Below are positions 1 to 64,000 of a stretch of 64,000 bases of DNA, piece by piece. This DNA comes from an uncultured Bacteroidales bacterium (GTDB lineage: Bacteria > Bacteroidota > Bacteroidia > Bacteroidales > FEN-979), in the NCBI GenBank assembly GCA_903887775.1, contig CAISRB010000033.1:310001-374000 (forward strand). The letters run 5' to 3'. The first letter of the stretch is position 1. Every line of letters begins with the position of its first letter. Under the pieces are notes generated by a model, which ran no database searches, was not told the origin of the DNA, and worked only from the letters and a program-made list of their open reading frames with translations. The position numbers were made by a program, and so were the translations under genes.

Positions 1-2066
1 TGAATACAGGCTTTTTCAATAAAAAGATCTTATTCCAGGCTGCAAAGGAAAGTGTAATTAAGCTGAACCCGGCTTTGCAGATTAAGAACCCTGTCATATT
101 CATAGTGGCAATAGGTTCGGTCCTTACTACCATCATCGTTTTTTCAGGGATTTTTCGGGGAAGTTTCTCATCGTTCAACCTTCAGATAGCAGTATGGCTT
201 TGGTTTACGGTATTGTTTGCCAATTTTGCTGAAGCTGTTGCTGAAGGACGGGGAAAAGCACAGGCAGAAAGCCTGCGGAGGAACCGTACGCAAACTATGG
301 CTCGCAGGATCGTGGGCAAACAAGAGGTTTCGGTGAATGCAACAGAACTAAAAAAAGGAGATATTGTCAGGTGCAGGGCAGGCGAGGTTATACCGTCGGA
401 CGGGGAAGTCATTGAAGGTATTGCAAGCGTTGATGAATCAGCAATCACAGGTGAATCAGCACCGGTCATAAGGGAAAGCGGAGGAGACCGATCGGCAGTA
501 ACAGGCGGGACAAAGGTTATCAGCGACTGGATACTGATCTGTATTACAATGGAAACCGGTAACACATTTATCGACCGCATGATTGCATTGGTTGAAGGGG
601 CTAAACGTCAGAAAACTCCGAATGAAATTGCCCTTTTGATGCTTCTTTCGGGCCTGACTATTATTTTTCTCCTGGTGGTAGTTACACTTCCTGCATTCTT
701 CGGATACTGCTTGGCTGCTTCCGGATTGCCCATGTCGCAAAACTTAACGATCCCGGTACTTATTGCGCTATTGGTATGCCTGATTCCTACAACTATAGGA
801 GGTTTACTTAGCGCTATCGGGATCAGCGGGATGGACAGGCTTATACAGCGTAACGTAATTGCTACCAGCGGCAGGGCGATAGAAGCGGCAGGGGACGTTG
901 ATGTGCTGTTGCTGGATAAGACAGGAACTATAACATTGGGTAACCGGATGGCGACTGATTTTATCCCTGTTGAAGGGGTGAAGGTTGAAGAACTGGCAAA
1001 TGCAGCCCAGCTGTCATCATTATCGGATGAAACACCAGAAGGGCGTTCAATTGTAATTCTTGCGAAGGAAAAATTCAATATTCGCGGCCGTGAGGTCCAC
1101 CAGCTCAATGCCACGTTTATCCCTTTTACCGCGCAATCAAGAATGAGCGGTGTTGATTTAAAAACAGATGACAACATTATTCACAGGATCCGTAAAGGGT
1201 CATCCGAGGCCATCCGGACCTTTATACAAAACAATAATGGTTTTTATCCCCAGGAGATACAGGATATTGTCTCGGAACTGGCCCGGCAAGGGGCAACACC
1301 CCTTGTCGTTGCGGAAGATAACAAGGTAATGGGGGTTATTCACCTTAAAGACATTGTAAAAGGCGGCATCAAACACCGTTTTGCCGAATTAAGGAAAATG
1401 GGTATTAAAACGATAATGATTACCGGTGATAATCCCCTCACTGCAGCTGCAATTGCGGCTGAAGCAGGAGTTGACGATTTCATGGCTGAAGCCAGGCCTG
1501 AAGACAAATTGCGCCGGATTCGTGATGAACAGGCAAAAGGCCACCTTGTGGGGATGATCGGAGACGGCACCAATGATGCACCGGCCCTGGCACAGGCCGA
1601 TGTGGGCCTGGCGATGAACACTGGTACGCAGGCTGCCCGTGAAGCCGGTAATATGGTTGATCTCGACAGCAATCCCACCAAATTGATTGAAGTGGTTGAA
1701 GTGGGTAAACAACTGCTGATGACCCGCGGCTCTTTAACAACGTTTAGCATTGCCAACGATGTTGCAAAATATTTTGCGATCATCCCTGCAATTGCCCTTT
1801 CACTTTATTCGGGGGAAAATGGTTCCGGACCCCTTTCAGCCCTGAACATAATGAACCTGGCCTCTCCTCAAAGCGCCATCCTGAGTGCAGTAATTTTCAA
1901 TGCAGTTATCATTGTTCTTTTAATCCCATTGGCCCTGAAGGGTGTGCGCTACAAACCGGTTTCTGCCAGCACGGCATTGACCCGTAACCTGTTGATCTTC
2001 GGTTTGGGCGGGATTATTGCCCCTTTTATTGGTATTAAACTGATAGATATTTTAATCAATCTTTAA
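1..2066 (+). CDS. kdpB: Potassium-transporting P-type ATPase subunit B, 5' partial
   Basis: Catalytic subunit of the Kdp high-affinity K+ uptake ATPase in the inner membrane. The frame is open to the left edge: bases 3-74 encode [20 protein letters not shown] followed by LNPAL, the usual KdpB N-terminus. The gene therefore starts at or before base 1 (bases 1-2 are TG, possibly the end of an ATG), and the TTG at 75 is not the start. Visible motifs are ITGES (actuator domain, near 440), the phosphorylated Asp in DKTGT (Asp codon at 915) and [10 protein letters not shown] (near 1560). Several hydrophobic segments match the family. The readable length is about 687 residues, close to a full KdpB. 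kdpA should lie just upstream. kdpC follows 12 bases downstream. Confidence 0.97.
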
Positions 2067-2078
2067 ACAAGCTTCATA

Positions 2079-2651
2079 ATGAAAACAGTATTGATATCTT
2101 TAAAAATATTCCTGTTTTTCACCCTGTTAACTGGCATTGTTTACCCTCTTCTCGTCACCGGAATTGCACAGTTTGTTTTTCCAGCGAAAGCAAATGGCAG
2201 TTTTGTAGTCAAAGGAGATAAAATAACCGGAAGCGAGCTCATCGGGCAACAGTTTAACAGCCCTGCCTATTTTTCATCCCGCCCTTCAGCTGTTTCATAT
2301 AACCCTCTGCCTTCAGGAGGTTCAAATTATGGGTTAACTAATTTGAAACTAAAGAAATTCGTTGATTCATGTAAAATTCAATTTATTTCATTCAATCACC
2401 TGGACCGCATGGCCGGGATCCCGTCTGAAATGGTTTTTATGTCGGCCAGCGGTCTTGATCCCCATATATCACCAGAAGCTGCATTAATGCAGCTTGGGAG
2501 AATCATAAAAGCCCGTAATTTCAATGCTGCCCAGGAACAAAAACTGCGGCAATGTATCAGGGAGCTTACCGAAGCTCCACAGTTTTTATGCCTGGGTGAA
2601 GAAAGGATCAATGTATTATTACTTAACTTAGCTACTGATAAAATACAGTGA
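2079..2651 (+). CDS. kdpC: Potassium-transporting ATPase subunit C
   Basis: 190-aa KdpC, the small subunit thought to stabilise the KdpB-KdpA complex and raise ATP affinity. It has one N-terminal membrane helix (about residues 7-30), then the family signature region with QQFNSPAYFSSRPSAVSYNP and GSNYGLTN, and a periplasmic domain. It lies between kdpB and kdpD. Its TGA overlaps the GTG start of kdpD by four bases (GTGA), indicating translational coupling. No kdpF-like small ORF is evident in the visible part. Confidence 0.96.
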   Translation: MKTVLISLKIFLFFTLLTGIVYPLLVTGIAQFVFPAKANGSFVVKGDKITGSELIGQQFNSPAYFSSRPSAVSYNPLPSGGSNYGLTNLKLKKFVDSCKIQFISFNHLDRMAGIPSEMVFMSASGLDPHISPEAALMQLGRIIKARNFNAAQEQKLRQCIRELTEAPQFLCLGEERINVLLLNLATDKIQ

Positions 2652-5335
2652 ACAGTTTCAGCGATAACAGGCCAAATCCCGATGAACTTCTGGCCTCTTT
2701 AATGAGCCAGGAAGAGAAGAACAAACGGGGCACCCTGAAAATATTCTTCGGAATGTGTGCAGGTGTGGGTAAAACCTATACTATGCTTCAGGCTGCCCAT
2801 GCCGAAAAGATCAAAGGCCGTGATATAATCATAGGTTACATTGAAACACATAACCGCAGTGAAACTGCCGGGTTGGCCAAAGGTTTTGAACTGATTCCCC
2901 GTAAAACCTTTGAATACAAATCCACCAGCATCGAGGAGATGGACCTTGACGCCATCATTGCCCGGAAGCCTCAGATTATACTGGTTGATGAAATAGCACA
3001 TACCAATGTAAACGGGACCAGGCATGCAAAACGCTACCAGGATGTACAGGAAATTCTAGATAATGGGATCAATGTTTATACAACCCTGAACGTTCAGCAT
3101 CTTGAAAGCCGCTCCGAAACCGTTGCCCAGATTACCGGGATACGGATCCGTGAAACATTGCCTGATGAAATTTTTGAAAATGCTGATGAAGTTGAACTGG
3201 TTGACCTTACACCTGATGAATTGCTCCAGAGGCTGTCGGATGGCAAGGTTTATACTCCGGATCGTTCAAAAGAAGCCATAGAAAATTTTTTCAGGAAAGG
3301 AAATATCACGGCCTTGCGTGAGATGGCATTACGCATTGTTGCAGACCGGGTTGACAAGCAGCTTCATGATTACATGCAGCATAAACGTATCCGCGGTCCC
3401 TGGAAAACCGGCATACATCTTTTAGTTGGCATTGGACCAAGCCCCTATTCAGGTAAATTGTTGCGATGGGCTAAAAACCTTGCCTACGCAATGGACGCTG
3501 ACATCCAGGCCATATACGTGGAAACCCTGCACCGGCTGACATCAAAAGCACAGGAGCAGTTAGATAAAAATATCAACCTTGCAAAACAACTTGGAATTAA
3601 AGTCAGGATAATTACAAACTCCGATATCGTTAAAGCGATTGTGGATTTTGCCCAGAAAGAAAATATTACTCATATCATCGTTGGCAAGCCCAGGGTCCGC
3701 AATATTTTAGCCATGCTGCAACTTGGCAATTTTGTAAACAGGTTGATTCAGTACAGCGGAAATATTGATGTTTATATACTCGGTTCCGACCGGCTCTCAA
3801 GAGACAATTTCAGGAAGCGTTTTTCGATTCCTTCAATTACGTCGCATATACCCCAGTACCTTATAACTTCTTTCATGGTTATTATATCCTCCCTCATATG
3901 TTTCATTTTGAAAGAGTATATAGGTTACCAGGTAGTTTCTTTTATCCTCCTGTTCCTGGTTTCAATCCTGTCCCTTTTCTACGGAACAGGCCCGATTTTA
4001 CTTGCAGCAAGCCTTAGCGCCCTGAGCTGGGATTATTTTTTCCTTCCTCCGGAGTTTACACTGCATATTGAAAAAACCGAAGATATCCTGATGCTTATCA
4101 TGTTCTTTATTATTGCTTTGCTAAATGGGATACTTACTTCCCGGGTGAGGAGGCAGGAGTCGAGAATCAGGATACGGGAAGAGCGTACCAACGCACTTTA
4201 TCAGCTTACCAGGGACTTATCAATGGCAACAGGTACCGATGAAGTAACAAAAATTGCGGCAAGCTATATTCAAAAGTATTTTAAACTGGATTGTGCCATC
4301 TTTCTTAAGAACGAAGTAAACCAGTTTGAGAATCATATTCAGAACGAAAACAGGATTTCATTTTCAGAAAACGAATTAAGTATTGCCGCCTGGGTGTTCC
4401 GCCATTCTTCGAAAGCAGGAAAAAACACAGATACCCTTCCGTCTACTGACTTTACTTTTTACCCTTTGACCGGAAACATAGATAATATGGGTGTCATTGC
4501 CGTAAAACATGCCAATTTGTTTACTCAGAGAGAAGAACAGTTCTGGGAGGCATTTCTTTCGCAGATCTCAGGAAAATACGAACGTGAATTTTTACGTAAT
4601 GTTTCCAAAACAGCTTACTTGCTTAATGAATCGGATAAACTCTACAAAACACTTTTCAACTCGATTTCCCATGAATTGCGTATACCGGTTGCATCCATCA
4701 TGGGAGCATCCGACACCCTTTTAGCTCAGGCTTATCCCGAAGAGACGAAACAAAAACTGTATGCCGAAATAAACATGGCTTCAGTCAGGCTTAACCGGCT
4801 TATCGAAAATCTGCTCAATATGTCCCGTCTTGAATCAGGCCGTATTACTCTGAACACCAAGTGGTGCGATGTACATGACCTTGCACACAGGATATCGGAA
4901 TCCCTTAAACAGGAGTTGCAGCCGTTCAAACTTTCGGTCGTCATTCCGGAAAATATGCCTCTTGTAAATATTGATTTTGGACTTATTGAACAAGTGTTGC
5001 ACAATCTCATACTGAATGCCACACAGAATGCTCCTGCAGGCAGCAGGATCAGGCTCAAGTTTTTCTGCGATAATGGCTTTCTTATTATACAGGTGATGGA
5101 CCGGGGTAAGGGGTTTCCCGCTTCCGAATTGTCATCGGTGTTTAATAAATTTTATCGCGGTAAGGATGCCAGGGCTGGAGGTACCGGCCTTGGTTTGTCA
5201 ATAGTAAAGGGTTTTGTCGAGGCTCATGAGGGGACGGTGACTGCAGGAAACCGTCAGAATGGCGGAGCAATTTTTACAATTAAAATCCCGGTCAGGATCT
5301 CCGAGATCGACCAATTCAGTCAACATGAAGATTAG
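2648..5335 (+). CDS. kdpD: Osmosensitive K+ channel sensor histidine kinase
   Basis: 895-aa sensor kinase that controls kdp expression with KdpE. Domains in order: N-terminal KdpD domain with Walker A AGVGKT (about residues 38-43); a universal-stress-protein-like domain (about 250-375); a DUF4118-type block of closely spaced membrane helices (about 400-500); a GAF-like linker; HisKA with phospho-acceptor His675 in SHELRIP; and a HATPase with NLILNATQNAP and GTGLGLSIV. The start is GTG, chosen because it overlaps the kdpC stop (GTGA). kdpE begins on the base after this stop (TAGATG). The full-length KdpD architecture is intact. Confidence 0.96.
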   Translation: MNSFSDNRPNPDELLASLMSQEEKNKRGTLKIFFGMCAGVGKTYTMLQAAHAEKIKGRDIIIGYIETHNRSETAGLAKGFELIPRKTFEYKSTSIEEMDLDAIIARKPQIILVDEIAHTNVNGTRHAKRYQDVQEILDNGINVYTTLNVQHLESRSETVAQITGIRIRETLPDEIFENADEVELVDLTPDELLQRLSDGKVYTPDRSKEAIENFFRKGNITALREMALRIVADRVDKQLHDYMQHKRIRGPWKTGIHLLVGIGPSPYSGKLLRWAKNLAYAMDADIQAIYVETLHRLTSKAQEQLDKNINLAKQLGIKVRIITNSDIVKAIVDFAQKENITHIIVGKPRVRNILAMLQLGNFVNRLIQYSGNIDVYILGSDRLSRDNFRKRFSIPSITSHIPQYLITSFMVIISSLICFILKEYIGYQVVSFILLFLVSILSLFYGTGPILLAASLSALSWDYFFLPPEFTLHIEKTEDILMLIMFFIIALLNGILTSRVRRQESRIRIREERTNALYQLTRDLSMATGTDEVTKIAASYIQKYFKLDCAIFLKNEVNQFENHIQNENRISFSENELSIAAWVFRHSSKAGKNTDTLPSTDFTFYPLTGNIDNMGVIAVKHANLFTQREEQFWEAFLSQISGKYEREFLRNVSKTAYLLNESDKLYKTLFNSISHELRIPVASIMGASDTLLAQAYPEETKQKLYAEINMASVRLNRLIENLLNMSRLESGRITLNTKWCDVHDLAHRISESLKQELQPFKLSVVIPENMPLVNIDFGLIEQVLHNLILNATQNAPAGSRIRLKFFCDNGFLIIQVMDRGKGFPASELSSVFNKFYRGKDARAGGTGLGLSIVKGFVEAHEGTVTAGNRQNGGAIFTIKIPVRISEIDQFSQHED

Positions 5336-6022
5336 ATGGTAAATTCAGGAAACATACTGGTAATCGATGACGAAGTCCAGATTCGCCGCCTGCTCGCGAT
5401 TACCCTTTCGGCAAGCGGGTATAAAATTTCAGAAGCCTCAACCGGAAAGGAAGGCCTGGCATTGGCAGCTACAGGGCAAGCTGTTCTGATTATCCTGGAC
5501 CTGGGTTTGCCCGATGCCGACGGTCTGGATATTTTAAAAAAATTACGTGAATGGTACCAGAAACCTATCATTATTCTTTCGGTAAGGAATTCAGAAGAAG
5601 ACATCATTAAGGCACTTGACAATGGGGCCAACGATTACCTCACCAAACCCTTTCGTACCGGGGAATTACTGGCCCGGATCAGGGTTTCTATCCGCCAAAG
5701 CCAGGGTATAGCTGACAAACCGGTCCTGGAATTCGGCCCATTAACTATCGATATAGCGAACCATATTGTGCGTAAGCATAACGAGATGATAAAACTCACG
5801 TCAACTGAATTTTCACTGTTGGCTCTTTTAGCAAAAAATGAAGGAAGGGTGCTGACCCATCAGTATATTTTAAAGGAAGTATGGGGCATGGGATATATCG
5901 AACAACCACAATATCTGCGTGTGTTTATTGCCCAGCTGCGCAAGAAGATAGAAGACACCCCCACAAGTCCAAAACTGATAAATACCGAATCGGGGATAGG
6001 GTACAGGTTTAGCTATGAATAA
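5336..6022 (+). CDS. kdpE: KDP operon response regulator, OmpR family
   Basis: 228-aa response regulator. The receiver domain carries the acidic pair near residues 11-12 (VIDDE), phospho-acceptor Asp55 (LIILDLGLPD) and the conserved Lys in YLTKPF. A C-terminal OmpR-type winged helix follows (SPKLINTESGIGYRF). The ATG follows the kdpD stop with no gap, so the pair is cotranslated. It is the expected partner of KdpD for low-K+ or osmotic control of kdpABC. It is the last gene of the operon; an imperfect inverted repeat follows at 6025-6163. Confidence 0.96.
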   Translation: MVNSGNILVIDDEVQIRRLLAITLSASGYKISEASTGKEGLALAATGQAVLIILDLGLPDADGLDILKKLREWYQKPIIILSVRNSEEDIIKALDNGANDYLTKPFRTGELLARIRVSIRQSQGIADKPVLEFGPLTIDIANHIVRKHNEMIKLTSTEFSLLALLAKNEGRVLTHQYILKEVWGMGYIEQPQYLRVFIAQLRKKIEDTPTSPKLINTESGIGYRFSYE

Positions 6023-6024
6023 AA

Positions 6025-6163
6025 AGCGAGCAGTGAAAAGCGAAAGGCGAAATCATTGTAAGCAGGCGGGTTAACAGATTCCTCCCTTCAGGAGCACTTG
6101 ACAAAAATTAAAAGCAAGAAAAGAAAACTAATTTCGCTTTTCGCCTTTTGCTTTTCGCTGCTT
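6025..6163. repeat. Imperfect long inverted repeat between kdpE and the AOR gene
   Basis: The left arm (6025-6053) contains GTGAAAAGCGAAAGGCGAAAT. The right arm (6131-6163) reads as the complement of AGCGAAAAGC, AAAAGGCG and AAAAGCGAAAT. The arms are separated by about 77 bases. The right arm runs into the stop codon of the minus-strand AOR gene. The position between two convergent genes would suit a bidirectional terminator or RNA stem, but the arms also look like a local version of the low-complexity intergenic repeats seen elsewhere in the window. Confidence 0.6.
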
Positions 6164-8321
6164 ATTGCAGCGGTGCCACGACTTCAATAACCTCCGGCAG
6201 GTCCATCCCTATATTTTTCAGATGTTCGATCTTCGGGACCCCGTTCTTTGTCCAGCCGCGTCGTTCATAAACTGCGTCCAGGAGCTTTTCATACTGGTCT
6301 TCGCGGTGTTTCCTGAGGACAGCCATTTTTTCTTCTGTGGATTTCCCAGTCGGGTCGAATCCGACTTTCTCGAGTAACTGCTTATCATAGCGGTCGGCCC
6401 TTGATTCATATTCTTCTTTTGTAACGGGACCGCAGGCACGGTAAGGCTGGGCATCATGTTTCCGGAGACCGTATCCCCTGCGGATGCTTAAGATCCTCTG
6501 GAAATTATACACCCTTTCCGACATGCGGACCAGTTCAGTTTTGTCTATTTTCAGGCCGGTTACAGCATTGAATATGGTAACATAATTGTCGACATGCTCG
6601 GGAACTTTGGCGGGTTCTGCATTCTGGGCATTGTTTTCGGGTTCCACATCATTCCATGGAAGTTTACAGAACCCTGCAAGCCCGAACCACGTACGGAACA
6701 TCGGGAAATAATGAAGGGCCTCAGCCTTTTTCTCGAAAGTGGGGATCTGGTTGTTGACCATGTCCATAAAGATCAGCCAGGCTTCGTCATGCTGGGGGCC
6801 TTTGTTGGTCATTGCATAACCGCCCTGCTGTGCCAGTGATTCCTTCGAAACATACTGGGAATATTCGAGGCCTTTGTTCTCCATGCCGATATCCTGCATG
6901 AAACCGGGATCACCCCAGCCGTTCTTTGCAAAGATGCCCTTCATTTTTCGTACGCCCTGGCCGGCAATAAGCCCGAAGCCTTCACCCCTGGAAACCTGGT
7001 GAAGCAGCTCCATAGCCGCATCGGCATTGCCGAAGTTAAGCTTCAGTCCGCCAGTGCGCTCTTCATTAATGATGCCGTTTTCGTAACATTCCATCACAAA
7101 TCCAAGGATGGTTCCCCAGGAAATAGTGCAGATGCCATAGGTGTCACAGTAAAAATTCGCTTCTATTGTGAAATCAGGATTAAAGATGCCTGCAATGGAA
7201 CCCAGGGATGATGTGGTCTCGTATTCAGGTCCGTCAACGATGACTTTTTCTCCCTTGTACGGACCACTGCGGAGTTCGTAATTATCGACACCCTTTGCAC
7301 AGGCCATGTTGCAACCGACCCAGCATCCGTCGGGTACATTCTGAGTAAAAAACGACTTCCATACATCGCCCTTGATCAGGTGGGCATCGGGATGGCTTCC
7401 GAATTTGAAATTATGGACCGGAAGCAGGTCATAATCGTTCATGATATGGGTGAGGTGGGCCGTGCCTTTCGAACGCATTTCGCATTGCTTGTCGTCAAGC
7501 TCACGCATTTCCTTGTTGAAGGTGCGACCGCGTTCCTGTATGGCTTCCATATTTACCACGTTGTTGCGGTTCCCTCCGATTGTTTTAACGTGGGCTACCA
7601 TGGCTTTGATCTTTTTGTCGCGCAGAACCGTGCCAATCCCTCCGCGGCCGGCCTGTTTCAGGCGGACTTTTTTACGCTTGATATCGTAAAATGTGAAGTT
7701 GAGCATCCCGATCAGGGAATGATCTGCAGCAGTACCGGCAGAAACCACCGAAACATTATACTTGTCTTTTTCATTTTCGGGTTTAGCCATCATTTCGTGC
7801 AGTATCTCGGCAAGGACATGGCTGTCGGTAGGCAGATCCCCTGCTTCGTAGATTTCGACCACTTCCCTCTCTTCTTCAAAAACTACCATAACCTCCTGAT
7901 CAGACTTCCCCTGTATCTCCAGCGCATCAAACCCGCAAAATTTGAGGAAGGGACCAAAAAATCCGCCCACATTCGAATCAACAATAATATCTGTCTGCGG
8001 GCTGATTGCACAGCAGATTGCCTTGCCTGCACCCGAATACTGGGTTATCCCGCAACATGGTCCGCCCGAAATCACAATTTCATTCTCCGGATCGTTCCAC
8101 TTTGTATCAGGTTTTGTTGCATCCCACAGCAAGCGGAGGTCAAATCCCTTACCTCCGACAAATTTATCTTTCATCTGCTGGCTTACAGGCTTTTCCTTTA
8201 TTGTAAGGTCGCCGACATTGACGTAGATAGTGCGGTTGTTATACCCTTTATCAATAGGAGCCCAGGTGTACTTGTACCGGGCCAGGAGTTTGTGGGTCTT
8301 TTGAAAGTCTTCAAATGTCAT
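6162..8321 (-). CDS. Aldehyde:ferredoxin oxidoreductase family protein (tungstopterin/Fe-S enzyme)
   Basis: 719-aa member of the AOR family, enzymes that use a tungsto- or molybdo-bispterin and one [4Fe-4S] cluster to oxidise aldehydes or reduce acids with ferredoxin. The N-terminal AOR domain shows VGGKGFDLRLL and GPCCGITQYSGAGKA. Cluster ligands are Cys333, Cys337 and Cys341 (CX3CX3C), with Cys552 in GLAGFCKLPW as the probable fourth. The first spacing is CX3C rather than the CX2C of classical AOR, so the substrate may differ; a BamB- or YdhV-like subfamily is possible. It is divergent from a ThiF/ThiS pair that probably serves its cofactor. No separate ferredoxin-like subunit is nearby. 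The substrate cannot be read from the sequence. Confidence 0.88.
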   Translation of the reverse strand: MTFEDFQKTHKLLARYKYTWAPIDKGYNNRTIYVNVGDLTIKEKPVSQQMKDKFVGGKGFDLRLLWDATKPDTKWNDPENEIVISGGPCCGITQYSGAGKAICCAISPQTDIIVDSNVGGFFGPFLKFCGFDALEIQGKSDQEVMVVFEEEREVVEIYEAGDLPTDSHVLAEILHEMMAKPENEKDKYNVSVVSAGTAADHSLIGMLNFTFYDIKRKKVRLKQAGRGGIGTVLRDKKIKAMVAHVKTIGGNRNNVVNMEAIQERGRTFNKEMRELDDKQCEMRSKGTAHLTHIMNDYDLLPVHNFKFGSHPDAHLIKGDVWKSFFTQNVPDGCWVGCNMACAKGVDNYELRSGPYKGEKVIVDGPEYETTSSLGSIAGIFNPDFTIEANFYCDTYGICTISWGTILGFVMECYENGIINEERTGGLKLNFGNADAAMELLHQVSRGEGFGLIAGQGVRKMKGIFAKNGWGDPGFMQDIGMENKGLEYSQYVSKESLAQQGGYAMTNKGPQHDEAWLIFMDMVNNQIPTFEKKAEALHYFPMFRTWFGLAGFCKLPWNDVEPENNAQNAEPAKVPEHVDNYVTIFNAVTGLKIDKTELVRMSERVYNFQRILSIRRGYGLRKHDAQPYRACGPVTKEEYESRADRYDKQLLEKVGFDPTGKSTEEKMAVLRKHREDQYEKLLDAVYERRGWTKNGVPKIEHLKNIGMDLPEVIEVVAPLQ

Positions 8322-8328
8322 ATGAGGG

Positions 8329-8427
8329 GATTTATGATTTACGATTTACGTTCGGCGAAGCCGTAATGAGCACCAATAGAATTAACAATATTGCGAATAA
8401 TTACGATTTAAAGCTGAACGCTTTGTG
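8329..8427 (-). repeat. Dispersed hairpin repeat, copy in the AOR leader
   Basis: Read on the minus strand, this block is nearly the same as plus-strand 24222-24308. It has a GCGTTCAG end, AAATCGTAATTATTCGCAAT, a GGTGCTCATT box, a CGGC-TTC-GCCG hairpin and CGTAAATCGTAAATCA. In both places the CGTAAATC end lies 30 bases or less upstream of a start codon (AOR here, ispF there). It is intergenic and has no coding potential. Confidence 0.8.
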
Positions 8428-8441
8428 AAAAAATTAAATTG

Positions 8442-8468
8442 CAAAAATAATCAAAATAATCATCGCAA
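8442..8468 (-). promoter_or_regulatory. Predicted promoter of the AOR gene
   Basis: On the minus strand, TATTTTTG (8449-8442) matches the Bacteroidota -7 element TAnnTTTG. A TTG (8468-8466) lies 16 bases upstream, one short of the usual range. The predicted mRNA would have a leader of about 115 bases made largely of the hairpin repeat at 8329-8427. Confidence 0.45.
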
Positions 8469-8543
8469 TATCCCGAAAATCAAAAAGTTCGATATGCCGT
8501 TCTCTGCATAACGACTGGTCTGATCATGCCTTTAAGGAGAATG

Positions 8544-8572
8544 TTGGATAATAAATTTCTTTTGTATTTTTG
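8544..8572 (+). promoter_or_regulatory. Predicted promoter of the thiF-like/thiS-like pair
   Basis: TTG (8544-8546), an 18-base spacer, then TATTTTTG (8565-8572), matching the Bacteroidota TTG-N17..23-TAnnTTTG promoter. Transcription would start near 8577, about 30 bases before the ATG at 8609. Confidence 0.6.
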
Positions 8573-8608
8573 TATGAAACATGATCCTGACGCGTTTAAC
8601 TGTTTCTT

Positions 8609-9190
8609 ATGACAAATGCGACACTAACGGAAAAACTTAAGAAAAAGACTGTCGGCATAGCCGGATGTGGCGGTCTAGGTTCAAACTGCGCTGTCGCGCT
8701 TGCAAGGGTGGGAATCGGCAGCCTGATCCTGGTTGATTTTGATATCATCAGTGAATCCAACCTGAACCGGCAGTATTATTTTCTTAGTCAGGTTGGGGAA
8801 TCGAAAGCCCCGGCGCTGAAGCGGGTCATTCATCAGGTGAACCCATCGGTAAGTGTTATTACCTATGAGGTCAAACTTGACCCTGAACATATCTTAAGGT
8901 ATTTCAAGGATTGCGATATCATTGTGGAAGCTTTTGACCAGGCTGATCAGAAGGAAATGCTGATAGAAACAGTATTATCGGCCTTTCCTGAAAAACCACT
9001 GGTTGTCGGCATTGGTGTTGCAGGATGGGGTATGAATGAACGTATCCATTACCGGCAAACGGGAAATCTTCATATCTGCGGGGATGAGATCACCGGGATC
9101 TCCGAACTGAACCCGCCCCTTGCGCCAAGAGTGGGAATTGTCGCTAACATGCAGGCAAATGTAGTGCTGGAACTATTGTTAAAAAAATGA
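8609..9190 (+). CDS. ThiF-family (ThiF family 2) sulfur-carrier adenylyltransferase
   Basis: 193-aa E1-like enzyme. It has the nucleotide-binding GCGGLGSN loop (about residues 19-26), DFD at 45-47 with SNLNRQYYF, and a KAPAL segment, as in ThiF/MoeB/HesA proteins that adenylate the C-terminal Gly of a sulfur carrier. It is short like ThiF family 2 and lacks the paired CxxC zinc motifs of MoeB. It is followed after 85 bases by a ThiS/MoaD-like protein, its probable substrate. Divergence from the AOR gene suggests tungstopterin or molybdopterin sulfur supply rather than thiamine synthesis, as no other thi gene is seen. This role is inferred from context. Confidence 0.85.
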   Translation: MTNATLTEKLKKKTVGIAGCGGLGSNCAVALARVGIGSLILVDFDIISESNLNRQYYFLSQVGESKAPALKRVIHQVNPSVSVITYEVKLDPEHILRYFKDCDIIVEAFDQADQKEMLIETVLSAFPEKPLVVGIGVAGWGMNERIHYRQTGNLHICGDEITGISELNPPLAPRVGIVANMQANVVLELLLKK

Positions 9191-9195
9191 GAGAA

Positions 9196-9275
9196 TAGCG
9201 ATTAGCTTTTGGTGAAGCCAAAATGGGCACGCAGATAAAATAAACAATTGGAGCTAATATTAGCGAACAGACCCA
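9196..9275 (+). repeat. Diverged copy of the hairpin repeat between the thiF-like and thiS-like genes
   Basis: Contains TTTTGGT-GAA-GCCAAAA (9207-9223) followed by TGGGCAC and a stretch ending TAATATTAGCG. This parallels TTCGGC-GAA-GCCG then TGAGCAC and an A/T-rich stretch in the copy at 8329-8427. The stem sequence differs but pairing is kept. Confidence 0.55.
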
Positions 9276-9479
9276 ATGAAAATAATATTAAATAATACTC
9301 CGGAGAAATTTGATCAGGATATGATGACCGTGAATGAGCTATTAAAAGCAAAAACATTCACTTTCAAAATGCTTATTGTAAGGATCAACGGAAACCTTGT
9401 AAAAAAAGATGAATATAATACCGCTACTATCCGGGATAAGGATGATGTGATGGTCCTGCACCTTGTAAGCGGGGGATGA
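9276..9479 (+). CDS. ThiS/MoaD-like sulfur carrier protein
   Basis: 67-aa beta-grasp protein ending in the diagnostic Gly-Gly (HLVSGG), the site that is adenylated and thiocarboxylated by a ThiF/MoeB-type E1. Length and the pattern VNELL...VRINGNLVKKDEY...DKDDVMVLHL fit ThiS/MoaD. It is paired with the ThiF-like gene upstream. Its place beside an AOR gene favours a role in the pterin dithiolene cofactor. A thiamine role is possible but has no support from neighbours. Confidence 0.85.
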   Translation: MKIILNNTPEKFDQDMMTVNELLKAKTFTFKMLIVRINGNLVKKDEYNTATIRDKDDVMVLHLVSGG

Positions 9480-9506
9480 AAAGCATTATGGTGTTATTTC
9501 GGTGAG

Positions 9507-9584
9507 GCGTTCAGCGTTATTGCGTTGAGGCGTTCTGGCGTTAAGGCGTCAAAATTTGTAATTTGTACATTGTACATTGTACAT
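9507..9584 (+). repeat. Intergenic GCGTT array followed by a GTACATT array
   Basis: About 40 bases with five GCGTT units at 2-4 base spacing (9507-9550), then TTTGTACATTGTACATTGTA and CAT (to 9584). The first motif recurs at 24184, 24783 and 60199; the second recurs, inverted, at 26038-26070. It lies between two convergent genes and is noncoding. Confidence 0.75.
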
Positions 9585-9608
9585 CCTTATTGCATTAGGG
9601 TATTCTTT

Positions 9609-10904
9609 CTAGACGACTTCCCCTACAACAAATGTACTTCCCCCTATGAAAACGAGATCTTCAGGTCCTGCTGCCAGCTTCGCAGCTTCAAACGCCTTTT
9701 GCACGCTTTTATAACTTCTTCCTTTCAGTTTATATTCTTCAGCCAACAGCTTTAGTGAATCTGCATCCATTCCCCTTGGGATATCAGCTTTGCAGAAATA
9801 GTACGTTGCTTTTATGGGCAGATGTTTCAATATAAGTGCAGGCTCTTTGTCATTCACAGTACCGATAACAAAATGAAGTTTATTGAAGGATATATTCGCT
9901 ATCTGTGAAACAACCTCGATAATACCGGCTTCATTATGCCCGGTGTCGCAGATAGTGAGAGGTTTAAGGCTTAAAACCTGCCAGCGCCCCCTGAAACCGG
10001 TCCTGACAGCTGAATAACGAATTCCCTTTTTAATATGTTCAGCAGTGATCCCGAATCCCTGCTTGTTTAATTCATCACATATCCCCAACAGAGTGACCAG
10101 GTTTTTCATCTGGTAGTCTCCGCCAAGAGGGCAGGGGATCTTTTTAAGAAAGACTTCCTCATTGTTGTAGGCATCCACATTAAGATGAACGGACTTACGG
10201 CCCCAGTTCCTGATTTTAACCACGGAAAAATGGTCTGAGGCAAAATTTATCTCCGATTTCATCAGCTTCGCCTGTTTCCTGAAGACAGCATCAACTCCGT
10301 CCTGCCGCTCCCCGATCAGCACAGGAACACCTGGTTTTATTATACCGGCTTTTTCATGGGCAATTTTTATGAGGGTGTCGCCCAGAAACTGCATATGATC
10401 GAAGCTGATATTTGTGATTACAGATAAAAGCGGAGTAATTACATTGGTGGAGTCAAGCCTTCCCCCCAGGCCAACTTCAACTATAGCCACATGTACATGT
10501 TGTTCCTTAAAGTATTGAAAGGCCATCGCCACTGAGAGTTCAAAAAATGAGGGGCTGATCTTTTCAAATTCTTCCATATGTTTTGAAAGAAAAGCCGGGA
10601 CATAGGCTTTTGAGATCTTTTTCCCGTTAACACGTATACGTTCACGGAAGTCTTTCAGATGGGGCGATGTATACAGCCCGGCCCGTATCCCTTTTTGCTG
10701 CAATATGGATGAAAGCATGTGAGCTACAGAACCCTTGCCATTTGTCCCTGCGATATGGATGCATCTGAAGCTTTTCTGAGGATTTCCGAGAACAGAACAT
10801 AAAGCGAGAGTATTATCAAGGTTCGCTTTATAAGCTGCAGCTCCAACCCTGTGAAACATGGGGAGCTTTGAATTCATATATTCAATTGCTTCTTTGTAAC
10901 TCAT
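9609..10904 (-). CDS. folC: Bifunctional folylpolyglutamate synthase / dihydrofolate synthase
   Basis: 431-aa Mur-ligase-fold enzyme that adds glutamate to dihydropteroate and folates in the cytoplasm. The ATP-binding loop is GTNGKGS (about residues 53-59). Other family segments are TSPHLKDFRERIRVNG, VEVGLGGRLDSTNV and NISFDHMQFLGDT, and CDTGHNEAG lies in the C-terminal domain. Length is typical. The ATG (MSYKEAIEY) is the usual start in this phylum. It has its own predicted promoter at 10964-10994, overlapping the end of anmK, so it can be expressed apart from the upstream genes. Confidence 0.95.
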   Translation of the reverse strand: MSYKEAIEYMNSKLPMFHRVGAAAYKANLDNTLALCSVLGNPQKSFRCIHIAGTNGKGSVAHMLSSILQQKGIRAGLYTSPHLKDFRERIRVNGKKISKAYVPAFLSKHMEEFEKISPSFFELSVAMAFQYFKEQHVHVAIVEVGLGGRLDSTNVITPLLSVITNISFDHMQFLGDTLIKIAHEKAGIIKPGVPVLIGERQDGVDAVFRKQAKLMKSEINFASDHFSVVKIRNWGRKSVHLNVDAYNNEEVFLKKIPCPLGGDYQMKNLVTLLGICDELNKQGFGITAEHIKKGIRYSAVRTGFRGRWQVLSLKPLTICDTGHNEAGIIEVVSQIANISFNKLHFVIGTVNDKEPALILKHLPIKATYYFCKADIPRGMDADSLKLLAEEYKLKGRSYKSVQKAFEAAKLAAGPEDLVFIGGSTFVVGEVV

Positions 10905-10963
10905 ATTGATGATTTTTACAAGTTAAAGAAAATCATAGCATTATAATTCAAAGTCAATTTGAA

Positions 10964-10994
10964 CAAAGATAAAACAATTAAATTCAAAAGTCAA
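10964..10994 (-). promoter_or_regulatory. Predicted promoter of folC
   Basis: On the minus strand, TTG (10994-10992), a 20-base spacer, then TATCTTTG (10971-10964). This matches TTG-N17..23-TAnnTTTG and predicts a leader of about 55 bases. The TTG overlaps the anmK stop region. Confidence 0.55.
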
Positions 10995-12040
10995 TAGATT
11001 GCCCCGCAGGAGTCATCCTTTCTGGCGCCGGTAACTGTTCTCAGACAGTTGATCTCCTTTCTTGAATGCAGCACACCCAGAAATGCAAAAATGAGCGCTT
11101 CTTTATAATTTATGGTAAGGATATCCGGGATTATCAACCGGGGTTTGATGTGGGAGCTTATCAGTGAAACCAGGTATTTATTATGTGTCCCTCCACCGGT
11201 TATGAGCAATTTCCGTTTCGGGTCATTTCCGGTTTGCCTTGCAATCTGGAATGCAATATGAGTAACATAAGTACTCAATATGTCTTCATTATTCAGGCCT
11301 GATCTGTCGAGAAGAGGGAAGATATGTTCATCAACCCATTCTTTTCCCAGGGATTTTGGGCCGGTTTCAGAGTAATACGGAAGACCGTTAAGGGCATCGA
11401 GCAGGGCTGCGTCGGTCCGTCCGGAGGCTGCCGTTTCGCCGTCCTTATCATAAGGCTGTCCTGCCTTCCGTGCAATGTTGTTCAGTACGATATTCACAGG
11501 GCAGATGTCAAATGCGATCCGGTTACCCTGATAATTATATGAGATATTCGCAAATCCTCCGAGGTTGAGGCAGAAATCATATCCTGAAAAAAGGAGGTTG
11601 TCACCGGCAGGTACCAGGGGAGCTCCCTGCCCGCCATTAGCTACATCGCCTGAACGGAAGTCGCAGATAACCGGCAATCCTGTTTCTGCTTTTATGGCAG
11701 CGCCATTCCCGATCTGTGCCGTAAAGCCCCTGGATGGCTGGTGAAAAACGGTATGCCCGTGAGAAGCGATGAAATCTGCCCTGATGCTGTGTTTCTCAAT
11801 GAATTCCCTCGTAAGTTTTCCCAGCAGGTGGCCGAAGCTGTGATCTGCAGAAACATATTCTGAAGCAGATGATCCGGGCAGGCCCGAGAGTCTTTGAAAC
11901 CATTCTTCGGAATAGGGTACGGTTTCAGCATGAAGAATTGAATAATCCCAGTGTCCGGGCTTATATCGGAATTCGCAAAAGGCAATATCCAAACCATCCA
12001 GCGAAGTTCCCGACATCAAACCTATCACCTTGTATTTCAT
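10991..12040 (-). CDS. anmK: Anhydro-N-acetylmuramic acid kinase
   Basis: 349-aa sugar kinase that phosphorylates and opens 1,6-anhydro-MurNAc during peptidoglycan recycling, yielding MurNAc-6-phosphate. It has the family signature GLMSGTSLDGLD at the N-terminus, ASHGHTVFHQP, CDFRSGDVANGGQGAPLVP and LITGGGTHNKYL. Length is close to the family norm. It starts three bases after the murF stop, so murF and anmK are cotranscribed, linking cell-wall synthesis and recycling. Confidence 0.95.
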   Translation of the reverse strand: MKYKVIGLMSGTSLDGLDIAFCEFRYKPGHWDYSILHAETVPYSEEWFQRLSGLPGSSASEYVSADHSFGHLLGKLTREFIEKHSIRADFIASHGHTVFHQPSRGFTAQIGNGAAIKAETGLPVICDFRSGDVANGGQGAPLVPAGDNLLFSGYDFCLNLGGFANISYNYQGNRIAFDICPVNIVLNNIARKAGQPYDKDGETAASGRTDAALLDALNGLPYYSETGPKSLGKEWVDEHIFPLLDRSGLNNEDILSTYVTHIAFQIARQTGNDPKRKLLITGGGTHNKYLVSLISSHIKPRLIIPDILTINYKEALIFAFLGVLHSRKEINCLRTVTGARKDDSCGAIY

Positions 12041-12043
12041 AAT

Positions 12044-13342
12044 CTAAAGGACGTCTGCAATCGTTTCCAGTTTAATTCCACGGCTGCCTTTAAGCAGCAG
12101 AGATCTCCCTTCCGGGCGGTGATGGCTGAACCAGAGCCTGGCCAGTTCGCTGTCGCTGAAACAGAGGAACTCTCTTTTTGTATTGATACGTGCAAAGACC
12201 GGGCCAACGAGATAAACCTCGGGTAAAGGCAGTTCCTCAACAAGAGCCAGGATATGCTTATGCAATGCATCTGATTCGTTTCCCAGTTCCAGCATATCTC
12301 CGAGTATCACTGCTTTGTTCTTATAGGCTGAAGCAGCGAAGGATCTCAGGGCTGCCTCCATGCTGCCGGGATTCGCATTATATGAATCGAGCACCAGAAG
12401 GTTTCTCTCCGTGGTTTTGATCTGGGAACGGTTATTTGAAGGTTCATATGATCCAACGGCCAGTTTTATATCCTCATCACTTACATTAAAAAACCTTCCG
12501 ATACAGGCTGATGCAAGAATGTTTACTGCATTATAATCACCGAACAGTTTTGAATGAAGACTCATTGTCTGTCCGTTTTGCTGCCTGATACCAAAGTCTG
12601 AAAAACTTCCGTATCCGTCGGTATAACCCTGAAGCCAGGCAGAATCGCTGAATCCATAAGTTATCCTTTCGAGGCCTTCGGAATGTTTCATAAGAAGGCT
12701 GTCGTTACAATTCACAAAAACCTTTTGATGACTGCCGGCCAGAAAACGGTATAATTCGGTCTTTGTAGTTACAACACCTTCGAAGCTTCCGAATCCTTCG
12801 AGATGGGCCTTCCCGATATTTGTTATGATCCCAAGGTCGGGTAATGCAATCCTGCACAAAAAATCTATCTCACCAGGATGGTTGGCCCCCATTTCGATAA
12901 CAGCAATCCGGGTCTCTGCTCCCAGCCTGAGCAATGTGAGAGGAACTCCGATATGGTTATTCAGGTTCCCCGATGTGCTTACAACCTTGTATTTCTTTGA
13001 AAGAACTGCGTTGATCAATTCTTTCGTTGTGGTTTTGCCGTTCGTTCCTGTAACAGCAATCACAGGGATGTTATATTGCTCACGATGATGCCGGGCAAGG
13101 TCCTGTAATGTTTGAAGAACATCTTCTACAAGAATGTATCTGGAACTGACTTTGTACTCAGGTTCGTCAATGACAACCCATCCGGCTCCTTTTTCAAGGG
13201 CCTCCGCAGCAAATTGATTGCCGTTGAAGCGCTCACCCCTGAGGGCGAAAAACATACACGAAGGCTTCAGATCACGGCTGTCGGTAACAACTTGAGGATG
13301 CTTAACAAAGATATTATAAATGTCAGTAAGACTGCTGAACAT
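12044..13342 (-). CDS. murF: UDP-N-acetylmuramoyl-tripeptide--D-alanyl-D-alanine ligase
   Basis: 432-aa Mur ligase that adds D-Ala-D-Ala to the peptidoglycan precursor. ATP loop TGTNGKTTTKEL, then NLNNHIGVPLTLL, EMGANHPGEI and DSYNANPGSM, all typical. The ATG at 13342 (MFSSLTDIYNIF) is preferred because it matches the normal MurF N-terminus and lies four bases after the gldJ stop. An ATG at 13372 would extend the protein by 10 residues into the end of gldJ. It belongs to the minus-strand run porP, gldJ, murF, anmK. Confidence 0.95.
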   Translation of the reverse strand: MFSSLTDIYNIFVKHPQVVTDSRDLKPSCMFFALRGERFNGNQFAAEALEKGAGWVVIDEPEYKVSSRYILVEDVLQTLQDLARHHREQYNIPVIAVTGTNGKTTTKELINAVLSKKYKVVSTSGNLNNHIGVPLTLLRLGAETRIAVIEMGANHPGEIDFLCRIALPDLGIITNIGKAHLEGFGSFEGVVTTKTELYRFLAGSHQKVFVNCNDSLLMKHSEGLERITYGFSDSAWLQGYTDGYGSFSDFGIRQQNGQTMSLHSKLFGDYNAVNILASACIGRFFNVSDEDIKLAVGSYEPSNNRSQIKTTERNLLVLDSYNANPGSMEAALRSFAASAYKNKAVILGDMLELGNESDALHKHILALVEELPLPEVYLVGPVFARINTKREFLCFSDSELARLWFSHHRPEGRSLLLKGSRGIKLETIADVL

Positions 13343-13346
13343 CGGT

Positions 13347-14822
13347 TTATTTGCCGGGAATAGCTCCGCCAACGCGGGTCATTGCGCAGCGGAAGCCGAT
13401 CGCATCGGATGCATCTGTTTCGTCAAGATAGCGGCGCATACCGGGGCTCATATAGTAAGCAGGATCTTTCCAGCTGCCCCCCTTGTATACCCTGGCTTTA
13501 TCGCTGATAAGGGAGCTTTCCCCATACTGGTACATCAGGTTGGTCCCTGAAGAATCGCGGGTGAATTCCTTCCAGTATTCTGTACTGATGTTCGACTGGT
13601 AATCGCCATCGAGGTAATTAATATTATCGGCCTGGCGGTAATTTTTACGGTCTTTTGCTTCTGCCGTGGTAATGTTCCTGTACTTCAGGTGGCCCAGGCT
13701 GTCTTTTTCAGCCAGGAAGCCTTCGGCGTCCCTGACCGGTGTTTTGAAAACGTTCCCCCGGTAAGGCCGCATGTCTGACATATCGTTGAAGGAGAGTGGG
13801 CGGTACACATCGGCAACCCATTCACTGACGTTTCCTGCCATGTTGTAAAGGCCATAATCATTGGGGAAATAAGATCCGCAAGCAGCCGGGATATCCGCGC
13901 CGTCGTTCAGGTTTCCTGCAACGCCCATATAGTCGCCTTTCCCGCGTTTGAAATTATCCATGAAAGTACCATAATAGCGTGATTGGTTCGTACGCACGTA
14001 GGATCCGTTCCAGGGGTAATTTTTGTGTTCGACAACTCTTTCATACACGGTGTTCCCGATCAGGCCAAGGGCTGCATATTCCCATTCAGCTTCAGTCGGG
14101 AGGCGGTATTTTGGAAGCATGATACCATCTTCCATTTTCACTTTCCTCGTACCTGTGCCGTTGGGGTTCAGGTCGGGCATGGGTTTATCAACCAGCCCTT
14201 CATACTGGCCGGCGAGATAAGCTTCTGTATTGAAATTGTTTTCGTTTTTCTGGGCAGGGTCCATCGAAAGTATTCCTTTGCGGATGAGCAGCATTTCGTT
14301 AACCCTGTCGGATCTCCATGCACAGTAATCGTTTGCCTGCACCCAGGATACGCCAACCACGGGGTAATTCCTGTATGCAGGGTGGCGGAAATAATATTCC
14401 AGTAAAGGTTCGTTAAAGGCAAGGCGGTCGCGCCACACGAGGGTGTCGGGAAGTGCTTTACGGTAAACGCCCGGATAATCGGCCCCGTAAACACGGCTAA
14501 GCCAGTACAGGTACTCCAGGTAATCCATGTTACGGGTTTCAGTCTGATCCATATAGAAGCTGGTCACGGTAACCCTCTTCGGCTGGTTGTTCCATTCGTA
14601 CAGTACGTCATCCTGGGTCTGGCCCATCGTGAATGTGCCACCCTCAATAAAAACCAGTCCCGGGCCTGTGCCCTGGTCCTGGAACGGACGTACTTCAAAA
14701 CCGCCGTTCTTGGAGTTATTATACTCCCATCCTGTCGTGCGTGAAACTTCTTTTTTACAGGCGCCTGTAAGCAGGATGGCTGTTACGATAGCGCTTACAT
14801 GAAACCATTTTTGAACTTTCAT
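13347..14822 (-). CDS. gldJ: Gliding motility / T9SS lipoprotein GldJ
   Basis: 491-aa lipoprotein with a formylglycine-generating-enzyme (SUMF1)-like fold, as in GldJ and GldK. From the ATG at 14822 the signal peptide ends in the lipobox LLTGAC with Cys22, then TTGWEYN, a segment typical of GldJ. SUMF1 motifs follow: IEGGTFTMGQTQDD, YRLPTEAEWEYAA, NMAGNVSEW and YKGGSWKDPAYY. GldJ is needed for stability of GldK in the T9SS periplasmic ring and for gliding in flavobacteria. The start is chosen for the lipoprotein signal and because a TACATTTG box (14845-14838) sits over the alternative ATG at 14840. porP lies 33 bases upstream, murF 4 bases downstream. Confidence 0.9.
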   Translation of the reverse strand: MKVQKWFHVSAIVTAILLTGACKKEVSRTTGWEYNNSKNGGFEVRPFQDQGTGPGLVFIEGGTFTMGQTQDDVLYEWNNQPKRVTVTSFYMDQTETRNMDYLEYLYWLSRVYGADYPGVYRKALPDTLVWRDRLAFNEPLLEYYFRHPAYRNYPVVGVSWVQANDYCAWRSDRVNEMLLIRKGILSMDPAQKNENNFNTEAYLAGQYEGLVDKPMPDLNPNGTGTRKVKMEDGIMLPKYRLPTEAEWEYAALGLIGNTVYERVVEHKNYPWNGSYVRTNQSRYYGTFMDNFKRGKGDYMGVAGNLNDGADIPAACGSYFPNDYGLYNMAGNVSEWVADVYRPLSFNDMSDMRPYRGNVFKTPVRDAEGFLAEKDSLGHLKYRNITTAEAKDRKNYRQADNINYLDGDYQSNISTEYWKEFTRDSSGTNLMYQYGESSLISDKARVYKGGSWKDPAYYMSPGMRRYLDETDASDAIGFRCAMTRVGGAIPGK

Positions 14823-14837
14823 CCGTGAAATTTTTTG

Positions 14838-14845
14838 CAAATGTA
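14838..14845 (-). promoter_or_regulatory. -7 promoter element before gldJ
   Basis: TACATTTG on the minus strand matches TAnnTTTG, about 15 bases ahead of the ATG at 14822. No -33 TTG was found at normal spacing, so this may be an internal promoter of low strength or chance. Confidence 0.35.
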
Positions 14846-14855
14846 TGTTATATAA

Positions 14856-15854
14856 CTAAAATCTCGGGCATTTTATTGCCCTGATCTTTCTTTTTCTTTC
14901 ATAGCAGGGGAGTTGCCAGGATGCGGAAACCTCGTGAGCCCCGCCTGACACTGAAAACAGGTTCGATACATTCAGATCATAACTGTATCCTACCCTCAGG
15001 TTTTTATAATGAACCCCCACCAGGATGATCACTGCATCAGGATTCTCAAAGTTATGGCGGAACCATAACCCGCAGACAAGAGGATCGAATGTTAAATATG
15101 CTCCGAGGTTCAGCTGGTGAAAACTGCCCTGTTGCTGGTACAATATATTGGGGGAAATTGAAAACTCACGGTCATCATCATACGCATATCCCTGTTTAAG
15201 GTTGATGACCGAGCCTGCATGAGCCGTGTATTTCATTTGCAGCCGGGAATCATTGTCAATATAAAATCCATTCCTTGGCTGCGTGAGGTGGTCAACAGCA
15301 AATCCACCGTAAACCAGTCCGTCATAATCGAGAAACATCCCGGCAGAGAAATCAACTGCCTTGATGGTTGAATTGCCTGGTTGTGGCTCACTGGTGGGTC
15401 TGACCACTTCACCGCTTCTCGGATCGATCTGGTCTTCAAAGATGAAGTTCTCCCATACGATCCGCCTCTGGTAATAAGAACCTCTGATCGCCAGACTGGC
15501 ATTCAGCCTTTCAGTAATATTGAACTTATAAGCATATGAAAGTCCTATCGTCGTAGTATTCAGGCTGCCTCCCCCTGCACGGTCGGCTATGACCAGAAGC
15601 CCCAGGCCACCATGAAGGAATCCGACACCCTGGTCATAAGAGAAACTATAGGTGTTATAAGAATTTCCCAGTCCCGGCCACTGGTTCCTGTAAGTGCCGG
15701 CAAGCCTTGGGCAGGCTGTGGCACCGGTGAGGGCGGGGTTCAGGTAAAGAGGGTTGGCATAAAACTGTGAGAACTCAGGATCCTGGGCATTAGCAGTCCA
15801 CAGGCATACAAGAAAAAAAATTACCGTAAAAAATGTTCTTCGGTTCACAATCAC
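14856..15854 (-). CDS. PorP/SprF family type IX secretion system outer-membrane protein
   Basis: About 332 aa. Signal peptide NRRTFFTVIFFLVCLWTANAQ, then the family hallmark QDPEFSQFYANPLYLNPALTG and a beta-rich barrel to the C-terminus. PorP/SprF proteins anchor in the outer membrane; some work with PorE/GldK-type rings, others serve secretion of CHU_C-type adhesins such as SprB. The start is uncertain. GTG codons at 15854 and 15848 give a normal signal peptide, and a TAAATTTG box (15891-15884) lies just upstream. An ATG at 15929 would add 25 residues before the signal. gldJ is 33 bases downstream. Confidence 0.88.
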   Translation of the reverse strand: MIVNRRTFFTVIFFLVCLWTANAQDPEFSQFYANPLYLNPALTGATACPRLAGTYRNQWPGLGNSYNTYSFSYDQGVGFLHGGLGLLVIADRAGGGSLNTTTIGLSYAYKFNITERLNASLAIRGSYYQRRIVWENFIFEDQIDPRSGEVVRPTSEPQPGNSTIKAVDFSAGMFLDYDGLVYGGFAVDHLTQPRNGFYIDNDSRLQMKYTAHAGSVINLKQGYAYDDDREFSISPNILYQQQGSFHQLNLGAYLTFDPLVCGLWFRHNFENPDAVIILVGVHYKNLRVGYSYDLNVSNLFSVSGGAHEVSASWQLPCYERKRKIRAIKCPRF

Positions 15855-15883
15855 GGTTTTCCGGTTAACGGCTAAAAAGACTT

Positions 15884-15891
15884 CAAATTTA
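15884..15891 (-). promoter_or_regulatory. -7 promoter element before porP/sprF-like gene
   Basis: TAAATTTG on the minus strand. If used, transcription begins near 15879, which excludes the ATG at 15929 and supports a GTG start at 15854 or 15848. No clear TTG at the -33 spacing. Confidence 0.35.
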
Positions 15892-16037
15892 GAAAAAAAA
15901 TCACGAAGCAGGCTCGGTCTTTTCTGCAATATAAAAAAGAATAAAACGTTAAGTATGATAATTTCGTATTTAAAATAATTTAAATCTCAGCAAACCTTAA
16001 GCTATAATTTGCGGTCATCTATATAACAGGCAGTAAA

Positions 16038-19000
16038 ATGCATCAATTGATACAAAAATTTTCATTGCCAGGGTTTGTTATAGTAAGCCTGGTTTTTTTT
16101 CTTTTAAACACCTCAGTCAAAAGCCTGGCTCAATATTCCTACCATTCAAGCTCAGTTCTTTCTGCCGGTAACTGGTATAAATTTTCCATTTCTTCCGATG
16201 GCATTTACAGGCTTTCATACACTGACCTGAAGAATGCCGGCGTTCCCGTTGCATCCATCAACCCGAAAAATATCAGGATCTATGGTAACGGGGGTGGGAT
16301 GCTGCCCGAATCAAACGACAGCTCCTCTTTCGACGACCTTGTTGAGAACACGATTTTTGTGTCGGGGCAGGATGACGGACAATTTAATGAAGGGGATTAT
16401 ATACTTTTTTATGGCAGCGGACCTGATCGCTGGCAATACAGTAAAACAGACAATGCCTACCATCATATTAAAAATATTTATTCCGATCAGAGCTGTTATT
16501 TCCTCAACTGTGATCAGGGAGAAGGGAAACGCATACAGACCATGGCTTTCATCAGTGCCCCTGCGAATGCAACCTACACCAGTTTCAACGACTATATTGC
16601 GTACGACCGGGATGAGATCAACCTGATCAAATCGGGCAGGATATGGTACGACAAGGAGATATTCGACATAACTACTTCCAGGAATTATTCGTTTACATTT
16701 CCAAACCTCGACTCCCAGTCGCCGGTAACGATAAGCTTAAATGCAGCTGCAAGATCAATCGGGGTGTCCTCATATTTTAACGTGAATGCCGACGGCAAGC
16801 TTCTGATGTCACTTTCAATTGATCCTGTTTCGACCAATTTTGAGGATTATTATGGTCATGACGGAACCTTGAGCAAACCCTACTCCACATCGAACCAGAC
16901 CATTAACCTTAATCTCGTATTCAATCCGATGGTTTCAGGCGCTGTGGGCTACCTCAATTATTTTGAACTGAATGCAAAGCGGCTTCTTACAATGACCGGG
17001 AGCCAGATGAATTTCAGAAATGCATCTTCCTGGAAAAAAAACCAGCTTAGCGAGTTTCAGGTAAGCGGGCAGGGGCAGGCGTTGACTATCTGGGATGTTA
17101 CCCTGCCCTATAATGTGAAGAACCTTGAAACGAAACAAAGCGGTAATACAAATTCTGTGAGGCTTTTTACAGATACACTCAGGGAATTCATCGCTTTCGA
17201 CGGGAGCGGGTTCATGAGCCCTTCTTTCATAGGAACGGTAGCTAACCAGAATCTGCATAGCCTCACTGATATCGATTACGTGATGATTTCATACCCCGGG
17301 TTTACAGATCAGGCAGAAAGACTTGCTGAATTTCACAGGACCCATTCCGGGCTGAATGTTTTTGTGACCACCCCCGACAATGTTTATAATGAATTTTCTT
17401 CAGGAGTTCAGGATATCTCTGCCATCAGGAATTTTATGCGGATGCTGTATGTCAATTCCTCTTCAGTCCATCAGATTAAATACCTGTTGCTTTTAGGAGA
17501 TGCCTCCTATGATTATAAAAACCGGATTCAGAACAACACTAATTTCATTCCTTCCTATCAGTCCTACGAATCGCTTTCACCATTAGATTCATATGTGTCG
17601 GATGACTATTACGGATTGCTGAAAGGCGGAAACAGCAGTAGTTTGATGTGTGTCGGGATTGGACGATTCCCCATCAGGACTGATCAGGATGCGATGAATG
17701 CCGTTGACAAAATAATCCATTATTCGGGCAATTCCGATTCGGTTAAATCGGACTGGCGGAATACCGTCACTTTTGTTGCTGACGATCAGGACAATGGCGG
17801 AGGAAATTCATTTATGGAAGATTCGGAAACCCTCGAAAAAAAGGTTACTAAGTCATATAATATTGACAAGATATACCTGGATGCGTACACCCAGGTTTCA
17901 ACTCCCGGAGGGGCACGTTACCCGCAAGTCAACGATGCCATCAACAAGCGTATTGCAAAAGGAACCTTATTAATTAATTATATCGGTCATGGGGGTGAAC
18001 TGGGCTGGGCCCATGAGCGTGTGCTTGAAGTCCCTGATATCCAGAGCTGGACGAATTATAATAAGCTGCCTGTTTTCCTTACCGGCACCTGCGAATTCAG
18101 CAGGATGGACGATCCCGGGACGATATCTGCCGGAGAGTATGTTTTTTTAAACCCCAGGGGAGGCGGGATAGCATTATTCACCACCACAAGAGCAACCTTC
18201 GGGTCGGAAAACCTTTATATTTTATCGAATTTCTACAGCCATTTGTTTGAAAAAGTAAATGGTGAATATCATCGTATGGGTGACCTGATCAGGCTTGCTA
18301 AAATCGATAACAGCACCAATACCAGAAAATTCGTTCTGCTTGGTGATCCAGCATTGATGATTGCATACCCTAACCTGAATGTAGTTACCACTTCAGTAAA
18401 AACCGGATCGCCCGCTACAGAGAATGATACGCTGAAAGCTCTTACACAGGTGACGATAGAAGGAGAGGTCAGAGAGGGCGGCAACCTGGCTGCAGATTTT
18501 AACGGAACGGTGCTGCCCACGATATATGATAAAATTTCAATGATCATCTGCAAAGCCAATGATCAGGTTGCGCCGCCATATACTTTTTACATGCGGAAAA
18601 ACATTGTTTACAGCGGGAAGTCAAACGTTTCCAATGGGAAGTTCTCGTTTACGTTCATTGTGCCGAAGGATATAGATTACAAATACGGTTCCGGCAGGAT
18701 AAGTTATTATGCAAGCAGCAGCGCAACGGATGCAAATGGTTATGATGAAGGCATCGTCATAGGAGGTTATGACGCCAACGCCCAACCGGATACCAGCGGC
18801 CCGACCCTCGCTCTGTATATGAATGACCGCAGGTTTACAAATGGGGGAGTATGCAATCAGAACCCCATCCTTTTAGCTGATGTTTTTGATGAATCCGGTA
18901 TCAATACCGTGGGTAATGGCATAGGCCACGATATTACAGCCATTCTGGATAATGACACGAAGAACCCGATGCTGCTGAACGATTATTATGTGACAGACCT

Positions 19001-19451
19001 GGATACGTATACAAAAGGTGTGATCCAGTATCCCGTTTTCAAACTTGCCGATGGCTCGCATCATTTTGATGTGAAAGTCTGGGATGTTTATGATAATTCG
19101 ACTCAGGCAGGAATTGATTTTATTGTGGCTTCCACTGCTTCCTTCGCACTCGAGCAGATCATGAACTATCCTAACCCTTTCCGCGACCATACCACATTTT
19201 CATTCCAGACCAACCAGGCCGATAATAACCTGGAAATAGAGATCAGGGTGTATTCCATTTATGGTGCCCTTGAAAAGACGTTCAGGACTACCATGTATTC
19301 AGGTGGTTACAGAGTTGAGCCTTTTAAATGGGACGGCCGGTCGGACTCCGGGGTTTTACTTGGCGCCGGAGTTTATGTTTACCATATCACTGTGGTCTTG
19401 CCTGACGGCTCGACCGCATCAAAATCGTCAAAGCTTGTCTTTATCCGTTAG
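16038..19451 (+). CDS. porU: T9SS C-terminal signal peptidase (PorU-type gingipain-like sortase), copy 1
   Basis: 1137-aa secreted C25-type cysteine protease family protein. N-terminal signal peptide (hydrophobic to about residue 31, ending SLAQ), a beta-rich N-terminal region beginning SAGNWYKFSISSDGIYRLSY, then the catalytic domain with probable His651 (YIGHGGE) and Cys685 (TGTCEFSR), 34 residues apart. A C-terminal T9SS-type sorting-like domain starts MNYPNPFRDHTTFSF and ends KLVFIR. PorU removes cargo C-terminal domains and links them to anionic LPS at the cell surface, working with PorV, PorQ and PorZ. A second complete copy follows after 16 bases, then porV. It is divergent from porP. 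Confidence 0.92.
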   Translation: MHQLIQKFSLPGFVIVSLVFFLLNTSVKSLAQYSYHSSSVLSAGNWYKFSISSDGIYRLSYTDLKNAGVPVASINPKNIRIYGNGGGMLPESNDSSSFDDLVENTIFVSGQDDGQFNEGDYILFYGSGPDRWQYSKTDNAYHHIKNIYSDQSCYFLNCDQGEGKRIQTMAFISAPANATYTSFNDYIAYDRDEINLIKSGRIWYDKEIFDITTSRNYSFTFPNLDSQSPVTISLNAAARSIGVSSYFNVNADGKLLMSLSIDPVSTNFEDYYGHDGTLSKPYSTSNQTINLNLVFNPMVSGAVGYLNYFELNAKRLLTMTGSQMNFRNASSWKKNQLSEFQVSGQGQALTIWDVTLPYNVKNLETKQSGNTNSVRLFTDTLREFIAFDGSGFMSPSFIGTVANQNLHSLTDIDYVMISYPGFTDQAERLAEFHRTHSGLNVFVTTPDNVYNEFSSGVQDISAIRNFMRMLYVNSSSVHQIKYLLLLGDASYDYKNRIQNNTNFIPSYQSYESLSPLDSYVSDDYYGLLKGGNSSSLMCVGIGRFPIRTDQDAMNAVDKIIHYSGNSDSVKSDWRNTVTFVADDQDNGGGNSFMEDSETLEKKVTKSYNIDKIYLDAYTQVSTPGGARYPQVNDAINKRIAKGTLLINYIGHGGELGWAHERVLEVPDIQSWTNYNKLPVFLTGTCEFSRMDDPGTISAGEYVFLNPRGGGIALFTTTRATFGSENLYILSNFYSHLFEKVNGEYHRMGDLIRLAKIDNSTNTRKFVLLGDPALMIAYPNLNVVTTSVKTGSPATENDTLKALTQVTIEGEVREGGNLAADFNGTVLPTIYDKISMIICKANDQVAPPYTFYMRKNIVYSGKSNVSNGKFSFTFIVPKDIDYKYGSGRISYYASSSATDANGYDEGIVIGGYDANAQPDTSGPTLALYMNDRRFTNGGVCNQNPILLADVFDESGINTVGNGIGHDITAILDNDTKNPMLLNDYYVTDLDTYTKGVIQYPVFKLADGSHHFDVKVWDVYDNSTQAGIDFIVASTASFALEQIMNYPNPFRDHTTFSFQTNQADNNLEIEIRVYSIYGALEKTFRTTMYSGGYRVEPFKWDGRSDSGVLLGAGVYVYHITVVLPDGSTASKSSKLVFIR

Positions 19452-19467
19452 ACCAAAGAGGGGATTC

Positions 19468-22400
19468 ATGAAATTACACGGCCGGTTTCTTGTGCTTTTC
19501 ATACTCATTCCATGGATGTTATTCGCGGGAACCCCCTTTTCGCTTAACTCAGTTCTATCCACCGGGGCCTGGTACAAATTCTCAGTCAGGAACAATGGCC
19601 TTTACCGGATCAGCTATCATGACCTCGTTAACATGGGGATCAATCCCGCCCAGGTCAATCCCGCAAACATCCGGATCTTCGGGAATGGAAGCGGCATGGT
19701 GCCTGAATCCAATGCTGCTGCCAGGATAGATGACCTGCGGGAAATCTCAATTCTTGTGCAGGATGGTGGTGACGGGAAGTTTGATTCAACAGATTATTTT
19801 TTGTTTTATGGCGAAGGCCCTGACAGCTGGAAGTTAAACAACTATACAAAAACATACACCCATTCGAAGAACCTGTACTCTGATGTCAGCTATTATTTTA
19901 TGACCTTCGGCCCCGGAGCAGGCAGGCGGGTTATCTTTAAACCTCTAAGTGATACTGCTGCCAACCGTATTTCAATACGCTGGGACGACATGATACTTCA
20001 TGAACTTGACAAGGTGAACATCATCAGATCGGGAAAGCGATGGTTGGGCGAGCAATTCACAAAAACCAACAGCCGCTACGATTTTGACTTTTCGTTCCCC
20101 TATATCGACAGCCTTTCTTCCGCCAGGATGAAGCTTGGTGTCGTAGGACGTTCAGATGTTTACAGTAAATTCAGGGTCTTCAGGAATGGAGTTAAAATTG
20201 ACAGTTTAAGTATTGACCCTGTCAGCCTGGATTTTGCCGGGGATTATGCAAGAGCCATCGAAAAAAATGAAATTCTGGGGCTCCCGAAATCCAGCTTCAG
20301 AATATCCCTTGAATACAATGTTCCTACGGATGCATCGACCGGTTGGCTTGATTATATTGAACTTCAGTCTGCAAGAAAGCTTTACTGGGCAGGTCATGAG
20401 TTCACCTTCCGGGATTTAAATTCAATGGGGCCCGGCTGGATAACAGAATTCAGGATGAAAAATGCGAAGGCAGGGATTATCGTATGGGATATAACAAACA
20501 TGTCTGATATATACCAGCTTCAGACCACACTTGCCGACAGTCTTTTAAAATTCAAGCTGAGAACGGATTCCCTGCATACTTTTTTTGCCTTTGACGAAAC
20601 CCATTTTGATACGATAAGTTTTGTCGGCCTTGTCGCCAACCAGAACCTTCATGCACTCCAGCCAAAGGAAATGATCATTATTGTGCCTCCTGTCTTTGCA
20701 GGAGAAGCTCAGAGGCTTGCCGATTTCCACAGGTCACATAATCAAATTGAAGCCATGGTTGTTTCCATTCCCGAAATTTTTAATGAGTTCTCCTGCGGTC
20801 AGCCGGATCCGGGAGGGATCCGGGATTTTGTGAAGATGCTGTACGACAGGGGAACGGTTTCAAGCCGTCCAAAATACCTTCTTCTGTTTGGTGATGGTTC
20901 CTATGATCCGAAGGACAGGGTGCCGGGAAACAATAATTTCGTTTGTACCCTGGAATCCCAGGAGTCGATGTCCACTACAGCATCCTTTACTTCGGATGAC
21001 TTCTTCGGGATTATGGGTGAATTGGAAGGCTATGATGCCTCAGGCAGTATTGAAATCGGTGTAGGCAGGTTCCCGGTGAACACTCCCGAACAGGCAAAGA
21101 ATGTCGTAGACAAGATCATCCATTACAGCGCTAAAACGGATACCATATGCGCTGACTGGCGTAACAACCTGGCCCTGGTTTGTGATGAAGGAGAGCGGAA
21201 TTATTTTGTAGGTAATTCGGAAGAAATTGCCGGCATACTCACGGTGAAATACCCCTTCATCAATGTCAATAAGATCTATTTTGATGCATACCCGATGGTG
21301 AGTATCCCTGCCGGGTTCAGGTTTCCCGAGGCCAATAAAGCCCTGAACAATGCAGTGGAAAAAGGCACTTTGCTGATCAATTACATAGGGCACGGAGGCG
21401 AGACCGGCTGGAGTAACCGGCAGGTACTCACAATTGCAGATATCAATTCGTGGACGAATTCTGAAAGGCTGCCGGTATTTGTGACAGCAACATGTGAATT
21501 CAGCAGGTTCGATAACCCGGAACGCTTTTCTGCCGGTGAACAGATCATCGTGAGACCAGGAGGAGGAGGTATTGCCATGTTCTCGACTTCCCGGACCACA
21601 TTTGCAGGGACAAACCAGTCGCTCGATACAAGCTTCTTCCGTCATATGATGGAAAGAAGGGATGGCAAGTATATCAGGATGGGAGACCTCATCATGATAT
21701 CGAAAAACAATAATCAGAATAATTCCTATCTTAGAAACTTTGTCCTGCTGGGCGATCCTGCTCAGCAAATCGCTTTTCCCGATCAGGATATTATTACAAC
21801 AAGCATTAACAACCAGGACCCGGGCCGGCCCGATACTGCCTTGGGCTTGTCGGCGGTTACCGTAAAAGGCCGCTTACAGGACTACCAGGGCAATGCCATC
21901 AATGATTTCAACGGGGTACTTACTGCGAAAGTGTTTGATAAGCCAACGATATACAGCACTCTCGGCAACACGGCAGGCCAGGCCAACGGAAGTTATCCCC
22001 AGAAATTTCTCCTTCAGGATCACCTTATGAGCCGGGTTAAAGTTCCGGTGACTAACGGAGAATTCAGTTTCTCATTTGTTGTGCCAAAGGAAGTCGGGTT
22101 TAGTTTAGGGAAAGGGAAAATCAGTTATTATGCCGAGAATGGTATAACTGATGCGAAGGGCTATACGAATAATATAATTGTGGGAGGAAGGGACCCCGAT
22201 ATCATTCCCGAGAACAATGGGCCTTCGATTGGCCTTTATTTAGACAATCGCGGTTTTATTTCAGGAGGACAAACGGGCACGGACCCGCTTCTTATCGCCG
22301 ACCTGTATGATACTTCAGGTATTAATTCAACCGGTTTTGGTATAGGGCATGATATTATAGGAGTTATGGATGATGACTGGGCAAGAGGCATCAGCATGAA

Positions 22401-22872
22401 CGATTACTATGAACCCACGCTGGGAACTTTTACTCGGGGATCTTTAAGCTACCAGTATTCAGGACTGAAACCCGGTCAGCATAAAATCACGCTCAGAGCT
22501 TTTGACCTGTTCGATAATTCAGCCGAGCAGAGTCTTTATTTCTGGATCCTGAGCGATTCATCAATCAGTATTCAAAACATATTTTGTTACCCGAATCCTG
22601 CGAAAACTGAAACTCATTTTACTTTTACCCCTTTAAGCGCTGTCGGCGGTTATGATGTCACTATCGATATTTATAATCTCTGGGGCATAAAACTGAAGTC
22701 AATCTCTGGAAGTTTTCCCGAATCAGGACCGGGCCCGGTAACAATTGACTGGGATTTGTCCGACGGCAGCGGAAACAAACTGATCAGCGGGATCTATCCT
22801 TTTTCCGCTAAATTTAACGGAAAGAACGGGGCCTTTCTGAACACCTCTGGAAAGATTGTAATAATTCATTGA
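19468..22872 (+). CDS. porU: T9SS C-terminal signal peptidase (PorU-type gingipain-like sortase), copy 2
   Basis: 1134 aa, close in length and layout to copy 1. ATG at 19468 begins a signal peptide (MKLHGRFLVLFILIPWMLFAG), then SVLSTGAWYKFSVRNNGLYRISY, the catalytic pair at probable His642 (YIGHGGETGW) and Cys676 (TATCEFSR), again 34 apart, and a C-terminal domain starting CYPNPAKTETHFTF and ending KIVIIH. An upstream in-frame extension to 19261 lies inside copy 1 and is rejected. Both copies keep the dyad, so neither looks decayed. Blocks such as INYIGHGGE, SAGE and the C-terminal NGPS/SGPT...GLYLDNR/ALYMNDR region align by eye. Tandem duplication with divergence is the simplest explanation. 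Confidence 0.92.
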   Translation: MKLHGRFLVLFILIPWMLFAGTPFSLNSVLSTGAWYKFSVRNNGLYRISYHDLVNMGINPAQVNPANIRIFGNGSGMVPESNAAARIDDLREISILVQDGGDGKFDSTDYFLFYGEGPDSWKLNNYTKTYTHSKNLYSDVSYYFMTFGPGAGRRVIFKPLSDTAANRISIRWDDMILHELDKVNIIRSGKRWLGEQFTKTNSRYDFDFSFPYIDSLSSARMKLGVVGRSDVYSKFRVFRNGVKIDSLSIDPVSLDFAGDYARAIEKNEILGLPKSSFRISLEYNVPTDASTGWLDYIELQSARKLYWAGHEFTFRDLNSMGPGWITEFRMKNAKAGIIVWDITNMSDIYQLQTTLADSLLKFKLRTDSLHTFFAFDETHFDTISFVGLVANQNLHALQPKEMIIIVPPVFAGEAQRLADFHRSHNQIEAMVVSIPEIFNEFSCGQPDPGGIRDFVKMLYDRGTVSSRPKYLLLFGDGSYDPKDRVPGNNNFVCTLESQESMSTTASFTSDDFFGIMGELEGYDASGSIEIGVGRFPVNTPEQAKNVVDKIIHYSAKTDTICADWRNNLALVCDEGERNYFVGNSEEIAGILTVKYPFINVNKIYFDAYPMVSIPAGFRFPEANKALNNAVEKGTLLINYIGHGGETGWSNRQVLTIADINSWTNSERLPVFVTATCEFSRFDNPERFSAGEQIIVRPGGGGIAMFSTSRTTFAGTNQSLDTSFFRHMMERRDGKYIRMGDLIMISKNNNQNNSYLRNFVLLGDPAQQIAFPDQDIITTSINNQDPGRPDTALGLSAVTVKGRLQDYQGNAINDFNGVLTAKVFDKPTIYSTLGNTAGQANGSYPQKFLLQDHLMSRVKVPVTNGEFSFSFVVPKEVGFSLGKGKISYYAENGITDAKGYTNNIIVGGRDPDIIPENNGPSIGLYLDNRGFISGGQTGTDPLLIADLYDTSGINSTGFGIGHDIIGVMDDDWARGISMNDYYEPTLGTFTRGSLSYQYSGLKPGQHKITLRAFDLFDNSAEQSLYFWILSDSSISIQNIFCYPNPAKTETHFTFTPLSAVGGYDVTIDIYNLWGIKLKSISGSFPESGPGPVTIDWDLSDGSGNKLISGIYPFSAKFNGKNGAFLNTSGKIVIIH

Positions 22873-22976
22873 TAAGCAGATATATACATTCAATTTTTTA
22901 AACAAAAGCAATATAGAGAATGTTAATTCGTTAATTCTGCAGGCGATCATAGTACATATATTTAATAATTCTTCGA

Positions 22977-24179
22977 ATGCAACAGATTAAAAATAGTTTG
23001 GTTTTATTATTGGTTTTAAGTTTTGCGGCATCGGATGTTTTTGCGCAACTGCCACCGGAACCTACGGATGGTTCGAGGGTAATTTCAACCTCGGTACCGT
23101 TTTTAACGATAGCTCCCGATGCAAGGGCAGGAGGTATGGGAGATGTCGGAGCTTCTACTTCCCCTGATATTTATTCGATGTTCTGGAATCCGGCAAAATA
23201 TGCCTTTTGCGATAAAGCGCTTGGCATTGGCATTGGCTATGTTCCCTGGCTCAGGGGATTGGTTAATGACATAGGTATGGCTTCACTTTACGGATATTAC
23301 AAAATTGGAGATAAGCAGGCTGTAGCGATGTCGCTCAGGTATTTTTCGATGGGAGAAATCAACTATACCGATGAGAACGGCAAGGACCTTGGCAATTACA
23401 AGCCTAATGAACTGGCAGTTGATGCTACCTATTCCAGGAAATTTTCAAGAGAAATCTCCGGGGCGGTTGCCGCCAGGTTTATTTATTCAAACCTCATCCC
23501 CGGTTATAACGCATATGATGCAAGTGTCAAGCCAGGTTACTCGGTTGCTGCCGACGTTGCTTTCTATTACCACCACCCGATGGAAATCACGGGAACCAGT
23601 GGCGGTTCTATTGACTTTGGATTCGACATTTCGAACATCGGGGCCAAGATATCATACAGCAGCGCTTCCATCCAGAGCAACTTCATCCCTACCAACCTCA
23701 GGCTTGGACCTTCTTTTACGCTCGATATTGATGACTACAACAGGATCTCAGTTGCCATTGACCTGAATAAGCTCCTGGTTCCCACTCCCCCGGTGACCCA
23801 GTATGACAGTGCTTCGAAAACCTATGTTATCATCGCTGGTAAGGATAACAATGTTTCCGCTGTACGCGGGATGCTGCAGTCATTTTACGATGCACCTTAC
23901 GGTTTCAAGGAAGAGCTTCAGGAAATTACCGTGTCAGCCGCCGCCGAATACTGGTATAACAAACTGTTTTCAATACGTGCAGGTTACTTCTATGAATCAA
24001 AATACAAAGGCAACCGGCAATTCTTTACACTTGGGGCCGGTTTGAGGTATAATGTCTTCGGGTTGGATTTCTCATATCTTATTCCTGTTAAACAGAATAA
24101 CCCTTTGCAGAACACGATGGAGTTTACCTTGCTGTTTAATTTCGACACCGAGAAAAAGAGTAAGCAGGCAGCACAGTAG
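22977..24179 (+). CDS. porV: T9SS outer-membrane protein PorV
   Basis: 400-aa FadL-like outer-membrane barrel. Signal peptide ends near DVFAQ. PorV hallmarks are ISTSVPFLTIAPDARAGGMG, GDVGASTSPDIYSMFWNPAK and a beta-strand-rich remainder ending FTLLFNFDT. PorV (LptO) carries folded cargo from the SprA/Sov channel to the PorU attachment complex. It lies 104 bases after the second porU, the standard porU-porV order. The hairpin repeat element lies between this gene and ispF. Confidence 0.94.
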   Translation: MQQIKNSLVLLLVLSFAASDVFAQLPPEPTDGSRVISTSVPFLTIAPDARAGGMGDVGASTSPDIYSMFWNPAKYAFCDKALGIGIGYVPWLRGLVNDIGMASLYGYYKIGDKQAVAMSLRYFSMGEINYTDENGKDLGNYKPNELAVDATYSRKFSREISGAVAARFIYSNLIPGYNAYDASVKPGYSVAADVAFYYHHPMEITGTSGGSIDFGFDISNIGAKISYSSASIQSNFIPTNLRLGPSFTLDIDDYNRISVAIDLNKLLVPTPPVTQYDSASKTYVIIAGKDNNVSAVRGMLQSFYDAPYGFKEELQEITVSAAAEYWYNKLFSIRAGYFYESKYKGNRQFFTLGAGLRYNVFGLDFSYLIPVKQNNPLQNTMEFTLLFNFDTEKKSKQAAQ

Positions 24180-24183
24180 AAAG

Positions 24184-24308
24184 GCGTTTTGCGTTATGGC
24201 GTTTTGCGTTATGGCGTTATTGCGTTCAGCGTTAAATCGTAATTATTCGCAATATTGTTAATTTTATTTGGTGCTCATTTCGGCTTCGCCGAACGTAAAT
24301 CGTAAATC
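24184..24308 (+). repeat. GCGTT array plus hairpin repeat between porV and ispF
   Basis: Seven GCGTT units (24184-24233) with TT, ATG, ATT and CA spacers, then a block that is the near-identical inverse of 8329-8427. That block includes TTCGGCTTCGCCGAA (24279-24293), which can fold to a 6-bp stem with a TTC loop, and CGTAAATCGTAAATCA, ending a few bases before the ispF ATG. Confidence 0.85.
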
Positions 24309-24311
24309 AAA

Positions 24312-24782
24312 ATGAGGGTAGGTTTTGGTTTCGATACCCATAAACTTGAACCCGGGCTTCCGTTCAGGCTCGGTGGAATACTCATTGAACATTCGAAAGG
24401 AGCCGTAGGCCATTCCGATGCCGATGTGCTGATCCATGCGATCATTGATTCCCTTCTCGGCGCTGCAGGGCTTCCTGATATCGGTCAGCAATTTCCTGAT
24501 TCTTCAGCTGATTATAAGGGAATTGACAGCAGTCTTTTGCTCAGGCAGACACTTCAGATGGTAACCGGGAAAGGTTTTTCGATTGAAAACATAGACTGCA
24601 CGGTTGTTCTGCAGCAGCCAAAGATCGCTGCCTCTATTCCTTTGATGATCACTTCTCTTTCGGCTACTCTCGGGATTGATCCCTCCCGGATCAATGTAAA
24701 AGCAAAGACCAGCGAGAAGCTTGGTTTTATAGGCAGGGAAGAAGGCGTTTCAGCATATGCGGTGGCATTGCTGCTGCAATAA
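24312..24782 (+). CDS. ispF: 2-C-methyl-D-erythritol 2,4-cyclodiphosphate synthase
   Basis: 156-aa enzyme of the MEP isoprenoid pathway that cyclises CDP-ME 2-phosphate. Metal ligands Asp8 and His10 (GFGFDTHKLEPG) and His42 (GHSDADVLIHA) are present, with GAAGLPDIGQQFPD and the C-terminal TSEKLGFIGREEGVSA. Length is the family norm. It starts directly after the dispersed hairpin repeat and is followed by an inverted AACGC array (24783-24830). Confidence 0.97.
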   Translation: MRVGFGFDTHKLEPGLPFRLGGILIEHSKGAVGHSDADVLIHAIIDSLLGAAGLPDIGQQFPDSSADYKGIDSSLLLRQTLQMVTGKGFSIENIDCTVVLQQPKIAASIPLMITSLSATLGIDPSRINVKAKTSEKLGFIGREEGVSAYAVALLLQ

Positions 24783-24830
24783 ACGCCAAAACGCTCTAAC
24801 GCAGAACGCCCCAACGTAATAACGCAAAAC
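24783..24830 (-). repeat. GCGTT array (read on minus) between ispF and rpsF
   Basis: Five AACGC units and one AACGT in 48 bases, the reverse of the GCGTT arrays at 9507, 24184 and 60199. It begins directly after the ispF stop and ends just before the rpsF promoter. Confidence 0.7.
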
Positions 24831-24833
24831 ACA

Positions 24834-24865
24834 TTTGGTTATCTCCTTTCTTCTTCGTAATTTTG
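24834..24865 (+). promoter_or_regulatory. Predicted promoter of the rpsF-rpsR-rplI operon
   Basis: TTTG (24834-24837), a 20-base spacer, then TAATTTTG (24858-24865), a full match to the Bacteroidota consensus. Transcription would start near 24870, leaving a leader of about 44 bases before the rpsF ATG. Confidence 0.7.
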
Positions 24866-24913
24866 CAGCCCATTTTATAAAACCAATTTATTTATTAAAC
24901 AAAACAAAAGGAA

Positions 24914-25276
24914 ATGTTAAACCAGTACGAAACCGTTTTCATTATGACTCCCGTTTTATCTGAAGAACAGATGAAGGAAGCGGTAGAAAAGTATCAGAAG
25001 TTCCTCGTCAGTAAAAAGGCCGAGATCGTTCACGAGGAACATTGGGGATTGAAAAAACTCGCCTATCCCATTCAGAAGAAGAGCACAGGCTTTTATCATT
25101 TGATTGAATTCAAAGCCGAACCCTCTGTCATCAAGGAATGGGAAGTAACCTTTAAACGTGATGAACGCATCCTTCGCTTTCTGACGGTCGTTCTCGACAA
25201 GCATTCTCTTGCATACAGCGAGAAGAAACGTGCGAAATCAAGGGACAAGAAGAAGGAAAAAGAAGTTCAGGAATAA
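24914..25276 (+). CDS. rpsF: 30S ribosomal protein S6
   Basis: 120-aa bS6. It opens [19 protein letters not shown], with [18 protein letters not shown] and the central RNA-binding strands typical of S6, and ends in a basic and acidic tail. First gene of rpsF-rpsR-rplI, with a strong predicted promoter at 24834-24865. Confidence 0.97.
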
Positions 25277-25293
25277 TCTAAAAATCAGTACAA

Positions 25294-25566
25294 ATGGCTA
25301 CACAACAACAAGGCGAAATAAAATATCTTACCCCGATCGCGGTAGATACCAAAAAAAAGAAATACTGCCGTTTCAAGAAAAGCGGAATCAAGTATATCGA
25401 TTACAAGGACGCAGATTTTCTGCTCAAGTTTATCAATGAACAGGGTAAAATCCTCCCGCGCCGTATAACCGGCACCTCTACCAAATACCAGAGGAAAGTG
25501 GCACAGGCCGTGAAAAGGGCCCGCCACCTGGCTTTATTACCTTACGTTGCTGATATGTTAAAATAA
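25294..25566 (+). CDS. rpsR: 30S ribosomal protein S18
   Basis: 90-aa bS18 with [37 protein letters not shown] and [17 protein letters not shown], the conserved S18 core. It binds S6 on the small-subunit platform. It lies 17 bases after rpsF and 13 before rplI. Confidence 0.97.
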
Positions 25567-25579
25567 GGAGGGACGAACG

Positions 25580-26029
25580 ATGGAAGTTATTTTAAAACAG
25601 GATGTTCTCAATTTGGGATACGCGAATGACAAGGTGAATGTCAAACCGGGTTACGCACGCAATTACTTGATTCCCCAGGGGTTGGCTATCATTGCAACCC
25701 AGACCAATAAAAAGATCCTTGCTGAAACTATGAAGCAAAGGGCTCATAAGGAAGAGAAAATCTTCAAGAGTGCCGAAGAGCTTGCAAAGGCATTGGCTAA
25801 TGTAACTGTAAAGATCGGAGCAAAAGCTGCTGAGAGCGGAAAGATCTTCGGATCGGTGAATGCCCTCCAGGTGGCCCAGGCTCTGAAAGACCAGTTCAAC
25901 TTCGAAGTTGACCGCCGCAAGATCCACGTTGACCATGAGCATATCAAGGAACTTGGAACCTATAAAGCAAAAGTTACTTTGCATAAGGATCTTCATGTTG
26001 AGATCGCTTTCGAGGTGTTTGCGGAATAG
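25580..26029 (+). CDS. rplI: 50S ribosomal protein L9
   Basis: 149-aa bL9. The N-terminal domain is MEVILKQDVLNLGYANDKV with VKPGYARNYLIPQGLA, followed by the long connecting helix and the C-terminal domain (SGKIFGSVNALQVAQAL). Last gene of the ribosomal operon, followed by a GTACAAT repeat and then a strong terminator hairpin at 26128-26156. Confidence 0.97.
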   Translation: MEVILKQDVLNLGYANDKVNVKPGYARNYLIPQGLAIIATQTNKKILAETMKQRAHKEEKIFKSAEELAKALANVTVKIGAKAAESGKIFGSVNALQVAQALKDQFNFEVDRRKIHVDHEHIKELGTYKAKVTLHKDLHVEIAFEVFAE

Positions 26030-26037
26030 TATCTGAG

Positions 26038-26070
26038 ATGTACAATGTACTATGTACAATGTACAAATTG
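26038..26070. repeat. GTACAAT/ATTGTAC palindromic array after rplI
   Basis: ATGTACAATGTAC is repeated twice, ending CAAATT. The inverse orientation of the same unit (TTTGTACATTGTACAT) is at 9558-9584. Each unit is itself nearly palindromic. Noncoding. Confidence 0.65.
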
Positions 26071-26127
26071 AATTTGACAGGCAAGACGTAAGTCATAGCA
26101 TCAACATCACCTGAAATTATTACTTTT

Positions 26128-26156
26128 ATCCCGGAATTATGTTCCGGGATTTTTTT
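26128..26156 (+). terminator. Intrinsic terminator after rplI
   Basis: A 9-bp perfect stem ATCCCGGAA / TTCCGGGAT (26128-26136 and 26142-26150) with a 5-base loop, followed by a run of seven T (26150-26156). It points rightward and fits the end of rpsF-rpsR-rplI. The T run ends exactly at the ATG of the following methyltransferase gene (26157). Confidence 0.85.
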
Positions 26157-26966
26157 ATGCTTTCAAAAAGCCAGATAAAACACATTAATTCCCTGAAGAT
26201 CAGGAAATACAGGGATGAATATCAGGAATTTATAGCCGAAGGTTCAACCCTGGTTACAGATCTGATCGGAGGCGGGTTTGAAATAGCCGGAGTATATGCC
26301 CAAAGCCAGTGGATCTCTTCCTTCGAGAAATTGACCCGGGATAAGAATGTTCCGGTTTTTGAAACAGCTCCGAAAGAAATGGAGAGGATCACTTCCCTTT
26401 CGAGCCCAAGCCCCGTGCTGGCGATCGTGAAGATCCCGCCTGATGATTCAGAGTCGCTGAAAGAGGCCGATGCCCTGTCGCTTGAACAGTTGCTTCCCGG
26501 TCTTTATGAAGATCTTTCACTAATGCTTGAAGGTATCAGCGATCCGGGAAACCTGGGGACCATTCTAAGGATAGCCGACTGGTTCGGGATCAGGAATGTG
26601 TTTTGTTCCGGGAACTGCGTGGAGTTATACAACCCGAAAGTCGTGCAGTCAAGCATGGGCTCAGTGGCAAGAGTAAAAGTGCACTATACTGATCTTGCCG
26701 GCCTGCTTGAAAAACTCAACGGAAGGGTAGCTGTCTATGGGACCTTCCTGAAGGGTGATCCGGTCTATTCCAGGCAATCCCTCAAAAACGGCATCCTTAT
26801 AATAGGAAGTGAAGCTCATGGTATATCTGACGACCTTACCCCCTTTGTTACCGAAAGGCTGTTTATCCCTTCATATGGTACATCAGTGAACGGCAAAGCC
26901 GAATCCCTCAATGCTGCAGTGGCTTCTGCAATAATTATTTCTGAATTCCGGCGCCGCGAATTGTAA
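26157..26966 (+). CDS. TrmH/SpoU-family RNA 2'-O-methyltransferase
   Basis: 269-aa SPOUT methyltransferase. N-terminal substrate-binding part (SKSQIKHINSLKIRKYRDEYQEFIAEG), then the knotted catalytic domain with motif 1 DPGNLGTILRIADWFG, motif 2 ILIIGSEAHGIS and motif 3 ESLNAAVASAI. The likely target is 23S rRNA or tRNA ribose, but the exact site is not readable. Start: ATG 26157 (MLSKSQIK). The upstream ATG 26139 lies inside the loop of the rplI terminator and is unlikely. With the start touching the terminator, expression needs either read-through from the ribosomal operon or an unrecognised promoter overlapping the hairpin. Confidence 0.9.
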   Translation: MLSKSQIKHINSLKIRKYRDEYQEFIAEGSTLVTDLIGGGFEIAGVYAQSQWISSFEKLTRDKNVPVFETAPKEMERITSLSSPSPVLAIVKIPPDDSESLKEADALSLEQLLPGLYEDLSLMLEGISDPGNLGTILRIADWFGIRNVFCSGNCVELYNPKVVQSSMGSVARVKVHYTDLAGLLEKLNGRVAVYGTFLKGDPVYSRQSLKNGILIIGSEAHGISDDLTPFVTERLFIPSYGTSVNGKAESLNAAVASAIIISEFRRREL

Positions 26967-26978
26967 TCCCTCCCGGTA

Positions 26979-27150
26979 GATCCCCCTCAGCCCGCTGTGG
27001 AACATTGGGGCCATGCATCTGATCTCTCCCGTTAAATTCCCCGCATCCTGCTCTGGAACCCGGGGGCCATGCCTTTGATCTCCCCCGTTAAATTCCCCGC
27101 ATCCTGTTCTGGAACCCGGGGATCATGCCTTTGAATCACCCCCGTGAATC
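26979..27150 (+). repeat. 56-base tandem repeat
   Basis: Two complete units, 27021-27076 and 27077-27132, differ at only a few bases. Each has GTTAAATTCCCCGCATCCTG, TCTGGAACCCGGGG and CATGCCTTT. A more diverged partial unit precedes (26979-27020) and an 18-base partial follows. GC content is higher than in flanking noncoding DNA. No unit is coding. Confidence 0.85.
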
Positions 27151-27190
27151 TGCTAAAGGTCTTTCACTCTGTTTTTATATACTGCAACAA

Positions 27191-27198
27191 TAGTTTTG
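27191..27198 (+). promoter_or_regulatory. Possible -7 element before GNAT-like gene
   Basis: TAGTTTTG matches TAnnTTTG, but lies 108 bases before the ATG and has no TTG at the right spacing. Weak. Confidence 0.25.
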
Positions 27199-27306
27199 TG
27201 ACAAAAACAAAGTCAACGGTCACACTTACGAAGAAAATGGTAACGTTTACTTTTTTTCATTTGCTCTCGCCTTCCTGCAGAAATAAATTAGCAGAAAATT
27301 CATACA

Positions 27307-27834
27307 ATGAGAGCATTGAAAATGAACACAACAGCTAATGGCCCCTGGCTGATAACTCCGGTAGTAAGGGACAAGGATTTTCTCGATATGAAGGATTTGT
27401 TCATTGAATTTGCCACAGCAATTGACTTTGAGCTGGATTACCAGCAATTGCTTCGTGAATCAGCCTCCATAAAGGAAACCTACAAAATGCCCAAAGGAGT
27501 GGGATTTCTGCTTAAAACCAACAATGAAACAATTGGTTGTGTCGCACTCAGGAAAGTCAACTATAATACAGTTGAGGTCCGGAAATTTTATGTGCGGCCT
27601 TCGACTGCATTTCAACGGTGGAGCAAGAAATTACTGGAAGTCGCGATAGACTGGGCCAATCAGTCTAATTATAAGAAGATGAGGGTCGAATCTGCATCTG
27701 CTTATCCGTCCCTGAAGAAAGTTTTTGCTGAAGCTGATTTCAGGGAGAAATTAGTACGGGATGAGAATACCTCAGAGTTCGTTAAAGTTATGGAAAAAGC
27801 TTTGGTAAGCGTTCCTGAATATTTTGAACTCTAG
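27307..27834 (+). CDS. GNAT-like N-acetyltransferase domain protein
   Basis: 175 aa. The central part follows the GNAT order: GFLLKTNNETIGCVALRKVN (strands 2-3), VEVRKFYVRPSTAFQRWSKKLLEVAIDWA (strand 4, loop and helix 3), then MRVESASAYPSLKKVFAEADF. The acetyl-CoA loop, normally R/QxxGxG/A, reads FQRWSKK with no Gly, so cofactor binding may be altered or lost. The substrate is unknown. ATG at 27307; a second ATG at 27322 is possible. It is a stand-alone gene between the tandem repeat and the T9SS plug gene. Confidence 0.65.
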   Translation: MRALKMNTTANGPWLITPVVRDKDFLDMKDLFIEFATAIDFELDYQQLLRESASIKETYKMPKGVGFLLKTNNETIGCVALRKVNYNTVEVRKFYVRPSTAFQRWSKKLLEVAIDWANQSNYKKMRVESASAYPSLKKVFAEADFREKLVRDENTSEFVKVMEKALVSVPEYFEL

Positions 27835-27840
27835 AAACAG

Positions 27841-27848
27841 TATATTTG
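27841..27848 (+). promoter_or_regulatory. -7 promoter element before T9SS plug gene
   Basis: TATATTTG, matching TAnnTTTG. The predicted transcription start (about 27853) falls at the left edge of a nested inverted repeat (27850-27878). The nearest TTTG is only 14 bases upstream, so the -33 part is uncertain. Confidence 0.45.
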
Positions 27849-27849
27849 C

Positions 27850-27878
27850 GGGGTAAGATGATTACGTAATCAAACCCC
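27850..27878. promoter_or_regulatory. Nested palindrome in the leader of the plug gene
   Basis: GGGGT (27850-27854) pairs with ACCCC (27874-27878) around a perfect 14-base palindrome TGATTACGTAATCA (27859-27872). It lies between the -7 box and the ATG at 27884. It could be an operator for a dimeric regulator or an RNA hairpin that covers the start region. There is no T run, so it is not an intrinsic terminator. Confidence 0.55.
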
Positions 27879-27883
27879 GGCAA

Positions 27884-29164
27884 ATGAAACTGATTGCAGG
27901 TATTTTTGTATCCGCTGGTGTTGCAATCATAAGCTGTTCCTGTTTTGCAGCAGATTTCCCCAATGAGAATATCACCTTCGATCCCAATATCAAAACAGTT
28001 CAGCTTTACAAGCAGGGTTTTGAGTTGTCGGCCCCTGTACTTCAGCTGAATTCCACCGACCGTTTGTCACTTGACTTTGACGATCTTGATGTTGAATCAA
28101 GGGCCTATAAATATACGATCAGGCATTGTGAATCTGACTGGGCTACTTCAACTGAGCTCAGGCCATTGGAATATATCAGCGGTTATACCGAAGAGAACAT
28201 CAGGGACTTCCAGTATTCCGTCAACACCACGGTACCTTACGTCCATTACGCTGCCACCTTCCCCTCAAATGAGATAAGCCCGAAGATCTCGGGAAATTAC
28301 CTGCTGATCGTCTACCTTGACGATGCAAAAGAGCCTGTTTTTACCAGGAGGTTCATGGTTTTTGAAGCATCTCCGCTCACGATAGAAGGAACAATACAGC
28401 AAGGGTCAAAAACAGAGGATCATTTATCGAAGCAGGAGGTTGACTTCGTCGTGAGGCTTAACGGGTTCAGGGTAATGGATATTAAACGTGACTTAAAGGT
28501 TGTGGTTCAGCAGGATGACCGTTGGGATAATGCTCTCTGGAATGTCATTCCGAGATTTGTCAGGGGGGACGAGCTGGATTACCGTTATGATGAAAACAAC
28601 GTGGTAAACGGGGGCAGCCCTTACCGTAACTTTGACATAAAAAGCCTGATGTATCAGACCGAACGCATTGATAAGATCCGTTTTGACACCCTCTACCAGG
28701 TCTTTCTGCTCGAGGATAAGCCGCGTACCTATAAAAACTATGTTTATAACCAGGATATCAATGGAAGGTATCTTATTAAAAACGAGGTTAATGCAACAAA
28801 TTTTAACATTGAATCAGATTATGCCCGGGTGCATTTTTTTCTTCCCTTTCCTGTACAACTCACCGACGGGGAATTTTACCTCATGGGAGCACTTACAAAC
28901 TGGAGGATGGACGGGAACAGCAGGCTGCAGTTCAATACCTCAAACAGGCGTTATGAATTAAGCTTTCTTCTGAAGCAGGGGTATTACAATTATATATATG
29001 TTATGTTAAAGAAAGGTAAAACCATGGGCGATGAATCCCTGGTTGAGGGCAGCCATTGGGAAACCCCGCATATTTACACAATCTTCGTTTATTACCGTTC
29101 CGGCGGGGCCCAATCCGATCAGCTGATCGCCGTACAAAATATCAACTCCATTCAACAGAATTAA
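27884..29164 (+). CDS. Type IX secretion system plug protein (DUF5103 family)
   Basis: 426 aa. Signal peptide ends near CSCFAAD, followed by the first plug domain (TVQLYKQGFELSAPVLQLNSTDRLSLDFDDLD, YKYTIRHCESDW, LEYISGYTEENIRDFQYS) and a C-terminal Ig/CBM-like domain (GEFYLMGALTNWRMDGNSRL). In Flavobacterium the Plug protein closes the periplasmic face of the SprA channel when no PorV-cargo is engaged. The gene is monocistronic here, 4 kb after porV, with its own promoter element and a palindromic leader. Confidence 0.88.
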   Translation: MKLIAGIFVSAGVAIISCSCFAADFPNENITFDPNIKTVQLYKQGFELSAPVLQLNSTDRLSLDFDDLDVESRAYKYTIRHCESDWATSTELRPLEYISGYTEENIRDFQYSVNTTVPYVHYAATFPSNEISPKISGNYLLIVYLDDAKEPVFTRRFMVFEASPLTIEGTIQQGSKTEDHLSKQEVDFVVRLNGFRVMDIKRDLKVVVQQDDRWDNALWNVIPRFVRGDELDYRYDENNVVNGGSPYRNFDIKSLMYQTERIDKIRFDTLYQVFLLEDKPRTYKNYVYNQDINGRYLIKNEVNATNFNIESDYARVHFFLPFPVQLTDGEFYLMGALTNWRMDGNSRLQFNTSNRRYELSFLLKQGYYNYIYVMLKKGKTMGDESLVEGSHWETPHIYTIFVYYRSGGAQSDQLIAVQNINSIQQN

Positions 29165-29500
29165 ACGCTTATTACCTGGATCCCAGCCTTGTATTTCTTT
29201 ATTGAAAGGGGCTGTTCCCTAAGAGCGGCTTGTTTATGCCGGCTGGTCACATATGAACCGGTTTTGTCAACACTTACCCCTTCGATTAATACACTTGCCG
29301 GGTCGTTTTTTATTCAAAAAACAGGTTTTTTTCACACTTACCCGAAAAAAATAAACATTTACTAAATAAATGGACACATCTGCTTGTTTTTAGGAAAAAT
29401 CATATTATCTTTGTAAAATATTCAAAGACCGTAAAGTTGCATTTTGGATTAAACCTTATTTCTTATTTAATTTATATATGAAATCTAAACCAACAGTCAT
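29165..29500. other. 336-base noncoding gap
   Basis: No ORF of note and no strong terminator hairpin after the plug gene. CACTTACCC occurs twice (near 29272 and 29334). The right part is A/T-rich and carries the promoter at 29384-29413 for the 967-aa surface protein, leaving a leader of about 80 bases. Confidence 0.5.
29384..29413 (+). promoter_or_regulatory. Predicted promoter of the 967-aa surface protein
   Basis: TTG (29384-29386), a 19-base spacer, then TATCTTTG (29406-29413): a full match to TTG-N17..23-TAnnTTTG. Confidence 0.65.
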
Positions 29501-32404
29501 ATGAAAAATCAATTACACAAGCTCAGAGTATTAACCATTGTTTTTGCTCTGGCGGGTTTCTTCTTCTCAGCCCAGGCTTTTGCGGGATCTCTCAGTGGAA
29601 AGGTCACGAAAAGCGGAGACGGGAGTCCAGTCGTTGGCGCATTGGTAAGTGCACAATCAACTTCGTTTTCGTATAGTACGGTTACGGATGGCAACGGCGA
29701 TTATTATATGTGGGTTACACCGGGCACTTATACAATGAAGTTCTCGAAAGATCTTTTTTGCACGACAACGATTAACGGAGTCGCACAGGATCAGGTTGAG
29801 AACGTATCACTTGTATTTAACCACTTTGGTTTTATAGGGGGAAGTTATTATAACTCCTTCTGGTGGGATCAGTACATTTTTGGTGCAGTGTTTGCAGCAG
29901 GTCCTGACCTTCAGGCCGGAGATGAGATCGGTGTTTTTGATGGACCCAAATGCGTTGGTCTGCTGATTTTAGATGGACCGGTTAACGCTTACTATCAACC
30001 AAAATTAACGGCATTTGCCACCTTAAGTGACGGAAGTGCCGGCTATGTTTCAGGCGACGCATCTGTTTACAAATGTTATACAACAGCCGGGGTTCAGGCT
30101 TTGGGTACCGCTGTTCGTTCAAATCCATGGGGAGGCAGTCCTTATATGCTTAATACTTTCCCGGCCGGGAACCCATACAGTGTTGACAATTTAACTTTTA
30201 CCTCTCCTGTTGTCGTTGACGTGGATGTCCATGTGACCGCTTTTACAGGGGGCGGGAATCTTTCCGGAGTAAGCGTAACAATTGGCGGTGTTACGAAAAC
30301 AACAGGAGCCGGCGGGCTTTTAACATCGCATTTTTCATTGTATCAGGGTATTTATCCTGTGACCGCTACTTTGGCAGGATATAATACGTTCAATGGCACA
30401 GTTACGGTACCTGCCGTTGGACCATATGTTTATGCATTAGCCATGCATACATCAAGCACCACCATATCGGGGTTAATCACGGCTGCCGATGGCATCACTG
30501 CAATCAGTGGTGCAACGGTGAGTGCAGTTCCCACATTGGACGGAGGAGTTGTAGCTCCTGTAGTAAGCGGAGTTGATGGTTCCTACACCCTTGATTGCCC
30601 TACCGGAGGTACCTATACGATAAGCGCAGCTAAAGCAACATTTACAACCGGCACCAAAACAGGTGTGGTTGTTGCAACCGGTTCCAATATTAGCGGACAA
30701 AACGTTGTTCTTACGATAGGGTCGCCTTTCCCGGCCGTTACCGGAGATCCGAATAACACTTGGACAATTTACCTTCAGAACGTACAATTCGGGGCTTTTG
30801 TGATGGTCAGCGGGGACGAGCTTGCTATTTTTGATAAGCCCAGCAATACAATTGTTGGTAAATTCGTGCTGAACGGAGGTCTTGCAGTTAACCCGTATCA
30901 GAATGAAATGGTGGTTTATCTTAGTGCTACAACTGGATTTCCAGGCGCTGGCCATCAGTTTTACTTTAAAGCATGGCGTGCCAACACAAATGAACTGATG
31001 GCTTTGGTTACAACGGAAACATTTACTACGACCACATCCTATAACCCACCGCCTACACCCATCTTTCCAATCGGTACACAAAATAACGAATATTCAGTTC
31101 TTACCTTGCATTTTGGTTATGCTGCACCGGTTGTTACCCAAAACATTACCTTGCAAACCGGATCAAACTGGATTTCATCGTATGTTACTAATACAGCTGT
31201 AAATGCTACTTTTACTGCAACCGGTGGCATAAATAAGATGGATATAGATAACTTAATTTATTTAGCTGATGGCGGAGCTGGTTTTGTTAATCCCACCGAT
31301 TTTACTGTTATAAAGAACAGTAATGGCGATACTTGGCATGGCCATGTCGCCGGTGGTGGTGAAGGTCCTAATGTATTTACTCCTTTGAATAATCAGGAAG
31401 GTTATAGTTTTGACATGCTTACAGGTCCTCACACATTGGTTTTCAATGGTCCATTATGCAGCCCTACTACCCCGATTATTGTTGATAATACAGGGGGAGT
31501 TACTCCAGAACGCGTTTTCATCCCTTATCTGCAAACCTATGCCATGACGGCCACCTATGCATTAAACACTATCCTTAGCTCACCCCCCGCTGGTTTTTTC
31601 AGTGTTGACTGGGTCAAGGATGATCAGGGACATATGATTCGTTTCCTGGGAGGAGTATGGGTTAATAATATCGGAAGTTTGAACGCCGGTAAGGGATATC
31701 AGGTGCAAATTCCTACCGCTCGTAAAATAAGCCTTACCTATTCAGGATTTAAGTCAGGTGAATCTTCAACTAATAACGATAATATGCCTACTCATTTCCA
31801 GATCCACGGAGATGCAGCAAATTGGGTATATACCATTTATCTTGATGTAAACCAGTTCGGCCCCGGCGATGAAATTGCAGCATACGATGGCGACAGGCTG
31901 GTTGGTGCAACTAAGCTGGTTGATGGTACCGGGCTTTATAAGAATGCTATACCGGTGTTCCACCAGCTGACCGATCAGATTGGCTATCAACCGGGAGATC
32001 CCATTACTCTTAAGGGATATGATCATACCCTTAACCAGGAGGTAAATTGCGTATATACTATGCAGACAATCGCCTCAGCAAATCCCTGGATGGAATCGGT
32101 TTATCCTACCGGTGAAGGCAAATATTCTCTTGCCAGTATCACAAAATATGCAAATGGAGTAAATGAAGCTTCAAATGTATTACTGAACGTATACCCGAAT
32201 CCGGCACGCGATTATATTAAAGTCGTTGCCAACCAGAATATTGATAAAGTTGTACTGTTAAATGTTCTTGGAGCTATTGTTCGTGAAAAGAATGTATCAT
32301 CACAGGAAACACAACTCAATGTTGGTGGTTTGAATTCAGGTATCTATATTCTGCAAATCACTGTCAACGGGCAGGTTTCAACCCGTAAAGTGTTTGTTAA
32401 TTAA
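29501..32404 (+). CDS. Large secreted T9SS cargo protein with carboxypeptidase-regulatory-like domains
   Basis: 967 aa. Signal peptide (to about AQAFAG), then carboxypeptidase-regulatory-like modules (SGKVTKSGDGSPVVGALVSA; ISGLITAADGITAISGATVS). A module centred on GDE(I/L)-x3-D...VG...L occurs three times: GDEIGVFDGPKCVG, GDELAIFDKPSNTIVG, GDEIAAYDGDRLVG. Each is followed by a beta-rich stretch that closes with an NPW- or YSV/YSL-containing segment. The end is a type A T9SS sorting domain (VYPNPARDYIKV...GLNSGIYILQITVNGQVSTRKVFVN). It would be exported by T9SS and attached or released by PorU. The function of the repeated module is not known to me. A strong terminator follows. Confidence 0.88.
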   Translation: MKNQLHKLRVLTIVFALAGFFFSAQAFAGSLSGKVTKSGDGSPVVGALVSAQSTSFSYSTVTDGNGDYYMWVTPGTYTMKFSKDLFCTTTINGVAQDQVENVSLVFNHFGFIGGSYYNSFWWDQYIFGAVFAAGPDLQAGDEIGVFDGPKCVGLLILDGPVNAYYQPKLTAFATLSDGSAGYVSGDASVYKCYTTAGVQALGTAVRSNPWGGSPYMLNTFPAGNPYSVDNLTFTSPVVVDVDVHVTAFTGGGNLSGVSVTIGGVTKTTGAGGLLTSHFSLYQGIYPVTATLAGYNTFNGTVTVPAVGPYVYALAMHTSSTTISGLITAADGITAISGATVSAVPTLDGGVVAPVVSGVDGSYTLDCPTGGTYTISAAKATFTTGTKTGVVVATGSNISGQNVVLTIGSPFPAVTGDPNNTWTIYLQNVQFGAFVMVSGDELAIFDKPSNTIVGKFVLNGGLAVNPYQNEMVVYLSATTGFPGAGHQFYFKAWRANTNELMALVTTETFTTTTSYNPPPTPIFPIGTQNNEYSVLTLHFGYAAPVVTQNITLQTGSNWISSYVTNTAVNATFTATGGINKMDIDNLIYLADGGAGFVNPTDFTVIKNSNGDTWHGHVAGGGEGPNVFTPLNNQEGYSFDMLTGPHTLVFNGPLCSPTTPIIVDNTGGVTPERVFIPYLQTYAMTATYALNTILSSPPAGFFSVDWVKDDQGHMIRFLGGVWVNNIGSLNAGKGYQVQIPTARKISLTYSGFKSGESSTNNDNMPTHFQIHGDAANWVYTIYLDVNQFGPGDEIAAYDGDRLVGATKLVDGTGLYKNAIPVFHQLTDQIGYQPGDPITLKGYDHTLNQEVNCVYTMQTIASANPWMESVYPTGEGKYSLASITKYANGVNEASNVLLNVYPNPARDYIKVVANQNIDKVVLLNVLGAIVREKNVSSQETQLNVGGLNSGIYILQITVNGQVSTRKVFVN

Positions 32405-32424
32405 AACTAATTGATTGTTGGTTT

Positions 32425-32455
32425 AAAGGCTGCCTGAAAAGGCAGCCTTTTTTTT
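32425..32455 (+). terminator. Intrinsic terminator after the 967-aa surface protein gene
   Basis: A stem of AAAGGCTGCC / GGCAGCCTTT (32425-32434 and 32441-32450) with loop TGAAAA, followed by a T run to 32455. Its T run overlaps the -33 TTTG of the next promoter. Confidence 0.9.
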
Positions 32456-32483
32456 GCCATTCAGAACAAAAAATCTAAATTTG
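32453..32483 (+). promoter_or_regulatory. Predicted promoter of the first MBOAT operon
   Basis: TTTG (32453-32456), a 19-base spacer and TAAATTTG (32476-32483). Transcription would start near 32488, 13 bases before the ATG. The -33 box uses the last bases of the preceding terminator T run. Confidence 0.65.
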
Positions 32484-32500
32484 CCCAAAAGAACAGAATA

Positions 32501-34015
32501 ATGCTTTTCAACTCCCTGCAGTTTGTATTGTTCTTTATCATCGTTACCACACTTTACTTTTTAATCAAACATAAGTACAGATGGATCCTACTGCTGTTAA
32601 GCAGTTGTTATTTCTATATGGCCTTCGTGCCTGCTTATATACTTATCCTTCTTTTTACTGCCCTGGTTGATTACTTTGCGGGGATCGCGATAGAAAAAAG
32701 CGATGGGGGAAGAAAGAAATTTTTCCTGGTTATCACACTGATCGCCAATATAGGAGTGCTCGGTTTTTTCAAGTATTATAATTTCCTGAACGATAACATT
32801 GCTCATCTGCTGGGAAGCGTCGGTTTACAGGAAAGGCTGCCATTCCTTTCGTTCATTTTACCCATCGGTTTATCGTTCCATACCTTCCAGGCGATGAGTT
32901 ATACAATAGAGATCTACCGGGGAAAGCAAAAAGCTGAACGGAAATTCGGGATGTACTTTCTGTACGAGATGTTTTTCCCAAGGCTGGTTGCGGGTCCTAT
33001 TGAACGGCCTCAGAACTTGCTTCACCAGTTTTATGAACACCATGAATTTGACCCTGCCAGGGTCAGCAGCGGACTCCAGCTTATGGCCTGGGGCTTATTC
33101 AAGAAGCTGGTGATTGCTGACCGGCTTGCTCTGATCGTTAATAATGTTTATGAATATCCGCAGAATTTCCAGGGGATATCTCTGATCATCGCCACAGTTT
33201 TTTTTGCATTCCAGGTGTATTGCGACTTTTCAGGGTATACCGACATTGCCATCGGCGCCGCGGAAGTCCTGGGCTTTAAACTGATGACAAACTTCAACAG
33301 GCCTTATCTTTCAAAATCGATAGCCGAATTCTGGCAGCGCTGGCATATCTCACTTTCAACCTGGTTCCGCGACTATGTTTATTTGCCCCTGGCTTATTCT
33401 ACTTCGAGGAAACTGAAGGAGGAAACATTCTTAGGCATCAGGGTCGATTATGTGGTTTATACCTATGCAACCATGATCACCTTCCTGATCTGCGGACTAT
33501 GGCATGGGGCAAGCTGGAATTTCGTCATATGGGGTGGGCTGCATGGATTTATGCTGGTTATTGCCGTCCTGATCACTAAACCTAAAACAAAACTATTTCA
33601 TAAACTGGGGATCAACAGGCATAGCAGGCCATATCTTGTCTTCCAGGTACTGGTTACTTTTTCGCTGGTTTCTTTAGCCTGGGTGTTCTTCAGGGCGAAC
33701 ACCCTGCATGATGCAGTATATATTACAAAGCATATGTTCACAGGGATATCCGGCAATATTAAAGAGGTTATGCAGAATCATTCCGCATTCAAAACCATTA
33801 TAACACTTGATTCGGGAAGGAACTTTGTTTTCAGCATCATCATCCTTCCTGTTTTTTTCTGGATTGAAAGCCTGCAGAGAAAATTAGACATCCGGGAACT
33901 CGTGAAACAACAGCCTCTTTTTAAAAGGTATGTTATTTATTATATTTTCATCATGATCTTCATTCTCTTCGGCGTCTTTGATGCCAGCCGTCAATTCATT
34001 TATTTTCAGTTCTGA
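32501..34015 (+). CDS. Membrane-bound O-acyltransferase (MBOAT/AlgI family), module 1
   Basis: 504-aa polytopic membrane protein with about 10-12 hydrophobic segments. AlgI-type features are FNSLQFVLFF at the start, FFPRLVAGPIERPQNLL, FNRPYLSKSIAEFWQRWHISLSTWFRDYVYLPL, and the catalytic His in ICGLWHGASWNFVIWGGLHG. These proteins move acyl groups across or onto surface polymers, usually with an SGNH-type partner. The stop overlaps the ATG of the next gene by one base (TGATG), so the SGNH-like protein is its coupled partner. The acylated substrate is unknown. It forms the left half of a convergent pair with the MBOAT at 36736-38184. Confidence 0.92.
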   Translation: MLFNSLQFVLFFIIVTTLYFLIKHKYRWILLLLSSCYFYMAFVPAYILILLFTALVDYFAGIAIEKSDGGRKKFFLVITLIANIGVLGFFKYYNFLNDNIAHLLGSVGLQERLPFLSFILPIGLSFHTFQAMSYTIEIYRGKQKAERKFGMYFLYEMFFPRLVAGPIERPQNLLHQFYEHHEFDPARVSSGLQLMAWGLFKKLVIADRLALIVNNVYEYPQNFQGISLIIATVFFAFQVYCDFSGYTDIAIGAAEVLGFKLMTNFNRPYLSKSIAEFWQRWHISLSTWFRDYVYLPLAYSTSRKLKEETFLGIRVDYVVYTYATMITFLICGLWHGASWNFVIWGGLHGFMLVIAVLITKPKTKLFHKLGINRHSRPYLVFQVLVTFSLVSLAWVFFRANTLHDAVYITKHMFTGISGNIKEVMQNHSAFKTIITLDSGRNFVFSIIILPVFFWIESLQRKLDIRELVKQQPLFKRYVIYYIFIMIFILFGVFDASRQFIYFQF

Positions 34016-34956
34016 TGAAAAAAAATATTCTGCATATACTGATCCTCACTCTGCTCATTGCCGTTTCCTGCACGGGAATTTATTATTACTATAAGTATAA
34101 GGTACGGACTAATACGAATGATTTTGTTCTGGCGCTTGCCGATAAAACAGTTATTCTCCAAAACACAAAAGCGCCCCGCATAGTGTTCGTGGGAGGTTCA
34201 AACCTGGTTTTTGGGGTTGACAGCAAGAGGGTTGCAGATTCAACCGGGCTTCCGGTTGTAAATATGTCAATGCTGGGTGGGTATGGCCTCACGTTTATGC
34301 TGAATGGCGTAAGGCCCGGCATCAGAAAAGGCGACATTCTCATACTCTCGTTTGAATATTTCCTGGGTGAAGGGGAAATGGATCTGCTTGCTCATACGGT
34401 AGATATGGTCCCGGCAGCATACTCCTACCTGAACTCCTGGGAGAGGCGGGCTTATCCGCTTGCTGAAGCCAAACTCAGGCTTAAACAGTTTGTCGAAGCA
34501 TTGCAGAGGGTGGCACAATTCAATACCGGCTGGGTGGAAGAGATCTACAGGAGGGATGGGTTCAATTCATACGGTGACGTTATCTCTCATCTGGAGAAAC
34601 CTACACCAAAAGTGCTTGGCAGAAGGTTCAAGATCGAGGCTACCGATTATTCCTATTACATTGGATTGATTAATGAATTTGCCGCATATGCCAGGAGCAG
34701 GGGCGCAACTTTGTATTATCTGTATCCTGACTATCCCCGTTCGGAATTCAAAAAGTATTTCCCCGAAATTACTTCCTATGACCAGCAAATGAGACAATCA
34801 CTGAATATCCCCATATTGAACAAGGTCGATACATTTATTTATGATGATGAATATTTTTTCGATACAGTGTATCACCTGAATAAACAGGGCAGGGAAATGC
34901 GAACCAATCAATTGATCAGCATACTATTAGAATATATAAGAAACAGGAATGTTTAA
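34015..34956 (+). CDS. SGNH-like membrane-anchored protein, partner of MBOAT module 1
   Basis: 313 aa with one N-terminal membrane anchor (ILHILILTLLIAVSCTGIYYYY) and an extracytoplasmic domain. SGNH-type features are IVFVGGSNLVFGVDS (nucleophile Ser in the G-S-N turn) and a C-terminal FFDTVYHLNKQGREM (Asp/His block). By analogy with DltD, AlgX/AlgJ and PatB, it would complete transfer of the acyl group taken up by the MBOAT. Coupled by TGATG overlap to the MBOAT gene. It shows the same layout as the minus-strand protein at 35785-36732, though the two are clearly diverged. Confidence 0.7.
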   Translation: MKKNILHILILTLLIAVSCTGIYYYYKYKVRTNTNDFVLALADKTVILQNTKAPRIVFVGGSNLVFGVDSKRVADSTGLPVVNMSMLGGYGLTFMLNGVRPGIRKGDILILSFEYFLGEGEMDLLAHTVDMVPAAYSYLNSWERRAYPLAEAKLRLKQFVEALQRVAQFNTGWVEEIYRRDGFNSYGDVISHLEKPTPKVLGRRFKIEATDYSYYIGLINEFAAYARSRGATLYYLYPDYPRSEFKKYFPEITSYDQQMRQSLNIPILNKVDTFIYDDEYFFDTVYHLNKQGREMRTNQLISILLEYIRNRNV

Positions 34957-34973
34957 CCGCTTATACCGTAATA

Positions 34974-35783
34974 ATGAAAAACGAAGCCGAAGAAAGAGTA
35001 GCAAAGTTTTACAGTGAAAAAGGATGGGAAGTAGTCGATGGGCTTACGAAAGATGCAATTCTATATGAGGATTTCAGGGAAAATGCCATTGATTATGTAA
35101 TAAAATGCCGGAAAAGGGTTCAGAATTATATCCCGGAAAGCGGGGGCGAAAATATTCTTGACGTTGGCTCAGGAGCTGTGCAGTTCCAGGAATACCAGGA
35201 TTATTCGAAGGATTTTAAAAAAAGATGGTGCAACGACCTTTCTCAAAAGGGGCTCGATGAGGCCGAAAAAAGGATAGGCGACCACGGCGTGTTTTTACAC
35301 GGGAGTTTTTTTGATCTCAATCTTGAACCTGATTTCTTCGATTGTGCCATCAGCCTGCATTGTATCTACCATATGGATAAAGATAAGCAGGAAGAGGCTG
35401 TGCGAAAGATGATCAGGGTGACTAAGCCGGGCCACCGGGTAATCATTGTCTATGCTAATCCCAGGACATTGATTTTTTATTTTAAAGTGCCTTTTAAAAT
35501 ACTGAAGAAGGTTATTGGGTTGTTCAGGAAGAACAAGCCCCGGGAGGAAGTTGATCTGTATTATTATGTGCATCCTGTCGGATGGTGGAAGAGATTTAAG
35601 GATGTAGCTGACGTAAAGCTGGTTCCCTGGCGTTCATTCCGCTCAGATGACCAGAAAAAAATCATACCAAATTCGGAATTTGGGAAGAAAATCTTTGAAA
35701 CTCTTTATCAATGGGAAGACCGCTTCCCCGGTTTTTTCGTCAGGTTCTTTGAATACCCGATGATTATCCTTACGAAGAAATAA
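34974..35783 (+). CDS. Class I SAM-dependent methyltransferase
   Basis: 269 aa. SAM-binding motif I is NILDVGSGAVQFQEY (about residues 58-72), with an acidic motif II region and FDCAISLHCIYHM as motif IV. A C-terminal part (PVGWWKRFKDVADVKLVPWRSF) resembles methyltransferases found in polysaccharide or lipid loci. It lies 17 bases after the SGNH-like gene, so it is in the first MBOAT operon. It ends one base before the convergent SGNH-like gene. The substrate is unknown; the surface glycan modified by the MBOATs is a reasonable guess. Confidence 0.8.
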   Translation: MKNEAEERVAKFYSEKGWEVVDGLTKDAILYEDFRENAIDYVIKCRKRVQNYIPESGGENILDVGSGAVQFQEYQDYSKDFKKRWCNDLSQKGLDEAEKRIGDHGVFLHGSFFDLNLEPDFFDCAISLHCIYHMDKDKQEEAVRKMIRVTKPGHRVIIVYANPRTLIFYFKVPFKILKKVIGLFRKNKPREEVDLYYYVHPVGWWKRFKDVADVKLVPWRSFRSDDQKKIIPNSEFGKKIFETLYQWEDRFPGFFVRFFEYPMIILTKK

Positions 35784-35784
35784 T

Positions 35785-36732
35785 CTACAGGTAAGGCCTG
35801 AGTCTGTCGCAAAGCCTCCGGCTGAAAATTTTTGCCCCAAGGTCATTCAGATGACGCGTATCGTTGAATAGTTCGCGATGGGCAGCAAAGTACGGATCGT
35901 CAGTAAAATCCAAAAGTGGTATCCCGTAAGATTTACCAATCTCCATGATTTTTTGAAGAGAGGGATTATGCCCTTCCATCTTAAATCGTATATCAGGGGA
36001 GCAAACCATCAGGACGGCTATTTTTTTTGAAACCGCTGTCTTCAAAAAATCACTGAAAGCAGTTTCAAAAGCAGGATCAAATTCGCGGTCCTGTTCACTC
36101 ATAAATTTAATCGAATCAACCCCTCTCTGAACCCTGTAATCTTCAGAATTCATTATATGTAACAATGGTACATAGCCTTTAAGGTCTCCCTGGGGTTTGA
36201 TCCGGTAGTATAGAATATGGACTATAGTTGAATTGTACTGATAAGACCTCGAAAACAGCCATATTTTCTGGAGTTTCGACTGCAATGAAAGTACAGGCCC
36301 GATGATGTCGGGAAACCTGAACCAGAAAGGCCTGAGTTCACTTAGATTATCATAAGCATCCTGGGATTTGTAGAGCCAGTCGGGGCTGATGTCGAGGATC
36401 AGCAATTTCGGCCGGCGGTTCTGTAAAAGGATCTTCTGTACGGTTGACTGGTAAAGGATCTGCTGGCCCTGGGACCCGAGGTTATAGGAATTAATGGCCA
36501 GGGTTTTATCAAGGATCCCCGGATGGTAATGATGGCTTGAACGGCTGCTTCCAAAGATAAACACATCACCGTCGGCCTGCCTGAATGCATGGCTCATACG
36601 GTAAAATTTTCCTGATCTCTGGGTGAAAAAAACAAACCTCGCCGCTGACCCGAGGACAATATCGATCAGAACAAGGATAACGAAGAACTTTATCCCTTTA
36701 ACCACAATCGATTTTAACTGCCCTTTCATCAT
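35785..36732 (-). CDS. SGNH-like membrane-anchored protein, partner of MBOAT module 2
   Basis: 315 aa with an N-terminal membrane anchor (FFVILVLIDIVLGSAARFVF) and a periplasmic domain. SGNH-type blocks are VFIFGSSRSSHHYHP near residue 55 and a C-terminal FNDTRHLNDLGAKIF (Asp/His). DISPDWLY lies in the middle. It follows the MBOAT gene with a three-base gap, so the two are cotranslated. Role by family analogy: extracytoplasmic acyl transfer or acyl-enzyme partner. Confidence 0.7.
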   Translation of the reverse strand: MMKGQLKSIVVKGIKFFVILVLIDIVLGSAARFVFFTQRSGKFYRMSHAFRQADGDVFIFGSSRSSHHYHPGILDKTLAINSYNLGSQGQQILYQSTVQKILLQNRRPKLLILDISPDWLYKSQDAYDNLSELRPFWFRFPDIIGPVLSLQSKLQKIWLFSRSYQYNSTIVHILYYRIKPQGDLKGYVPLLHIMNSEDYRVQRGVDSIKFMSEQDREFDPAFETAFSDFLKTAVSKKIAVLMVCSPDIRFKMEGHNPSLQKIMEIGKSYGIPLLDFTDDPYFAAHRELFNDTRHLNDLGAKIFSRRLCDRLRPYL

Positions 36733-36735
36733 CGG

Positions 36736-38184
36736 TCAGAATTTGAAATACATAAACTGGCTGGCATCAAAGACGCCCAGGTATAATATCAGGAATATCA
36801 GCAATCCGTAAGTGATCATTCTAACATATTCATTCCGGTTTTTAGTAAATGAGAACTTAAGATCGAAGAACTCCCTTTTTATTTCTATCAGTAAAAGGAT
36901 CAGGATGCCAAGTACGGCATAAACAGGGGCAACCACGTCACTGTCGAAGGGGATATACAGTTTTCCCGGTTGTGTGAAGATTGTCCTGATGATCAGGAAT
37001 GCATCGTGAACATTATCGGAACGGAAGAATATCCAGGTGAACAAAACCATGATATAAGTAATGAAGATGTTCAGTAATCGTTTCCCCGTTTTGCGGTCAA
37101 TCGCCCTTTCGATGATCAGGTATATCCCGTGAAGGCTGCCCCAGATCATGAAAGTCAGCCTGGCTCCATGCCATATTCCGCAGATAAAAAACGTAATAAA
37201 GGCCGCAAAAGCATAAGTAAGAAATTCCGGGCTGATAATCTTTAGATAGCGTTCTTTCCTGAAGATCCTCATAAATGAGAAAGCCAGGGGGTTGAAAAGA
37301 TAATCCCTCAGCCAGGAGGAAAGTGACATATGCCAGCGGGTCCAGAATTCGCGAATGGAGGAGGAGAAATATGGCCGGTTGAAGTTCTGGTACACATCGA
37401 AGCCCATCAGGCGGGCTGAGCCTATTGCAATGGCAGAATACCCGGCAAAATCGGTATAGATCTGAAAACTGTACAGGACTATGGCCGCCATGAAAGTAAT
37501 TCCTCCATGCCTTGGCAGGTTCCCAAAGACAGCGTCAACATAAATGGAAGTGCGGTCGGCAATCACGAGTTTCAGGAAATAGCCGAAAATGATCAGCTTG
37601 ATGCCTTCTTCGATATTAACGGAGTGTAACTTTTGCCGTTCTTTTTCACGGAGCTGGGGCAGCAAATGTGTAGAGCGCTCAATGGGGCCTGAAAGGATCA
37701 GAGGGAAGAAGGCGACATACAGGGCAAAGATGCCGGGATGTTTTTCCGCATCTCGACGGCCATAATATACATCTATGATATAGCTTAGCGACTGAAGCGT
37801 ATAATAAGATATGCCGATTGGTGCAATCAGGAGCAGGGCAGGAGATATTCGGCTGGGATGGTCTGACTGAAAGATAGTTTGAAACATCTCTGCAATGAAA
37901 CCAAGATACTTGAAAATAACGAGAAGCCCGAGGTTGATGACCAGTGTTGATATCATTATTAGTTTCTTTCTCTTCTGTACGGAGGTTCCCGACATAAGCA
38001 GCGCTGAAGAGTAATTGATGAGGGTGGAAACCACAATGACGACAATAAACTCAGGTTTCCAGCACATATAGAAGTAGTAGCTTGCGGCAAGCAGGAGTAA
38101 CCAGCGGAAACGAAGAGGTGTAAGGTAAAACAGTATGACTACTGCAGGAAGGAAAAGGATATATTGAATGGAATTAAAAAACAT
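36736..38184 (-). CDS. Membrane-bound O-acyltransferase (MBOAT/AlgI family), module 2
   Basis: 482-aa polytopic protein. MFFNSIQYILFLPAVVI, FFPLILSGPIERSTHLLPQL, FNRPYFSSSIREFWTRWHMSLSSWLRDYLFNPL, and catalytic His in ICGIWHGARLTFMIWGSLHG. It belongs to the same family as module 1 but with many differences, so it is an old paralogue rather than a recent copy. Gene order on the minus strand is acyl carrier protein, MBOAT, SGNH-like protein, each separated by three bases. The carrier protein suggests an acyl-phosphopantetheine donor as in the dlt D-alanylation pathway, although no DltA-like ligase is present. Confidence 0.92.
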   Translation of the reverse strand: MFFNSIQYILFLPAVVILFYLTPLRFRWLLLLAASYYFYMCWKPEFIVVIVVSTLINYSSALLMSGTSVQKRKKLIMISTLVINLGLLVIFKYLGFIAEMFQTIFQSDHPSRISPALLLIAPIGISYYTLQSLSYIIDVYYGRRDAEKHPGIFALYVAFFPLILSGPIERSTHLLPQLREKERQKLHSVNIEEGIKLIIFGYFLKLVIADRTSIYVDAVFGNLPRHGGITFMAAIVLYSFQIYTDFAGYSAIAIGSARLMGFDVYQNFNRPYFSSSIREFWTRWHMSLSSWLRDYLFNPLAFSFMRIFRKERYLKIISPEFLTYAFAAFITFFICGIWHGARLTFMIWGSLHGIYLIIERAIDRKTGKRLLNIFITYIMVLFTWIFFRSDNVHDAFLIIRTIFTQPGKLYIPFDSDVVAPVYAVLGILILLLIEIKREFFDLKFSFTKNRNEYVRMITYGLLIFLILYLGVFDASQFMYFKF

Positions 38185-38187
38185 TCA

Positions 38188-38430
38188 TCAGCGGGTTTTT
38201 GTGAGAATAGTTTTACAAAGATCGCCCACATTGGCCCATGATTGAATCTCCTGGGTGGTAAATCTGATTTTAAAGGATCTTTCCACGGCAAGGACCAGCC
38301 TGATATGAGAGAAAGAATCCCATCCTTCCACATCAGAGACAATGGTATCGGGTTTCAATTGAATAACACTGTCATGAAAGACTTCGCCGAAAACCTTCTC
38401 CAGCCCGGTCATGATCGCCTGCTCCTCCAT
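38188..38430 (-). CDS. Acyl carrier protein
   Basis: 80-aa carrier protein from ATG 38430 (MEEQAIMTGLEKVFGEVFHD). Ser in GWDSFSHIRLV is the phosphopantetheine site, and the helix layout is normal (PDTIVSDVEGWDS; VERSFKIRFTTQEI). It is not the fatty-acid AcpP, which normally has DSLDTVE. It is the first gene of the operon with MBOAT 2 and SGNH 2, so it probably carries the acyl group used by this module. An upstream in-frame ATG at 38457 is less likely because a TACTTTTG promoter box lies at 38454-38447. Confidence 0.88.
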   Translation of the reverse strand: MEEQAIMTGLEKVFGEVFHDSVIQLKPDTIVSDVEGWDSFSHIRLVLAVERSFKIRFTTQEIQSWANVGDLCKTILTKTR

Positions 38431-38446
38431 GCTTTTTAAGTTTGTC

Positions 38447-38454
38447 CAAAAGTA
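38447..38454 (-). promoter_or_regulatory. -7 promoter element of the acyl carrier protein/MBOAT 2 operon
   Basis: TACTTTTG on the minus strand, about 17 bases ahead of the ATG at 38430. No TTG at the standard -33 distance. Confidence 0.4.
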
Positions 38455-38551
38455 CAATTTTTTCTTTGTTCATTATATTCCCTGCCAAACTACTATGAAA
38501 AAACACTCTGAAAGATTCTGCAGAGCCAGCATAATTGGCATAGATTTCCTG

Positions 38552-38559
38552 TATATTTG
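38552..38559 (+). promoter_or_regulatory. -7 promoter element of the secreted deacetylase-like gene
   Basis: TATATTTG ends four bases before the ATG at 38564, so the transcript would begin at or next to the start codon. A TTG (38535-38537) is 14 bases upstream, shorter than usual. Confidence 0.4.
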
Positions 38560-38563
38560 TTCA

Positions 38564-40189
38564 ATGAAAAAGATTTTTCTGATTACATTATTTATAGTAT
38601 TTGCAATCTCAATAAATGGGTTTACACAGAAGAACGGCAATCTTGGAAATACAAGGATCACCGTACACTGTACTTCGGCAGTTTCATCAGTTACTCTCAC
38701 AAAGACCCCTTTAAAATACAATAAGCTGTTTGCTTTTAGCGCCCAGCTTGATGATGGGGGATTGGACATTTATACAAATGCCTACCCTTTCCTGAATGGC
38801 GGAAGTGTAAGTGGAATAACATATCCGGGCCTTCAATATACCGATGGATGCGGTAATGAGATTAAATTCAGGATGAGCAGTTCGATATTTTCCTTTGATG
38901 ATACTGAAACCATCGACGTGCATGAACCCGGAACCGGCTGGTCTTTCCTTAATACCTGGCCACAGCTCATTGAGTTGTACCAGCAGGGCTGGGGGATCAG
39001 TAATCACGGTCTTACAAACAAAGTTGGTGAATACGAATATTCGCTCGAGAGAAATCACAGCTACGTGAAACTTAAAACTCAGGTAGCAACTCCGGGGGGA
39101 GTGCGCCTGGGGATTTTTGTCAATCCGAACGGAGATACGAATTATACCAAATATGCATTTCAGCAAGGTTATCACATTTGTTATGTACAGGGATATAATT
39201 TCGGGTATCCCAGTTTTGATGTTACTTCGGCATGGAACCATAACAATATAAGGATGGGCAGGACTAATTTTTACAATGGCATCAGCATTGCTGCCATCGC
39301 CCAAAATATGGCCTTGGCGAGTATCAGCGGCGCCCATCACTGGGGTGTTGTTTTTTCACATTCAATCACCAATGGAACATACGGATATGATTTTGAAACC
39401 TTCAAATCTCAAATGACTGCAATTGCATATAATTATGGAAAGAGCGGCGCTGATAATATATGGATGACAACCGAGGAAGAAGTTCTGGACTATCTTTTAC
39501 TAAGTCCTTATCTGACAGTAAATTCAGAGAAGTCGGGAAATGATGTCATCATTACTTTCGCCGGCAATCTCCCGACTGATTTTCGATACTATGCGGTTTC
39601 ACTGCTGTTAAATACGGATGCAAGTATACAGACTGTGAACCTTTCCGGGCCGGGTAATTTAACTTATAACGGACAGGGGACTAAACAATCACTGATCAAC
39701 ATCAATTGGGATAAAGCCACCTTATTGCCTGACACCACTGACCCTGAAGTCAATGATGCTGAGAAATGGGTCAGCAAAACAGAAGCATCCCAAAGCCAGC
39801 TTGATGCAAATATTGCCGTTGATTATGTTGAAATGCTTTCCCCGGGTACGGTAAAAGATAGTTTCCGAAGGCGGTTATGTAACATTTCCGGTCTGATTTA
39901 CCCAAAATATTTTTGTGCATTAGGAGTGGAAGATCATCAAATATCTTCAGATCCCCGGATTTTTTTAAATCCGGCTACAGGCAGCCTGGTAGTTTCTTCG
40001 ACGGTTGCTTTTAGCAGCGTAAGTCTGCTAAGCCTTCAAGGTAAGGTACTCATCAGAAAAGAAATATCAGCCTTGCAGGTTTTACTTGATGTAAGCGGTT
40101 TAAGCCAGGGTATATACCTGCTCAGCATCACTTCCGGGAGCAGGGTTATTAATCGAAAGGTGATAATTAATAAAATACAGGCTCATTAG
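38564..40189 (+). CDS. Secreted T9SS cargo protein with polysaccharide-deacetylase-like domain
   Basis: 541 aa from ATG 38564. Signal peptide MKKIFLITLFIVFAISINGF, then a region resembling NodB-type deacetylases: KLFAFSAQLDDGG (the DD pair), GWGISNHGLTNKVG (where NodB proteins have HxxxH) and GAHHWGVVFSHSI. The second His of the usual metal motif is Asn here (HGLTN), so activity is uncertain. A beta domain and a type A T9SS sorting domain follow (FLNPATGSLVV...LSQGIYLLSITSGSRVINRKVII). An in-frame extension to 38411 crosses the divergent promoter region and is rejected. It is divergent from the acyl carrier protein operon. Confidence 0.78.
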   Translation: MKKIFLITLFIVFAISINGFTQKNGNLGNTRITVHCTSAVSSVTLTKTPLKYNKLFAFSAQLDDGGLDIYTNAYPFLNGGSVSGITYPGLQYTDGCGNEIKFRMSSSIFSFDDTETIDVHEPGTGWSFLNTWPQLIELYQQGWGISNHGLTNKVGEYEYSLERNHSYVKLKTQVATPGGVRLGIFVNPNGDTNYTKYAFQQGYHICYVQGYNFGYPSFDVTSAWNHNNIRMGRTNFYNGISIAAIAQNMALASISGAHHWGVVFSHSITNGTYGYDFETFKSQMTAIAYNYGKSGADNIWMTTEEEVLDYLLLSPYLTVNSEKSGNDVIITFAGNLPTDFRYYAVSLLLNTDASIQTVNLSGPGNLTYNGQGTKQSLININWDKATLLPDTTDPEVNDAEKWVSKTEASQSQLDANIAVDYVEMLSPGTVKDSFRRRLCNISGLIYPKYFCALGVEDHQISSDPRIFLNPATGSLVVSSTVAFSSVSLLSLQGKVLIRKEISALQVLLDVSGLSQGIYLLSITSGSRVINRKVIINKIQAH

Positions 40190-40244
40190 TATTGAAATGA
40201 CCGCATGCCTCCGGGTCTGTATGAGTATATACCAGAGCCTGAAA

Positions 40245-42602
40245 TTAAAAAGGATAACCTATCCCGAAATTCCACACAATATCCCGGAATTGCAGTTTCC
40301 CAAAATACCATGGATTTCCCGCCGGGGCCCACGGGACTTTTATTGGTATGGCAGGATCGAGGCGTATCATAAAAAAGTTAAAGTCAAGCCTGAGACCGAG
40401 GCCTGTGCTGATTGCTATTTCAGGCAGGAAATCCGTAAGTGTTATCTCTCCGCCAGGGAGACTGGGCGAGGGTTTCAGCAGCCATACGTTCCCCATATCA
40501 ACAAATAAAGCTCCTTTGACGACTTTATATATAGGGAAACGGTATTCTATATTGGCTTCTATTTGCATATCGCCAAATTGGTCATAATTTGCATCGGAGG
40601 CATCGTTATAATAACTTCCCGGTCCGAGGAAGCCCATTTTCCAACCTCTCAGGTCGTTTGCCCCGCCGGCGAAAAAGGCTTTTTCAAAAGGCAGGGCCAC
40701 AGAATTGCCATAAGCAATACCGATACCGGCATAGAAACGGTATACAACTGAATGTTGGTTCCCGAACTTCTCATAATAGCGGAAGTCAAAATCGGGGCGT
40801 ACATACTGAGCATACTGAATATTTAGCAAGGTATAATTTCCGGTACTGTTTTTTGGGGCTTTAACCAGGTTATCGATACCGTATAAAAGGTTCCCGCCTG
40901 TCTCAAAGTTCGACCTTATATAAATATAATCGTTGAGGAGGTTGAGTTTCTGGCTGGTGTATTGCAGGGTGTATCGTAACCCGGCAACCAGATGGTCGGT
41001 ATACTGGTATTTTAACCTCTGGTCGGTGAGTGAATTAAGATAATCATTGAAATATTCATCTCCGAAGACTTTCACGAGGGCGATTTCAACAGGGTTAAAA
41101 GTCTGACTGAGCCGGTTGTTCTGAACCCAGGTATAGCCGAAAGTGGCGTTCGTGATATGACGGTCGTAATCCTGCTGCCGCTGGAAATTATATCCTATGC
41201 TGATCGTTGTTTTCGGCTTCAATTTCTTCGATATTTTTTCCGGTTTTATCGGAAAAAGAAACTGTGGGAAAGTGAGGCTGGCGCTTACTCCGATCTCGAG
41301 AACATTGAATATCCTTTTTGGCAGGCTGTCATACAGGGGAGGTTGTGTCTGGGCTGAAATATTCAAACCCAGTCTTAACAGCTGGGCGCCCCTGAAGATA
41401 TTCCTGTTCGAATAAGTAAGTCCTCCCTGTAAGCCAAAAGCTCCGGCTGAGTTGGTGCCATCAGTGGAAACGCTGAAGGCATTGCCGGCTGATCTTGATA
41501 ACTGTACATTGCAATCGATGGGATCGGAATTCTTCTTTGTTGAATCTCTTATTGATTTTGATGGAGAAAAGTTCATGTTAATATATTTGAAGACCTGCAG
41601 GTTCGCCAGGCGGCTGTATGTCTGGTTAACAGCATCAAGACTGTAGTAATTACCCGGCTCCACAAAGATTGACTGGGCAATGGTACGGGGTTTGATTGAC
41701 ATTTTTCCATCATACAGAAAATAGTAGCTGTATTTTGATTTTTCTTTTTTGGGGCCCACAAACTCTACAAGCAGTGTGTCGTAACGAACCGAGTCACCTG
41801 CCAGATGATCGAATTCCGGATAAATAAACAGCCTGTTAACATAGTATCGTTTATGAGGAAGAGTATCCATTATTGAACTATTGGTGAAGGAAGGAATCAC
41901 AGGATTGGAGATTTCAACAGTTATATCCAGTTTATGCTGGCCCAGTGTGCTGTCGACACGGTATGCAATGTAATTCGTTGTGAACCGGAAAAATCCATAG
42001 TTGTTCAGGCTGGTGGCAATACGGCTGCGCTCATCATCAAGTTTGTAAGCATCATAGTTATTGCCGGGTTTGATAAGCGAGCGGGCAGTATCCTTAAAAA
42101 CGAACCTGGCTAACAGAGTATCCGGGATAACATACCCGATTTTCCTTGTTTTATAAGGCTTTGATGTTTTTACGTGGTAATGAACTGTTGCTTTTTTCTT
42201 TTTGATAACGACGGAATCCCTGACGGAGGAATTAAAATATCCTTTGTTGGCAAGGTAAAGTACCATCTGTTTACTGGCTATCACAGACATCCCTGAGTCG
42301 AGCAGCACAGGAGCTGCTCCTGCTGAATTCCTCAACCATTTCTTAAACTTTGTATCCTTACCTTTGCAGCCCATGTTATACAGGGCGATGTTCGACCTGA
42401 ACAAGCCGAACAATTTTTTATTCGGCTGCTGCTGAAGGTAACCGCTCAGGTCATCCGCAGTAACCTTTGGTGTATTTATATGAAATTTATTCTGGATAAG
42501 AAGATACTCCTTTGGCCCGAGGTTTTTTGTGACATTGCAAGCCGCCAGGATCACAAGAATAAAGGAAAAACAGATCCACTGGCGGATTGGTATTGGCTTC
42601 AA
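40245..42602 (-). CDS. Outer-membrane lipoprotein of the BamA/TamA (Omp85) family
   Basis: 785 aa from a TTG at 42602 (MKPIPIRQWICFSFILVILAAC), which gives a lipoprotein signal with lipobox ILAAC. POTRA-like N-terminal repeats are followed by a C-terminal 16-strand-type barrel with GGLTYSNRNIFRGAQLL, PFEKAFFAGGANDLRGWKMGFLGPGSY (the Omp85 G-x-x-D-L-R-G-W motif) and a final strand ending WNFGIGYPF. It is likely involved in outer-membrane protein or lipoprotein export. A TTG at 42626 is the longest reading but overlaps the TACTTTTG box (42635-42628). No neighbour shares its operon. Confidence 0.88.
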   Translation of the reverse strand: MKPIPIRQWICFSFILVILAACNVTKNLGPKEYLLIQNKFHINTPKVTADDLSGYLQQQPNKKLFGLFRSNIALYNMGCKGKDTKFKKWLRNSAGAAPVLLDSGMSVIASKQMVLYLANKGYFNSSVRDSVVIKKKKATVHYHVKTSKPYKTRKIGYVIPDTLLARFVFKDTARSLIKPGNNYDAYKLDDERSRIATSLNNYGFFRFTTNYIAYRVDSTLGQHKLDITVEISNPVIPSFTNSSIMDTLPHKRYYVNRLFIYPEFDHLAGDSVRYDTLLVEFVGPKKEKSKYSYYFLYDGKMSIKPRTIAQSIFVEPGNYYSLDAVNQTYSRLANLQVFKYINMNFSPSKSIRDSTKKNSDPIDCNVQLSRSAGNAFSVSTDGTNSAGAFGLQGGLTYSNRNIFRGAQLLRLGLNISAQTQPPLYDSLPKRIFNVLEIGVSASLTFPQFLFPIKPEKISKKLKPKTTISIGYNFQRQQDYDRHITNATFGYTWVQNNRLSQTFNPVEIALVKVFGDEYFNDYLNSLTDQRLKYQYTDHLVAGLRYTLQYTSQKLNLLNDYIYIRSNFETGGNLLYGIDNLVKAPKNSTGNYTLLNIQYAQYVRPDFDFRYYEKFGNQHSVVYRFYAGIGIAYGNSVALPFEKAFFAGGANDLRGWKMGFLGPGSYYNDASDANYDQFGDMQIEANIEYRFPIYKVVKGALFVDMGNVWLLKPSPSLPGGEITLTDFLPEIAISTGLGLRLDFNFFMIRLDPAIPIKVPWAPAGNPWYFGKLQFRDIVWNFGIGYPF

Positions 42603-42627
42603 CTTAAAGGAGATTATTAATGACAAA

Positions 42628-42635
42628 CAAAAGTA
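42628..42635 (-). promoter_or_regulatory. -7 promoter element of the Omp85-like gene
   Basis: TACTTTTG on the minus strand. Predicted transcription start is about 42623, which favours the TTG start at 42602. No -33 match. Confidence 0.35.
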
Positions 42636-42673
42636 AGGAGAATTACATTAGGGCGATAATTCCGATAGATGCT

Positions 42674-42703
42674 TTTGAGGTATTAAAAAAAGTCGTACTT
42701 TTG
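42674..42703 (+). promoter_or_regulatory. Predicted promoter of tRNA-Val
   Basis: TTTG (42674-42677), an 18-base spacer and TACTTTTG (42696-42703). Transcription would start near 42708, ten bases before the mature tRNA. Confidence 0.65.
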
Positions 42704-42717
42704 CACCCTCGAATTAA

Positions 42718-42792
42718 GGGAGCATAGCTCAGCCGGTTCAGAGCATCTGCCTTACAAGCAGAGGGTCACAGGTTCGAATCCTGTTGCTCCCA
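42718..42792 (+). tRNA. tRNA-Val (anticodon TAC)
   Basis: A 75-base cloverleaf: acceptor GGGAGCA/TGCTCCC, D arm GCTC/GAGC, anticodon stem TCTGC/GCAGA with loop CTTACAA (anticodon TAC), T arm ACAGG/CCTGT with TTCGAAT loop, discriminator A. CCA is not encoded. It has its own promoter and terminator and stands alone. Confidence 0.97.
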
Positions 42793-42797
42793 CACTC

Positions 42798-42843
42798 AAA
42801 ATCAGCCACTTACATATAAAAATGCAGGTGGCTGATTTTTTTT
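42798..42843 (+). terminator. Intrinsic terminator after tRNA-Val
   Basis: A 12-bp stem AAAATCAGCCAC / GTGGCTGATTTT (42798-42809 and 42828-42839), an A/T-rich loop of 18 bases, and a T run to 42843. Confidence 0.85.
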
Positions 42844-42910
42844 AAATCCCCGCGAAAGCATTTCCATCTGCCGGGGCGGGATTCTTCCGTGTATCCGTCC
42901 TGCTAAGTTA

Positions 42911-45724
42911 TTATTTAACCTCAGGCAGCCATTCCGCTTTTAATACGTTCTGGCGGGTGTAAAATTTACGGGCGATTTGCACCAGTTTTTCCGGGGTTAG
43001 TGCTTTCAGCCGTTGATCATAGGTGATAATCCTTTCAGGATCAGTCCCGTAGAGAAATGCATTTTGGAGTCCATCAAGCCAGTAGCTATTGGTCCTTATG
43101 TTCACTTTGAAATGTTCGAGTGCCGGTTCACGAACCCTTTCCAGATCTTTAGGTGTAATGCCGCCATCAACTTTGGCGCTTTCGATCAGGCCGAGGAAAG
43201 CGGTATGAACTTTTTCAATGTTTTTAGGACTGCAGGGGAAGCGGGATTGAATGATAAATTCTTCCCTGGGGACTTTTGTAATTGCGCCTCCGCATCCTCC
43301 GCCGTAAATGGCACTCATTTTTTCACGGATAGTGTCAACGATTTTATTGTTAATAACAGCATTCAGCTGCGAAAGAAGAAAGTTGTCATCAGGGTTATAA
43401 GGCATTTTCCCGGTGAAAAAATGTGCAAGCATGGCTTGTTGTTCCGAACCTTTGTTCAATGTAAAAGAATGATCACCCTCTATCGGTATAATGCCGAGGT
43501 CCTTATAGGTGCTGATTATTTTACCTGACGGCAGTGAAGCCAGGTATTTTTCAATGAGCGGAATGATCTGGTCAAGAGTAAAACTGCCGACAAAAGTATA
43601 ATACATGCCATTTGCATTGCATAATCTCTGCTTGTAAAAATTTACGGCATTGTCCATTTTTATCAGATCATAGATTGAGGGGTTCTCAATAAGATGCGCT
43701 CTTTTATTCCCCCGGTAGAAGGTATTGTAGGCAGTATCCATAAACAGATACTGAGGATTTTGCTTTATCGATTCAAGTTGCTGTTTCTCGCGGCTGACGA
43801 ATGAGTGAAATGCTTCGGGATCAATCCGGGGTGATGTGCACTTCAGATAGATCAGCTGAAACATGGTTTCCAGGTCCTTGATAGTGCTGTTGCCATCGAG
43901 GTACTCGGTGTATATTTCAACTGTGGGTGTGACGGAAACCACCTTACCGGAAAGGAATTTGGTAAGGTCTGAATTTGAAAAATCGCCGTAACCCATTTCT
44001 TCCACGAGGTTATTTGAAAACTGGGCGCTTGGATAGTCGCCGGCTTCATACAGGCTGTATCCGCCAAACCGGGAACCTTTGCAAATGATTTCATCATTTT
44101 TAAAGTCGGTTGGCTTTAAGCAAACAGTCACTCCGTTGCTTAGCGTCAGGGTCGTAGTACCGAGTTTTTCGTTCTTTTCAGTTTTTGTGATAGTGCCTGG
44201 TTTGGGTTCAGCCTTCAGCAAGGAAGCTGCAATCCCCTTTTCCTTGTATGGTTCAACAGTTTTTTTCAGCGCATTATCGATCCATGATTTCAATTGTTCG
44301 TCGGTGGGCAGGCCGGGCTGGGTTTTAGCAGTTACATAACAGAAATAGTTATCATTAAAGGTGATTTTTTTCCTGATGCTGTCAAAACTCTTCAGTTCGA
44401 TCAAGTCAATGTTCTGCTTTACAAAATTATACTCCCATGCAATACCGGGTATGGCTTCGTTTTCGTAAAAATTCGAAGTGAATTCCCATATAAAATTTCC
44501 TGATTCTGTCTTATCCCGCTCATTGTAACGTTTTTCATAATCGGCCAGCATCATGGCTTTTGCCCTGATCAGTTCATCCTTTATAAAGCCGAATTTTTTT
44601 ACACGCATACTCTCAGTCATTAATGCTTCTATGGCTGACTGCATCTGGTGGTTACCGCACATTGCACTCGCAACGAAATTTTCAAACCCTCTGCCCCAAC
44701 CTCCCAGATAGGTATAGGCGTATACAAAAGGTGGATTGGATGTGTTTTTCAGTTCATCAAGCCTCATCGACATCATGCTGAAAAACAGGTTATTAACGAT
44801 ACGGTTCAGATAATTGCCTTCGGTTATCACCGGATGACTGGGCTGAGCGCTGCAGACTATCGAAATCTGAGTGGCATTGGCTTCCGCATCGCTTACCATC
44901 ATGGCCTTGCTTGCCATAAAGGGCTTCACTTCAAAAAATGCCTGGCGGGGACGGGGGTTTGCCGGGTTCTTAAAATCTCCGAATTTTGAAACTATCATTT
45001 TTTCGGCTTTTTCCACAGGCATATCGCCCACTACAACCACCGCCTCCAAATTAGGACGATACCAGTCGGCGTAAAACCTGCGTAACACGGAATAGTTGAA
45101 CTTTTCAATGATGGAGTCGACTCCTATGGGCAAGCGATCGGCATATTTTGAGCCATTCATCAAAGAAGGCAGCCATTTCTTCATCATACGGTCATTTGCC
45201 CCTTTTCCTATACGGCTTTCAGCAAGTATAACCCCACGTTCCTTGTCAATTTCTTCGGAAGTCAGCAGGGCTGACCCGCTCCAGTCGGAAAGAACGGTAA
45301 ACCCGGTTTCCAGTTTATTCGTATCATCGCTGGGAATGGGCAGCATATATTGTGTCTCATCAAAACCGGTGAAAGCATTCAGGTCGTTACCAAAACCAAC
45401 ACCAATGCTTTGCAGGTACTGTACCAGTTCATTAGCAGGGAAATGCTTTAAACCGTTAAAGTTCATATGTTCCATAAAGTGGGCAAGCCCGCGCTGGTCA
45501 TTGTCCTCAAGAATGGAGCCCGCATTTATCGCCAGCCTTAGCTCAACTTTCTTTTCGGGTTTCTGGTTGAATTTAATGTAGTATTTCAATCCGTTCGGTA
45601 ATACACCGATTTTAACATCGGGAGAAGGAGGAATGATCGCCTTTGGATCATACGTTTTTTGTGCAACGACTGTGGTCAAACACAGTGTAAATGACAGAAA
45701 GAATAAGAATACCAGTTTTTTCAT
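42911..45724 (-). CDS. M16-family zinc metallopeptidase (pitrilysin type)
   Basis: 937 aa. Signal peptide MKKLVFLFFLSFTLCLTTVV-AQ, then inverted zinc motif HFMEH (His82, Glu85, His86) in RGLAHFMEHMNFNG with a downstream Glu in KERGVILAES. Two M16 catalytic-like halves and inactive C-terminal domains give the full pitrilysin-type length, as is usual in Bacteroidota. It is a periplasmic or outer-membrane-exposed peptidase that would degrade small peptides. Stand-alone gene with a good promoter at 45769-45799. Confidence 0.93.
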   Translation of the reverse strand: MKKLVFLFFLSFTLCLTTVVAQKTYDPKAIIPPSPDVKIGVLPNGLKYYIKFNQKPEKKVELRLAINAGSILEDNDQRGLAHFMEHMNFNGLKHFPANELVQYLQSIGVGFGNDLNAFTGFDETQYMLPIPSDDTNKLETGFTVLSDWSGSALLTSEEIDKERGVILAESRIGKGANDRMMKKWLPSLMNGSKYADRLPIGVDSIIEKFNYSVLRRFYADWYRPNLEAVVVVGDMPVEKAEKMIVSKFGDFKNPANPRPRQAFFEVKPFMASKAMMVSDAEANATQISIVCSAQPSHPVITEGNYLNRIVNNLFFSMMSMRLDELKNTSNPPFVYAYTYLGGWGRGFENFVASAMCGNHQMQSAIEALMTESMRVKKFGFIKDELIRAKAMMLADYEKRYNERDKTESGNFIWEFTSNFYENEAIPGIAWEYNFVKQNIDLIELKSFDSIRKKITFNDNYFCYVTAKTQPGLPTDEQLKSWIDNALKKTVEPYKEKGIAASLLKAEPKPGTITKTEKNEKLGTTTLTLSNGVTVCLKPTDFKNDEIICKGSRFGGYSLYEAGDYPSAQFSNNLVEEMGYGDFSNSDLTKFLSGKVVSVTPTVEIYTEYLDGNSTIKDLETMFQLIYLKCTSPRIDPEAFHSFVSREKQQLESIKQNPQYLFMDTAYNTFYRGNKRAHLIENPSIYDLIKMDNAVNFYKQRLCNANGMYYTFVGSFTLDQIIPLIEKYLASLPSGKIISTYKDLGIIPIEGDHSFTLNKGSEQQAMLAHFFTGKMPYNPDDNFLLSQLNAVINNKIVDTIREKMSAIYGGGCGGAITKVPREEFIIQSRFPCSPKNIEKVHTAFLGLIESAKVDGGITPKDLERVREPALEHFKVNIRTNSYWLDGLQNAFLYGTDPERIITYDQRLKALTPEKLVQIARKFYTRQNVLKAEWLPEVK

Positions 45725-45768
45725 AAGGATAAATGATTAAAGAAAGAATACAAAGACGTTTAACAATT

Positions 45769-45799
45769 CAAATATACATCCATATTTGATAAAAGTCAA
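45769..45799 (-). promoter_or_regulatory. Predicted promoter of the M16 peptidase gene
   Basis: On the minus strand, TTG (45799-45797), a 20-base spacer, TATATTTG (45776-45769). Leader of about 40 bases before the ATG at 45724. Confidence 0.6.
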
Positions 45800-45860
45800 T
45801 ATGTTACGGATAACAATATATAACAATCTTTCTGAAAGAAAAAATACTTAATTTTAGCCT

Positions 45861-46517
45861 GTGAAAAAACCACCTTCCAGTAATTATATAATGCAGGTCT
45901 ACTATACCGACCCGCGTGAGGAGATGCCTGGTTTTATCCCGCTGTCATGCAAACGGATTCTTGAAGTTGGCTGCGGTGAAGGAAATTTCGGGATGCTTCT
46001 GAAAGAAAGAGAAGGAGTTGAAGTATGGGGCGTGGAATTGTCGGAACCTTCCGCAGCGATCGCTGGTAAAAGGCTTGACAGAGTGTTCCCGGGTGATTTT
46101 TATGATAATTATCAGTATCTGCCTGAGAAATATTTCGACTGCCTGGTTTTTAACGATGTTCTTGAACACTTCACCGATCCTGACAGGGTACTTGAGATGT
46201 GCAGGGAAATTCTGTTACCTGGTGGCTATATTGTAAGCTCAATTCCAAATGTACGTTATATCCGCAACCTTTATGAAGTTCTGATCGAAAAGGATTGGGA
46301 ATATAAAGCCGGGGGCATCCTCGACAGGACTCATTACCGCTTCTTCACTCAAAAAAGCATCATCAGGATGTTCAACAGGGCGGGATATGTCATAGAGAGC
46401 TGCACGGGCATCAACCCGACCAATAATTTTTTGACCAGATTGCTGGGGATTATCACGTTTGGCCATATGTCAGATGTGAGATTTCTTGAATTTGCTACAG
46501 TTGCCCGCTTAAACTGA
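45861..46517 (+). CDS. Class I SAM-dependent methyltransferase, glycan-locus type
   Basis: 218 aa. SAM motif I is RILEVGCGEGNFGMLL, then VELSEPSAAIAGKRLD, FDCLVFNDVLEHFTDPDRVL and LLPGGYIVSSIPNVRY. This pattern is common in methyltransferases of O-antigen and capsule loci. GTG start at 45861; an ATG at 45891 (MQVYYTDPR) is an alternative, and TAATTTTA (45849-45856) just upstream could be its -7 box. A flippase gene follows after 14 bases, supporting a surface-polysaccharide role. Confidence 0.82.
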   Translation: MKKPPSSNYIMQVYYTDPREEMPGFIPLSCKRILEVGCGEGNFGMLLKEREGVEVWGVELSEPSAAIAGKRLDRVFPGDFYDNYQYLPEKYFDCLVFNDVLEHFTDPDRVLEMCREILLPGGYIVSSIPNVRYIRNLYEVLIEKDWEYKAGGILDRTHYRFFTQKSIIRMFNRAGYVIESCTGINPTNNFLTRLLGIITFGHMSDVRFLEFATVARLN

Positions 46518-46531
46518 TATCTTGACAATCA

Positions 46532-47785
46532 ATGTTTAAGAACATTTCAAAGCTGGTTGCAGGAACATTCATTGCACAGCTAATCACATTTCTTGTTGCC
46601 CCGGTAATAACGCGTTTATTTACCCCTTCAGATTTTGGCGCTTTTACCTTTCTTATTTCAATTGCGGGGGGTATCGGAATGGTTGCCACACTCAGGTACG
46701 AGATGGCCATAATTCTCCCGGCCGACGACAAAGACTCGATCAACCTGGCCTTTCTTTCACTGATCATCGCATTATTCATCTCGATTATATCAACTGCCAT
46801 CCTGTTTATTGCTGACCGGCTTTTTTTCCCCGGTATTATTATGAACCCCTTGTATCGCAATTGGATATACCTGCTCCCTGCCCTGATCTTTCTGATGGCA
46901 GCAAGCAGTGTTTTCCAGCAGTGGTACAATCACAGGAAGGAATACAGAACGCTGGCATACTCGAAAGTAATCACTTCGGCAGTGAACAATTCCACAACAC
47001 TGTTGATGGGTCTTGCCGGTTTTGGAGCATTGGGATTGTGGTTGGGGAACTTCGCCGGATCTCTGTTCGTCATCCTTTTTTTTGCTATTCTTTTTTACTT
47101 CCGCTACCGCGGAAACCTGGGGTATTTTGACATTTCATTGCAAAAAGTCCTTGCTGCAAAATACAAATACCTTCCCATGGCCAATACGCCACAGGTGATT
47201 GTGGAAATGGTTCAGTCATATGGCATCATATACCTGCTGAAGATATTCTTCGCTTCTTCAGTTTTGGGATTTTTTTCGCTGTCACTTCGTCTGCTCCAGG
47301 CTCCAATGTGGCTTGTCGGCATTTCTATCGGACAGGTTTTCTATAAAGAAGCATCTGAAAGATTTAAGAAAGACGGGAACCTGATACAACCGGTCATGAA
47401 AACGATCAGAACGTCTGCAATCATCGCTTTACCCGTATCTGTCATCCTGTTGACAATAGGCCCATGGCTGATTGGCCTGATCTTCGGCCATGCATGGACC
47501 GAAGCAGGCCGGTACGCCCGAATACTGGCGCCATGGATGTTTTTTGATTTTGTACGTTCGACAATCAGTCAGACCCCTCTCATCATACGCAAAGCCAGGC
47601 CCATGTTCTTTATCGCTGTGCTCGGCGCTATGTTTATCATCATTCCCATTGTTGCAGGGGGGATTTTTTTCAGGGACCCCTCAATCGGATTTATCCTGCT
47701 TACGATAACCCATAGTTTGTATTCTATTGGAGTCATTGCATGGATCATCAACATAGCGAAGAAAAGCAGTCAAAACACGGAATGA
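46532..47785 (+). CDS. Oligosaccharide flippase (Wzx/MVF-like)
   Basis: 417-aa polytopic membrane protein, about 12 hydrophobic segments. It begins MFKNISKLVAGTFIAQLITFLVAPVITRLFTPSDFGAFTF, a standard Wzx-type start, with LRLLQAPMWLVGISIGQVFYKEASERF, typical of the polysaccharide biosynthesis protein family. It would translocate undecaprenyl-linked sugars. It is paired with the preceding methyltransferase. No glycosyltransferases or polymerase are in reach, so this is a small or orphan glycan pair. Confidence 0.88.
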   Translation: MFKNISKLVAGTFIAQLITFLVAPVITRLFTPSDFGAFTFLISIAGGIGMVATLRYEMAIILPADDKDSINLAFLSLIIALFISIISTAILFIADRLFFPGIIMNPLYRNWIYLLPALIFLMAASSVFQQWYNHRKEYRTLAYSKVITSAVNNSTTLLMGLAGFGALGLWLGNFAGSLFVILFFAILFYFRYRGNLGYFDISLQKVLAAKYKYLPMANTPQVIVEMVQSYGIIYLLKIFFASSVLGFFSLSLRLLQAPMWLVGISIGQVFYKEASERFKKDGNLIQPVMKTIRTSAIIALPVSVILLTIGPWLIGLIFGHAWTEAGRYARILAPWMFFDFVRSTISQTPLIIRKARPMFFIAVLGAMFIIIPIVAGGIFFRDPSIGFILLTITHSLYSIGVIAWIINIAKKSSQNTE

Positions 47786-47796
47786 ATGTGCCTGCT

Positions 47797-48252
47797 TCAT
47801 TTCGGTAATGCCCCGAAAATCTTTTTTATGGTTTTGTGAAATTTATGAAAACCGCTGACCGGGTCGGCCCACATCAGTATGCATTCCTTATTTATCAGGT
47901 TGACCTGCTTATCTTTAAGGTAATCAAGCGCCTCCGTTGTATCCGACATTTGTTGGATCCAGATATTGTTTATGCCTTTCTCAATGGCTTCTTTCACAAT
48001 TTCCAGCGTTTTAATTTTAGGCGTGACGATAAGCAGGTGCCTAACATCTGCAGGAAGGGCCCTGACCGAATGAAAACACGGCTGACCATCAATGAAATCA
48101 ATACCGGGGTTAACAGGGTAAAGTTCGAATCCTTTCTTTTTCAGGTCAGTGAATACAACATGGCCAAATTTTTTCGGGTCGCGGGAAGCACCTGCTATTG
48201 CAAGTTTTTTGCTTTCAAGAAATGCTTCAATTGCTTTACGGGATGTTTTCAT
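47797..48252 (-). CDS. CoA-binding domain protein (YccU-like)
   Basis: 151 aa, Rossmann-type CoA-binding fold: KLAIAGASRDPKKFGHVVF, DLKKKGFELYPVNPG, VRHLLIVTPKIKTLEIVKEAIEKGINNIWIQQ and NKECILMW. Proteins of this family bind CoA but their role is unclear. It is the last gene of the run dnaX, pfkB-type kinase, acyltransferase, this gene. Convergent with the flippase (11-base gap). Confidence 0.85.
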   Translation of the reverse strand: MKTSRKAIEAFLESKKLAIAGASRDPKKFGHVVFTDLKKKGFELYPVNPGIDFIDGQPCFHSVRALPADVRHLLIVTPKIKTLEIVKEAIEKGINNIWIQQMSDTTEALDYLKDKQVNLINKECILMWADPVSGFHKFHKTIKKIFGALPK

Positions 48253-48272
48253 AAAAACTTATGTTACAATGG

Positions 48273-48827
48273 TTACTGACCCGATAAATTAAACCTGTCG
48301 GGATGTTTGGCCTGCATTCCCCTGTAAAAGTCCTGAATTATTTTCAGATCCTTTTCGAAATCCCCGCTTGGGATCATTACAGGTCCTATTCCGCCGGATT
48401 TCTTTCCATAATCAATAAAAGAACAGGCGATAGGGACCCCTGCTTCCAGTGCGATCATATAAAATCCTTTTTTCCATTGAGTCACCTTTTTTCTTGACCC
48501 TTCGGGTGTTATCACAACGTACAGGGATTCACTGGAGTTAAACATTTCCCTAAGCTGATCTATCATATTATTCTTTTTGCCCCGGTCGACAGGTATCCCT
48601 CCAAGTTTGTCGATCAGCCATCCCAGCGGGCCTTTAAAGGCTTCGGCTTTGATGAGGAAACGTATGTTCACATCGGCGACGTGAAAGGTTATCCATCCTA
48701 TCACAAAATCCCATGAACTGGTATGGGGCGCCGATATGATCACCGCTTTTTTAATGTCAGCAGGCATTCTTCCATCGGTTTTCCATCCCATGAATTTCAG
48801 AACAGATCGCCAAAACCAGTGGTTCAT
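48273..48827 (-). CDS. Lysophospholipid acyltransferase family protein (PlsC-like)
   Basis: 184 aa. The acyltransferase catalytic motif HX4D is seen as HTSSWD (SAPHTSSWDFVIGW), with LGGIPVDRGKKNN and the EGSRKK motif (VITPEGSRKKVTQWKKGFYMIA). It is shorter than PlsC and lacks a clear N-terminal anchor, like the short 1-acylglycerol-3-phosphate acyltransferase-type proteins common in Bacteroidota. Its ATG overlaps the kinase stop by four bases (ATGA). Confidence 0.88.
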   Translation of the reverse strand: MNHWFWRSVLKFMGWKTDGRMPADIKKAVIISAPHTSSWDFVIGWITFHVADVNIRFLIKAEAFKGPLGWLIDKLGGIPVDRGKKNNMIDQLREMFNSSESLYVVITPEGSRKKVTQWKKGFYMIALEAGVPIACSFIDYGKKSGGIGPVMIPSGDFEKDLKIIQDFYRGMQAKHPDRFNLSGQ

Positions 48828-49750
48828 GATCTCAGGGTTTTACTGAATCCGGTGGAAATATAGTTTTCCAGGCTTTTACAAACATCGGCGGCAAAGGAAA
48901 TCCCCGATCCAATCATGGCCCTGATATTTTCAGGAGTCAGGTGATCTGAACCGGCTTCTGTGAGTCCCAGTCCGACAAGGGCATAGATGATTCCTGCATT
49001 AAAGGAATCTCCTGCCCCGATAGTACTTGCAAGCGGTTTTACAACAGGAATATTTACACTTGTCTTTTTATCGTTAAACCAGGCGATGACACTTTTACTG
49101 TTTCTTGTAATGATGACATTTTCGCAGCCAAATGAGCTGAGCGTAATTCTCACATCATCTGGTTTCTGTAATCCAAAAACAGTGAAAAAATCCTCGTCAG
49201 AACCTCTGACTATATCGGCAATTGAGATGTTTTCAATGATCCAGGACCTGGTCGTTTCCAATGTATGAATGTGGGATTTTCTGAAGTTCGGATCATAGAT
49301 GATGAGGGTTCCCTTAGCCCTGGCTTTTTTTACCCAACTTACGATTTTTCCCCGTATTCCCGGACTGATCGAATAGATTGACCCGAAAAGGATCACATCT
49401 CCTTTTTTAACAGTTGGCAACGGATCCTTCATCCTGATCCGGGGGTACAAAGTGTGAAAGGAATAGGAGGCATTGCGCTTCTTGTCAAGGAATGCCAGGG
49501 CAAGTGCCGTTTTTCCATCATCATATCTCCTGATGAAATGTGTTCCCACATTATTTTGTTTCAGAAAATCATCAATGATTTTTCCGGGCTGGTCTTTCCC
49601 GTATTCACTTACAAATTCAACTTTCAAACCGGCCCTGCCGAGAGATACGGCCGAGTTAAGTGCGGATCCGCCGGGTGTCGCGGATACAGGTTGTCCATCA
49701 TTAAAAATGATATCCAGGACAGTTTCGCCAATGCAAAAGACCGTTGCCAT
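48824..49750 (-). CDS. PfkB-family carbohydrate kinase
   Basis: 308 aa from ATG 49750 (MATVFCIGETVLDIIF). Ribokinase-fold motifs: GGSALNSAVSLGRAGLKVEFVSEYGKD near the N-terminus and ASTIGAGDSFNAGIIYALV with the catalytic Asp near the C-terminus. Fructokinase or a related sugar kinase is likely; the substrate is not certain. The ATG follows the dnaX stop by one base, so an upstream start at 49768 inside dnaX is rejected. Confidence 0.9.
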   Translation of the reverse strand: MATVFCIGETVLDIIFNDGQPVSATPGGSALNSAVSLGRAGLKVEFVSEYGKDQPGKIIDDFLKQNNVGTHFIRRYDDGKTALALAFLDKKRNASYSFHTLYPRIRMKDPLPTVKKGDVILFGSIYSISPGIRGKIVSWVKKARAKGTLIIYDPNFRKSHIHTLETTRSWIIENISIADIVRGSDEDFFTVFGLQKPDDVRITLSSFGCENVIITRNSKSVIAWFNDKKTSVNIPVVKPLASTIGAGDSFNAGIIYALVGLGLTEAGSDHLTPENIRAMIGSGISFAADVCKSLENYISTGFSKTLRS

Positions 49751-49751
49751 T

Positions 49752-51479
49752 TCAATAGTCGATTTCAAGATCCAGTTCGTCTTTGAGTTTCAGTAAGGCG
49801 GGATTTTTTGAAGCCATTTGTTCAAATTTGTCCTTGTCGGTATAGGGCCTTTTTTTTCTGCTGTTCTCCTCCACTTTTACTGTCAGATCGAGTTTGTAAT
49901 TATCAAGCCTGGACCGAAGAAACCCAAGCATTTCAACTTTTCTCTGGAAAAGATCAGTTTCGAGCAACTTGTTTTCAAGCTTGATCTCAATACTGAATTC
50001 GTCTTTCAGAGCGGGGATACATTCTTTCAGGCTGCTATAAAGATGAGGTGCGTTGCTTTTCAGCCCTTCCACATAATCCTTCCAGGCTGCTGCCAGTTCT
50101 TCCTGTGTAAATGCATTGGCCCTGTCGTATATTACTGAGTCTTCCAGAACTTCTGAATTGCTTTTAACAGGTTTGACGTCCTGTTTAATTGATATGGTAC
50201 CTGTGACATTTTCCTTCAGGTCCCTGAGTTTGACCGGGGTAACCGAAGCTGCTGTTGCTGCTGTTACTGCTGTTGCTGCTTTTGTTGCGGCTGTTGCTGT
50301 TGTTGCAGCTGTGGCTGTTGTTGCTTTTGTTGTTGCGGCTGCTGCAGGGCGGGGTTTTTCAGGGGCCGGGGTTTTTTTTTGAGGCTGATTGGCCTGGGTG
50401 CACATCTGCATCAGCGACAGTTCAAGGTGGATACGCTTGTTGTTGCTTGTTTTGTAGACCAGGTCACAGCGGTTGTTTATGTCGAGAAGTGTGAGCAGTT
50501 GAGAAACCTCGAAGCGGGCAGCCTGTTCCGCATATTGACTTCTTATCGACGGGGCTGTTTCCATCAGCTTAACTGTGGCCGGGTCCTTACACACCAGGAG
50601 GTTCCTTAAATGCTCAGCAAACCCGATGAGGAAATGTTGTCCGTCAAAACCTTTACCTATGATATCATCTATTGTCAGCAGTGTTCCCGTGATATCCGCA
50701 TTCAGGATCTGGTCACTTATGCGGAAGTAATATTCATAGTCAAGTACATTCAGGTTTTCAATAACTGTAGAGTATTTCAGATCATTCCCGGCAAAACTGA
50801 CAAGCTGGTCAAAAATCGAAAGGGCATCACGCATGGCACCGTCGGCTTTCTGGGCGATGATATGCAGGGCGTTTTCCTCAACGCTTATATTTTCCTTGTC
50901 AGCCACAAACTTCAGGTGACTCACCATGTCATCCACTGTGATCCTTCTGAAATCAAAGATCTGGCAACGTGAGAGAATGGTAGGAATGATCTTGTGTTTT
51001 TCGGTGGTGGCAAGAATAAATTTGGCATAGGGGGGAGGTTCTTCCAGGGTCTTCAGGAAAGCGTTGAATGCTGAAGCCGAGAGCATATGAACTTCATCTA
51101 TGATGTAAACCTTGTATTTTCCCATCTGGGGCGGGATGCGTACCTGGTCAACCAGGGTCCGGATATCATCCACCGAGTTATTTGATGCACCATCAAGTTC
51201 ATAGATATTGAACGAAGCATTCTCGTTGAATGAGATGCACGACTGACATTGATCACAGGCTTCAGCCGAAGGAGATAGATGTTCGCAGTTTATGGTCTTC
51301 GCAAGAATACGCGCACAGGTTGTTTTGCCTATTCCCCTGGGCCCGCAAAATAAGAACGCCTGGGCAAGCTGATTATGCCTGATAGCATTTTTAAGTGTTT
51401 TCGTAATCGTTGCCTGTCCAACAACGGTATCAAAAGTCTGGGGCCTGTACTTTCTTGCAGAAACAATAAAATTATCCAT
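49752..51479 (-). CDS. dnaX: DNA polymerase III subunit gamma/tau
   Basis: 575-aa clamp-loader ATPase. Walker A GPRGIGKTT, zinc Cys set CEH...CDQCQSC, DEVHMLS (Walker B) and LEEPPPYAKFILATTE, then domain III to about residue 360, an Ala/Thr-rich linker (about 375-410) and a tau-type C-terminal part (AAWKDYVEGLKSN to the end). Nine A in a row on the coding strand (plus coordinates 50372-50380, codons 367-370) sit at the end of domain III. A -1 shift there gives QKKNPGP and a TGA (50361-50359), a 373-aa gamma-like product. First gene of a four-gene minus-strand operon. Confidence 0.95.
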   Translation of the reverse strand: MDNFIVSARKYRPQTFDTVVGQATITKTLKNAIRHNQLAQAFLFCGPRGIGKTTCARILAKTINCEHLSPSAEACDQCQSCISFNENASFNIYELDGASNNSVDDIRTLVDQVRIPPQMGKYKVYIIDEVHMLSASAFNAFLKTLEEPPPYAKFILATTEKHKIIPTILSRCQIFDFRRITVDDMVSHLKFVADKENISVEENALHIIAQKADGAMRDALSIFDQLVSFAGNDLKYSTVIENLNVLDYEYYFRISDQILNADITGTLLTIDDIIGKGFDGQHFLIGFAEHLRNLLVCKDPATVKLMETAPSIRSQYAEQAARFEVSQLLTLLDINNRCDLVYKTSNNKRIHLELSLMQMCTQANQPQKKTPAPEKPRPAAAATTKATTATAATTATAATKAATAVTAATAASVTPVKLRDLKENVTGTISIKQDVKPVKSNSEVLEDSVIYDRANAFTQEELAAAWKDYVEGLKSNAPHLYSSLKECIPALKDEFSIEIKLENKLLETDLFQRKVEMLGFLRSRLDNYKLDLTVKVEENSRKKRPYTDKDKFEQMASKNPALLKLKDELDLEIDY

Positions 51480-51589
51480 AAATTCCCTTCAGATCGGTTC
51501 ATTAAACCTCCCGCGTAAATCCCCTTGCCGCGTATTGGGCAACCCGGATACGGAGCTTGCCAGGGAGGTCATTCTGTTGATTTATGTAT

Positions 51590-51597
51590 CAAAAGTA
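51590..51597 (-). promoter_or_regulatory. -7 promoter element of the dnaX operon
   Basis: TACTTTTG on the minus strand, about 110 bases ahead of the dnaX ATG. No TTG at standard spacing was found. Confidence 0.35.
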
Positions 51598-51644
51598 CGA
51601 AAGTTTTCGTTTTTTCCTTAATTTGGTATCATCAAAAACCCTGA

Positions 51645-52955
51645 ATGATGATCCTTATCTATACCTCATCCGTACCCAATCGTTTAAGGTATATAAGCAG
51701 ACTCTTATTTTTTGAACTGCTGGGCATGGAATGTGCTTTTACAACTTACAGGGATGAATTTTCCTCATATCAGGGGCCAAAACTTGTTTACGCTCCCGCA
51801 CCTCTTGATGGTGAACTTTTCATTGAATCAAAAAGTCTGTTGTTCGAGGATACTGTATATCCGCTTGATCCGGGGATCAGTATTGAAAACGATATACCGG
51901 TTATCTTTCCAACGAATAATGAACGCTCTGCACTATCCTTTGATCCCTTTGCAGCCTCTTTCTATATGGTGAGCAGGTACGAGGAATACGAACAACATAA
52001 ACATGATAACTTCGGCCGTTTTCCTGCCCAGGCATCAATTGCAATGAAGGGCGGGTTTCTGGAGATCCCCGTGGTGCATTTCTGGACTGACATGCTGGCC
52101 GGGGCGATAGGAAGAAAATTCCCGGGCTTGACGGTCAAAAGGCCTGATTACACTTATATTCCCACTATTGACATCGACCATGCCTTTGCATTCAAAGGTC
52201 GTAATTTTTATAGAACCGCGGGAGGAATTGCACGTTCGGCGATGAACGGACGATTTTACGAATTGCTGACAAGATTTAAAGTCCTCTCAGGGGCTGAGGC
52301 AGACCCTTATGACACCTATGAATACATGCATCAGGTACATTCCCTGTACAACCTCAGTCCTTATTATTTTATCCTTTTTGCGGATTACGGGGGTGACGAC
52401 AACAATATCGCCGTTACGGACAAGACATTCCATAAAATCCTGAGGGACCTTGACCGGGATAAGAAAGTCGGGATTCATCCGTCACTCTCATCCAGCAAAC
52501 ATCCTAAAAGATTTGATGAAGAACATTCGGGCCTGAGCCAGGTCCTTCAACGTGATGTCACCTTCAGCCGTCAGCATTTCATGAAGGTTTCTTTTCCTGC
52601 AACGTACCGGAACCTTGTGAATTCGGGCATTTCGGATGATTTCTCGATGGGATATGCTTCCCATCCGGGCTTCAGGAGCGGCATGGCAAGATCCTTCTTT
52701 TTTTTCGATCTCTCAAAGAATGAATTCGTTCCCTTGAAAATTCACCCGGTCACCCTGATGGATGTAACAATGAAGGATTACTTACGTCTAAAGCCTGAAG
52801 AAAGTATTGAAACCATCCACCGCCTGATCTCTATGGTACGGTCGGTCGGAGGAGAGTTCATCAGCCTGTTTCATAATGAGACGTTTTCGGAGTATGGCCG
52901 GTGGCTGGGCTGGCGTAATATTTATGAAGATCTGCTGAGATTCGCAGTACAATAG
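51645..52955 (+). CDS. Polysaccharide-deacetylase-like protein (DUF7033-type N-terminus)
   Basis: 436 aa with no signal peptide. The N-terminal half (about residues 1-150; ILIYTSSVPNRLRYISRLLF, FDPFAASFYMVSRYEEY) is a family-specific domain seen with deacetylase-like folds in this phylum. The second half has a NodB-like fold: PTIDIDHAFAFK (D-x-D pair), ILFADYGGDDNN, VGIHPSLSSSKH (the metal His) and IHPVTLMDVTM. Probably acts on a sugar in a cytoplasmic or peripheral step of polysaccharide synthesis. It is followed after three bases by a FemAB-like gene. Confidence 0.75.
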   Translation: MMILIYTSSVPNRLRYISRLLFFELLGMECAFTTYRDEFSSYQGPKLVYAPAPLDGELFIESKSLLFEDTVYPLDPGISIENDIPVIFPTNNERSALSFDPFAASFYMVSRYEEYEQHKHDNFGRFPAQASIAMKGGFLEIPVVHFWTDMLAGAIGRKFPGLTVKRPDYTYIPTIDIDHAFAFKGRNFYRTAGGIARSAMNGRFYELLTRFKVLSGAEADPYDTYEYMHQVHSLYNLSPYYFILFADYGGDDNNIAVTDKTFHKILRDLDRDKKVGIHPSLSSSKHPKRFDEEHSGLSQVLQRDVTFSRQHFMKVSFPATYRNLVNSGISDDFSMGYASHPGFRSGMARSFFFFDLSKNEFVPLKIHPVTLMDVTMKDYLRLKPEESIETIHRLISMVRSVGGEFISLFHNETFSEYGRWLGWRNIYEDLLRFAVQ

Positions 52956-52958
52956 GAA

Positions 52959-53903
52959 ATGATCAGCTATTTAAAGAATCATGAGATTGACAGGGTAAGG
53001 TGGGATGAATGTATAAGCCATTCCCTGAACCGAAGGGTTTATGCCTTTTCATGGTATCTGGATATTGTTGCACCCTTATGGGAAGCCCTGGTTTCAGATG
53101 ATTATTCCTGTGTTTTTCCACTTCCGGCCGGCCAGAAAGCCGGTCTGCCGTATTTGTTTCAGCCTTTTTTTGCACAGCAACTGGGATTGTTTTCAAGCGG
53201 GCCAATCACTCCTGAGGTCTCAGGAATGTTCATGAAAGCCATTCCCTCCCGTTTCAGGTATATTGATATCCAGGTCACACCTGACTTTGAACCGGCAACC
53301 TTAGGTGTTGAGCTGATCCCAAGGGCTAATCATGAGCTGAATCTCAGTAAAACCTATGATGAAATCAGTTCAGCCTATTCTCAGAATACGAGGAGGAATA
53401 TTCGCAAGGCTATTGAATCGGGTGTGAACACCGGGCGCAATCTACGTGCAGATGAGCTGGTGTTAATGTTCCGTGAAAATTTTGGAGAGAAGGAGGGGAA
53501 GCTGCAGGATATTCATTATGAACGAATGGAAAAACTGATGAATGCCGGTTTAGGTAAAGGGTCTGGAAGTGTTCACGGAGCTTTTAATGAGATGGGCTTG
53601 TTATTATCTGCTGCTTTTTTTCTTTTTGACGGCAACAGGGTATATTTCCTGTTCGCGGCTTCAACGCCCGCGGCCCGGGAGAACGGAGCCATGTTCCTGC
53701 TGATCGATCAGTTCATCAGGGATCAGAACGGGAAAGCACTGATCCTTGATTTTGAGGGTGGGAATGATCTGAACCTGGGCAGGTTCTACAAAAGTTTCGG
53801 TGCGTCGGAAATACGTTATCACCGGCTTCTCAGGAACCATCTTCCTGCTTTTCTGAACGCGGGATTAAAGCTGGGCAGGCTGATCAGGGAGAAATTAAAA
53901 TAG
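52959..53903 (+). CDS. FemAB/GNAT-like protein of unknown function
   Basis: 314 aa. It shows the double-GNAT FemAB-like layout: RRVYAFSWYLDIVAPLWEALV, YLFQPFFAQQLGLFS, then LSKTYDEISSAYSQNTRRNIRKAIESGV and a second GNAT half (GAFNEMGLLLSAAFFLFDGNRVYFLFAASTPAARENGAMFLLIDQFIRD and LDFEGGNDLNLGRFYKSFGA). Such proteins use aminoacyl-tRNA or acyl-CoA donors; here the donor and acceptor are unknown. Near-contiguous with the deacetylase-like gene, so the two likely act in one pathway. Confidence 0.68.
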   Translation: MISYLKNHEIDRVRWDECISHSLNRRVYAFSWYLDIVAPLWEALVSDDYSCVFPLPAGQKAGLPYLFQPFFAQQLGLFSSGPITPEVSGMFMKAIPSRFRYIDIQVTPDFEPATLGVELIPRANHELNLSKTYDEISSAYSQNTRRNIRKAIESGVNTGRNLRADELVLMFRENFGEKEGKLQDIHYERMEKLMNAGLGKGSGSVHGAFNEMGLLLSAAFFLFDGNRVYFLFAASTPAARENGAMFLLIDQFIRDQNGKALILDFEGGNDLNLGRFYKSFGASEIRYHRLLRNHLPAFLNAGLKLGRLIREKLK

Positions 53904-53904
53904 G

Positions 53905-53912
53905 TACATTTG
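53905..53912 (+). promoter_or_regulatory. -7 promoter element of upp
   Basis: TACATTTG directly after the FemAB-like stop codon; transcription would start near 53917, 20 bases before the ATG at 53937. No -33 match. Confidence 0.35.
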
Positions 53913-53936
53913 CAGCACAACATAAAAAACAAAACC

Positions 53937-54596
53937 ATGGTCCACGTTTTGTCAACTACAGCTTCGGTACTGAACGTCTTTATATCGGAGATCAGGGATG
54001 CGGAAATCCAGAAAGACCGCCTGAGGTTCAGGTTCAATTTTGAACGTCTCGGTGAGATCTTTGCTTATGAGATAAGCAGGCAGCTTGAGTATATAGAGAA
54101 AGAGGTAATAACGCCCCTTGGATTGGCTTCAGTACCCGTTCTCAGGGAAAATCCTGTGCTTGCATTGATACTGAGAGCCGGATTACCTTTTCACCAGGGG
54201 TTCCTGAATATTTTTGATCATGCCGACAGCGCTTTTGTTTCGGCTTACCGCAAAAGGCAGAAGGATGGATCTTTTACCATTAATGTGGAGTATTCACAGG
54301 TGCCCGACATCAATGACAAAGTACTTATTATCTGTGACATCATGCTTGCTTCCGGCACATCCATGGTCAATACATACAGGCATCTGATGCTGAAAGGCAA
54401 ACCAAAACATATCCATATTGTTTCAGTGCTTGCAAGCGAGGAAGGTCTCGATTATATCAGAAAACATATTCCGCAGCAGAATCTTGACATCTGGGTTGGA
54501 GTGGTTGACGAAGAACTTACTGCACAATCTCTCATTGTGCCGGGTTTGGGTGATGCCGGTGACCTTGCTTACGGGAAAAAAGAAATCAATTTATGA
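53937..54596 (+). CDS. upp: Uracil phosphoribosyltransferase
   Basis: 219 aa from ATG 53937 (MVHVLSTTASVLNVFISEIRD). The PRPP-binding segment is KVLIICDIMLASGTSM, with LRAGLPFHQGFLNIFDHAD and the C-terminal VPGLGDAGDLAYG. It salvages uracil to UMP. A TTG nine codons upstream is a weaker start and overlaps the -7 box. The stop overlaps the ATG of the ABC permease by four bases. Confidence 0.93.
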   Translation: MVHVLSTTASVLNVFISEIRDAEIQKDRLRFRFNFERLGEIFAYEISRQLEYIEKEVITPLGLASVPVLRENPVLALILRAGLPFHQGFLNIFDHADSAFVSAYRKRQKDGSFTINVEYSQVPDINDKVLIICDIMLASGTSMVNTYRHLMLKGKPKHIHIVSVLASEEGLDYIRKHIPQQNLDIWVGVVDEELTAQSLIVPGLGDAGDLAYGKKEINL

Positions 54597-55837
54597 AACA
54601 CTCACTTGCACTTGAAAACGTAAGAATCTCGCTGGAGTCGATACGAAGCCATCTGTTGAGGACTATTCTTACAATTATGATTATAGCCTTCGGTATCATG
54701 GCCCTGGTGGGGATCCTTACAGCCACAGATTCGATCAAATACTACCTGACCCAAAACTTCTCGATGATGGGAGCCAATACTTTTACCATCAGAAACCGCA
54801 GTATGAACATCCATATGGGGGGTGATAACCAGGTTCAGAAACGGTATGATCCCATCACATATGCCCAGGCCATAGAGTTTAAAAAACGATTTACGATTCC
54901 TGCCAATACTTCCATATGGATGTTCGCGTCATTCGGAGTTACCCTGAAATATGGCTCTAACAAGACCAATCCGAATACGAGAGTGATGGGGACCGATGAG
55001 GATTATATCATTACTTCGGGAGATGAGATTGAGAGGGGGAGAAATTTTTCACAGAATGAGATTGAGGAAGGCCTTTCGGTTTGCATTCTCGGATCTGAAG
55101 TTGTGAAAGCCATTTTTAAGAATAACGAAGATCCTTTGGATAAAGTCATTTCTATAGGGCCAGGTAAATACAGGGTAATAGGATTATTAAAGTCGAAAGG
55201 ATCCAGTATGGGGTTCAGCGGAGACAAGAACAGCCTGATCCCATTGAACAACTGCAGGAAGGAATTTCCCCGCCCCAACCTTTCCTTCAATATCAACGTG
55301 ATGGCCAAACGGCCTGATCTCGTTGACCCGGCAGTTGGAGAGGCCAGCGGCATTTTCCGCAGTATCCGGAAAGTCCCCGTAGGTATTGAGAACACCTTTG
55401 AGATTACGAAGAGCGATAATATTGCAAAGATGCTGATAGAGAATATCAGGTTTGTCAGCTATGCCGCAACTCTCATTGGCCTGATAACCCTGATGGGAGC
55501 AGCTATCGGCCTGATGAATATCATGTTGGTTTCAGTAACTGAAAGAACCCGTGAAATCGGGATACGCAAGGCCATTGGAGCCACAAGGCGCGTGATCCGT
55601 AACCAGTTCCTTGTCGAAGCTGTCGTGATCGGCCAGCTGGGCGGTGCACTGGGAATCACCCTTGGCATTCTTATCGGGAACGTGATCTCTTTGCTGATAG
55701 GCAGTGCATTTATTATCCCGTGGATCTGGATCATTACCGGGGTTGTCCTTTGTTTTGGAGTCGCTCTTGTTTCAGGTATCTTCCCTGCACAGAAAGCGGC
55801 AAACCTTGATCCGATCGAATCGCTTCGTTACGAATAA
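54593..55837 (+). CDS. ABC transporter permease (MacB/FtsX type)
   Basis: 414 aa. First membrane helix in LLRTILTIMIIAFGIMALVGIL, a large extracytoplasmic MacB-type core domain (about residues 50-280), then three C-terminal helices of the FtsX domain (SYAATLIGLITLMGAAIGLMNIMLV; ERTREIGIRKAIGATRRVI). It ends ALVSGIFPAQKAANLDPIESLRYE, a standard MacB/LolC-type tail. No ATPase or adaptor gene is adjacent, so partners must lie elsewhere. Translationally coupled to upp (ATGA). Confidence 0.92.
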   Translation: MKHSLALENVRISLESIRSHLLRTILTIMIIAFGIMALVGILTATDSIKYYLTQNFSMMGANTFTIRNRSMNIHMGGDNQVQKRYDPITYAQAIEFKKRFTIPANTSIWMFASFGVTLKYGSNKTNPNTRVMGTDEDYIITSGDEIERGRNFSQNEIEEGLSVCILGSEVVKAIFKNNEDPLDKVISIGPGKYRVIGLLKSKGSSMGFSGDKNSLIPLNNCRKEFPRPNLSFNINVMAKRPDLVDPAVGEASGIFRSIRKVPVGIENTFEITKSDNIAKMLIENIRFVSYAATLIGLITLMGAAIGLMNIMLVSVTERTREIGIRKAIGATRRVIRNQFLVEAVVIGQLGGALGITLGILIGNVISLLIGSAFIIPWIWIITGVVLCFGVALVSGIFPAQKAANLDPIESLRYE

Positions 55838-55845
55838 TTTCTGTA

Positions 55846-57279
55846 ATGGATGTGAAGACTGTCATATCCACCCTGGTGGAGGAGTTCCCTTATGAACCAA
55901 CCGGCTGCCAGCGGAGGCTGATGGGTAACCTGGCCGTTTTCCTGACCCTTGGCTGGAAAAAATCGAACGCTGTCTTTGTCCTGAAAGGGTATGCAGGAAC
56001 CGGTAAAACCACGGTAGTAAAAGCCCTTGTGAATGTTCTTCCCGGATTGGGTAAGCGTACAGTCCTGATGGCCCCTACGGGCAGGGCGGCCAAGGTGCTC
56101 TCGAGTTATACCGGCCTTCCCGCGCACACAATCCACCGGAAAATATATTTTGCATGGACCTCCAGAGAAGGCAATATCGTGATGAGGCTTCAGAAAAATC
56201 ACCATAAACATACCCTTTTTATTGTTGATGAGGCTTCGATGATCCCGCATTATACGAAGACTGATGGACAGCTGTTTTCGGCCAGGAACCTGCTTGACGA
56301 CCTGTTCGCCTACGTTCAGTCCGGAGAGAACTGCAGGATACTCTTCATTGGTGACACGGCCCAGTTGCCTCCCGTCGGTTTGGATGAGAGTCCGGCACTC
56401 GATACAACCTTTTTGAAGCAGGCATATAACCTCGAGATCGATGAAGATGAGCTCACAGAGGTGGTACGACAAAGCAGGGAATCGGGAATACTTGAAAATG
56501 CAACTCTGATCAGGGCTGAGATCCCGGAGAAACAGGTAAAGTTCCCCCTTTTCAACCTGAAAAATTTCAGTGATGTGATCAGGATAAACAGTTCCGAGCT
56601 TGAAGAGATGCTGAACAGAGCCTATTCCAATGCAGGAAAGGATAATAATGTAGTGATCTGCCGGTCAAACAAAAGGGCCAATATTTTCAACCGGGAAATA
56701 AGGAACCGGATCCTGTTCCTTGATGGAGAGATCTCTACCGGAGATTATCTGATGGTGGTCAAGAATAATTATTTCTGGCTTCCGCCTGATTCGGCAGCCG
56801 GCTTTATTGCTAACGGGGACATTGTTGAGCTGACGAGGATTCGTAAAACGGAGGAGTTGTATGGATTCCGGTTCGCTGATGTCACAATCCGTTTCCTTGA
56901 TTATCCGGAAGAAAAGGAAGTGGATGTCAGGATCATTCTTGACACCCTGATGACAGATTCCCCGGCTCTCCCCCAGACGGAAAATAACAGGCTTTTTGAA
57001 ACGGTAATGCAGGATTTTGCAGACCTCCCCACGAGAAAGGAAAAAGTTGAAAAAGTAAAATTAAGTCCTTATTTCAATGCCTTGCAGGTCAAATTTGCCT
57101 ATGCCCTTACCTGCCATAAAACCCAGGGGGGGCAGTGGAACACTGTATTTATTGACCAGGGTTACCTGAGCGATAAGATGTTGAATACTGAATTTTTACG
57201 CTGGCTGTATACGGCTGTCACAAGGGCAACCCAGCAGCTGTACCTCGTGAATTTTGAGAACAGGTTCTTTCCCGAATAA
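55846..57279 (+). CDS. RecD-like ATP-dependent DNA helicase (AAA / UvrD C-terminal)
   Basis: 477-aa SF1 helicase of the short RecD2-like type. Walker A GYAGTGKTT (about residues 46-54), APTGRAAKVLSSYTGLPAHTIHR, Walker B VDEASMI, GDTAQLPPVG (motif III) and a C-terminal ALTCHKTQGGQW with YTAVTRATQQLYLV. It starts eight bases after the permease stop. Probable role in DNA repair or recombination; no RecBC partner is visible. Confidence 0.9.
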   Translation: MDVKTVISTLVEEFPYEPTGCQRRLMGNLAVFLTLGWKKSNAVFVLKGYAGTGKTTVVKALVNVLPGLGKRTVLMAPTGRAAKVLSSYTGLPAHTIHRKIYFAWTSREGNIVMRLQKNHHKHTLFIVDEASMIPHYTKTDGQLFSARNLLDDLFAYVQSGENCRILFIGDTAQLPPVGLDESPALDTTFLKQAYNLEIDEDELTEVVRQSRESGILENATLIRAEIPEKQVKFPLFNLKNFSDVIRINSSELEEMLNRAYSNAGKDNNVVICRSNKRANIFNREIRNRILFLDGEISTGDYLMVVKNNYFWLPPDSAAGFIANGDIVELTRIRKTEELYGFRFADVTIRFLDYPEEKEVDVRIILDTLMTDSPALPQTENNRLFETVMQDFADLPTRKEKVEKVKLSPYFNALQVKFAYALTCHKTQGGQWNTVFIDQGYLSDKMLNTEFLRWLYTAVTRATQQLYLVNFENRFFPE

Positions 57280-57377
57280 CGAATTTGATGAGAATCTCCG
57301 GTCGATTTGTAACATTTTAAAACAGACTCCGTCTATAGTTGGTAATTTTTATATCCTCATTCTAAAATTATATACAC

Positions 57378-58316
57378 ATGAAAAGATCAGGTATTGTTTT
57401 ATTATTTCTGCTGATGGCAGGATTGATTTCACTTTCAGGGTATGCACAGGATAGTAAAGAGCATAAGCATAATTGCGGCAGCGATTCCTCCGGATTTTCG
57501 ATGCAGGGTATTACGATAAAGAAGATAGGAAAGGATTCGATGATAGTTTATGTCAGGACAAAAGAAATGAAAAAGTGGAGTGAATTCCCCCCTAACCCCT
57601 TCTGCCATAAGAAAAAGTATAACGGGCACTGGGCCGGTGTGGAACTTGGAATAAATGGATACGTGAACAGCAATTTCAATATGAATTTCGATCCGAATTA
57701 TCCCTATATGAATATGAATACAGCCCGTTCGATGGTTGTAAACCTGAACCCGTTCGAATTTAATGTAAATCTTGTAAAGAACCATTTCGGCTTTACATCA
57801 GGACTTGGTTTTCAGTTAAGCAATTATTATTTCACCGGGAGTTACGTCATGATAGCCGACAGCGCCCAGCTTGTTGCTTATAAAATCAAGGATGCGAATA
57901 ATAATTATGTTGGCCTGAAACAGGATAAACTCTTTGTTAGTTATCTGAATATCCCTCTGTTATTTGAGTTTCAGACAAACCCCAAACGTAACCTGAAGAG
58001 CTTCCATGTTTCGCTGGGTGTGATAGGAGGAGTGAGGTTATGCTCATATTCAAAGCAAAAATATAACAGTATTGATCAGACTTATTACCTTGTTGATGAC
58101 AAAGGAAGCCGGTTAGCATCTTATTATGCAGGGGATAATGTGGTTCGTTCGCATGGAGCCTATCATTTGAGTCCTTTCAAACTTGATGCTTCCTTCAGGA
58201 TAGGCTGGTCCTTCCTTAATTTATTTGCCACGTATGCACTTACGCCTATGTTTCAGAATAACCAGGGTCCCGTACTTTACCCGTGGACTGTTGGGATAAC
58301 ATTGCTGGGATGGTAA
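57378..58316 (+). CDS. Outer-membrane beta-barrel protein
   Basis: 312 aa. Signal peptide MKRSGIVLLFLLMAGLISLSGYAQ, a short linker, then amphipathic beta-strands (WAGVELGINGYVNSNFN; FGFTSGLGFQLSNYYF; FHVSLGVIGGVRL; ASFRIGWSFLNLFATYALTPMF; WTVGITLLGW). This matches porin-like or PorT-type barrels of Bacteroidota. The function is not readable. Monocistronic; convergent with lepA. Confidence 0.8.
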   Translation: MKRSGIVLLFLLMAGLISLSGYAQDSKEHKHNCGSDSSGFSMQGITIKKIGKDSMIVYVRTKEMKKWSEFPPNPFCHKKKYNGHWAGVELGINGYVNSNFNMNFDPNYPYMNMNTARSMVVNLNPFEFNVNLVKNHFGFTSGLGFQLSNYYFTGSYVMIADSAQLVAYKIKDANNNYVGLKQDKLFVSYLNIPLLFEFQTNPKRNLKSFHVSLGVIGGVRLCSYSKQKYNSIDQTYYLVDDKGSRLASYYAGDNVVRSHGAYHLSPFKLDASFRIGWSFLNLFATYALTPMFQNNQGPVLYPWTVGITLLGW

Positions 58317-58318
58317 CT

Positions 58319-58378
58319 GTGATTTACGATTTACAAAGTACGGTTTAACACTGAACGCTACAACGCTGAACGCTTTAT
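58319..58378. repeat. Short member of the dispersed intergenic repeat
   Basis: Starts GTGATTTACGATTTAC and ends CTGAACGCTTTATG, the same two ends as the copy at 8329-8427 (GATTTACGATTTAC ... CTGAACGCTTTGTG), but the hairpin core is missing. Contains AACGC units. Abuts the lepA stop. Confidence 0.6.
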
Positions 58379-60165
58379 GAGTCTAATTTGAGAACTGCCA
58401 GGAAGGCTTTCTGGGGGACTTCCACATTGCCGATCTGCCGCATCCGTTTCTTACCTTTCTTCTGTTTCTCGAGGAGCTTGCGTTTACGGGTGATATCACC
58501 ACCGTAACATTTGGCAGTGACATCTTTCCTGACTGCTTTTACGGTTTCGCGGGCGATTATCTTTGCGCCAATGGCTGCCTGTATCGCAACATCGTATTGC
58601 TGGCGCGGGATGAATTCCTTGAGTTTTTCACAGAATTTCCGGCCGAATTCATAAGCGTTGTTGCGTGTGATCAGAGCCGATAAGGCATCCACGATTTCGC
58701 CGTTAAGAAGGATGTCAAGTTTTACCAGGTCTGCGTTCTGGTATCCGATAGGATGGTAGTCAAAGGAGGCATACCCTTTCGAAATACTTTTCAGCTTGTC
58801 ATAAAAATCGAATACAATTTCACCAAGGGGTATATCTGCCGTAAGTTCAATGCGGTCGGTGGTCAGGTAAACCTGGTTTTTAAGTGTGCCCCTTTTATCC
58901 ATGCAGAGTTTGATAATGGGGCCAATATATTCAGCCTTCGTAATGATATTTGCGGTTATATAAGGCTCCTCTATATGCTCGATATAATTTGGCTCAGGAA
59001 GGCCCGATGGATTGTACACATCGAGCACATCTCCCTTATTGGTGAATACTTTATATGAAACGTTAGGTACCGTGTTGATCACGTTCATATCGAACTCCCT
59101 GTCGAGGCGCTCCTGAATAATCTCCATATGCAGAAGTCCGAGAAAGCCGCAGCGGAAGCCGAAACCCAGGGCTGCGGAAGCTTCCGGTTCGAACGAAAGA
59201 GAGGCATCGTTAAGTTTGAGCCGTTCGAGAGAATTCCGCAATTCTTCATAATCATCGGCATCGGTAGGATAAATCCCTGCAAATACCATGGGTTTCACCG
59301 GGCGGAAGCCCTCAATAGCCTGTTTACAGGGGTCGCCGACATGGGTGATTGTATCTCCCACCTGGACTTCCTTGCTTGATTTGATGCCTGAAATGATGTA
59401 GCCGACATCGCCTGTAAAAACCGCGTTCCTGGGTTCTTGTTTCAAACGCAATATCCCTACCTCATCTGCATGGTACTCCATGCCGGTAGCGTTAAACTTC
59501 ACATGGTCCCCTTTACTGATACTTCCATTGAAAATCCTGAAGTACGCAATAACCCCGCGGAAGGAGTTATACAGGGAGTCAAAAATAAGGGCCTGGAGGG
59601 GAGCTTCTGGATCGCCTTTCGGAGCAGGTATTTTATTTACTATTTCTACCAGGATACGGTCGATCCCGAAACCGGTTTTTGCACTTGCTTCAATGATCTC
59701 TTCACGGTCACAGCCCAGAAGATCCACGATCTGATCCTTTACTTCTTCTATCATTGCGGCATCCATATCGATCTTGTTCAGCACAGGGATAATCGTAAGG
59801 TTATGATCGATGGCCAGGTAAAGATTTGAGATCGTCTGGGCCTGGATGCCCTGGGTGGCGTCCACTACAAGCAGGGCGCCTTCACAGGCTGCTATTGCAC
59901 GGGAAACTTCGTATGAAAAGTCAACATGCCCGGGAGTGTCGATAAGGTTCAGAACATAATCCTGTCCCTCCTGTTTGTAGTCCATCTGGATGGCATGGCT
60001 TTTAATCGTAATCCCGCGTTCGCGTTCAAGGTCCATATCATCCAATACCTGGTTCTGATAATCACGTTCGGATATGGCTCCTGTCGTCTCAAGAAGACGG
60101 TCGGCAAGAGTTGATTTCCCATGATCAATATGGGCGATAATACAGAAATTGCGGATGTTTTTCAC
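58375..60165 (-). CDS. lepA: Translation elongation factor 4 (LepA)
   Basis: 596-aa ribosomal GTPase that can back-translocate the ribosome. G1 [10 protein letters not shown]3 DTPGHVDF, G4 NKID, then the LepA-specific C-terminal domain ([30 protein letters not shown]). It starts with GTG at 60165 ([19 protein letters not shown]), the universal LepA N-terminus. A TACCTTTG box at 60178-60171 lies so close that the mRNA would be leaderless or nearly so. Confidence 0.96.
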
Positions 60166-60170
60166 GGGTG

Positions 60171-60178
60171 CAAAGGTA
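60171..60178 (-). promoter_or_regulatory. -7 promoter element of lepA
   Basis: TACCTTTG on the minus strand, six bases before the GTG start codon. Implies a leaderless transcript. No TTG at the -33 spacing. Confidence 0.4.
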
Positions 60179-60198
60179 GGGAAAAATTATGGAATGCT

Positions 60199-60236
60199 GT
60201 TGCGTTATGGCGTTCAGCGTTCAGCGCTATAGCGAT
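60199..60236 (+). repeat. Short GCGTT array between lepA and the CHU_C protein gene
   Basis: Three GCGTT units (TTGCGTTATGGCGTTCAGCG then TTCAGCG) followed by CTATAGCG. Same motif as the arrays at 9507, 24184 and 24783. Confidence 0.6.
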
Positions 60237-60245
60237 TTGTGGTAT

Positions 60246-62864
60246 TTACCGCAGTATCGTTATACTCCCCTGTATCGTTCTCTGCTGTATGCCGCCGAGG
60301 GTTATTTCGTAAACATCACAGATAAAGAAATATGTGCCATCGGCACAGGCCGATTTCGTACTGCTGTCATTGCCGTCCCAGTTTATTGCCGGGTCGGATG
60401 TTTTATACACAGTCCGGCCCCAACGGTTAAATATCCTGAGGTCTATATGATCTACTGATGAATTTGTGATAGGGACGAAAAGGTCATTAATACCGTCTCC
60501 GTTAGGTGTGAAGAAATTCGGCAGACTGTATATCGGGCAGGCAGTGTAGTCGACACAGATCGAATTACTGAAATCGCTGCGGTTCCCTGCCGAATCGACA
60601 GCAATGAGGTTGTAACATCCAACAACGGAGTTGGGTTGTTTATGAATGTAGACTGTATCTGAGGGGTCCATGATGGAGTCAAGAAGGGCAGGCTTTACCC
60701 CGGAATAAGGACTGTAATAAATATAATATCTGGCGATGTCGGTTCCGCAGGTGTCACCCGGGTTTTTCCAATGCAGGTAATTGGTAAAATCCTTACAGAT
60801 AACTGAATCACTCAGCAACTGAGGACAGGGAGGATCATTGTCAACCGGTATGCCGCCTGTTTTCTGTGAAAAGTTAATGATGGGATCAATGCATCCCGGG
60901 GAAGAATAACTTCCTATGCTCTTTACTTTATAATAATAGGTATTCCCGTTGACCAGTGAACGATCGGTATATGATGGGTTTAATGAAAAGCCAACAGAAT
61001 CATAAACTCCATCAAATGAACCGCTCCTGTATATCACAAAAGTATTATTGTTCCATGGGACTTCATCAGTCACGCGAAGCCTCATTTTTTTATCACTGGG
61101 CGAAAGTGTCAGGAACATCGAAGAAGCCGGTTGCGAAGATCCGATAAAAAAAATGTTTCCGGGCGTAAGGTTATAGAGATCAACCCTGTAACTGTAGCCA
61201 TATGTAACAGTATTCAACATTGTGTCGGGCCTGATTGTATCATTGAGATTAAACAGCGAATCTATCAGGGTGAATGTTTGCGGATTATCCGATACGGAGC
61301 GGTACAGAAGGTATTTATAGGGGCCGGGAGCCTGAACCGTATCCAGTTGCGTTGGTTTGGACCAGGCCAGGTAAAGAGAGCCCAGGCTAAGGTTTGTTGT
61401 GTTGATACTTACATTGGTTATAAGAGGTATGTCTTTTTTAAGTTCTGCGCAGGCTTCGTTCGAAGCGTAACCTTCGGCTCCATCCTGAAAAAAAGCTGTC
61501 ACCAGGTAGCAGTATTTCAGTCCGCGGTTCAATCCTGATCCATGGTTATCATCAAGAAAACTGGTCGCTGTAATGTCGTTGATCACAGCAATCCTGGAAT
61601 AACCAAGGTAAGCTGGTACGCCTGTCTGGCAGTAAGAAGGTTGGTAGCCTGTGGAATCAGGTTTCCGGTAAATGTAAAATCCTTTTGCATTGATACAGGA
61701 GTATGGGTTCCAGCTGAGATTAATTGTATTGCCGGCAGGGTTGGTCGAAAGGTTTTGAGGCCTGGGGCCGATCACAAGGATCTTCATCGATTTGATATCG
61801 ACAAGACGAACCGGAGAACCATCGTCCTGGGCTTTAAAAAATACCTGGTAGGGGTTTTTCTTTACATGCTCACAGGCTGTTGGCCAATGAAATATACTGC
61901 TCACAATCCCCTGTCCCTGGGCAGTGTCAGGAACCATGTAAGCCGAGTCCCGGAGGAGAATAAACGGCCCCCCCAATGCAGTCAGGGTAACTAAGTCGAG
62001 AGAGTCAGGATCATGGGCGGTTACCGGGAACCTGAGTGCATGTCCCGCTTCAACGCAGGTATCGGGAATCGGGTCAACGACAGGAGGATGGTTGTTACAT
62101 GCAACAACATTGATTTGCATATCCCGTTCAACAGAACCTATCCGGATCCCGTCTCTCCATTCTTCAATCAGGATGGCAATGTTATATTCCCCTTGCTGAT
62201 CTGGGCTTATCCAGGAAAAGTCCCCGGTTACGGGGTTTATCTGGCAGGAATTGGAAGGGGGAGGCAGGGTGTAACCGGGAATTGGCATGCCGTTCATGCC
62301 AAGGCAGGTCACGAGCTTGTAAGAAAGGCTGTCGCCATCGGGGTCATATGCTCCCGGGTTATGATAAAATGGTTCATTAACACAGGCGTTGTCAACCGGA
62401 GGAACAAGAAGTACAGGGGAGTTGTCATACTGCAGATACGGGCTGATTGTAAGTTCAGAGTAAACGAACATAGGAATGTTCACTGAATTGGGGATGTTCA
62501 TTATCCCCAGGTTACGGTTTGGGTCTTCGCATGAAATAGTATATGCCGAGGCAGACGGACCGGGATATGTATGCTGCCCTACGTATTTGTTATAGCTGAT
62601 GGTGTCGGGCAGATTGTTGATCTGAATTCTTGGTATAAAACCTGAAGTGCCGTCACCCCAGTTAATCTGAAGGTAGTCCCTTGCTGCGTTTACCGGGCTC
62701 TTTGTATTGGTATAGGAAACCAGCGTGATTTCATAAGTTAGTGCACCGAGATGCCTGAATGTTATCTCCATTGCACGCTGATGTGTGGCAAAGAGACATT
62801 CAGGTAAATTCAGCATGACCAGTAGAAACAAGCTATAGCGGAAAGGGATCAGGCTTCGCGGCAT
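60246..62864 (-). CDS. Secreted T9SS protein with gliding-associated C-terminal (CHU_C, type B) domain
   Basis: 872 aa. Signal peptide (SLFLLVMLNLPECLFA), a beta-domain region, PKD/cadherin-like parts (DNACVNEPFYHNPGAYDPDGDSLSY; PFVTAHDPDSLDLVTL), two or more fibronectin type III-like domains (NLSWNPYSCINAKGFYIYRK; LYLAWSKPTQLDTVQ), and a final CHU_C type B sorting domain (LPNFFTPNGDGINDLFVP...IFNRWGRTVYKTSDP...WDGNDSS...GTYFF...GSITILR). Type B cargo is exported by T9SS and typically needs a PorP/SprF partner; a PorP/SprF-like gene lies 45 kb to the left. Probably an adhesin or surface-associated protein. Confidence 0.9.
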   Translation of the reverse strand: MPRSLIPFRYSLFLLVMLNLPECLFATHQRAMEITFRHLGALTYEITLVSYTNTKSPVNAARDYLQINWGDGTSGFIPRIQINNLPDTISYNKYVGQHTYPGPSASAYTISCEDPNRNLGIMNIPNSVNIPMFVYSELTISPYLQYDNSPVLLVPPVDNACVNEPFYHNPGAYDPDGDSLSYKLVTCLGMNGMPIPGYTLPPPSNSCQINPVTGDFSWISPDQQGEYNIAILIEEWRDGIRIGSVERDMQINVVACNNHPPVVDPIPDTCVEAGHALRFPVTAHDPDSLDLVTLTALGGPFILLRDSAYMVPDTAQGQGIVSSIFHWPTACEHVKKNPYQVFFKAQDDGSPVRLVDIKSMKILVIGPRPQNLSTNPAGNTINLSWNPYSCINAKGFYIYRKPDSTGYQPSYCQTGVPAYLGYSRIAVINDITATSFLDDNHGSGLNRGLKYCYLVTAFFQDGAEGYASNEACAELKKDIPLITNVSINTTNLSLGSLYLAWSKPTQLDTVQAPGPYKYLLYRSVSDNPQTFTLIDSLFNLNDTIRPDTMLNTVTYGYSYRVDLYNLTPGNIFFIGSSQPASSMFLTLSPSDKKMRLRVTDEVPWNNNTFVIYRSGSFDGVYDSVGFSLNPSYTDRSLVNGNTYYYKVKSIGSYSSPGCIDPIINFSQKTGGIPVDNDPPCPQLLSDSVICKDFTNYLHWKNPGDTCGTDIARYYIYYSPYSGVKPALLDSIMDPSDTVYIHKQPNSVVGCYNLIAVDSAGNRSDFSNSICVDYTACPIYSLPNFFTPNGDGINDLFVPITNSSVDHIDLRIFNRWGRTVYKTSDPAINWDGNDSSTKSACADGTYFFICDVYEITLGGIQQRTIQGSITILR

Positions 62865-62885
62865 GAGGTGAATTTAACAGGATAC

Positions 62886-62893
62886 CAAAAGTA
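62886..62893 (-). promoter_or_regulatory. -7 promoter element of the CHU_C protein gene
   Basis: TACTTTTG on the minus strand; transcription start about 62881, 17 bases before the ATG at 62864. No -33 match at normal spacing. Confidence 0.35.
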
Positions 62894-62961
62894 ATAATTT
62901 TACTGCTCTGGCTTTCGTTTTTCAGGCCAAATCTTATTTCAAACCGTTCTAAATTTTACCT

Positions 62962-62969
62962 TATTTTTG
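62962..62969 (+). promoter_or_regulatory. -7 promoter element of the RelA/SpoT gene
   Basis: TATTTTTG ends 22 bases before the ATG at 62992. The -33 position shows TTTC (62937-62940) with a 21-base spacer, a near match. Confidence 0.45.
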
Positions 62970-62991
62970 CAGGAAATTGAGAGCCTAAGGT

Positions 62992-64000
62992 ATGATGGCT
63001 AAAGCTATATTGGAATCGGAGAACCAACAGATACTGAAACGGTACAGGAATTTGCTGAGACTATGGAAGCCGAAAAATCCTGAAGACAGGAAGATTGTCC
63101 GCAAGGCTTTCAGGCTTGCTCTGGAAGCCCATCGCGATATGCGAAGGAAAAGCGGGGAACCATATATTTTCCATCCACTTGGGGTTGCCACGATCTGCGT
63201 CGAAGAAATCGGTCTTGGTACCACCTCCGTAGTTTGCGCCTTATTGCATGATGTTGTGGAAGATACTGAATATTCCTTGGAGGATATCAGGGGATTATTT
63301 GGTGAAAAAGTTGCTTCGATCATCGATGCACTTACGAAGATCAAAGGCATTTTCGACCAGAGCACAACATCCATACATGCAGAAAATTTTAAACGGCTTC
63401 TTCTTACTCTTTCGGATGATGTGAGGGTAATCCTGATCAAACTTGCCGACCGTCTCCATAATATGAGGACCCTTGACGCCCTTCCGGCAGAAAAGCAATT
63501 GAAAATATCTTCAGAAACCACCATATTATATGCACCCCTTGCGCATCGGCTGGGCCTTCATGCGATAAAAAGTGAGCTGGAAGACCTTGCCCTGAAATAT
63601 ACGGAACCCGAAATATATAAAACCCTGGTTGGCAAAATCAGATCTTCGGCCCGGGAACGCAGCCGGTTCGTCAGTAAATTTATATTTCCGATACGAAAAG
63701 ACCTGATACAGCAGGACTTTAAATTTACTATTAAGGCCAGGGAAAAATCAATTGCCGCGATCTGGCAAAAGATGAAGAAAAAGGAAGTCCCATTTGAGGA
63801 GATCTATGATATTTTTGCGATCCGTATTGTGATTGACACTCCCATTGAGAGTGAAAAATCGGATTGCTGGAAAGTGTATTCTATAGTTACTGATTATTAC
63901 CTGCCGAATATGGACAGGCTTCGTGACTGGATCTCTATTCCCAAAGCCAATGGGTATGAAGCCCTTCATACAACAGTGATGGGGCATACGGGGCATTGGG
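62992..64000 (+). CDS. RelA/SpoT family (p)ppGpp synthetase/hydrolase, 3' partial
   Basis: ATG at 62992 (MMAKAILESENQQIL), open through the right edge (336 codons seen of about 730 expected). N-terminal HD hydrolase domain with FHPLGVA, ALLHDVVEDT and LIKLADRLHNMRTL, then the synthetase domain start: FKFTIKAREKSIAAIWQKM, YDIFAIRIV, WISIPKANGYEALHTTVMG. The HD residues are intact, so it is probably bifunctional (SpoT/Rel type). It makes and degrades (p)ppGpp in the stringent response. Divergent from the CHU_C gene. Confidence 0.95.
   Translation, partial: MMAKAILESENQQILKRYRNLLRLWKPKNPEDRKIVRKAFRLALEAHRDMRRKSGEPYIFHPLGVATICVEEIGLGTTSVVCALLHDVVEDTEYSLEDIRGLFGEKVASIIDALTKIKGIFDQSTTSIHAENFKRLLLTLSDDVRVILIKLADRLHNMRTLDALPAEKQLKISSETTILYAPLAHRLGLHAIKSELEDLALKYTEPEIYKTLVGKIRSSARERSRFVSKFIFPIRKDLIQQDFKFTIKAREKSIAAIWQKMKKKEVPFEEIYDIFAIRIVIDTPIESEKSDCWKVYSIVTDYYLPNMDRLRDWISIPKANGYEALHTTVMGHTGHW

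Follow-up and report, generated by a model that had tools for sequence, protein, structure and literature searches.

The locus at positions 32,501 to 38,430 raises the question of whether two sets of acyl-transfer genes that meet head-on work together on one surface glycan, and of where their acyl groups would come from. We put at about 0.6 the probability that it is an accessory island in which a methyltransferase and two transmembrane acylation machines of the MBOAT-SGNH type decorate an exported glycan, the minus-strand half being fed by an acyl carrier protein (ACP). The machines would then probably move acyl groups through the membrane to a sugar polymer at the surface, and at least some of these groups would come from a carrier instead of coenzyme A.

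Genes of the locus

The whole stretch of DNA analysed, 64,000 nucleotides long, is called the window here. The coordinates of the six genes of the locus (Table 1), their overlaps and gaps and the one base between the stop codons all agree with the original prediction. The plus-strand MBOAT and SGNH genes meet in a TGATG overlap in which base 34015 is common to both, and 17 bases separate P0002 from P0003. On the minus strand the gaps between P0006 and P0005 and between P0005 and P0004 are 3 bases each, so the carrier gene lies directly upstream of the minus-strand MBOAT; none adjoins the plus half. Alternative starts for P0006 are a TTG at 38457 and an ATG at 38412. Five of the six proteins are named directly by Pfam (MBOAT twice, SGNH as DUF1574/DltD, methyltransferase and phosphopantetheine carrier). 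Foreign base composition was considered and rejected, as the G+C content of the six genes (0.419-0.457) is close to that of the window (0.446).

Table 1. Features of the locus, with positions in the window
Feature	Position	Strand	Length	Basis
MBOAT acyltransferase P0001	32501-34015	+	504 aa	Pfam MBOAT
Putative SGNH-fold partner P0002 of first MBOAT	34015-34956	+	313 aa	Model, alignment and neighbourhood
SAM-dependent methyltransferase P0003	34974-35783	+	269 aa	Methyltransf_11
Single base between convergent stop codons	35784	.		Sequence
SGNH (DUF1574/DltD-like) partner P0004 of second MBOAT	35785-36732	-	315 aa	Pfam
MBOAT acyltransferase P0005	36736-38184	-	482 aa	Pfam MBOAT
Acyl carrier protein P0006	38188-38430	-		PP-binding

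Both MBOATs score well above the Pfam cut-off of 27 (72.2 bits for P0001 and 72.7 for P0005) and, judged by their sequence matches to DltB 6bug (104.8 and 111.5 bits), are clear relatives of DltB, with DltB equivalog scores of 164.9 and 175.3 bits that stay far under the cut-off of 375. Their predicted active-site histidines are H282 and H335 in P0001 and H285 and H339 in P0005. Each ends in an FXYXXF motif, FIYFQF (499-504) in P0001 and FMYFKF (477-482) in P0005, which PMC12148441 describes as an acyl shuttle: in PatA and DltX the acyl group is borne by the tyrosine of this motif. As 172 of the 174 collected MBOATs longer than 430 residues with an intact 3' end carry this tail, it is a feature of the group at large rather than of this particular locus. 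The two proteins are 37% identical to each other. The expectation of two diverged MBOAT-SGNH modules sharing a locus with one carrier protein is supported. A recent duplication of one half was rejected, since the MBOATs fall in separate clades and the SGNH proteins barely match each other (one short weak match, E 0.02).

The original prediction relied on a catalytic Ser-Asp-His arrangement in both SGNH proteins, and here the two differ. P0004 passes the Pfam cut-offs only just (DUF1574, 30.8 bits against 29.1; DltD, 27.2 against 22.7), its DltD equivalog score of 24.5 bits is far below the cut-off of 150, and its model (pLDDT 87.7) gives 31 Foldseek matches at E<=0.001, led by DltD (E 1.8e-7; query-normalised TM-score 0.45, which is low). 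Its predicted catalytic residues hold throughout, Ser63, Asn84, Asp291 and His294 being invariant in all 13 aligned sequences. For P0002 Pfam gives no match at E<=1, and its arrangement stands in part: Ser62, Asn83 and His287 are invariant among its 13 aligned sequences and position 283 is Asp in 11 and Asn in 2 of them, with a relaxed DxxxH spacing in place of the usual DxxH (PMC9487903). The P0002 model (pLDDT 77.6) matches DltD alone at E<=0.001 (E 5.3e-4; query-normalised TM-score 0.40, again low). The next matches, at E >=0.004, are for the most part GDSL/SGNH enzymes and include PatB and OatA. Homologues of P0002 occur in 20 other genomes among 395 of the class. At 18 of the 19 loci read, the window's own excluded and the weakest genome (G236) yielding no locus, an MBOAT lies inside the 1.5 kb flanks, the remaining locus being a contig end, and this recurrence supports P0002 as a genuine MBOAT partner. 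Its assignment as an SGNH protein, with DltD as best match, is thus suggested by the model, the conserved Ser/Asn/His and the homologues beside MBOATs.

Carrier protein and acyl donor

P0006 scores 22.6 bits for PP-binding, just over the cut-off of 20.8, and 13.7 bits for the dltC equivalog, whose cut-off is 52.35. Its phosphopantetheine site reads GWDS, with the serine at position 48 in the 89-residue longest form. Relatives occur in 80 of the 395 class genomes, its own included, and we read the 30 best matches outside the window with their flanks, some on contigs that are cut. An MBOAT was present within 5 kb at 21 of these 30 loci, of which 10 also had FkbH, 7 an AMP ligase and 4 neither; among the 9 with no MBOAT detected in that range, some on short contigs, 5 had FkbH and 4 neither. 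FkbH thus accompanies 15 of the 30 relatives and an AMP ligase 7. FkbH makes a glyceryl-carrier. The FkbH calls come from NCBIfam for 4 proteins and from a local profile for the rest, and one carrier, within a long open frame at locus L192, was placed by hand.

As predicted, there is no ligase at the locus: no AMP-binding match lies within the window. The original prediction deduced from this that the donor is likely a fatty-acid-type acyl-ACP, a step that does not follow, because relatives of the carrier occur with FkbH or an AMP ligase and because this genome has 11 AMP-binding matches, all outside the window. One of these lies on contig C7 ahead of a small carrier-like protein, to which a later profile gave no label. 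FkbH had no match in the window's genome or in G030, a related genome with a similar half-locus, in a search that did match four of six other genomes, the same four that the local profile had flagged. With no FkbH found and AMP ligases encoded elsewhere, the donor can therefore be either a fatty acyl group from general metabolism or an acid loaded in trans; fatty-acyl-ACP is possible.

A further possible indication of the donor lies between the two active-site histidines. In DltB, helix HC between these histidines is the place where DltC binds (PMC11035591). We scored 173 distinct MBOATs for a GG loop, defined as [PS][LMI]GG between the two histidines, and called them linked when a carrier gene lay within 5 kb. 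The loop was absent in 26 of 29 ACP-linked MBOATs, most of them gathered through ACP searches, and present in 129 of 144 unlinked ones (Fisher p 3e-17); this and the other Fisher p-values are too small because the tips are related by shared ancestry, parsimony counting 12 changes of loop state and 14 of carrier linkage. The association persists when both window proteins are left out (24 of 27 linked MBOATs loop-less), when L192 is counted as linked (loop-less, 26 of 30 linked against 15 of 143 unlinked) and when linkage is taken at 10 kb (loop-less, 28 linked and 13 unlinked; loop-bearing, 10 linked and 122 unlinked). One unlinked MBOAT with PVGGNR at this place (L071) is scored loop-less by the pattern, which works against the association, and three ACP-linked MBOATs keep the loop, or four counting L192. 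Among 80 named MBOAT loci, 6 had a carrier in the stretch examined and none had it adjoining the matched MBOAT. By the precedent of PatA, the unlinked MBOATs would use acyl-CoA.

Both window MBOATs lack the loop and have a longer segment in its place (53 residues between the histidines in P0001, 54 in P0005) that aligns with DltB helix HC. Within the clade of P0001 (n=37), an ACP lies within 10 kb of 5 of 6 loop-less members, P0001 included, against 3 of 31 that bear the loop (p 7e-4). P0001 is not independent evidence for its own linkage, as it counts as linked through the island's ACP, 4.2 kb away. Its segment says little about its donor, because seven MBOATs with a segment of the long type (52-53 residues; L017, L019, L022, L024, L292, L295 and L297), two of them from this genome, have no carrier within 5 kb; nor has L085, with a segment of 58.

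P0001 itself may be a mosaic. Over residues 1-240 its identity is 62-69% to six clade members and 33% to L022, another MBOAT of this genome, encoded on contig C7, whereas over residues 301-340 it matches L022 without gaps at 62% and the clade, which misses 10-11 residues there, at 41-52% with gaps excluded. Identity over residues 241-300 is raised because the active-site core is conserved in all. The pattern is suggestive of an old exchange of a segment, with convergent insertion as the alternative. Recent gene conversion between the two genes is not supported: where P0001 and L022 are most alike, roughly one in two residues that they share is also encoded by the same codon, in the same range as elsewhere in the pair.

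Distribution of the two halves

The original prediction treated the six genes as one conserved symmetrical system, a view that the genomes searched do not support, since the halves were not found together in them. Among 60 related genomes, a P0004 homologue occurs in 6 and a P0002 homologue in none (E<=0.001), and neither has a homologue in the 7 genomes of the same genus at the same threshold. G030 carries the ACP-MBOAT-SGNH half (44, 72 and 56% identity, respectively) in a different setting, and the other half is absent within the 20 kb read around it. A flanking gene at 40245-42626 was matched in 5 of the 7 same-genus genomes. In one of these (G005) the stretch ended too soon; the other four (G002, G003, G006 and G007) have the upstream flank genes without the six genes there (tblastn E<=1e-8), and the six genes are likewise absent at this site in G030, G008 and G015. 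As the site is empty of them in all four informative same-genus genomes, we regard the locus as an accessory island.

Pairs of MBOATs within 5 kb of each other occur at 6 of 80, 5 of 40 and 1 of 30 MBOAT loci in three sets, which were gathered by different queries and include many short contigs. Eleven of these 12 pairs are on the same strand and one is divergent; none is convergent. A link to the T9SS-associated LPS, also put forward earlier as a possibility, is not supported: T9SS genes flank the site, yet four same-genus genomes keep the T9SS plug gene without the island. A scan of 10 window proteins revealed no glycosyltransferase cluster next to the island.

The case for a glycan comes from the methyltransferase. 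P0003 (Methyltransf_11, 48.2 bits against a cut-off of 21.2) has the closest relative found at 9153-9962 of locus L042, from Margulisbacteria GWF2_35_9, at 60% identity over the full length; this was the sole strong match among translated open frames of 150-400 aa in the collected loci. The L042 gene lies directly upstream of an MBOAT-SGNH pair, a second such pair follows further on, and the many glycosyltransferase-like genes around them make the locus read as a polysaccharide cluster, in a phylum other than the window's. These names are our reading of the sequences, except those of both MBOATs, the methyltransferase and the first SGNH, which local profiles labelled. L042 differs from the island in its GG-loop MBOATs, its same-strand order, its glycosyltransferase-like surroundings and in that no ACP was detected in the 19.8 kb examined. 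It is the best evidence for a glycan that is both methylated and doubly acylated, and lends support to glycan decoration as the likely role of the island.

Proposed mechanism and its alternatives

The genes, their motifs and fold matches, the accessory distribution and the loop association are direct results of the analysis. In the scheme that we infer for catalysis, donor, ACP docking, loader and glycan target, each MBOAT would take an acyl thioester on the cytoplasmic side and pass the acyl group to the tyrosine in the FXYXXF motif at its C-terminus, from which the partner SGNH enzyme would take it onto its serine and transfer it to a glycan outside the inner membrane. For the minus half the donor would be an acyl group on the phosphopantetheine arm of P0006, which would dock on the DltB-like helix where most carrier-less relatives have the GG loop, and which could receive its acyl group in trans, either from fatty-acid synthesis or from an AMP ligase whose gene lies outside the locus. 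P0006 may also supply the plus-strand MBOAT, whose segment is of the same type. A stronger version, in which one ACP feeds both MBOATs, P0001 switched its donor from CoA to the carrier when its donor-docking segment changed, and the stretch between the histidines sets and predicts the choice of donor, we consider unlikely.

One competitor to this scheme, to which we give somewhat less than even odds, is that two unrelated cassettes happen to lie head-on, the plus half a CoA-fed MBOAT-SGNH O-acetyltransferase of the usual kind with a methyltransferase and the minus half a separate ACP-fed unit, sharing neither carrier nor polymer. The failure to find the halves together elsewhere in the genomes searched fits this, as does the lack of any convergent arrangement among the 12 other close pairs. 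P0001-like MBOATs are moreover common (73 of 395 class genomes, its own included, E<=1e-120), and of the 31 clade members with a GG loop 28 have no ACP detected within 10 kb. Evidence against chance neighbours is that P0001 lacks the loop typical of its clade and has a long segment of the P0005 type, and that a methyltransferase with two MBOAT-SGNH pairs recurs in L042. It is also conceivable, although we think it improbable, that the ACP serves another pathway and merely lies upstream of an MBOAT. The 9 of 30 relatives with no MBOAT detected nearby, some on short contigs, would agree with that, as would the identity of only 44% between the ACPs of the window and G030; the 3-base spacing, the same gene order in G030, the MBOATs near 21 of 30 relatives and the DltB precedent for carrier docking (PMC11035591) speak against it.

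Somewhat less than an even chance attaches to a different donor for the same machinery, an acyl group that is not fatty but derives, for example, from an amino or hydroxy acid and is loaded by an AMP ligase elsewhere in the genome, which would make the locus part of a dispersed Dlt-like pathway. This is favoured by the AMP ligases and FkbH beside relatives of the carrier, by the AMP-binding genes elsewhere in the genome, among them the one on contig C7, and by Aquimarina clusters with relatives of P0005, which contain ligase-ACP-MBOAT-SGNH modules. Against it stands the lack of an AMP ligase in the window.

Compared with known systems, the proposed island shares with PatA/PatB and AlgI/AlgJ-X the paired genes for an SGNH protein and an MBOAT with a fused C-terminal FXYXXF shuttle, and differs from them in the ACP gene adjoining one MBOAT and in the missing GG loop typical of unlinked relatives. 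With Dlt (DltA, DltB, DltC, DltD, DltX) it has in common a carrier, DltB-like MBOATs and DltD as top fold match of both SGNH proteins, but it is without DltA, has its shuttle tail fused to the MBOAT instead of a DltX, scores far under the DltB, DltC and DltD equivalog cut-offs, doubles the MBOAT-SGNH pair and includes a methyltransferase. The FkbH-ACP-(MaoC-SDR)-MBOAT-SGNH clusters of Bacteroidia have the same type of ACP, an MBOAT and often an SGNH protein; they differ in that no FkbH was found in the window's genome. The viosamine island is a possible parallel. No description of a bacterial ACP-MBOAT-SGNH glycan locus was found in the open-licence PMC literature, judged by titles and abstract openings. 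The parts are of known kinds; what is unusual is their combination and the helix on which the carrier apparently docks.

Apart from Dlt, MBOAT-SGNH pathways are said in PMC12148441 to have no similar carrier protein and to use acyl-CoA, and for this reason carrier-linked pairs with a fused tail would be a variant. Our data suggest that such pairs, in which the shuttle tail is part of the MBOAT, occur repeatedly in Bacteroidia. The stretch from histidine to histidine may then serve as a readable sequence sign of the donor that an MBOAT can take and, if this is true, the chemistry of surface glycans would become easier to predict from genomes.

A donor-side segment in P0001

Residues 301-340 of the plus-strand MBOAT, P0001, match an MBOAT on contig C7 of the same genome (L022:8808-10265) at 62% without a gap, compared to 41-52% for its own clade, in which 10-11 residues are lacking there. 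The opposite order is seen for residues 1-240, which are nearer to the clade than to the contig C7 protein. These comparisons suggest that P0001 may be a mosaic in its donor-side segment.

Another MBOAT of this genome, on contig C9 (L024:8895-10382), has Asn in place of the first active-site His and is unique in this among 173 aligned MBOATs. Contig C7 also carries a possible loader module (L118:1366-3519), in which an AMP ligase gene precedes that of a small protein resembling a carrier.

Genes flanking the island

The putative deacetylase has a 58% relative at the corresponding site of the related genome G030, where the island is absent.

P0001 and genes flanking the island
Feature	Window position	Placement
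PorV gene	22977-24179	near island
T9SS plug protein gene	27884-29164	near island
P0001, MBOAT	32501-34015	island, plus strand
Putative polysaccharide deacetylase, T9SS-sorted	38564-40189	divergent neighbour of ACP gene
Methyltransferase, then polysaccharide-biosynthesis (flippase-like) protein	45861-47785	~7 kb from island

MBOAT loci in other genomes

Seven Aquimarina stretches (L026, L028-L031, L033 and L034) hold two or three MBOATs each, and proteins encoded there rank among the closest named relatives to the minus-strand MBOAT and SGNH protein (P0005 and P0004). An ACP is present in six of the seven, five of which also have an AMP ligase. At four further loci an MBOAT is adjoined by FkbH, ACP, MaoC-like and SDR genes, identified by a family check at L176 and by local profiles at L179, L181 and L184; their products perhaps make a carrier-bound acyl decoration for a glycan, of a kind not described before.
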